This document shows, piece after piece, positions 1 to 24,911 of a stretch of DNA of 24,911 bases. The DNA lies in IMG/VR virus record IMGVR_UViG_3300017739_000099, positions 1-24,911 of that record, one strand, 5' to 3'. The translations under genes were made by a program, and so were the position numbers. The stretch is from a virus. The notes under the pieces are model-generated. The model searched no databases, was not told where the DNA came from, and saw nothing but the letters and a program-made list of their open reading frames with translations. Position 1 is the first letter of the stretch. Every line of letters begins with the position of its first letter.

Positions 1-124
1 CTCAACTACAGCAACAACTTATAACTTTACTATACGAATAACAGATGCTGAAAATCAGACGGCTGATAGAGCATTTTCTTTAACAAGCTCATTTGGAGCA
101 ACTGGCGGAGGACAATTTAACTAA
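1..124 (+). CDS. Tail fibre Ig-like protein, C-terminal end (partial)
   Basis: This open frame runs in from the window edge and ends at TAA 122-124, overlapping the next ATG (TAATG). The visible 40 residues, ending in RAFSLTSSFGATGGGQFN, match the C-terminus of the protein at 2530-3276 (shared YxFTIRxTDAxxQTADRAFS and a final GQFN). It is therefore the end of an upstream paralogue and most likely a virion fibre protein with a cadherin/He_PIG-like Ig fold. It is the first gene of the upstream copy of a duplicated three-gene cassette. Everything N-terminal lies outside the window. Confidence 0.8.
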   Translation, partial: STTATTYNFTIRITDAENQTADRAFSLTSSFGATGGGQFN

Positions 125-1476
125 TGGCTGCATCAACTTATCTTTCAAATAACTTACCAAATAACTCATCAGGTAATTATAAATTTACTTATTCATGTTG
201 GGTAAAAAGATGTGATTTAGGAGGTGAGTGTTTTTTACTTCAATTTTATAATGATGATAACAATAGATTTGGTTTTAGATTTAATGCTGACAGTACAATA
301 GCAACTTACGACAGACTAAGTGGTAGTACAACTATGTATAAAGCATCAAATGCTATTTTCAGGGATACTTCAGCTTGGTATCATTGCCAAATAGCAGTTG
401 ATAGAAGTTTATCGACAGCAGACGACAGGGTGAAAGTGTATGTTAATGGTGAACAAATTACATCATGGGGAACAAACACAAATTACTCTAATCAAAACCA
501 AACATCAATAGCAAATAGCACAGGTAATGTTTACATAAATACTTACGACACCAGTCAAAGTAAATTTAGCATGTTATTATCACATGTACATTTTTGTGAT
601 GGACAACAATTAGCACCAACAGTTTTTGGTGAAACAGATACAACAACTGGACAATGGAAAATTAAGGCAGATCCTAGTTTTACTCCAGGTACAAATGGAT
701 TTACAATTTTAAAAGACGGAAACACAATTACAGACCAATCAGCTAATTCTAATGACTGGACTTTAGCTGGTGGTACACTAACTAATACTGTAGATAATCC
801 TTCCGATAATTTTGCAACAGTTAATATATCATATTATAGTGCTACAAATGTTACTGCTACTGGAATACATCTTGGAAATCTAGGAATTAATCAATCATCT
901 AATGCTTCACCTTTTTATTCAACTATATCTGTACCAAGTGGTAAGTATTATTGGGAGGGTTTTGTAGAAACTGTTGGTTCAAATAATATGCATGGTGTTC
1001 ACAGAACACTAGACATAAACGAAACAAACAATCCTGGTAATCCAGCTAATGCAGCTTATGGATATGCTTATAGGTCAGACGGAAGTAAATTTAATGGTGG
1101 GTCAGCAACATCTTATGGAAATAGTTTTACAAGTGGTGATTATATTTCGGTAGCTTATGATGCAACAAATGGTGCTATATGGTTTGCAAAAAATGGTACA
1201 TGGCAAAACTCAGCAACTACTTCAGAGATAGCTGCTGGAACTACAACCAATGCAGCTTTTTCAAGTATGCCAACAAACGGAGTATTTTACACACCTTATA
1301 CTTATCTTAGTAGTAGTGGTGTTGTTAGATTTAATTTTGGTAATGGAGTATTTGGTTCAACAGCTTTAACAGGTACAACTTATTCACCAACTGTAGGAAA
1401 TACTAGTGCAAAATTTAAGTACAATATTGTACCAAATGGTTTTGCAGCTTTATCAACGAAAGGATTAAACCAATAA
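124..1476 (+). CDS. Tail fibre-like protein with LamG-like and SPRY-like domains (copy 1)
   Basis: A 450-aa protein with two lectin-like beta-sandwich regions. Residues about 20-170 look like a LamG/concanavalin A-like domain (FTYSCWVKR, DDRVKVYVNGEQITSW, LLSHVHFCDGQQL). Residues about 255-410 look like a SPRY domain (GKYYWEGF, GDYISVAYDATNGAIWFAKNG, VVRFNFGNG). Such folds in phages sit on tail fibres and bind host surface glycans; that role is inferred here. The start overlaps the stop of the preceding fibre gene, and the stop overlaps the ATG of the next, so the three genes are translationally coupled. A diverged paralogue with the same domain order lies at 3286-4656. Confidence 0.8.
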   Translation: MAASTYLSNNLPNNSSGNYKFTYSCWVKRCDLGGECFLLQFYNDDNNRFGFRFNADSTIATYDRLSGSTTMYKASNAIFRDTSAWYHCQIAVDRSLSTADDRVKVYVNGEQITSWGTNTNYSNQNQTSIANSTGNVYINTYDTSQSKFSMLLSHVHFCDGQQLAPTVFGETDTTTGQWKIKADPSFTPGTNGFTILKDGNTITDQSANSNDWTLAGGTLTNTVDNPSDNFATVNISYYSATNVTATGIHLGNLGINQSSNASPFYSTISVPSGKYYWEGFVETVGSNNMHGVHRTLDINETNNPGNPANAAYGYAYRSDGSKFNGGSATSYGNSFTSGDYISVAYDATNGAIWFAKNGTWQNSATTSEIAAGTTTNAAFSSMPTNGVFYTPYTYLSSSGVVRFNFGNGVFGSTALTGTTYSPTVGNTSAKFKYNIVPNGFAALSTKGLNQ

Positions 1477-2516
1477 TGTCTTATACAACAATTAATAAAT
1501 CTTCAGATCATTTTAATACTAAAACTTATTCAGGTACAGGTGCAATACAAACTATATCAGGAATAGGTCTTGAGCCATCATGGATATGGATTAAATCAAG
1601 AACTAATGCTGGTAATCACAAATTAACAAATACAGCACAAGGATTAACTTATTATAATAGAGCAAACGGAACTAACGCACAAGAAAATCACACAGATTCA
1701 ATAACTGCTACAAATAATGATGGTTTTGTTTTAGGAGCTGATTCTACAAATGATTTCAATGCAAACGGACAAAGTTATGTATCATGGAATTGGAAAGGTG
1801 GTACTACATCAGGTTTATCAGGTGGTGATATTACACCAAGTAGTTATTCATATAATGCAGTAGCTGGTTTTGGAGTTTATAAATATTCTGGAAATGGTTC
1901 TGATAACCAAACTATAGTCCATGGTTTAGGTGCTACTCCTAGTGCAGTATTATTTAAATCATTAACTAACACTGAAGCTTGGAGATATCACTATGAAGAT
2001 AGAGGACAATTTTTTACTCATAGACAAATATTAGATGACAATGTTGCTAACGCAGGTCAAACTGATGGGTTAAAAGCTGCATCAAGCACAACAGTTACTT
2101 TAGGAAATGGTGGTGCTTACAATACAAATGGTCAAACTTATATAATGTATTTATTTGTAGAAAAAACTGGTTACAGTAAATTTTCTCATTATGTTGGAAA
2201 CGGAAATACAAATGGTACATTTATTTATACAGGATTTAAACCAGCTTTTATTATAACAAAAAATCAAAATGCTACAGATAGTTGGATTTTATTAGACAAC
2301 AGAAGAGATGTTGCACCTAATCCACATAAATTAGCTTTATTTCCTAACGGAACTGATACAGAAGCTGGTGATTATTTAACAGATTTTTATTCTAATGGAT
2401 TTAAAATTAGAAGTGCTACTGGTTCATTAAATACAAATGGTTCAGTTTATCTTTATTTAGCTTTCGCAGAAGCACCATTAGTTGGCTCAAATAATATTCC
2501 ATGTACGGCAAAATAG
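1476..2516 (+). CDS. Tail protein with triple beta-repeat, marine-phage type (copy 1)
   Basis: A 346-aa protein built from three related segments. The first starts near residue 13 (YSGTG..TISGIGLEPSWIWIKSR), the second near 128 (VAGFGVYKYSGNGSDNQTIVHGLGATP) and the third near 236 (FSHYVGNGNTNGTFIYTGFKPAFIITKN). Each has a Y-x-G-N/T-G turn followed by a GL/GFxP strand. I recall this pattern in marine phage tail proteins, probably the family annotated DUF7483, but I cannot verify the accession. It probably acts in host recognition at the tail tip. It is coupled to the LamG/SPRY gene upstream, and the paralogue at 4656-5684 has the same three segments and a similar C-terminus (AFAEAPLVGSN against AWAEEPLVASN). 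Confidence 0.75.
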   Translation: MSYTTINKSSDHFNTKTYSGTGAIQTISGIGLEPSWIWIKSRTNAGNHKLTNTAQGLTYYNRANGTNAQENHTDSITATNNDGFVLGADSTNDFNANGQSYVSWNWKGGTTSGLSGGDITPSSYSYNAVAGFGVYKYSGNGSDNQTIVHGLGATPSAVLFKSLTNTEAWRYHYEDRGQFFTHRQILDDNVANAGQTDGLKAASSTTVTLGNGGAYNTNGQTYIMYLFVEKTGYSKFSHYVGNGNTNGTFIYTGFKPAFIITKNQNATDSWILLDNRRDVAPNPHKLALFPNGTDTEAGDYLTDFYSNGFKIRSATGSLNTNGSVYLYLAFAEAPLVGSNNIPCTAK

Positions 2517-2529
2517 GAAAAAATAAATT

Positions 2530-3276
2530 ATGACAAAAGCAAGAGATTTAGCAAACTTTGTATCAGGCACTAATAGTGCAATCACTACTACACAGATAGA
2601 TGATAATGCAGTAACTAATGCCAAGATAGCAAATGAATCTATTACAATAAATGGTTCGGCAGTTAATCTTGGTGGATCTGTTACAGTTGGTGAAACAAAA
2701 CCAACAATCTCCGGCATAAGTCCTAGTACAATAGAGAACACAGCAACTAATATTACAATATCAGGTACTAATTTTGTATCAGTACCTACTGTTGAAGCTA
2801 TTAGTTCTACAGGTTTAATTACAAGAGCAAATTCAGTTTCTTTTTCAAGTGCCACATCTATTGTAGCAAATTTTACTTTAGCTACAGATGGTACATATTT
2901 TATAAGAGTAGAAAACAATGATGGTAATGCAGTAAGATCAGGTTCTGCTTTACTTACAGTTTCCGATGCTCCTGGTTGGACTACTTCGGCTGGTTCATTA
3001 GGAACTTTTGCAGCTGGTACAAGTTTTGGTACAATAAATTTAACAGCAACAGATTCAACATCAATGTCTAAAACATCAGGTACATTTCCAGGTGGTATGA
3101 CACTTAATAGTGGTGGAAGTGGTACATCAACATTAACTGGTACAGAATCAGGTGCTACAGCAGAAACAACTTACAGCTTTACAATTAGAGCAACAGATGC
3201 TCAAGGTCAAACTGCTGACAGAGCTTTCAGTATAACAATATCAGTAGGAATTAATAACTCAGGACAGTTTAACTAG
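2530..3276 (+). CDS. Tail fibre protein with IPT/TIG-like and cadherin-like Ig domains (copy 2, first gene)
   Basis: A 248-aa protein. The N-terminus MTKARDLANFVSG, with alternating DDNAVTNAKI/NGSAVNLGG segments, resembles the attachment end of many marine phage fibres. Residues about 57-142 look like an IPT/TIG Ig domain (KPTISGISPSTIENTATNITISGTNF). Residues about 150-240 look like a He_PIG/cadherin-like domain (GTFPGGMTLNSGGSGTSTLTG, YSFTIRATDAQGQTADRAFS). The last 40 residues match the partial gene at the window start. A purine-rich leader, AGGAAAAAATAAATT, precedes the ATG. It opens the second copy of the A-B-C cassette. Confidence 0.75.
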   Translation: MTKARDLANFVSGTNSAITTTQIDDNAVTNAKIANESITINGSAVNLGGSVTVGETKPTISGISPSTIENTATNITISGTNFVSVPTVEAISSTGLITRANSVSFSSATSIVANFTLATDGTYFIRVENNDGNAVRSGSALLTVSDAPGWTTSAGSLGTFAAGTSFGTINLTATDSTSMSKTSGTFPGGMTLNSGGSGTSTLTGTESGATAETTYSFTIRATDAQGQTADRAFSITISVGINNSGQFN

Positions 3277-3285
3277 GATAATATT

Positions 3286-4656
3286 ATGGCAACAACATAC
3301 ATATATAGGACACCATCTTCGACAGGAAGCAATACCATATCAACATTTTCAGGTTGGTTGAAAAAATCAGTAAATGGAAGTTATGAGGGTATTTTTACAT
3401 CTGTTTATGAAACAGGGGAATTTTTTGAAATAAATTTTGAACCAGGAGATTCTCTTGAAGTAAGAGCAAAAGTAAGCAGTAGTTATGTTTTAAGAAAAAT
3501 TACTACTAGAAAATTTAGGGATAATTCTGCGTTTTACCATATCGTAGTTGTTATTGATACTACAAATGGAACAGCAGAAGATAGATGTAAAATATATGTA
3601 AATGGAACAAGAGAAACAAGTTTTTCTACAAATACAAATCCATCTCAAAATCAAGATTTAAAAATGAATACTGCTGGAAGTTATGAACAAAGATTAGGTA
3701 GAGATGAGTGGAGTACACCAGCTTACTATGATGGATTAATGTCTCATGTGCATTGGGTTGATGGAACTGCTTATCAGGCATCAACTTTTGGGGAAATAGA
3801 TTCTGTTAGCGGAATTTGGATTCCAATAACAAGTCCAGCTGGAGTAAGTTATGGAACTAATGGTTTCTTTTTTAAATTTGAAAATTCAGGCAATATGGAT
3901 TTAGATAGTAGTGGAAACAACTTAACATTTACTACAGGTGGAACACTAACTCAAAATGTAGATACACCCTCAATAGTTTATAATTCTCTTAATATGTCAG
4001 CTTCTCATCTTGGAACAGGTATTACTATTTCAAATGGAGGTAATTCATTTAATTCAGGTAGTACAGTTCAATATGGAATTGGTGTCTGTAATTATGCTTT
4101 AAATAAAGGTAAGTGGTATTACGAATATAAAATGGGTCATGCTTGTGCTGGTGGTGGAATAGGCGATACATACCAAGTAGCTTTAAGAATAAAAAGTGGT
4201 ACTGCTTTAGGTAACACTACTGAAGAATTTGCATGGGAGGGTAATGGTTATATGAAAACAAATAATGGTCAATCAGCTTATGGCTCTGCTGCAAGTGCTG
4301 GTGATATTATTGGTCAATATATAGATTTAGATAATAATAAAATGTATGTAGCTGTTAATGGAACAATACAAAATTCAGGAACAGGGTTTTCAATTACTGA
4401 CCCTAATAGTTTAAGTTCAGGTTATTATTATGTTGGTTTAATTTCAGACCAATGTAGTGCAACAGCAAATGTAACTGCTGATATGAATTATGGTGGTGGA
4501 TATTTTGGAACAACGGTTGTATCTTCTGCACAAGCAGACGCAAACGGACAAGGAATATTTGAATACTCACCTAACAATGGTGGTGCTGCATCTTTTGATA
4601 GTGCTGCTAAAAACTTTTACGCATTAAACACTAAAAACATAAAGGAGTTTGGATAA
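3286..4656 (+). CDS. Tail fibre-like protein with LamG-like and SPRY-like domains (copy 2)
   Basis: A 456-aa paralogue of the protein at 124-1476 with the same architecture. The LamG-like region at about 15-170 has STFSGWLKK, DRCKIYVNGTRETSF and LMSHVHWVDG followed by STFGEIDSVSG. The SPRY-like region at about 275-420 has GKWYYEYKMG, GQYIDLDNNKMYVAVNG and DMNYGGGYFG. Only short motifs match copy 1, so the duplication is old or has been under diversifying selection. It is coupled to the next gene (ATG at 4656 overlaps the stop). The likely role is binding host surface polysaccharide; this is inferred. Confidence 0.8.
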   Translation: MATTYIYRTPSSTGSNTISTFSGWLKKSVNGSYEGIFTSVYETGEFFEINFEPGDSLEVRAKVSSSYVLRKITTRKFRDNSAFYHIVVVIDTTNGTAEDRCKIYVNGTRETSFSTNTNPSQNQDLKMNTAGSYEQRLGRDEWSTPAYYDGLMSHVHWVDGTAYQASTFGEIDSVSGIWIPITSPAGVSYGTNGFFFKFENSGNMDLDSSGNNLTFTTGGTLTQNVDTPSIVYNSLNMSASHLGTGITISNGGNSFNSGSTVQYGIGVCNYALNKGKWYYEYKMGHACAGGGIGDTYQVALRIKSGTALGNTTEEFAWEGNGYMKTNNGQSAYGSAASAGDIIGQYIDLDNNKMYVAVNGTIQNSGTGFSITDPNSLSSGYYYVGLISDQCSATANVTADMNYGGGYFGTTVVSSAQADANGQGIFEYSPNNGGAASFDSAAKNFYALNTKNIKEFG

Positions 4657-5684
4657 TGGCTTATATTTCATTTAAACCATCAGATAATTTTTCACCAAAT
4701 ATATGGAACGGTACAGGTTCTGCTGGTCATACAATTACTACAGGTCATAGTACCGATATGGTTTGGTTTAAACAAAGAAATGGAACGCAATACCACCAAA
4801 TTTTAGATGATGTAAGAGGTTTAGATAAACCTATTTATCCAAATGATAACCTTGCACAAGGTAGTGGTTCAACAAGAATATCAAGCACAACAAGCACAGG
4901 ATTTGTTTTAGGTGATGGTAATAATGACAGTAATGGTTCAGGTAATACTTATGTTGGTTTGTCTTGGAAAGCTAACGGACAAGGTTCATCAAACACAGAT
5001 GGTTCGATAAATACCACTTACACATCAGTTAATACTACTGCTGGTATCTCAATTTGTAGATGGACTGGAAGTGGTGCTAACGCAACTATTGGTCATGGAC
5101 TAGGTGTTGTACCTAAAATGTATATTGTTAAAAACACAAGTGTTGCAAATGATTTTAATGTTTATCATCATAGTATTGGTAATACTCATAGATTATTTTT
5201 AAATATCACACAAGCACAAGAAGATAATGCAAGTGCTTGGAACGATACGTCACCAACTTCATCTCTTTTTACAGTTGGTACAAATACCAATGTTAATCAA
5301 AGTGGTTCTGCAATGGTTGCTTATGTATTTGCAGAAAAACAAGGTTTCAGCAAATTTGGAAAATATAAAGGAAACGGAAATGCAGATGGTACGTTTGTTT
5401 ACACAGGATTTAAGCCAGGATTTGTAATAGTAAAAAATATTGAAACTACAGGTCAATGGCAAATGTTTGATAGCAAAAGAGGTGTAAATAATGCTATGGG
5501 TTTTCTTTATCCTGATAGTGCTGAAGCAGAAACAGCGACAGTGCCAATGGATATATATTCAAATGGTTTTAAATTTAGAGATACTAGTGAAGCAAGAAAT
5601 GGTAATGGTTATGATTTTGTTTTTATGGCTTGGGCAGAAGAACCTTTAGTGGCATCAAATGGTGATGTAGCACCGGCAAGATAA
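4656..5684 (+). CDS. Tail protein with triple beta-repeat, marine-phage type (copy 2)
   Basis: A 342-aa paralogue of 1476-2516. Three internal segments are visible: FSPNIWNGTGSAGHTITTGHSTDMVWFKQR near residue 12, TTAGISICRWTGSGANATIGHGLG near 128, and FSKFGKYKGNGNADGTFVYTGFKPGFVIVKN near 232. The linker SSNTDGSINTTYTSVNTTAG is a form I remember from other marine phage tail proteins. The C-terminal FVFMAWAEEPLVASN matches copy 1. It closes the second fibre cassette and is followed two bases later by the 108-aa gene. Confidence 0.75.
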   Translation: MAYISFKPSDNFSPNIWNGTGSAGHTITTGHSTDMVWFKQRNGTQYHQILDDVRGLDKPIYPNDNLAQGSGSTRISSTTSTGFVLGDGNNDSNGSGNTYVGLSWKANGQGSSNTDGSINTTYTSVNTTAGISICRWTGSGANATIGHGLGVVPKMYIVKNTSVANDFNVYHHSIGNTHRLFLNITQAQEDNASAWNDTSPTSSLFTVGTNTNVNQSGSAMVAYVFAEKQGFSKFGKYKGNGNADGTFVYTGFKPGFVIVKNIETTGQWQMFDSKRGVNNAMGFLYPDSAEAETATVPMDIYSNGFKFRDTSEARNGNGYDFVFMAWAEEPLVASNGDVAPAR

Positions 5685-5686
5685 TT

Positions 5687-6013
5687 ATGGCAAACAGTTA
5701 TAAATTTAAAGGTGTTACTTTAAGTACTCAAAGTGAAACATCTATTTTAACAGCTGCTGCTAAAGAAACTATTATTATTAAATCATTAAGAGTTACTAAT
5801 AATACAGGGAATACACCTAGTATATCTTTTGATGTATTAGATAGCTCTAGTTCAGTCGAAGCTACAATTTTAAACACACAAAGTTTGTCTGCTAATAATT
5901 CTGTTGAAATTTTAACACAACCTTTAGTTCTTGAAACGACAGATATTCTTAAAGCAACAGTCAGCAGCAACGATAATATAAATATTGGAATAAGTTATTT
6001 AACTATATCGTAA
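5687..6013 (+). CDS. Small beta-rich virion protein, putative
   Basis: A 108-aa protein of alternating polar and hydrophobic residues (SKFKG-like N-terminus, KETIIIKSLRVTNNTG, SISFDVLDSSSS, DILKATVSSNDNINIGISYLTIS), consistent with a single beta-sandwich domain. I have seen proteins of this shape directly after tail fibres in marine phages, but I recognise no enzymatic motif. It sits two bases after the fibre cassette, and its stop overlaps the ATG of the next gene (TAATG), so it is in the structural operon. A fibre-associated or head-tail decoration role is inferred only. Confidence 0.65.
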   Translation: MANSYKFKGVTLSTQSETSILTAAAKETIIIKSLRVTNNTGNTPSISFDVLDSSSSVEATILNTQSLSANNSVEILTQPLVLETTDILKATVSSNDNINIGISYLTIS

Positions 6014-6453
6014 TGAAATTAGTAAGAATACCAACCGAACTGTTAGATACAGTTTGGACTTTGGTACAACCCTCTATACAAGAAGCTTTAGTTTTTTCAG
6101 GAAATCATACCGATAGTGATTTTGTTTTAGAAACATTAAAAGCAGATAAATATCAATTATGGATTGTTTGGGACACTTCTAAAAAAGGAGTGCAAGAACA
6201 ATTTAGAGGTGTTGTAGTTACCGAAATAATTAAAAGAAAACTAAAACAATCTTGTCATATATTTATCATGACAGGAAAAGGCAGACAACAATGGCAACAC
6301 TTAATAGGAGTCATTGAAGATTTTGCTATACAACATGGTTGCGAACAAATGGAATTGTTTGCAAGGCCAGGATGGCAAAAAATATTACAACAATACAAAT
6401 ACAAAAGAACTCATGTAGTTCTTGAAAAACAACTAACTAAAAAGGAAAAATAA
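6013..6453 (+). CDS. GNAT-like acetyltransferase fold protein
   Basis: A 146-aa protein. The segment ELFARPGWQKILQQYKYKRTHVVLEK near residues 114-138 is the C-terminal signature I associate with small phage GNAT-like proteins found beside tail and internal virion genes. DKYQLWIVWD and FRGVVVTEI fit the central strands, and a possible cofactor loop, GKGRQQW, lies near residue 93. Its substrate is unknown, and many such phage proteins have no demonstrated activity. It is coupled to the genes on both sides. Confidence 0.6.
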   Translation: MKLVRIPTELLDTVWTLVQPSIQEALVFSGNHTDSDFVLETLKADKYQLWIVWDTSKKGVQEQFRGVVVTEIIKRKLKQSCHIFIMTGKGRQQWQHLIGVIEDFAIQHGCEQMELFARPGWQKILQQYKYKRTHVVLEKQLTKKEK

Positions 6454-6454
6454 T

Positions 6455-7177
6455 ATGTCATTTGGAAGTAGTGGGTCAGGCGGAGGACAAGCACAAAATG
6501 TTAATGTTCAGCCCTATGCAGCAGCACAACCAGCATTAAATCAAATTATATCTGAAGCTGGTCAGGTTTACAATCAAGGTGTAACTGGTGCTGGATATGT
6601 AGCCCCAACTAGTCAAACAACAACTGGTTTAGCTCAACAAGAAACATTAGCTAATGCAGCTAACACACAAATTTCAAATACTTTAGCTGGTAATTATTTA
6701 AACCCTTATTTAAATCCAATGTTGCAAGATGCTACTAGTCAAATTGCAAATAGTATTAATACTGAATTTAGTGGTGCTGGTAGAACACCAGGAAGTCCAT
6801 TAAACCAACAAGAAATTATTGGTCAAGTTGCTGACTATGCTTTACCTTTAGCTTTTCAACAATACAATACTGAAAGACAAAACCAATTAGGTTTAGCAAC
6901 ATCTTTACCAAATTTAATTACAACTGGGCAACAATTAGAACAAATTGAAAGACAAAAGAATTTAGCACCTTTCCAAGCTCTACAACAATATGGAAGTATT
7001 ATAAGCCCAATAGCATCAGGTTTACCAGTAACACAATCAGAAACAGCTTATAACCCTAACATATTTACACAAGCTTTAGGCGGTGCATTAGTAGGTAATA
7101 AACTAGGCGGTGATAGATTTGGAACTGCTGGTGGAGTAGTTGGTGCTATAGGCGGAGTATTATCAGGATTATTATAA
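6455..7177 (+). CDS. Putative virion/ejection protein
   Basis: A 240-aa Gln/Asn/Ala-rich protein. It begins with a Gly/Ser-rich segment (SFGSSGSGGGQAQ), continues with YLNPYLNPMLQDATSQIANSINTEFSGAGR (residues about 75-108) and ends in a Gly-rich hydrophobic tail (ALGGALVGNKLGG...GVVGAIGGVLSGLL). The 'NPYLNPML..I...N..F..AGR' segment is typical of virion proteins encoded next to internal/ejection proteins in podoviruses. The glycine-zipper-like C-terminus suggests membrane interaction during DNA delivery; this is inference. Its stop overlaps the ATG of the next mini-gene (TAATG). Confidence 0.6.
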   Translation: MSFGSSGSGGGQAQNVNVQPYAAAQPALNQIISEAGQVYNQGVTGAGYVAPTSQTTTGLAQQETLANAANTQISNTLAGNYLNPYLNPMLQDATSQIANSINTEFSGAGRTPGSPLNQQEIIGQVADYALPLAFQQYNTERQNQLGLATSLPNLITTGQQLEQIERQKNLAPFQALQQYGSIISPIASGLPVTQSETAYNPNIFTQALGGALVGNKLGGDRFGTAGGVVGAIGGVLSGLL

Positions 7178-7287
7178 TGAATAAAATAAATAAAATAATT
7201 TATAATTTAAAACAAGATATAGATAAAAACACAACAAAATATATTATGATTGTTGGTGGTTTAGCTATTCTTGGAATTATTATCTAA
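7177..7287 (+). CDS. 36-aa small membrane protein
   Basis: A short gene, ATG at 7177 to TAA at 7285-7287. It encodes a basic N-terminus (MNKINKIIYNLKQDIDKNTT) and a C-terminal hydrophobic stretch of about 14 residues (YIMIVGGLAILGIII). It is coupled to the upstream stop (TAATG) and lies one base before the next ATG, filling the gap exactly, which argues it is real. It may be a membrane-active component of the ejection module. No homologue is recognised. Confidence 0.6.
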   Translation: MNKINKIIYNLKQDIDKNTTKYIMIVGGLAILGIII

Positions 7288-7288
7288 T

Positions 7289-8500
7289 ATGAAAAGTTAT
7301 AAAAAAGCGGTTGGCTTGTTACAAGAAGATGCACCTGAAAATCACTTTCTTGCATATATAAATACTACAGAAGCAAAAGCATTAAAAGAAATGGGTGGGT
7401 CAGGTAAAATGACTCCACAAGGTATATTAAGTTTTGAACCTGAAGATGGTTATGAGGGTGAAGTTTCAAGTAGTTTTGGTGGATATGGTGGCGGTGGTTT
7501 TAGCGACAATACAGATTCAGAAGAGAATCAACCTTACAATAATCAAGGTTTTAATTACAGCGGTTCATCGGATGATAGTCCTTATGATGGAACAGAAGAT
7601 TTAGAAACACAAAGAGAAATAGATATCCAAGTTGAAAACGATAAATATTTTGATTATGAAACTGAAGCTTATAAAAATGTTGAGGCTAAAGCTGTGCCTA
7701 CTTTTGAACAAGGTAGTGGAAAATTTACTGGCACAAAAACTGTAGGTCAAGGTATAGTAACAGCAGCAGATTACAATTTAGCAACTACTAAAGGTATTAT
7801 GCTAGACGATACTATAAGCAAAGATGACAAGGTAGAATTTTTAAATACTATTCAATCTATTGTAAATTCTAAAAGAGATAGTGGTAAACCAGCAGTTGAT
7901 TTTGAGGGTAAAGAATTTATCCAAGATAATTTAGAAAAAACATTAGCTGAAATTAAAAACAATTCTTTTTATGATACTTATACTAAAGATGAAAAATTTG
8001 ACGCAAATTCACAAACTTATAATGATGCGTTTTTAGATGCACCTTTTAAAACTTTAGGCACATCATCTATTGGTATTACTGGTGTTAGTCCAGTTGGCGG
8101 TGCTATGAAAATTATGTTTAATTCTTTAAAAGATTCTTTTAAAAACAAACAAGCATTAGATATGATTGGATATGATGGCACTAAACTAAAACCTAATTAT
8201 GCTGAAGTAGGTGATGGTGGTGGTATTTTGACTGATAAAGAATATTTATTAGGTAATACTTTAGATAGTGACCAAATTAATCAAGCTATACCTAATTTAA
8301 GAACTGATACAAATAATCCTTTACCTGATTCAGTTGTAAATAGATTTTACGATAATAAAAGTTTTAGCACAAATGATTTTAAAAAAAATTACAACGAAGC
8401 TTTAGCAAAAATTACTAACACAACACAAAACAATAAATATAATTTTAGTGGATATAATAATATTTTCTATGATTACTTAAACGAAAGAGGATTAATTTAA
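7289..8500 (+). CDS. Putative internal virion protein
   Basis: A 403-aa protein. I place the start at the ATG at 7289, because the frame upstream offers only a TTG inside the preceding mini-gene. The N-terminus has the segment HFLAYINTTEAKALKEMGG followed by GKMTPQGILSF (residues about 16-46), which I recall in virion proteins of marine podoviruses. A Gly/Ser/Asp-rich acidic linker follows (about 55-105), then a mostly helical remainder ending FYDYLNERGLI. The stop overlaps the next ATG (TTTAATGG). An ejection or tail-tube role is inferred from position between the fibre genes and the 841-aa protein. Confidence 0.6.
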   Translation: MKSYKKAVGLLQEDAPENHFLAYINTTEAKALKEMGGSGKMTPQGILSFEPEDGYEGEVSSSFGGYGGGGFSDNTDSEENQPYNNQGFNYSGSSDDSPYDGTEDLETQREIDIQVENDKYFDYETEAYKNVEAKAVPTFEQGSGKFTGTKTVGQGIVTAADYNLATTKGIMLDDTISKDDKVEFLNTIQSIVNSKRDSGKPAVDFEGKEFIQDNLEKTLAEIKNNSFYDTYTKDEKFDANSQTYNDAFLDAPFKTLGTSSIGITGVSPVGGAMKIMFNSLKDSFKNKQALDMIGYDGTKLKPNYAEVGDGGGILTDKEYLLGNTLDSDQINQAIPNLRTDTNNPLPDSVVNRFYDNKSFSTNDFKKNYNEALAKITNTTQNNKYNFSGYNNIFYDYLNERGLI

Positions 8501-9513
8501 TGGCAACTTTAAAAGGTTTACTAGAAGACGAAAATTTTATGATTGGTATGGGCTTACTTGGTGAGGGTGCTAAAGGTAAATCTATAGGCGAAGCATTTAA
8601 TACATCTGCTAAAAATTATGCAGATATGAAAAAAGCCTTTTCTGTTTCTGCACCAAAAACAAAAGCTGTAATTAACACATTAACTAATGGTTTAGTTTTA
8701 AGGTCAGACAAACAAATTGCTGAAACAAATAAAGGCGGTGATATACTTATTCCAGCTCCCAAAAAAGGAGTTACTGTTAATACAGGTAATTCACAAAATG
8801 AATTTGAAAAAGCTTTAGGTAAGGGTGATGCTAAAACAGTTTTAGATTTAAGAAAATTATCTGAAGCAGCTGTAAAAGAAAATGATAGTTTAACACTTGT
8901 AACTACTTTAGCTAAAGAATTAGAAACAGGTCAATTTGGTAATACTTTATTAGATTTAGCAAAACTTGGTGAAAGATTTGGTATAGATATGAACTTTTTA
9001 TCTCAATATAGTGATTCAGGTTCAATTGATGAAACTATTGCAAACGCAGAAACTTTAAAAATTGTATCATCAGTATTTGTATTTGATGCTATTGGTAAAA
9101 CAAAAGGTTCAATATCAGAAAAAGAAATGCAATTGTTTCAAGATATTTCATTAGGATTAGGAACAACACCTGAAGGTATTGCTTTAACATCTAAAATTAA
9201 AAGAAGATTAAACGAAAGAATTATGGAAAAGTCTGAAATGATGGAAGAGTGGATTTCAGATGGTTCAAGACCTACTTCAAAAAAAGATACTGTTTATGGT
9301 AAACTTACATTTAACCAAATGTATAATAAATATATTAACCAAAAAGATAGTAATGGTGACTTAGTAAATCCTTTATTTACTAAAGAAGAGTATGCCGATA
9401 TGAGTAATATAACTTCAGCAAATACAAACCCAAACATTATTGAAGATAAGCAAGGAAATAGATTTTATGTAACGCAAAAGGGTGGTTTTGTTGCTTTACC
9501 TAAATTAAAATAA
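8500..9513 (+). CDS. Putative internal virion protein
   Basis: A 337-aa mainly helical protein. It has an N-terminal GLLEDENFMIGMGLLGEGAKG segment and a helical core (NDSLTLVTTLAKELETG, FVFDAIGKTKGSISEKEMQLFQD at about 195-217). It ends in a short beta hairpin with FYVTQKGGFVALPKLK. The 'GKTKGxxSxKEMxxF' stretch is a feature I associate with virion proteins next to large ejection proteins. It is coupled to the upstream gene and seven bases before the next. There is no catalytic motif. The function is inferred from synteny. Confidence 0.6.
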   Translation: MATLKGLLEDENFMIGMGLLGEGAKGKSIGEAFNTSAKNYADMKKAFSVSAPKTKAVINTLTNGLVLRSDKQIAETNKGGDILIPAPKKGVTVNTGNSQNEFEKALGKGDAKTVLDLRKLSEAAVKENDSLTLVTTLAKELETGQFGNTLLDLAKLGERFGIDMNFLSQYSDSGSIDETIANAETLKIVSSVFVFDAIGKTKGSISEKEMQLFQDISLGLGTTPEGIALTSKIKRRLNERIMEKSEMMEEWISDGSRPTSKKDTVYGKLTFNQMYNKYINQKDSNGDLVNPLFTKEEYADMSNITSANTNPNIIEDKQGNRFYVTQKGGFVALPKLK

Positions 9514-9520
9514 TATTATT

Positions 9521-12046
9521 ATGGAATTAATAAAAGACGAAGAAAAAATAAAAGAACTTGAGTCTATTGTTATAAAACAAAAGTATGATGGTTCTAATGT
9601 TGTAACAGACAAAAATAAAATTAAAGAGCTTGAAAATATAGCAAACGTTAAAGCTCAAAAAGAAAAAGAAAAGCCTAATTCTTTTATAAAATTTACTAAA
9701 GATTTTTACACAGACAATATTAGCGGAAGTTCTAAAACAGAATTTCCTAATATGACTGAAATATATACTATTAATTCTAAAGGCACAGTAAAAGGTGCTT
9801 TAAAAGATTTATCTTTAAATTTTGGTTATATGAATACTGCTGACCAAAACGCAAGGTTAGATATGTTATTTGAAGCATATCCAGGATCAATTATATCAAA
9901 AGACAAATTTCAAAATATAATGATTACTTTACCTGAAGCATCAGTTGATAAAGGTACAAATAGAACTTTTTATCTTGATAAACCTGGAGTTAGTTTTGCT
10001 GGTGCAGTTGATACAGTCGGTACAACTTTATTATATGTTCCTGGTGCTGGTTGGGTTGCAAAAAATGTTGCTGGTGGAGCTGTAAAAAGAATAGTTGCAC
10101 AAGGCGGATCTGCTACTGCAACAGGTATAGTTGGTGATGTAATTACAAACCAATTAGGTAATACTCAAGGCGATGGTTTTATACCTATTATTGATGAGGG
10201 TAAGGCATTATTAAATTTTAGTTTTGGTGCAGCTGGTGAAAAGTTTGCTCAAACAGTTACTAAAATAACAAAATTGAATAAAGCAACAAATTATTTAGAG
10301 CAAAGTGTACCAACAAATATTGCACAAATTTTTGGTAAACAAAAATATATTACAAACAAAGGTGTTGTAACTGAAGAAACTATTAACCTTGCAAAAAAAG
10401 TTGGTGCAACTGAAAAAGCTATGAAAAATAAAGTAGCTATGACTTCTTTTGCTTTAGCTTTAGATAATGGGTTAGATCCAAGTATTGCAAAACAAGTAGC
10501 TGGATTAAATGAGTTTGGTATATCTGTTTGGTTAGCATCTGCACAAGGTAATAAAAAAGCATTAAAAGAATTAGATCAAATTAGAGCTGGAAATGCTGGT
10601 GCGGATATGCAAGCAATTGTTCAAGCTCAAGATGATGCTATTTTACAAGAACATTTTAAAGCTTTAACTGCGATGCGAAACAAAATGTTATCTGATAAAG
10701 ACTCAGCAATTAAAGGTCAAATTATTGGTGACCAAAAAAATATTGCTACAAGTAATATTGATGACAGTATTGCAAAATTAGATACTATGATTAACCAAAC
10801 TGCAAAAAAAATGCAAGCTTCGGTAAATGCTAAATATGATGCAGTTGGTTTTAATTTAAGTTTTAAAAAACCACAAGTTAATGGTTTAGTAAGTAAATTA
10901 AAAGCATCATTAGTAAGTAGTGAGTCAGGTATAGGACAAGCTTTTAATAAAACTACTATGCCAAATACAGCAGCATTTTTAAAAAATATGGAAGGTTTTA
11001 CTAAAAAACTTAACAATAAAAATTTAACTAAAATTACTTATGGTATGCTTGAAACTGAAAGAAAAAACTTAAACAGAATTATGTCTACTACTAAAGATGC
11101 AACTGATTTAGCTGCATTATCTGTTATGAAAAAAAGGTTTGATGTTTTTTATGACAACGCAGTTGAAAAAGGTTTAGCAAGTGGAAATAAAGATGTTTTA
11201 ACTGCAATTAAAAATGCAAGAACAGCAAGTGCAGAATATAAAAAAATGTTTGTACCGCAAAATATTAAAGCTACTGGAACTAGAATTACAGATAAAGGCG
11301 GACAATTTACTCAAAAAGTTTTAAATGGTGAGTACACACCAAAAGAAATTGCAAACTTTGTTTATGGTGCTACTAAAGTTGGTGGCTCTTATAAAGATGT
11401 TGGGTTACCAGTTATTAAAAAAATGTATGAAATATTTCCTGATGGATCTGCCGGTAGAGATTTAGTTAAATCAGGTGCAATTAATAGATTAATGGAAAAT
11501 AGCTTTAAAAAACTTGGAACTAGCAATAGAGAAGTATTTAGCCCTGAACTATTTTCTAAAGCTGTAAAAGATGCTGTAAGTGGTAATGGTAGAGATGTAA
11601 CTAAAATTATTTTTACTAAAGCTGAAGCAAAAGAATTAACAAAATTAGCAGATTTAATTGAATCACAATTAAGCAAAAAAAGTTTTGTAAATGTTGAAGA
11701 GGGTTCTAGTGCTTTTATGGAAGTAATTAATAATAATTTAAGACAATTAGTTGGTATAAGTGCTTTTAATGTTGCAAACATACAAGGGCTACTTGCTGCT
11801 AGAGGTGTTTTTGATTCAGCTAAATTAATTGCTAGAAGAAATGCTGCACAAGGACAAATTAAAGAAGCTTTATTTGCTGCTAAACTACCATCAAGTTCAG
11901 GTGGAGCTGGTTTAGTAGACCAAGCAGTAGAAAATAGACCTGTGTTTAAAGATATAAATAATCAAATGTATAATAAACAAAAAATTGATAATGCAAAAGT
12001 TTTAGAAGATATGAAAATAATTGAGAGTTTAAATAAATACCGATGA
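9521..12046 (+). CDS. Large internal virion/DNA-ejection protein, putative
   Basis: At 841 aa this is the largest protein in the window. The N-terminus holds a short Lys/Glu repeat (KDEEKIKELESI at 6-16, DKNKIKELENI at 30-40). Residues about 158-210 are Gly/Ala/Val-rich and hydrophobic (FAGAVDTVGTTLLYVPGAGW, IVAQGGSATATGIVGDVI) and could insert into a membrane. The rest is long helices rich in Lys, Ala and Asn, ending in charged KIDNAKVLEDMKIIESLNKYR-like sequence. Size, composition and position at the end of the structural block fit the ejection proteins of T7-like and related podoviruses. No lytic transglycosylase motif was found. The stop overlaps the next ATG. Confidence 0.6.
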   Translation: MELIKDEEKIKELESIVIKQKYDGSNVVTDKNKIKELENIANVKAQKEKEKPNSFIKFTKDFYTDNISGSSKTEFPNMTEIYTINSKGTVKGALKDLSLNFGYMNTADQNARLDMLFEAYPGSIISKDKFQNIMITLPEASVDKGTNRTFYLDKPGVSFAGAVDTVGTTLLYVPGAGWVAKNVAGGAVKRIVAQGGSATATGIVGDVITNQLGNTQGDGFIPIIDEGKALLNFSFGAAGEKFAQTVTKITKLNKATNYLEQSVPTNIAQIFGKQKYITNKGVVTEETINLAKKVGATEKAMKNKVAMTSFALALDNGLDPSIAKQVAGLNEFGISVWLASAQGNKKALKELDQIRAGNAGADMQAIVQAQDDAILQEHFKALTAMRNKMLSDKDSAIKGQIIGDQKNIATSNIDDSIAKLDTMINQTAKKMQASVNAKYDAVGFNLSFKKPQVNGLVSKLKASLVSSESGIGQAFNKTTMPNTAAFLKNMEGFTKKLNNKNLTKITYGMLETERKNLNRIMSTTKDATDLAALSVMKKRFDVFYDNAVEKGLASGNKDVLTAIKNARTASAEYKKMFVPQNIKATGTRITDKGGQFTQKVLNGEYTPKEIANFVYGATKVGGSYKDVGLPVIKKMYEIFPDGSAGRDLVKSGAINRLMENSFKKLGTSNREVFSPELFSKAVKDAVSGNGRDVTKIIFTKAEAKELTKLADLIESQLSKKSFVNVEEGSSAFMEVINNNLRQLVGISAFNVANIQGLLAARGVFDSAKLIARRNAAQGQIKEALFAAKLPSSSGGAGLVDQAVENRPVFKDINNQMYNKQKIDNAKVLEDMKIIESLNKYR

Positions 12047-12252
12047 GAACTCAATCGCAAAAAAACTCTGAAGAAATAATAAAATTACAAGGCGAAGTTA
12101 AGCTCATACACACAAAGATAACGGTTATTAAAGATAATCACTTAGCACACATCGATAAAAAATTAGATAACCTTTATAAAATTATTTGGCTAATATTCGG
12201 AATAAGTCTAGCAAGTCTAGCAGACTTAATAAAACATCTATTAATAAATTAA
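12043..12252 (+). CDS. Coiled-coil membrane miniprotein (XhlA/holin-accessory-like)
   Basis: A 69-aa protein. Residues about 1-48 form an amphipathic coiled coil (EEIIKLQGEVKLIHTKITVI, HIDKKLDNLYK) and residues about 49-66 a single membrane segment (IIWLIFGISLASLADLI). This layout matches the XhlA type of holin-associated protein. The ATG overlaps the 841-aa gene's stop (ATGA). Its 3' end overlaps the nuclease frame at 12186 by 67 bases in a different frame. A role in membrane permeabilisation or ejection is inferred. Confidence 0.55.
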   Translation: MRTQSQKNSEEIIKLQGEVKLIHTKITVIKDNHLAHIDKKLDNLYKIIWLIFGISLASLADLIKHLLIN

Positions 12253-12524
12253 ATACATCTCAAAAAGGTGTAGTTGGCGAATATGTAGAGATAGCAAACT
12301 TAACCAAACAAGGTTATTGGGTTGCTAAAGCAGTAGACCCAGCTTGTCCGTTTGATTTAGTAGCAGTAGATTCTAAAGGCAATATTCAATTGCTAGACAT
12401 TAAAACAAATACTTACAGAAAAAAAGCTAAAAAGAAAACATGGAGTAAACGCATTTGTCGTTCTCCAACTAAATTACAAAAACAATTAAACATTAAATAT
12501 GTGATGGTAGATCATGGAAATTAA
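12186..12524 (+). CDS. PD-(D/E)XK nuclease, resolvase-like
   Basis: A 112-aa protein if translation begins at TTG 12186, the only usual start codon in frame before the conserved part. The fold signature is clear: GVVGEYVEIANLTKQGYWV (Glu32), PFDLVAVD (Asp57) and LLDIKT (Asp71, Lys73). This gives E-x24-D-x13-DxK followed by a basic stretch (YRKKAKKKTWSKR). Such small nucleases act as Holliday-junction resolvases or homing-type enzymes. A resolvase could process branched DNA before packaging. It overlaps the preceding gene by 67 bases, and the true start is uncertain. The catalytic core is convincing, the substrate is not known. Confidence 0.65.
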   Translation: MANIRNKSSKSSRLNKTSINKLNTSQKGVVGEYVEIANLTKQGYWVAKAVDPACPFDLVAVDSKGNIQLLDIKTNTYRKKAKKKTWSKRICRSPTKLQKQLNIKYVMVDHGN

Positions 12525-12526
12525 TA

Positions 12527-12871
12527 ATGAAAATCAATGAGAATACGAATATCGGATTACCAATTAAAAATTTAATAGCTATCATTTTTTTTATTTGCAC
12601 AGGTTTGTATGGCTTTTTTACAATCCAAGAAAGATTAAATAAATTAGAGACAGCAGATACCCTTTTCCAAGCTGATCTACTCAAAAAAGCAGAGCAAGAG
12701 CCGAAGAATCTAGAAATGTATATGCTCATAGAGCATTTAGCCGGTCAAATAGAATCAATAGAAAAAGAGATAGAGGCTAGTAGATACAACAAAGTAAATA
12801 TAGATCACCTAAAAGAACAAATAATTTCTTTAAATAAAGATTTAGAAAAAATTAGAAACGGACATCAATGA
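12527..12871 (+). CDS. Membrane-anchored coiled-coil protein, possible i-spanin-like
   Basis: A 114-aa protein with an N-terminal membrane segment (residues about 12-32, LPIKNLIAIIFFICTGLYGFF). A long Glu/Lys coiled coil follows (IQERLNKLETADTLFQADLL; IEHLAGQIESIEKEIEAS; LKEQIISLNKDLEKIRN). This N-in, periplasmic coiled-coil layout is that of inner-membrane spanins, but no partner lipoprotein with a lipobox is visible nearby. A tail-related or holin-accessory role is equally possible. The stop overlaps the next mini-gene ATG (ATGA), in keeping with the coupled lysis operon. Confidence 0.55.
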   Translation: MKINENTNIGLPIKNLIAIIFFICTGLYGFFTIQERLNKLETADTLFQADLLKKAEQEPKNLEMYMLIEHLAGQIESIEKEIEASRYNKVNIDHLKEQIISLNKDLEKIRNGHQ

Positions 12872-12927
12872 AAAAAATTATAGATAAAATAGAGAAATTA
12901 TTATTAAAACTTATGGGTTGGAAATAA
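12868..12927 (+). CDS. 19-aa amphipathic helical peptide
   Basis: ATG at 12868 overlaps the previous stop (ATGA) and TAA 12925-12927 overlaps the next ATG (TAATG). The mini-gene thus exactly bridges its neighbours. The peptide MKKIIDKIEKLLLKLMGWK is a textbook cationic amphipathic helix. A similar but longer peptide is encoded at 13227-13337. Its placement just before the lysozyme suggests a membrane-active accessory of lysis. That is an inference from composition alone. Confidence 0.45.
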   Translation: MKKIIDKIEKLLLKLMGWK

Positions 12928-13145
12928 TGTTGGAATCTGTTGTGGCATTATTATTATTTCTAAAAGGTGATGTTATAGAAGCAACATATAAAGACAAGAT
13001 GTCTGCCTGTCTCAAATCTAAACGTTTAGCTGAGAGGGAGGTAAATCCTAATAATGTTAGATTCAGTTGCCAAAAAATTCAAGCAGAAACAGAAATATAT
13101 ATGGGTGCTAAAAAAATTGTAAAAATAGTATCAATGAGTAAATAA
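12927..13145 (+). CDS. Small membrane-anchored Cys-containing protein
   Basis: A 72-aa protein. The start is taken at ATG 12927 because it overlaps the preceding mini-gene's stop; the upstream TTG adds only three residues. A short hydrophobic N-terminus (MLESVVALLLFLKGDVIEA) precedes a basic helix with two cysteines (MSACLKSKR, VRFSCQKIQAE). I remember similar small proteins in marine phage lysis regions, without a known function. The N-terminus could be a signal anchor placing the two cysteines in the periplasm. Confidence 0.5.
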   Translation: MLESVVALLLFLKGDVIEATYKDKMSACLKSKRLAEREVNPNNVRFSCQKIQAETEIYMGAKKIVKIVSMSK

Positions 13146-13149
13146 AATT

Positions 13150-13281
13150 ATGAAAAAATGTAAATGTGAAAGTTGTATTTGCAAAAAAAGAAAATGTGTG
13201 TGCAAAAAAATAGTGAAAGGGGAACTATGGTGCTTTTGGATAAAATTTTGTCATATATTGAGAGGAAAGTGTCAAGTTTAA
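13150..13281 (+). CDS. 43-aa cysteine-rich miniprotein, putative metal binder
   Basis: The open frame from ATG 13150 to TAA 13279-13281 encodes nine cysteines in 43 residues: MKKCKCESCICKKRKCVCKK, then W-C-F-W, F-C-H and G-K-C. It has CxC, CxxC and CxC pairs within an Arg/Lys-rich chain, which would suit zinc or iron coordination. It lies four bases after the previous gene, but its 3' third overlaps another mini-gene that has a stronger ribosome site. It may be real or a by-product of AAA/TGT-rich sequence; I lean to real because of spacing and cysteine density. Confidence 0.4.
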   Translation: MKKCKCESCICKKRKCVCKKIVKGELWCFWIKFCHILRGKCQV

Positions 13282-13337
13282 ATACTTGGATATGGTTAAA
13301 AAGAGTTTCAATATTAAGAAGACAATCAAAAAAATAA
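13227..13337 (+). CDS. 36-aa amphipathic basic peptide
   Basis: ATG 13227 follows a strong ribosome site (AAAGGGGAACT), better than those of most genes here. The peptide starts MVLLDKILSYIERKVSSLN and ends in a basic tail (WLKRVSILRRQSKK). It is helical and amphipathic, with two tryptophans in the middle, like the 19-aa peptide at 12868. It stops six bases before the lysozyme ATG. A membrane-active lysis accessory is inferred. The overlap with the Cys-rich frame means at least one of the two might be spurious; this one has the better start signal. Confidence 0.5.
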   Translation: MVLLDKILSYIERKVSSLNTWIWLKRVSILRRQSKK

Positions 13338-13343
13338 CAATTT

Positions 13344-13769
13344 ATGGAAGAAGTAAAAGCAAGAATTAAAGCTCATGAGGGTTTTAGAAACAAAGTTTAC
13401 GAAGATACATTAGGTAAAAGAACAGTTGGATATGGTCATCTATGTGTGGAGGATCATTGGGATGATAATAAAGAATACGACGAAACTTACCTTAATGAAA
13501 TTTTTGAAAAAGATTTTGAAAACGCATTATACAATAGTCGAACTTTAATTGGCAATAGAAATATTAATTATATTGCACAAGGTATAGTTTGTGAAATGGT
13601 GTTTCAATTAGGAATAGGTAATGTTTCTAAATTTAAAAAAATGTTTGCTGCTTTAGAAACTGAAAATTATGAAGAGGCAGCTAATCAAATGATTGATTCG
13701 AAGTGGCATAAACAAACAAAATCTAGATGTGAACATTTAGCTTCTATGATGAAAACGTCAGGAAAATAA
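13344..13769 (+). CDS. Endolysin, T4-type lysozyme (GH24 muramidase)
   Basis: A 141-aa lysozyme that cleaves the MurNAc-GlcNAc bond of peptidoglycan. The N-terminus has the family's active-site layout: KAHEGFRNKVYEDTLGKRTVGYGH, giving Glu12, Asp21 and Thr27, equivalent to T4 lysozyme Glu11, Asp20 and Thr26. The C-terminal domain has the usual F-Q-L-G-x-G segment (MVFQLGIGNVSKFKKMF) and a final W-H-K-Q-T-x-S-R motif. There is no signal or anchor segment, so it needs a holin for release. A holin-like gene follows directly (2-base gap). Confidence 0.92.
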   Translation: MEEVKARIKAHEGFRNKVYEDTLGKRTVGYGHLCVEDHWDDNKEYDETYLNEIFEKDFENALYNSRTLIGNRNINYIAQGIVCEMVFQLGIGNVSKFKKMFAALETENYEEAANQMIDSKWHKQTKSRCEHLASMMKTSGK

Positions 13770-13770
13770 T

Positions 13771-14151
13771 ATGTGGTTTAATTTAATTGGCATGGCTGTA
13801 AAGACAGGTGCAGCTGTATATAAAAATAAAAAAGAGGCTGAACAACTAGAAAGTTTAGCTTACAGAAATCATGCAGAAAAAATGGCAAAAGGTGAAGTCG
13901 ATTTTAAAGTTCGTACACTAGATGCACAAGCTAATTCTATAAAAGATGAAATAGTTTTGGCGATTGTAATTTTACCAATTCTAGTTATAGCCTATTCTGT
14001 ATTTAGCGGACAGCCAGACGCACAACAAAAATTAGATTTATTTTTTGAATACTTTAACAACTTGCCTGACTGGTATGTTTGGCTCACAGTTGGAATTTTT
14101 GGAAGTATTTATGGTTTAAAGCCAGGATTGGACTTGTTTAAGAAAAAATGA
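13771..14151 (+). CDS. Holin-like membrane protein
   Basis: A 126-aa protein with an N-terminal amphipathic/hydrophobic segment (WFNLIGMAVKTGAAVYK). A charged cytoplasmic helix (about 18-60) and two membrane segments at about 61-78 (IVLAIVILPILVIAYSVF) and 100-116 (WYVWLTVGIFGSIYGL) follow, with a basic C-terminus (LDLFKKK). The pattern 'DEIVL..LP.L...(20 aa)..LPxWYxWLxxGIFGxxYGLKPG' is one I recall for holin-like proteins in marine phages. Its position beside the lysozyme supports a role in forming the inner-membrane lesion. The stop overlaps the next ATG (ATGA). Confidence 0.65.
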   Translation: MWFNLIGMAVKTGAAVYKNKKEAEQLESLAYRNHAEKMAKGEVDFKVRTLDAQANSIKDEIVLAIVILPILVIAYSVFSGQPDAQQKLDLFFEYFNNLPDWYVWLTVGIFGSIYGLKPGLDLFKKK

Positions 14152-14372
14152 AAGTAGCTTTGGTTATGATTATGTGCAGCCAAATTGCTGGCGATTGTAT
14201 GAGTCCTCACTTTTTAAGACACTATGATAGTTTTTCAGATTGTTTAATTGGTGGCTATGAGGAGTCTATTGATAAAATTAAGGAGCTAGGTAACAAAGAA
14301 GTTAATAAACATGAAATTATAGTAAAATTTAATTGTTATTATGACACCTCAACTAAACATGAGGGTGCTTAA
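14148..14372 (+). CDS. Small Cys-containing protein with signal-like N-terminus
   Basis: A 74-aa protein with a hydrophobic N-terminus containing two cysteines (MKVALVMIMCSQIAGDCMSP), then DCLIGGYEESIDKIKEL and a final FNCYYD. I remember similar small proteins in marine phage lysis modules. The four cysteines and the short hydrophobic start suggest export and disulfides, but the segment is too short for a confident signal-peptide call. It overlaps the holin-like gene at its start and the next gene at its stop (TTAATGA). Function unknown. Confidence 0.5.
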   Translation: MKVALVMIMCSQIAGDCMSPHFLRHYDSFSDCLIGGYEESIDKIKELGNKEVNKHEIIVKFNCYYDTSTKHEGA

Positions 14373-14635
14373 TGAAAGGCTACAAACTAGGTGTTCATAA
14401 ATCTAGGTCAGGTGGTTTAACTGCTAAAGGTGTAGCTAAATATAGAAGAGAGAATCCTGGTAGCAAATTAAAAATGGCTGTTACTGGTAAAGTAAAAAAA
14501 GGATCTAAAGCAGCTAAAAGACGTAAAAGCTTTTGTTTGAGAATGTTAGGTATGAAGAAAAAACTTACCTCTGCAAAAACAGCTAGAGATCCAAATTCAA
14601 GAATTAATAAAGCATTAAGAAAATGGAAATGCTGA
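14372..14635 (+). CDS. Basic protein of the DUF6321 type
   Basis: An 87-aa, extremely basic protein containing GLTAKGVAKYRRENPGSKLK and KGSKAAKRRKSFCLRM, then DPNSRINKALRKWKC. I recognise this from marine phages, where it is annotated DUF6321 (from memory). The conserved features are two cysteines, one in 'RRKSFC' and one at the very C-terminus. The charge suggests nucleic-acid binding, for instance DNA condensation in the head, but its role is not known to me. It is the first of three basic proteins that close the late operon. Confidence 0.75.
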   Translation: MKGYKLGVHKSRSGGLTAKGVAKYRRENPGSKLKMAVTGKVKKGSKAAKRRKSFCLRMLGMKKKLTSAKTARDPNSRINKALRKWKC

Positions 14636-14677
14636 ATTAACAAACACACATCAACAAATAAATAAAAGGAAAATACT

Positions 14678-14776
14678 ATGTCACCAATGGGTATGGGAAC
14701 TTATGGTTCTAAAAGAGGAAGACCACCTAAAAAGAAAAAAAGCAAAAAAGGCAAAAAAGGTAAAAAGAAAAGATAA
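14678..14776 (+). CDS. 32-aa Lys-rich basic peptide
   Basis: ATG 14678 follows a ribosome site (AAAAGGAAAATACT). The peptide begins MSPMGMGTYGSKRGRPPKKK and is then nearly all Lys and Gly. The 'MGxGTYGSKxGRPPKKK' start is one I have seen in marine phages beside the DUF6321 gene. It contains an AT-hook-like core (G-R-P-P). Its stop overlaps the ATG of the next basic protein. A DNA-binding or condensing role is inferred. Confidence 0.65.
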   Translation: MSPMGMGTYGSKRGRPPKKKKSKKGKKGKKKR

Positions 14777-14934
14777 TGAAAAAAGGTTATCATAAAACTA
14801 AATCAGGTAAGATTGCTAAAAAGGGCTTATGGTTTAATATCAATAGACGAAAGAAAAAAGGCATAAGTCGTAGCAAAAAGAAATCAACCATTAGTCGTAA
14901 AGCTTACGCAAAAGCTAAAAGAGGCTTTGCTTAA
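14776..14934 (+). CDS. 52-aa basic protein
   Basis: ATG 14776 overlaps the previous stop (TAATGA); the stop is TAA 14932-14934. The sequence runs MKKGYHKTKSGKIAKKGLWF, then NINRRKKKGISRSKKKSTISRK and AYAKAKRGFA. I have seen small basic proteins of this form at the end of the late region in marine podoviruses. With its two neighbours it makes a run of three Lys/Arg-rich products, probably nucleic-acid binding. It is the last gene before the non-coding attachment region. Confidence 0.65.
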   Translation: MKKGYHKTKSGKIAKKGLWFNINRRKKKGISRSKKKSTISRKAYAKAKRGFA

Positions 14935-14943
14935 ACAGTTTGG

Positions 14944-14995
14944 AATCAATCTAAAGTATTTTCATACTGATTGATTAAGTTGTGGGGTAACCACA
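14944..14995 (+). other. Two adjacent RNA hairpins after the late operon
   Basis: Hairpin 1: AATCAATC (14944-14951) pairs with GATTGATT (14969-14976), with an inner AGTAT/ATACT stem (14955-14959/14964-14968), a TTTC loop and a TAA bulge. Hairpin 2: TGTGG (14981-14985) pairs with CCACA (14991-14995) around GGTAA. Neither has a T-run, so these are not typical terminators. They could be an RNA-stability end of the late transcript, a structured RNA, or a protein site next to attP. Confidence 0.5.
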
Positions 14996-15029
14996 GGGAT
15001 ATGGGTGGGTAAATATCATGCACTATGTT

Positions 15030-15058
15030 GCTAATAAGTTTACATATAATTTATTAGC
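15030..15058. repeat. Inverted repeat beside attP left arm
   Basis: GCTAATAA (15030-15037) and TTATTAGC (15051-15058) are perfect 8-bp complements around a 13-base loop, directly before the TAGTGC repeats. It may be an accessory-protein site of the attachment region. The preceding bases 15018-15029 hold an inverted TGCACTA, the complement of part of the arm repeat. Confidence 0.4.
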
Positions 15059-15110
15059 TCTAGTGCTTGTGTAGTGCAAACAGTAAAAAATAAAGTAAAA
15101 TTAGGTAGTT

Positions 15111-15155
15111 CTATTGATTACAAATCAATTGCTCTACCAATTGAGCTATAAGGGC
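15111..15155 (-). other. Putative attP core: 5' half of a tRNA-Thr(TGT)-like sequence
   Basis: Reading the minus strand from 15155, the order is GCCCTTA (acceptor 5' side), TA, GCTC-AATTGGTA-GAGC (D arm), A, then ATTGA-TTTGTAA-TCAAT (anticodon arm, anticodon TGT). The similarity stops just after the anticodon stem: no T arm, no TTCGA and no 3' acceptor strand follow. It is therefore not a working tRNA but a 45-base match to the first half of one, which fits the identity segment of an attachment site. The match to E. coli tRNA-Thr is from memory. The host gene is not in the window. Confidence 0.7.
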
Positions 15156-15168
15156 AAAAATATATATA

Positions 15169-15207
15169 GGCTTTTACAACAGTTTCGTTGTAAGAGCCAC
15201 TTTTTTT
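15169..15207 (+). terminator. Strong intrinsic terminator in the attP region
   Basis: GGCTTTTACAAC (15169-15180) pairs with GTTGTAAGAGCC (15187-15198), 12 bp with one G-T pair and an AGTTTC loop. AC and seven T's (15201-15207) follow. On the plus strand it would end late transcription before the integrase operon. On the minus strand the stem is followed by TATATATATTTTT, so it may work both ways. Confidence 0.8.
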
Positions 15208-15308
15208 ATGCCTATTCTAAAGCTTGAATTGTAAATTTCAACTGCCTTTAGTGCAAATCTAGTGCAAATAGTAGTGCAAAATAAGGGCGAATAACCTATT
15301 GATTTTTC

Positions 15309-15346
15309 TTGACCTGTTGCAATTAAGTTGCTACTCATTGTATATC
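15309..15346 (+). promoter_or_regulatory. Integrase-operon promoter with GTTGC-N6-GTTGC repeat
   Basis: Candidate -35 TTGACC (15309-15314) with a weak -10 17 bases on (TACTCA, 15332-15337), or TTGCAA (15317-15322) with TATATC (15341-15346) at 18 bases. The direct repeat GTTGC (15316-15320, 15327-15331), 11 bases apart, lies in the spacer. The same arrangement sits on the leftward early promoter at 21408-21423. The 15373 gene begins about 25 bases downstream. Confidence 0.5.
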
Positions 15347-15372
15347 GATAAACAATGAAAAAAGGATATAAA

Positions 15373-15579
15373 ATGAAAACACTTATAGAACAAGGAATAG
15401 ATATAAAAAAAATAGATTATGTTATTTTTGAAAGACCAAGCAACTTTTGTACTATTGCATTTAAAAATGGTGGAGTAATGTCAAAAACATTAAATCACTT
15501 AAATGAAAAACAAATACAAAAATTAGAAAAGTTTGAAAAAACGGAACTTGACTTGGAATTTGAAGAGGCAATAGCATAA
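15373..15579 (+). CDS. Small acidic protein of unknown function
   Basis: A 68-aa protein starting at ATG 15373. This start has the ribosome site AAAGGA (15361-15366), whereas the in-frame ATG at 15355 has none. It runs MKTLIEQGIDIKKIDYVIFE, then CTIAFKNGGVMSKTL and a helical, Glu-rich C-terminus (LEKFEKTELDLEFEEAIA). It is the first gene of the integrase operon, four codon positions of which suggest a small alpha/beta fold. Excisionase or regulatory partners often occupy this place, but I see no HTH or winged-helix motif. Not recognised. Confidence 0.6.
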   Translation: MKTLIEQGIDIKKIDYVIFERPSNFCTIAFKNGGVMSKTLNHLNEKQIQKLEKFEKTELDLEFEEAIA

Positions 15580-15861
15580 ATGAACACAAAACCTTTAACA
15601 GAATTGTTATTTGTTAATACATATGACACTAACATAGTAAAAAAGCTTTTCCCTGAAGCTGCTAAAAAAATAAATACAATTTTTACTTTTGATATGAAGG
15701 GTCAAAAATACCTAAAAGACACTAATTTTCATGAAATTGTATATAAATACTTTAATATTAAGAAAAAAGACCGACTAGAATTTGACAAATGTTTTTGTTT
15801 TTTATGTGAAATTTTAGATGAAGAAAAAACCTTACCAAAATCAGGGAGGTTAGATATATAA
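15580..15861 (+). CDS. Unknown protein next to the integrase
   Basis: A 93-aa protein that starts at the base after the previous stop and whose stop overlaps the integrase ATG (ATAATGG). It contains TELLFVNTYDTNIVKKLFPE, a Lys-rich middle (YFNIKKKDRLEFDKC) and Cys residues in CFCFLCEIL. Tight coupling to the integrase suggests a role in recombination directionality or regulation, but I do not recognise a family or a DNA-binding motif. An SD-like AGGGAGG precedes the integrase start inside this gene's 3' end. Confidence 0.6.
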   Translation: MNTKPLTELLFVNTYDTNIVKKLFPEAAKKINTIFTFDMKGQKYLKDTNFHEIVYKYFNIKKKDRLEFDKCFCFLCEILDEEKTLPKSGRLDI

Positions 15862-17012
15862 TGGCTGACTTACACAAACGAAAGTGGCTTAACAAACAAG
15901 GCAAACCTCAATGGGCTTGGTGCTATAAATGGAAAGAAAACGGAAAAGACCACTCCGTACAAAGTAAAATAAAGCAAGTTGTTGAAAAGGCCAAACAAGA
16001 ACACCAAGAACGAAAATACAATCATTTAACAAATGATAAAGTTGATTTAGTTAGCAGCTATAATCAATATGTAAATTCTTTAAACAATCAACTAATTAAT
16101 AAAGATATAGGTATAGGCCATGTTAAAGATTGTAAATCAATATATACACACCAAATATTAAACAAGCTTAACAATGTTAATCTTAAAGATATTGATTACA
16201 TTTGGATTGAAAATTATATAGCCAAATTAAGAAATGATGGACTTACTGATGCTTATATTAAAAGAGTCTTTCATATTTTTAAAGCTATATACGATGTTAA
16301 TGTACCAAAATTAATTAGAACTAACCCATTTGTTGCTAAAGATTTTTTCAAAAAAAGTCGTAAATCTACAACTAGAGATATGATTAACTTTGATATTTGG
16401 TCATTTAGCAAAATCCAAGAATTAATAAGTTTTGTGCCTAATAAACCTACACAGCTTATGTTTAAGCTAATGGTAGATACTGCTTGTAGGCCAAGTGAAG
16501 CTAGGGCTGCTAGTAGGACTCATTTAAAAGTATTATCTAATACACCGCATTTTGAAGTCAATTTTAGTATTGATAGAGATAACAAGCTAAAACCCCCTAA
16601 AACTGATGAGGGGCATAGAACAGTTACTATAAGTGCTAACCTAAAAGATGAGCTTGTAAGTTATATTAATACCTTACCTAAAAACCAAGAGTATTTGTTT
16701 TTAAATGGTAAAGGTAATTTTATTGACTTAAAAAGTATGACTAAAGACTTAAATATTGCCATACAAGCTATATCTAAAAAGTATAAAATTGATTATTTTA
16801 GTAATAGAAAAACTTATAGCTTTAGACATTGGGCTGCTAGTAAATGGGCTTATGATGGTATTTATGAAAATGCCATAGATTTATGTAGAGATATGGGCGA
16901 TAAAAGTGTGGACTTTGTTTATAAAAATTACATTAAAAGATATGGTAAAAAGCCTGACCCTAAAATATCAGCCTATAAAGATACATCTAATGCTTGGGGA
17001 ACAGCTGTTTAA
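15861..17012 (+). CDS. int: Phage tyrosine integrase
   Basis: A 383-aa site-specific recombinase. Residues about 1-55 form a basic N-terminal arm-binding region (WLNKQGKPQWAWCYKWKENG). Residues about 62-165 are the core-binding helical domain (SAM-like). The catalytic domain spans about 180-370. Visible catalytic residues are Arg210 (DTACRPSEAR), Lys247 (PPKTDEGHRTV) and Arg322 in YSFRH. The nucleophile is probably Tyr357 (KNYIK), with Tyr354 as alternative. Two usual residues differ: the first His of HxxRH is Tyr319, and the GH before the tyrosine is GD (346-347). It is expected to recombine the attP at 15061-15280 with a host tRNA-Thr gene. A ribosome site, GGGAGG, overlaps the preceding gene. 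Confidence 0.92.
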   Translation: MADLHKRKWLNKQGKPQWAWCYKWKENGKDHSVQSKIKQVVEKAKQEHQERKYNHLTNDKVDLVSSYNQYVNSLNNQLINKDIGIGHVKDCKSIYTHQILNKLNNVNLKDIDYIWIENYIAKLRNDGLTDAYIKRVFHIFKAIYDVNVPKLIRTNPFVAKDFFKKSRKSTTRDMINFDIWSFSKIQELISFVPNKPTQLMFKLMVDTACRPSEARAASRTHLKVLSNTPHFEVNFSIDRDNKLKPPKTDEGHRTVTISANLKDELVSYINTLPKNQEYLFLNGKGNFIDLKSMTKDLNIAIQAISKKYKIDYFSNRKTYSFRHWAASKWAYDGIYENAIDLCRDMGDKSVDFVYKNYIKRYGKKPDPKISAYKDTSNAWGTAV

Positions 17013-17042
17013 AAGGCCATACAAGGCCATACAAGGCTATCA
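17013..17042. repeat. Three 10-bp direct repeats after the integrase
   Basis: AAGGCCATAC occurs at 17013-17022 and 17023-17032, followed by a partial third copy, AAGGCTATCA (17033-17042). The 10-base period is one helical turn. It begins at the integrase stop. It may be a protein site or simple slippage; no function is assigned. Confidence 0.5.
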
Positions 17043-17076
17043 ATTACAATCTATGAGGGTTATAAAGCTTATTAAA

Positions 17077-17110
17077 ATGGGCTTACAATAACTTAATACT
17101 ATAAGCCCAT
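17077..17110. terminator. Hairpin between converging integrase and repressor genes
   Basis: ATGGGCTTA (17077-17085) pairs perfectly with TAAGCCCAT (17102-17110) over 9 bp with a 16-base loop. It sits between two converging operons, where bidirectional terminators are common. No T-run follows on either strand, so termination strength is uncertain. Confidence 0.45.
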
Positions 17111-17133
17111 ACACACAACGATACTCAAAGCTA

Positions 17134-17484
17134 TTAACTTTGGGTATCAACATCAACTTTTACAGAGCTTGTTGATGGCTTTAAGGCCATATTATCAGGT
17201 GTCTGTAAATAACCTAATAATTTTGTACCACCTCTTACTTTACTTGGTAGTATTTCTACTGGTGCAGCTTTTACCAAATCAACTAAGTGGGTTAGTGGAA
17301 TTTCTAAAGTTTTAAATATCATACATAAATTTTTACCTTTTAATTCATTTGTGCCTTTTTCGTATTTTTGAACTTGCTGATATGAAACTCCTAAAACTTT
17401 TGCCACATCGTCTTGTATTAAACCTTTTTTTAATCTGTATTCTTTTATTAATTCACCTAATGCTTCATCAAATAACTTGCTCAT
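17134..17484 (-). CDS. XRE-family HTH regulator (CI/Cro-like repressor candidate)
   Basis: A 116-aa protein. Residues about 8-66 form a classic XRE helix-turn-helix (LGELIKEYRLKKGLIQDDVAKVLG, VSYQQVQKYEKGTN, NLCMIFKTLEIPLTHLVDL). The C-terminal 45 residues are an unstructured-looking tail without a peptidase or dimerisation fold. It has its own ribosome site (AAAGG, 5 bases before ATG) and is last in the leftward operon, with a 74-base gap upstream that could hold its own promoter. It is a candidate for binding the TGTTGC-N6-GTTGCT repeats or the TTGATT-N5-AATCAA palindrome. It lacks an autocleavage domain, so induction would not follow the lambda CI route. Confidence 0.85.
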   Translation of the reverse strand: MSKLFDEALGELIKEYRLKKGLIQDDVAKVLGVSYQQVQKYEKGTNELKGKNLCMIFKTLEIPLTHLVDLVKAAPVEILPSKVRGGTKLLGYLQTPDNMALKPSTSSVKVDVDTQS

Positions 17485-17558
17485 TTTTACCTTTCATTTT
17501 TTAAGGAGAGAGAGAACCTTATAAGAAGTTTACAACTCTTACTTTAACAAACTAAAAA

Positions 17559-17735
17559 TTACTTAAACATATAGTTTGCGTCTTTATTTTCTACCTCAAC
17601 AATTCGTCTATATAACTGTTTGTACTCAACATAATTTTTTAGGCTTTTAACATTTTGTCTATTCTCAATTTTAGCCATAATGTTTTTATGTACCTTGTCC
17701 AGTTTTTTGTATAGACGCACCTTTGAATTGTTCAT
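17559..17735 (-). CDS. 58-aa basic helical protein
   Basis: A short leftward gene, ATG at 17735 with ribosome site AAAGGAG four bases upstream (AAAGGAGACCGATG), ending TAA 17561-17559. It is rich in Lys, Arg and Tyr (NNSKVRLYKKLDKVHKNIMA, YVEYKQLYRRIVEVEN), probably all helix. It overlaps the end of the 17686-17916 gene by 50 bases in another frame. It fills an otherwise empty stretch between two genes and keeps an open frame with a clear start site, which supports it. Not recognised. Confidence 0.6.
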   Translation of the reverse strand: MNNSKVRLYKKLDKVHKNIMAKIENRQNVKSLKNYVEYKQLYRRIVEVENKDANYMFK

Positions 17736-17916
17736 CGGTCTCCTTTGTTAATTTAATGTTAGATTTTGTATATTTTAAATCTAACACTTCAATCTTGGCA
17801 TTATCGCCAGGACTATCTGTTTCTGCTGCAACTTGCACAGAATCAAATTCTTTTGTAGCTGTAAACTCAGCAGTACCTTGCCATGTTTTTTTACAGTTTT
17901 GTTTAGTGGAACTCAT
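17686..17916 (-). CDS. Small unknown early protein
   Basis: A 76-aa protein with WQGTAEFTATKEFDSVQVAAE and AKIEVLDLKYTKSNIKLTKETDEQFKG, which reads as beta strands with alternating hydrophobic residues. Start ATG 17916 overlaps the stop of the upstream winged-helix gene; AAGGAG lies 11 bases upstream. The size and place in the operon, near the recombination genes, recall small ssDNA-binding or modifier proteins, but no motif supports that. Function unknown. Confidence 0.6.
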   Translation of the reverse strand: MSSTKQNCKKTWQGTAEFTATKEFDSVQVAAETDSPGDNAKIEVLDLKYTKSNIKLTKETDEQFKGASIQKTGQGT

Positions 17917-18199
17917 TTAGTGAGTACTCCTTGTTAAACTTTAATGTATTAATATTATTTATTTGTGCTGCACTCATCCTTATTTTTCTTTGTGCAGATT
18001 TACCTACATCTATTAAATGTAAACTTTTTAGCTCTGAAACAATTTTACCAGCCCTAGCTCTACTGAATCTAAATTTTTTTGATATCTCTAGTTGTGTTGG
18101 GCTATATGAATTTTTACTTATAAATTCACTTATAAATTTTAAAACATCGTATTTAATTCTACTTAAATAGATGTATTGTTCATCGCTTTTTTTTGTCAT
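17903..18199 (-). CDS. Winged-helix DNA-binding protein (LexA-type N-domain)
   Basis: A 98-aa protein. I use ATG 18199, which has AAAGGA seven bases upstream; a longer frame would overlap the DUF3310 gene by 80 bases. Residues about 12-65 look like a LexA/MarR-type wing: LSRIKYDVLKFISEFISKNS, SPTQLEISKKFRFSRARAGKIVSELKSLHLI. The layout of a search helix after 'SPTQLEIS' and a recognition helix 'SRARAGKIVSELK' is typical. There is no C-terminal peptidase domain. Probably an early regulator; it is the second regulatory candidate besides the XRE protein. Confidence 0.7.
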   Translation of the reverse strand: MTKKSDEQYIYLSRIKYDVLKFISEFISKNSYSPTQLEISKKFRFSRARAGKIVSELKSLHLIDVGKSAQRKIRMSAAQINNINTLKFNKEYSLNEFH

Positions 18200-18500
18200 T
18201 ATCTTTTCCTTTAAATAAATTTTCAACATTTGCTGTATCAAAATCTTTGAAGATTCCACCTTCTTTTTTTATAATGTTTAAAACATCTAATAATTTTTCG
18301 GAGTATTTAATAGATTTCATTACATCCATTATGGCTTTATCAATTGTTAAACCACCTTTACTGCCGAATCTCATTAAATGTTTCATACTTGAACATCGTA
18401 AATAACCAATAGCTTCTTCCTCTGATACTTGGGACATAATTGCATCCCAAGTTTCAATAGATTTATCCTTGTAGTGTTTTGGATTATCGCTTTCAGACAT
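18180..18500 (-). CDS. DUF3310-family protein (T7 gp1.7-like)
   Basis: A 106-aa protein. The N-terminus NPKHYKDKSIETWDAIMSQV (residues 5-24), followed by GYLRCSSMKHLMRFGSKGG, is the DUF3310 signature, with conserved N-P-x-H-Y and a Y-x-x-R/K-x-x-x-x-x-K-x-x-x-R-x-G motif. The T7 member gp1.7 is known as a nucleotide kinase, so a role in nucleotide metabolism or early takeover is likely by family. Start TAATG overlaps the previous stop. The C-terminus (FKGKDNDKKKR) overlaps the next gene by 20 bases. Confidence 0.75.
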   Translation of the reverse strand: MSESDNPKHYKDKSIETWDAIMSQVSEEEAIGYLRCSSMKHLMRFGSKGGLTIDKAIMDVMKSIKYSEKLLDVLNIIKKEGGIFKDFDTANVENLFKGKDNDKKKR

Positions 18501-18736
18501 TAAAAAGGTGCTTTCGTATCAGATTTATAAGGCACACCAATTTTTAAATGTGGATTTGGTTTACCCTCTCTTGTAGCATTTCCCCAAAAAGTTATGTCAG
18601 CTACAGTACCGGCTTTAATTACTATATCTTTTTGAAATTTAAAATTTTTAAAGCTATGAGTAGGTGCAGCTGGATTATCACTTTCGTTTTTATAAACATT
18701 AAAATATACTTCATCTTTTTTTTCCATATTGGCCAT
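18500..18736 (-). CDS. Small beta-rich protein of unknown function
   Basis: A 78-aa protein with alternating strands (EVYFNVYKNESDNPAAPTHS, FQKDIVIKAGTVADITFWGN, HLKIGVPYKSD). It begins with ATG 18736 after AAAGGA (spacing 8), and its start overlaps the stop of the annealing-protein gene. Composition and place suggest a small OB- or SH3-like domain binding DNA or the annealing protein. That is speculation, and no named family is recognised. Confidence 0.6.
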   Translation of the reverse strand: MANMEKKDEVYFNVYKNESDNPAAPTHSFKNFKFQKDIVIKAGTVADITFWGNATREGKPNPHLKIGVPYKSDTKAPF

Positions 18737-19404
18737 TATTGTTTTCCTTTATTTATTTTTTCTTTACTTTTGATGTATGTTTGTTGTGTTAGTTCATGTA
18801 GGCTAGGGCTATTGGCTTTAACAGCATCTAAACTATCTGAATATTGTTTTAAATAAGGTTGCATCCTTTTTTCAAAATCATTTTCTGTTTTTGAATTTTT
18901 AGCTTCCTCCTCTATTGATTTTTTAAAAAAAGTTACAAAATCATGAATATTAGCAAATTGTTTTGCTACTACTTTTGGTTCTTCCTTTTTAGTTGTTTCT
19001 TTTTTAGCTATTGCGTTTTGTTGTACTACTGCATTACCAACCTCTTCAGCACTTGCATATTCAGTACCATGTAAACCCATAGCAGCTAAAGCCCTACCTA
19101 AAGCAGATGTTTCTGCATTTTCTAAAGCACTTGTTTTATTTATAAATGTTGAGCCAATTTTTTCTAAAGCTAAACCTGAGTAAGTATTGTTTAAAACTTT
19201 TATAATAACTTTTACAGCAACCATGCCATCTTTACATAATGGTTCAATAATTGATGAATCAATTGATGTTTCGCTTGGAAAAGCATTCATTAAAACAGTG
19301 TGCCTTGTTGCTACTGTTAAATAATTTTTACCTTTAAAGTCCATACCTTTAGCTTTACTTAATATTTGTTTCATCTGCTCATACTTGGCAGCATAATCTT
19401 TCAT
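18736..19404 (-). CDS. Putative single-strand annealing protein (Erf/Rad52-like)
   Basis: A 222-aa protein. Residues about 92-121 carry ENAETSALGRALAAMGLHG followed by TEYASAEEV. This 'ETSAxGRALAxxGLxG..ASxEEV' block marks a large group of phage single-strand annealing proteins. The N-terminal part (KGKNYLTVATRHTVLMNAFP, AVKVIIKVL) would form the core, and the C-terminal half is a Lys/Glu-rich linker and helix. It would pair complementary DNA ends made by the exonuclease encoded two genes upstream. Start ATG 19404 overlaps the previous stop and follows AAAGGGG. The family assignment is from the motif only. Confidence 0.65.
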   Translation of the reverse strand: MKDYAAKYEQMKQILSKAKGMDFKGKNYLTVATRHTVLMNAFPSETSIDSSIIEPLCKDGMVAVKVIIKVLNNTYSGLALEKIGSTFINKTSALENAETSALGRALAAMGLHGTEYASAEEVGNAVVQQNAIAKKETTKKEEPKVVAKQFANIHDFVTFFKKSIEEEAKNSKTENDFEKRMQPYLKQYSDSLDAVKANSPSLHELTQQTYIKSKEKINKGKQ

Positions 19405-19718
19405 ATATCCCCTTTGTTTCTAAATTGGTCGATGGTTTGTTTTTCAAGTTTTGTGTATTTTTCCTGTAAATTTTCAAATCTTATTACAAGTGTTTCCCAT
19501 TTATCTTTATAAAATGTCATCCTTTTCATGTAATATCTTGCATTTTCTACTTCAGCTTTTATTGCTTCTTGTGCAGCATTTAAGTTTTTAGATTCTAAAA
19601 CAGGTTTTGTTTCTGTAATTGACCTAACATCAACTGTCATAAAACAGATTTGACAATAATTCATATTTTCATAATTTACTGTTGATGGTTCTTTACACAT
19701 TGAACAAGAATTAAACAT
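19401..19718 (-). CDS. Zinc-ribbon coiled-coil protein
   Basis: A 105-aa protein starting at ATG 19718, whose codon overlaps the exonuclease stop (ATGTTTAA). A longer frame to 19805 lies wholly inside the exonuclease gene. The N-terminus has a C4 zinc ribbon, SCSMCKEPSTVNYENMNYCQICF (CxxC-x13-CxxC, residues about 5-24). Residues about 45-100 are a coiled coil (AQEAIKAEVENARYYMKRMT, ENLQEKYTKLEKQTID). It lies between exonuclease and annealing protein, so it may be a partner in recombination. A second short zinc ribbon is at 22192-22344. Confidence 0.65.
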   Translation of the reverse strand: MFNSCSMCKEPSTVNYENMNYCQICFMTVDVRSITETKPVLESKNLNAAQEAIKAEVENARYYMKRMTFYKDKWETLVIRFENLQEKYTKLEKQTIDQFRNKGDI

Positions 19719-20643
19719 AATAGCTTTTAAACCTTTCAATAAACTCATCAGGTACATTATCCCAACCCCAACCTTTTTTTTTAATATCAGAGAAATCAGG
19801 CACACAAAGCCAAGCTAATTTTTTTACATCACCATCAGCTGCCTCTAGTTTTTTTTGCCAAGCAATCTCATAAATTTTTAAAACATTTAAAGCTTTAGTT
19901 AAATTTTCTTCCTTTAACTCATCGCAGTTACGTTCAGTAAATAATTTTCTTTCAGTTGCAGTAGCATAAGACAGAAAAGGCGGTACTTTGACCGCCTTTT
20001 TGTACAGGGAGACTTGCATAACATCGCTAAAATAAGGTCGTTGTTCAATTCTTTGATGTGTATAGACCCAATCGCCAATTCTGTTATTAGTAACTTTTTC
20101 TTTTTTTTTCTTTTTAGGGTCTTGTTTAAGTGGTTTGTTAGAAACTGTGCCAAACTTATTTTTAAAATCGCCTAATACTTTTTTCGAAACTAAATCAATA
20201 TACATTAACCAATAAGTTTGTACTGGTGGAGTCCATAAAGTTTTTTGTTCTTCAGCAACCCATTTTTGTTTACCATAAATATCTTCTACTTCTTTAATAT
20301 TATCTAAATGGTTTTGTGCTTGTGGCTTTGCAAATCTGTAAATAAATTGAAATTTAATTGAATCTTTTTCATTAAATGGTGTGTAACTATCCACTAATCT
20401 TTGCACATCAGGTGAAAATAAAGCTTCATCTAAAGTTATTTTTTTAGTTAAAACTTCTTGAACTATTAAATGTACTAATGAGCCACCTCTAAAAGAAGCA
20501 TTATCTAAGCTTCTTGATTCTTGGCTAGTTAAGACTATTTTTTTAAAAAATCTGTCAGCTGCTTTCATATTAGCAGTAGACTTGGAAGTGTGGGCTAAAT
20601 TAAACTTGGTATAACAATCGCCTACCTTTTGAAATATATCCAT
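19711..20643 (-). CDS. Phage exonuclease, RecB/Cas4-like PD-(D/E)XK family
   Basis: A 310-aa nuclease with the ordered motifs of the family. His58 lies in FRGGSLVHLIVQE, Asp150 in YIDLVSKK, Asp159 and Lys161 in LGDFKNK, and Gln210/Tyr214 in DVMQVSLYKKA, the QxxxY motif of RecB-type exonucleases. There is a Lys-rich insertion at 176-184. It should degrade one DNA strand from ends and feed the annealing protein encoded downstream (exo plus SSAP). It has its own promoter candidate at 20645-20680, and the ATG lies only a few bases from the predicted start of transcription, without an SD. The C-terminus continues in an overlapping zinc-ribbon gene. Confidence 0.8.
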   Translation of the reverse strand: MDIFQKVGDCYTKFNLAHTSKSTANMKAADRFFKKIVLTSQESRSLDNASFRGGSLVHLIVQEVLTKKITLDEALFSPDVQRLVDSYTPFNEKDSIKFQFIYRFAKPQAQNHLDNIKEVEDIYGKQKWVAEEQKTLWTPPVQTYWLMYIDLVSKKVLGDFKNKFGTVSNKPLKQDPKKKKKEKVTNNRIGDWVYTHQRIEQRPYFSDVMQVSLYKKAVKVPPFLSYATATERKLFTERNCDELKEENLTKALNVLKIYEIAWQKKLEAADGDVKKLAWLCVPDFSDIKKKGWGWDNVPDEFIERFKSYYV

Positions 20644-20644
20644 T

Positions 20645-20680
20645 ACCGAATCTTATAATATATTTCAGCAACTCAATCAA
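20645..20680 (-). promoter_or_regulatory. Internal leftward promoter; near-leaderless exonuclease start
   Basis: On the minus strand TTGATT (20680-20675) and TATAAG (20657-20652) are spaced by 17 bases. Transcription would start about six bases downstream, at or just before ATG 20643, leaving nearly no leader and no SD. The spacer contains GAGTTGCTG, similar to half of the GTTGC repeat. The stretch 20644-20704 holds nothing else. Confidence 0.55.
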
Positions 20681-20704
20681 CATCTAAAGGCAATTGGTAT
20701 GCAA

Positions 20705-21370
20705 TTATTTTTTCACAACTTTATAGTTAGTAGTGGCATCTTCAATTCTTGCAGACCAATCAGGAGTTATATTACTTACTACAGCACCATGTAATTTACC
20801 TGTTAAAATACAGTAAGAAACAACATTATAACTACCATCGCCATTAGGTTCTAACCAACCCATGTAAACAACTTTAGATTTTTTACATTTAACAAATGAT
20901 AATTTACCATCTGCTTCGTAACTTACTTTATTACTATTTTTATATAATCTTATTGCATTTGGTAAGGTTCTGCCTTTGTGTATTATTCCAACGCACTCAG
21001 GATTTGCAATTGCAACCTCTATTTTAAATTTTCGCTTTTCAGGATACATAAGCACTTTACCACCATCAAGCGATTCCCCTATAACTTTAATAAAATTTTT
21101 ACCCCCAATAAAGTCTTTTGCTACTAAATAAGCATCATTAGGTTTTTTATTTTCATTTAATAATTTAGCTAAAAACCTAGCTGTATCGTATTCACCCCAA
21201 TTAGTTTTAGCATCATCTTTTTTATTAATATTCCTATTTAGCTTTATTTCCCAATTTCTTGCAGTAGCTTTATTTTTGAATTTTTTAGCTAATAGGTGTT
21301 TTAAAACAATTTCTCTACTATCTCTAATTGTAGTCCATTTTTCTTTATTAAATATTGCCATTAACATCAT
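20705..21370 (-). CDS. First gene of the leftward early operon, unknown
   Basis: A 221-aa protein. The start ATG 21370 has AAAGGA six bases upstream; other ATGs follow at codons 2 and 4. The N-terminus is a basic helical region (KEKWTTIRDSREIVLKHLLA, ATARNWEIKLNRNIN), the middle AYLVAKDFIGGKNFIKVIG, and the C-terminal half beta-rich (KVVYMGWLEPNGDGSYNVVS). There is no catalytic motif that I recognise. As the first product of the leftward early promoter it may be a host-takeover or regulatory protein, but this is inference from position. Confidence 0.65.
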   Translation of the reverse strand: MMLMAIFNKEKWTTIRDSREIVLKHLLAKKFKNKATARNWEIKLNRNINKKDDAKTNWGEYDTARFLAKLLNENKKPNDAYLVAKDFIGGKNFIKVIGESLDGGKVLMYPEKRKFKIEVAIANPECVGIIHKGRTLPNAIRLYKNSNKVSYEADGKLSFVKCKKSKVVYMGWLEPNGDGSYNVVSYCILTGKLHGAVVSNITPDWSARIEDATTNYKVVKK

Positions 21371-21407
21371 TTTATATCCTTTTGTTTACAATTGCTATTA
21401 CCTAATT

Positions 21408-21440
21408 GTTGCTTATAGGTTGCTTTGTACTACCTTACAA
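21408..21440 (-). promoter_or_regulatory. Leftward early promoter with GTTGC-N6-GTTGC operator
   Basis: Minus-strand -35 TTGTAA (21440-21435) and -10 TATAAG (21417-21412) are 17 bases apart. On the plus strand GTTGC at 21408-21412 and 21419-21423 are 11 bases apart and bracket the -10 exactly. The same repeat occurs at 15316-15331. Binding here would block the leftward operon. Confidence 0.65.
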
Positions 21441-21481
21441 GCTTTAATTTACATAGATTGTGCATTAATATATACTCAATG

Positions 21482-21510
21482 TTGATTTGATTATTAGAAT
21501 CAATTAATAC
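21482..21510 (+). promoter_or_regulatory. Rightward early promoter with palindromic operator in the spacer
   Basis: -35 TTGATT (21482-21487), 17-base spacer, -10 TAATAC (21505-21510). The spacer holds the perfect inverted repeat TTGATT-ATTAG-AATCAA (21487-21503). It drives the gene at 21527, whose ribosome site AAAGGA is at 21518-21523. The two promoters start divergent operons about 40-60 bases apart, like a lysogeny switch region. Confidence 0.65.
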
Positions 21511-21526
21511 GATATATAAAGGATTT

Positions 21527-21709
21527 ATGGATAAAAAACCCATTTTTAACAATTTCAAATCATTAATTTTAGCTTGTTTCATAGTTATTTTATTTACAGC
21601 TCACACAACCACAACATCACTCACTTCAGACCGAATCACATTTTGTGCAAAATACATTGTTTGGTCAGACTTTTATAAAGGGTGGTTTGAGGATGAGCAT
21701 TGTCGTTAA
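21527..21709 (+). CDS. 60-aa single-pass membrane or exported protein
   Basis: First gene of the rightward early operon, with a clear ribosome site (AAAGGA, three bases before ATG). Residues 1-10 are basic and 11-28 hydrophobic (FKSLILACFIVILFTAH), an uncleaved anchor or signal peptide. The remainder (SLTSDRITFCAKYIVWSDFY, CR at the end) contains three Cys in total. Membrane-located early proteins of phages often mediate superinfection exclusion; this is only a suggestion from position and topology. It overlaps the next gene by 17 bases. Confidence 0.55.
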   Translation: MDKKPIFNNFKSLILACFIVILFTAHTTTTSLTSDRITFCAKYIVWSDFYKGWFEDEHCR

Positions 21710-22199
21710 GTTAGAATTTTACGAAATACAAGTAGCTGCACTAAATGGAGTAAGTCGATGTGTAGAAACTTTCAGACATAAACAAAATTGGGGGCATGGT
21801 TATAAAAAAGATATGATACATCAATTTTCAGATTCAATAGTTGGCTCACTTGCCGAACAAGGTGTTGCAAAACATTTAGGAGTTTATTTTGGCAGCCATG
21901 TAAATACTTTTAGTGAGCCTGATCTAATGCTTGGCGATAAAAAATTACAGGTTAGATGCCAGAAACCTAAAACAGATCGCAAGAATTTTTTAATTATTAG
22001 AGAAAATGCAAAAGCAGACGAATATTATATTTTAGCAATTAATAAATGTCCTGAAATAGAAATAGTTGGTTGGGTAAAAGCTGGTGATGTTATGAAAGAT
22101 AAATCTTTTTTAACTGATTTTGGCTTCAGCGATAGACCTAAAGTTTACGGTGTACCGGCTGAGATGTTACGGCCTATTTCAGAACTTATTAATGGCTAA
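21693..22199 (+). CDS. Degenerate PD-(D/E)XK-fold protein
   Basis: A 168-aa protein; I start at ATG 21693 (MSIVVKLEFYEIQVA) because the longer frame only has a TTG. The layout resembles a PD-(D/E)XK nuclease: helix with Glu55 (GSLAEQGVAKHLGVYF), PD at 76-77 (FSEPDLML), then LQVRC at 85-89 where an ExK should be. The usual acidic residue and lysine are Gln86 and Arg88. The C-terminal part has YYILAINKCPEIEIVGWVKAGD. I have a memory of similar QVR proteins in marine phages. It may be a catalytically dead fold or a divergent nuclease. Confidence 0.55.
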   Translation: MSIVVKLEFYEIQVAALNGVSRCVETFRHKQNWGHGYKKDMIHQFSDSIVGSLAEQGVAKHLGVYFGSHVNTFSEPDLMLGDKKLQVRCQKPKTDRKNFLIIRENAKADEYYILAINKCPEIEIVGWVKAGDVMKDKSFLTDFGFSDRPKVYGVPAEMLRPISELING

Positions 22200-22344
22200 A
22201 GAAAAATGCGTTAAATGCAATATCTCAATTGGGGATATTAAATATAAGGCTGAGTTGTATTGCATGATTTGCTACATGAGCCAAAAAACGAAAGACAAGG
22301 AATATGTTAGAGAAAAACGACAAAATGAAAATACAAAAGATTGA
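22192..22344 (+). CDS. 50-aa zinc-ribbon protein
   Basis: Starts at ATG 22192, whose codon overlaps the previous stop (ATGGCTAA); the longer frame to 22120 is inside the upstream gene. It has a C4 zinc knuckle: EKCVKCNISIGD and YCMICYMS (CxxC-x17-CxxC, residues 5-28). A basic/acidic helical tail follows (KTKDKEYVREKRQNENT). It resembles the ribbon in 19401-19718. Likely binds DNA, RNA or a protein partner; specific role unknown. Confidence 0.65.
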   Translation: MAKEKCVKCNISIGDIKYKAELYCMICYMSQKTKDKEYVREKRQNENTKD

Positions 22345-22516
22345 GTTTACTAAATTAGATTTAATAAAACTTGAAAAAGCTCTAACTGATTATTGCTTAT
22401 GTAAAGAACTTTTAGAATATAAAGATTCAGACAACATACCTGTATTTCCAATACTTAAAAAAATTAGACGAAAATTAGGCATAGTAAATAAAGATGGCAC
22501 AAAAAAAATTATATAA
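22304..22516 (+). CDS. Small helical protein of unknown function
   Basis: A 70-aa protein with FTKLDLIKLEKALTDYCLCK and PVFPILKKIRRKLGIVNKDG. ATG 22304 follows AAGGA closely; ATG 22325 is the alternative, giving 63 aa. It overlaps both neighbours (41 bases upstream, 23 downstream), as do many genes here. The pattern looks like a short alpha-helical hairpin. No family recognised. Confidence 0.55.
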   Translation: MLEKNDKMKIQKIEFTKLDLIKLEKALTDYCLCKELLEYKDSDNIPVFPILKKIRRKLGIVNKDGTKKII

Positions 22517-23105
22517 TATTATTTATGCAGACCCAGCTTGGTCTTATAATGGTAAGTTACCGCAAAGAGCTAAAGTTCAACATTATCCTGTAATGGAAAA
22601 TAATGATATTTGTGCTTTGCCGGTAAAAGATATGACTGCTGACAATTGTGTTCTGTTTATGTGGGCTACTTTTCCATTATTGCAGCAAGGTTTAGATGTA
22701 ATAAAAGCTTGGGGCTTTGATATTAAAACTTGTGCTTTTGTTTGGGTAAAAGTTAATAAAAGAACTGACACTAAACAAGCTTCGTTTTTCCCAGTTGATT
22801 CATTTGACAGCTTTTGGGGCATGGGATCTTGGACTAGGAGTAATGCTGAAATATGTTTGCTAGGTACTAAAGGCAAACCTAAAAGATTAGCTAAAAATAT
22901 ACACCAAGTTATATATGAGCCTATAAGAGAACACAGTCGCAAACCTGATTGTATTAGGGATAAAATTGTGCAGCTTTGTGGCGACTTGCCTAGATTAGAA
23001 ATGTTCAGTCGAACTGTAACACCTGGTTGGGATTTATGGGGCAATCAAACTGATAAATTTAAAACAACTAAAACAACAAAAGAGGACAATAGAATACAAA
23101 TATGA
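22494..23105 (+). CDS. MT-A70 family adenine methyltransferase
   Basis: A 203-aa S-adenosylmethionine-dependent N6-adenine methyltransferase. The motif IV tetrad is DPAW (residues 13-16, IIYADPAWSYNG) rather than the usual DPPW. Then follow FMWATFPLLQQGLDVIKAWG, a further strand, FVWVKVNKRTD, GMGSWTRSNAEICLLGTKG and REHSRKPD (about 149-156), the usual MT-A70 order. Compact length and no target-recognition domain suggest a solitary phage methyltransferase that could protect phage DNA from host nucleases or mark it for packaging. No restriction gene is next to it. It overlaps the following gene by four bases (ATGA). Confidence 0.85.
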   Translation: MAQKKLYNIIYADPAWSYNGKLPQRAKVQHYPVMENNDICALPVKDMTADNCVLFMWATFPLLQQGLDVIKAWGFDIKTCAFVWVKVNKRTDTKQASFFPVDSFDSFWGMGSWTRSNAEICLLGTKGKPKRLAKNIHQVIYEPIREHSRKPDCIRDKIVQLCGDLPRLEMFSRTVTPGWDLWGNQTDKFKTTKTTKEDNRIQI

Positions 23106-23521
23106 GTTGGACTTTTGAAAAGGTAAATGTTGATTTGCTAGACAATAAATTACTTACAGCTAATGAAAAGCTGATTGTAATACTTTGTAAAAGATTTGAA
23201 CACAGTCCTAATGGCATAAGATTAAGCCATAAATACTTAATGCAAAGAACTGGTATTAAAAGTAAACGCACACTTGTTAAGTGTATGGATCGATTAGTAA
23301 TGTTTGGTTACTTTGCCTATTTCCAGCCACAAAAAAATCGGCCTAACATTTTTACTTTTGATAAAAAATTAAAGCAGCAGTTTATTGCTAAAAACCTTGC
23401 TAGACGAAAAGCATTAAGCACAGCTATGAAAAAAGTTAAAGGCAAAGGGGTCAAGCATAAGTTGGTGGATAATAATGTGGTTAAGTTAAAGTTCACAAAT
23501 CCTGGAGGTACAAAAAGTTAA
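23102..23521 (+). CDS. Winged-helix replication/regulatory protein
   Basis: A 139-aa protein. The N-terminal 75 residues are a helix-turn-helix/winged helix (LLTANEKLIVILCKRFEHSP, IRLSHKYLMQRTGIKSKRTL, VKCMDRLVMFGYFAYFQP). This type is typical of the N-domain of phage replication initiators (HTH_36/O-like). The C-terminal part is basic (LARRKALSTAMKKVKGKGVK). In this length it lacks the DnaB-loading C-domain, so it may be a regulator or a short initiator. Start ATG 23102 overlaps the MT-A70 stop. Confidence 0.65.
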   Translation: MSWTFEKVNVDLLDNKLLTANEKLIVILCKRFEHSPNGIRLSHKYLMQRTGIKSKRTLVKCMDRLVMFGYFAYFQPQKNRPNIFTFDKKLKQQFIAKNLARRKALSTAMKKVKGKGVKHKLVDNNVVKLKFTNPGGTKS

Positions 23522-23537
23522 TGTTGGGGGTGCATTT

Positions 23538-23930
23538 ATGTACCTGTATAGAGAGATATTAAATAGAACTAATATGGATGATGATAAAAATAATAAGTTG
23601 GTAACTATAGATTATAAACAGTTTATTAAAAAACTACAAAAGAAAACAAGCTTTCCTTATTCAAGAGCAGTACATAAAAGAAAAATAGATAGAAAAGGCT
23701 ACGATTTACAAAAACAAATAAAACAAAAAAGGCAGCAGTTATCTACGGAGAGTTTCGGGCATTACCTGGATGACCAAATAAAAGATAAAGCATCTAAAGA
23801 TGAATATGCAGCTGGAGGTGCTTACAAAGCTATGTTGAAGTTGTTTAGGGATGCCAAAGCTGAACAGCTTAATGAAGATGCAGAATACAGTAAAAAATTA
23901 AAAAAATTCTTTAAGGGTGATAATGATTGA
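23538..23930 (+). CDS. Unknown charged helical protein
   Basis: A 130-aa protein rich in Lys, Asp and Gln (KQFIKKLQKKTSFPYSRAVH, QKQIKQKRQQLSTESFGHYL, AAGGAYKAMLKLFRDAKAE). Start ATG 23538, with a G-rich stretch 5 bases upstream (GGGGGTG); ATG 23574 is an alternative. It lies in the rightward early operon between the winged-helix gene and the DUF6362-like gene. No fold or motif recognised. Confidence 0.55.
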   Translation: MYLYREILNRTNMDDDKNNKLVTIDYKQFIKKLQKKTSFPYSRAVHKRKIDRKGYDLQKQIKQKRQQLSTESFGHYLDDQIKDKASKDEYAAGGAYKAMLKLFRDAKAEQLNEDAEYSKKLKKFFKGDND

Positions 23931-24345
23931 GCTTAAAACCCCTGTTAAAATACAAGATTTAGATAATTACTTAGGCATAGCTGCATTTGTAGATAAACAC
24001 TTACCAAAAGTTAAGTATGGGCGATGTGGGGCTATGTATCAAATACTTGAGATAGTTCCTGATATTAATGAACATAGCTATTATCACAAACAACCTATTA
24101 AGATTACACCAACTTCAAGGCAAATAGCTATTTACGACTTTGTAGCTATTGCCATGTTAAAAGCTACACCTGAAGATAGATTGCTAATCTATAAACGTAA
24201 CTTTCCAAGACGTAAAAGTTTTAGACAAATTAAAAGGGAGGGTTGGTTACATTGGAGTCATACAACGATTGCACACAAATACAAACTAGCATTAGCTACT
24301 GTTTGTTCTATTATTAACAAGCATGGAATAAATTATTTTAAGTAA
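23923..24345 (+). CDS. DUF6362-like HTH protein, possible late regulator
   Basis: A 140-aa protein started at ATG 23923, five bases after AAGGG; a GTG at 23917 is possible. The second half resembles DUF6362, as I remember it, and sigma-like HTHs: SRQIAIYDFVAIAMLKATPE, RLLIYKRNFPRRKSFRQIKREG, HKYKLALATVCSIINKHGIN. In alphaproteobacterial phages such proteins lie just before the small terminase, as here. Control of late genes is an inference from this position. It overlaps the preceding gene by eight bases. Confidence 0.65.
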   Translation: MIELKTPVKIQDLDNYLGIAAFVDKHLPKVKYGRCGAMYQILEIVPDINEHSYYHKQPIKITPTSRQIAIYDFVAIAMLKATPEDRLLIYKRNFPRRKSFRQIKREGWLHWSHTTIAHKYKLALATVCSIINKHGINYFK

Positions 24346-24381
24346 GACTTTACAAGTTGCACTTTTTACTGCATTAAAAAA

Positions 24382-24450
24382 CTATAATGGATATTCTACA
24401 TCTTGTAGAATAGTTGTTATCGAATCTATTAGGGCTATCTTATTTTTCAT
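24382..24450 (-). CDS. 22-aa leftward mini-ORF, putative
   Basis: ATG 24450 is preceded by AAGGATATAA, very close to the ribosome site of the early genes at 15373 and 21370. The peptide begins MKNKIALIDSITTILQDVEY. It lies downstream of the leftward gene at 24649 and overlaps the TATAAT region on the other strand. Its start sits in the loop of the 24427-24475 inverted repeat, so the hairpin could control it. Too short to be sure. Confidence 0.3.
   Translation of the reverse strand: MKNKIALIDSITTILQDVEYPL
24383..24412 (+). promoter_or_regulatory. TATAAT box followed by a 9-bp hairpin ahead of the terminase
   Basis: TATAAT (24383-24388) is a consensus -10; a -35 is not clear at 16-18 bases (TTGCAC lies 20 bases upstream). 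TATTCTACA (24392-24400) and TGTAGAATA (24404-24412) form a perfect 9-bp inverted repeat with a TCT loop. It would lie at the 5' end of the transcript. It may be a late promoter needing an activator, with an operator or 5' hairpin. Confidence 0.5.
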
Positions 24451-24475
24451 TTATATCCTTACAATAGCCCTAATA
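24427..24475. repeat. 12-bp perfect inverted repeat with 25-base loop
   Basis: TATTAGGGCTAT (24427-24438) and ATAGCCCTAATA (24464-24475) pair over 12 bp. There is no T-run on either side. It could be a terminator stem for opposing transcripts, an operator, or a regulatory hairpin: the loop holds the leftward SD/start (AAGGATATAAATG) on the minus strand. Confidence 0.55.
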
Positions 24476-24484
24476 ACCTAACAA

Positions 24485-24649
24485 TTAATTAAATCTTTTT
24501 TTAAGTCTAGACTCAATAGCTTTTTTTATAGGAAACTCATAAACATTATATGGTTTCTTATTTAAGCTACCGAAAGTGCTTGATAACTTGACATTTTTAT
24601 AGCCAAGCTTTTTAAACACTTCAAAAACACACCAGTTTTTAGCTTTCAT
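24485..24649 (-). CDS. 54-aa leftward protein with a consensus ribosome site
   Basis: ATG 24649 follows GGAGG four bases upstream, the best Shine-Dalgarno in the window; the stop is TAA 24487-24485. The protein reads MKAKNWCVFEVFKKLGYKNV, LSSTFGSLNKKPYNVYEFPI and ends KKAIESRLKKRFN: a small alpha/beta domain. It lies on the opposite strand to the rightward operon and the terminase, within the 393-base gap before the terminase. Promoter candidates on the minus strand upstream (TTGGTT-N17-TATTGT or TTGTAT-N16-TATCAT) are weak. It may be a repressor-period or antisense-located gene. Not recognised. Confidence 0.65.
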   Translation of the reverse strand: MKAKNWCVFEVFKKLGYKNVKLSSTFGSLNKKPYNVYEFPIKKAIESRLKKRFN

Positions 24650-24738
24650 ATTTCCTCCATTGTTACCGAATCTACAATAGATGATAACTGATATGCAACC
24701 AAATACAACCCAAAATATACACAGAATTTACAACATTT

Positions 24739-24911
24739 ATGGCCAATAAAACAAAGTACAGCAAACAACTTATTAACGATATTTGTGCTGAACTTGCACA
24801 AGGTAGATCGATTCGTTCTTGTTTAAGCCCAGTTAATAAAAAGGAAGATAGACCTTGTTGGGAAACTTTTAGAACTTGGTTAAATAAAAACCCTGAAGTT
24901 AGGGAACAATA
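24739..24911 (+). CDS. terS: Terminase small subunit, N-terminal part (partial)
   Basis: Starts MANKTKYSKQLINDICAELA and runs off the window edge after 57 codons. The segment after it, QGRSIRSCLSPVNKKEDRPC, with WETFRTWLNKNPEVRE, is the helix-turn-helix of small terminases (I-x-x-x-L-A-x-G-x-S-x-R; W-x-x-x-x-x-W-L). This protein recognises phage DNA and hands it to the large subunit for packaging. There is no good SD directly before ATG 24739. It marks the start of the packaging and head module to the right of the window. Confidence 0.75.
   Translation, partial: MANKTKYSKQLINDICAELAQGRSIRSCLSPVNKKEDRPCWETFRTWLNKNPEVREQ

Follow-up and report, generated by a model that had tools for sequence, protein, structure and literature searches.

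Why a phage genome should carry the same three tail-fibre genes twice in succession is the question raised by the left end of a 24,911-nucleotide viral sequence (IMG/VR record IMGVR_UViG_3300017739_000099), referred to here as the window. In this region, genes for an Ig-like protein (A), a LamG and SPRY protein (B) and a three-repeat protein (C) are followed by a second set (A', B' and C'). An earlier note on this DNA had read the arrangement as a cassette that was duplicated in tandem and has since diverged. Based on the comparisons described below, we favor, with a probability of roughly 0.8, the reading that the two sets are independently assorted, swappable complexes with separate anchors, predicted to bind receptors, rather than the products of a recent duplication. 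The source is probably a marine phage with a host among the SAR11-type bacteria. A megablast search with positions 5600–24,911 found no close described phage and returned a single 192-base match to HTVC026P; the protein encoded at 8500–9513 matched nothing in the phage collection, and no tRNA gene was found in the window.

The order of the genes between positions 124 and 5684 is B-C-A'-B'-C', and the stretch upstream of B encodes the C-terminal 40 residues of the first A (frame 2, bases 2–121), 26 of which are identical to the end of A'. Thus, the cassette order does repeat, but the "two full sets" proposed earlier are not visible, since the window holds just this remnant of the first A. The lengths of the paired proteins, described as equal, are similar only (450 and 456 aa for B and B', 346 and 342 aa for C and C'), and the stop/start overlap TAATG, said to be the same in both sets, is found at A/B (122–126), B/C (1474–1478) and B'/C' (4654–4658), but is replaced by a spacer at A'/B'. 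As in the tail-fibre cassette of pelagiphages, A, B and C lie in this order on one strand in both cassettes, with most of A missing from cassette 1 only because the record ends there.

Table 1. Coordinates of the cassette genes and neighboring features in the window.
Feature	Position	Strand	Basis or remark
Remnant of the first A (Ig-like fibre tip), 40 C-terminal codons plus stop	2–124	+	Frame-2 translation ending ..GATGGGQFN*; cut at the left end of the record
B, LamG-like and SPRY, cassette 1, 450 aa	124–1476	+	PHROG 27411, E 4e-68; Pfam SPRY, E 3e-8, residues 297–407
C, DUF7483 three-repeat protein, cassette 1, 346 aa	1476–2516	+	Pfam PF24299, E 1e-89; PHROG 24898 "tail fiber protein", E 2e-70
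A', free-standing Ig-like fibre tip, cassette 2, 248 aa	2530–3276	+	He_PIG, E 2e-6
Short MTKARDLA-type N-terminus of A'	about 2530–2694	+	
Spacer, 9 nt, A' stop to B' start	3277–3285	+	Shared by 36 of 160 sampled cassettes
B', LamG and SPRY, cassette 2, 456 aa	3286–4656	+	AlphaFold2 pLDDT 92; pentraxin/LamG and SPRY structure matches; domain chimera
LamG domain of B'	about 3286–3960	+	
SPRY domain of B'	about 3976–4653	+	
C', DUF7483 three-repeat protein, cassette 2, 342 aa	4656–5684	+	Pfam PF24299, E 2e-107; AlphaFold2 pLDDT 91; hhalign of three repeats
Exchange breakpoint, 3' end of C'	5625–5676	.	Near-identical contigs agree rightwards, differ leftwards
Right-hand neighbor, conserved, 108 aa, PHROG 1276	5687–6013	+	Context marker outside the cassette; downstream of a single cassette in L151 and of two in both L010 and the window

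The domain content proposed earlier (Ig-like, LamG with SPRY, triple repeat) holds for the three genes. A' has the Ig-like He_PIG domain of Pfam, B and B' both belong to PHROG 27411, and C and C' both belong to DUF7483 and PHROG 24898. The SPRY match of B scores 34.1 bits against a Pfam cut-off of 26.3 (PF00622). No Pfam SPRY match was obtained for B', but residues 231–454 of its predicted model resemble SPRY structures of the B30.2 fold (Z about 21; rmsd 1.8–2.2 over 170–180 residues). Residues 1–230 of the same model match 4dqa, PAPP-A and pentraxins with Z of 17–20, and by predicted fold the N-terminal half of the B-type protein is a LamG/pentraxin-like lectin domain. Both C proteins match DUF7483 over the full length 1–330 (300.9 bits for C and 359.7 bits for C'; cut-off, 27), and the triple repeat is genuine, as all three pairs of thirds match each other (hhalign; probability, 98%). 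No paper on DUF7483 was found in the literature searched.

In the reading favored here, a tailed marine phage would encode two host-recognition complexes at positions 1–5684, one from each A-B-C cassette. A would form the fibre tip, with an N-terminal part specific to its attachment site, Ig-like domains and a conserved C-terminal peptide, while B and C would be the putative receptor-binding proteins mounted on it. Cassette 2 would bring its own short anchor with A', whereas the A of cassette 1 probably terminates a longer fibre encoded to the left of the record; in the single-cassette pelagiphages HTVC201P, HTVC011P, HTVC041P and Skadi-1, the tail fibre gene has A as its C-terminal end. We infer that A, B and C assemble physically, that the complexes bind receptors, and that both sets are used simultaneously; a phage with two or three such complexes could bind several receptors. 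The occurrence of LamG and DUF7483 within one polypeptide elsewhere (the virion protein of about 797 aa of CRP-811; PHROG 19943) supports the view that B and C act in one structure.

An alternative role for C, or for the small genes after it, would be that of a fibre-assembly chaperone, the cassette then consisting of fibre, adhesin and chaperone. In phages, a chaperone gene often lies next downstream of the fibre genes, and C' has no convincing relative of solved structure (the best sequence match, CanA, has an E-value of 0.008 and the best fold match a Z of 5.5, both too weak to use), so C may be an assembly factor rather than a receptor binder. Nevertheless, C-like domains sit together with LamG domains in large virion proteins of other phages, C is nearly as variable as B among 117 cassettes, and both genes lie inside the published hypervariable region of Skadi-1 (PMC10504331). 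A chaperone is therefore considered unlikely.

Pairwise alignment bore out the repetition of the three-gene cassette. B and B' share 28% identity over 474 columns (E-value, 5e-31) and C and C' share 35% (E-value, 4e-56), and this homology, as judged from the protein alignments, is confirmed to be far beyond chance. The same gene order, the similar lengths, the homology of all three genes, and the residual DNA similarity (72% over 115 nt between A and A'; 71% over 164 nt between C and C') are what a tandem duplication of A-B-C in this lineage would leave behind. Moreover, the two A copies of contig L026 match one another best, at 80% identity, which indicates that duplication of A can happen. 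The relationships to other phages point the other way. In the similarity ranking of relatives, B' is only the 228th for B and C' the 161st for C. The AU test rejected B and B' as sisters (p 1.3e-8); for C and C', sisterhood was rejected in the careful tree (p 0.0087) but not in a quick earlier one (p 0.58). In 117 cassettes, identity within genomes equals that between genomes (0.549 and 0.545 for A, 0.384 and 0.384 for B, 0.451 and 0.440 for C, relatedness being not fully corrected), and of the 117 rows, just 3 for A, 1 for B and 2 for C have their best match in the same genome. As substitutions between B and B' are near saturation (pS 0.55 vs. pN 0.50), dN/dS of the copies was not used. The earlier note had named unrelated closest homologues of the copies as the outcome that would speak against duplication, and the closest relatives of each copy were indeed found in other phages, one of the two tests for C and C' being inconclusive (p 0.58). 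By ranking, identity and AU tests, a recent tandem duplication is rejected for B and mostly for C, the copies not being mutually closest. The duplication proposed for this lineage is thus quite improbable, and for B it is already largely refuted; an "arms-race expansion", also suggested earlier, is compatible with the data.

Instead, each copy seems to have been taken separately from a worldwide pool of cassettes that phages exchange by gene and by domain. Three contigs nearly identical to the window illustrate the exchange of genes. L148 is 98.9% identical to it from position 5625 and L149 99.0% identical from 5676, each for about 10 kb, and the C' of L148 is only about 51% identical in amino acids; L147, which starts at 4662, is 99.8% identical with C' included. 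Comparison of L148 and L149 with the window thus places the break of a hypervariable host-recognition island at 5625–5676. At the level of domains, B' is a chimera, with LamG matching one lineage and SPRY another: per 25-residue block, its LamG part is 79–96% identical to that of L127 (SPRY, 20–52%), and its SPRY part 48–84% identical to that of L058 (LamG, mostly 17–48%). Among the 18 pairs with LamG domains at least 70% identical, nine have SPRY domains below 45%, and even unrelated phages such as HTVC048P and L054 show domain exchange. Distances of B and C are correlated (Mantel rho 0.495; none of 300 permutations as high), those of A and B hardly (0.11), and those of A and C are not (-0.06). 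The variation extends over whole genes, and in the set of window proteins that was scanned for a diversity-generating retroelement, no family match to a reverse transcriptase was found. Where two cassettes have similar A but dissimilar B, junction DNA is better conserved than the gene interiors. B and C are thus exchanged between phages, probably by recombination at conserved gene and domain junctions, while A would keep its place in the virion; the conserved junction DNA could also mean structural constraint at interfaces rather than recombination hooks.

A search of related phages, as suggested earlier, found one, two and three cassettes. With the same right-hand genes, L151 has one cassette, and L010 and L139 have two. 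The N-terminal part of every A is of the type usual for its position: in two-cassette contigs, IEVDKI, YIGRTP and long fibres come first, TKARDL and YIGQN later, and the TKARDL-type N-terminus of A' occurs in the downstream cassette only. A' itself is up to 80% identical to the A' of L009–L011. A distinct anchor for each copy is compatible with several receptor-binding complexes on one virion, and the earlier proposal of two receptor-binding gene sets in one phage is supported, the receptor role being predicted.

The same position dependence would be expected if the duplication were ancient, at the base of several phage groups, with the copies inherited in place and exchanged occasionally. The domains and anchors of A track position, labels for position group on the B tree more closely than expected by chance (56 changes vs. 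75.9 when shuffled), and two-cassette contigs with TKARDL or YIGQN as the second anchor repeat one pair of junction classes. However, anchor labels change 45 times on the B tree and 54 times on the C tree, compared to 23 for A (72.6 when shuffled; relatedness not fully corrected), C' is swapped between 99%-identical contigs, and unrelated phages exchange domains, as noted above. An ancient duplication of the whole cassette is a real possibility, though not the probable one; an old duplication of the A anchors alone would also be compatible with independently assorted complexes.

As the contigs of the close relatives L147, L148 and L149 start in or beside C', it was considered whether cassettes from two strains had been fused in one contig during assembly. 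Positions 1–4661 occur in no second contig, none having been returned by exact scans with parts of A' and of B, and no second contig crosses the link between the cassettes (about 2516–2530), L147 beginning only at 4662. Against such an artefact, the same two-cassette order and the same anchor and junction types are found in the independent contigs L010, L011, L132 and L139, and the complete genomes of the isolates HTVC103P and HTVC104P also have two cassettes. An artefact is hence highly improbable.

The terminal peptides of the three cassette proteins might further constitute matched docking classes, i.e., an assembly code that lets two or three adhesin complexes form on one virion without mixing; B-C pairs would then be swappable between phages inside a class. 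Examples are A ..GGGQFN / B ..STKGLN / C MAYTTINK and A ..NSGQFN / B ..TKNIKEFG / C MAYISFQP. Ends within a cassette are strongly associated (mutual information of 0.69 and 0.86 bits vs. 0.07 and 0.11 when shuffled), and the same two classes are combined in each of the five two-cassette contigs examined that have a second anchor of the TKARDL type. Among 43 pairs of copies from one genome, only 3 share a class of B end and C start, fewer than the 8.6 expected (21 of 5000 shuffles), a count that leaves out the group with ..RF-type A ends, chosen after seeing the data, and is uncorrected for relatedness. Avoidance of equal classes within genomes was seen neither over all genomes nor in the left-out group, and, because that group was set aside after the data were seen, avoidance is treated as conjectural. 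The docking code itself is a tentative and rather unlikely proposal.

The pelagiphages HTVC103P and HTVC104P (MN698242 and MN698243), whose isolate host is HTCC7211, resemble the window in having two A-B-C cassettes on one strand, annotated merely as hypothetical proteins, but differ in about 2 kb and two extra genes between the cassettes, in the anchors (YIGRTP, YIGQN) and in the second junction class (NAEEY). In Polarivirus skadi Skadi-1, the published hypervariable region (13,646–15,713) corresponds to B and C in the only cassette present, so the hypervariability of B and C is already on record; domain exchange and copy number are not described in the accessible part of that report (PMC10504331). 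Marine metaviromic islands (PMC3909814) likewise contain host-recognition genes varying between otherwise near-identical phages, but they are defined by read recruitment, with no named three-gene cassette and no mention of SPRY or duplication. Several receptor-binding proteins per virion with exchangeable genes, as predicted here from the genes, are known for the branched tail-spike complexes of Ackermannviridae (PMC11414711) and the L-shaped fibres (LtfA/LtfB) of T5-like DT57C (PMC4728585); the accessible parts of these two reports describe no LamG/SPRY/DUF7483 A-B-C cassette. Cassette multiplication with position-specific anchors and domain-level exchange were not found in the literature searched.

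SAR11 bacteria and the phages that infect them count among the sea's most abundant organisms, and few of the receptors involved are known. An exchangeable cassette present in one to three copies per genome provides concrete candidates for receptor-binding proteins and makes the evolution of host range in SAR11 phages testable. Cassette exchange may also help to account for the breaks that metagenomic contigs show at these sites.

The cassette, comprising A (a fibre tip with Ig-like domains), B (a LamG and SPRY protein) and C (a three-repeat DUF7483 protein), occurs twice in the same order at the left end of the window, since pairwise comparison matched B with B' (28% identity; E-value, 5e-31) and C with C' (35% identity; E-value, 4e-56), and A' is 65% identical, at its end, to the 40 residues of the first A that fall inside the record. 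The window covers the entire virus record (24,911 bases). The earlier note had described two full sets with the same overlaps; the order recurs, but nearly all of the first A lies off the record, and the A'/B' junction has a 9-nt spacer, unlike the TAATG overlap at the other junctions.

Cassette genes at the left end of the window
Gene	Position	Strand	Remark
End of first A	2-124	+	rest of first A beyond the record's left edge
B	124-1476	+	
C	1476-2516	+	
A'	2530-3276	+	
B'	3286-4656	+	
C'	4656-5684	+	

The tandem duplication and subsequent divergence proposed in the same note were not supported by the trees. The nearest relatives of B and of B' are found in other phages, each separately, and a single B+B' clade was rejected (p 1.3e-8). 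A single C+C' clade was not rejected in a quick tree of 32 rows (p 0.58) and was rejected in a careful tree of 24 rows (p 0.0087); C and C' are probably, if not provenly, not sister copies. Among 117 complete cassettes, identity of A, B and C within a genome equals that between genomes, as expected from independent draws on a common pool and not from duplication in place.

The anchor types (N-termini of A, named by peptide) follow cassette position. First copies carry long fibres, IEVDKI or YIGRTP, and later copies in two-cassette contigs TKARDL or YIGQN; SEVKVN and SILKVD anchors belong mostly to middle and last copies. On the trees of A, B and C, the anchor type has to change 23, 45 and 54 times, respectively (about 73 with shuffled labels), and B distances correlate with C distances and hardly or not with those of A. 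Thus, A is tied to its place, and the part that moves is B–C.

Exchange is also visible among close relatives. Relative L147 matches the window at 99.8%, C' included, while L148 and L149 are ~99% identical over 10 kb rightward of 5625/5676. L148 diverges immediately left of the breakpoint (C' protein ~51% identical to that of the window), and contig L149 starts there. Compared with the window, both carry ~370 additional bases at window position 15858-15863, directly before the integrase gene. The LamG part of B' is common to L127 and L023, and its SPRY part to L123 and L058. In half of the pairs whose LamG parts are alike, the SPRY parts differ (e.g., isolate Skadi-1 and contig L088), and HTVC048P and contig L054 share 94% in SPRY and only 43% in LamG. 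By these comparisons, exchange breaks within genes as well as between them. DNA is more conserved at gene junctions than in gene interiors, which fits recombination at junctions or constraint on interfaces. HTVC200P (L004, MH598801) has a rearranged cassette pair at 4554-9425, with a shortened first B, an inverted C on the minus strand adjoining the end of a B, a 40-aa A remnant preceding the second B, and a 58-nt inverted repeat (95%) at both B/C junctions (6809-6866 and 8342-8399). The arrangement looks like a recombination scar at junctions.

Family searches identified a He_PIG Ig-like domain in A' (and, with a weak TIG match, in the related A of HTVC103P) and DUF7483 in both C and C'. The predicted model of B' (pLDDT 92) was resolved by structure comparison into a pentraxin/LamG-type domain followed by SPRY. 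B varies most in its SPRY half (mean column identity, 0.35) and least in its final 30 residues (0.63). The thirds of C match one another at 98% probability in profile comparison. No convincing solved-structure match was found for the C' model (pLDDT 91), which resembles a number of predicted viral proteins, mostly much longer chains. The PHROG name of the C family is 'tail fiber protein', and several phages encode LamG and DUF7483 in one chain.

The analysis shows the order of the cassette genes, their fusions, and how they vary and co-vary. Most likely, A would display a C-terminal peptide, which is conserved, at the tip of the fibre; as to assembly and binding, we infer that B and C most likely sit on this tip and touch the surface of the cell. 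With two cassettes, each having its own anchor, every virion would then bear two recognition complexes. A, B and C have end peptides that co-vary by class, which suggests class-specific docking; avoidance of a shared class between copies in one genome was seen in part of the data only.

Host-recognition genes are known as sites of metaviromic islands (PMC3909814) and form a cluster in pelagimyophages (PMC7029224). Hypervariability at lectin-type genes has been reported for Skadi-1 (PMC10504331), and locus comparison showed that the published coordinates are its B and C genes. Phages with several receptor-binding proteins are likewise described in earlier reports (PMC11414711, PMC4728585). In a literature search with most subscription journals outside it, no paper naming DUF7483 and no description of a multiplied cassette, position-specific anchors or domain exchange was found.

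In the phage collection, relatives of C, B and A' occur in 69, 49 and 32 records, respectively, with pelagiphages as the largest group. Isolates usually have one cassette, and their tail fibre gene often ends in A; two cassettes each are present in HTVC103P and HTVC104P. Among loci with >1.5 kb on both flanks, 18 have one cassette, 6 have two and 7 have three, and C is split in 3 of the 7 triple loci. In one phage group (L033, L035, L044, L050 and L081), an insert of ~200-350 nt splits C after the first repeat. Relatives of C also occur in SAR11 genome assemblies (L169, L170 and L187), in keeping with a putative SAR11 host. Virus contig L084 and contig L173 of the 'Rickettsiales MED606' bin are probably one virus sequence binned with the bacterium, because both have 19,080 bases and a C gene. 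Synechococcus phage S-B68 (L203, MK016664) has DUF7483 relatives at six places, one of them where a 4,791-bp gene ends.

Elsewhere in the window, genes at 15861-17484 for an integrase (PHROG 1) and for a repressor-like helix-turn-helix protein suggest a temperate phage. A DNA methyltransferase (PHROG 359; E-value, 4e-82) is encoded at 22494-23105.
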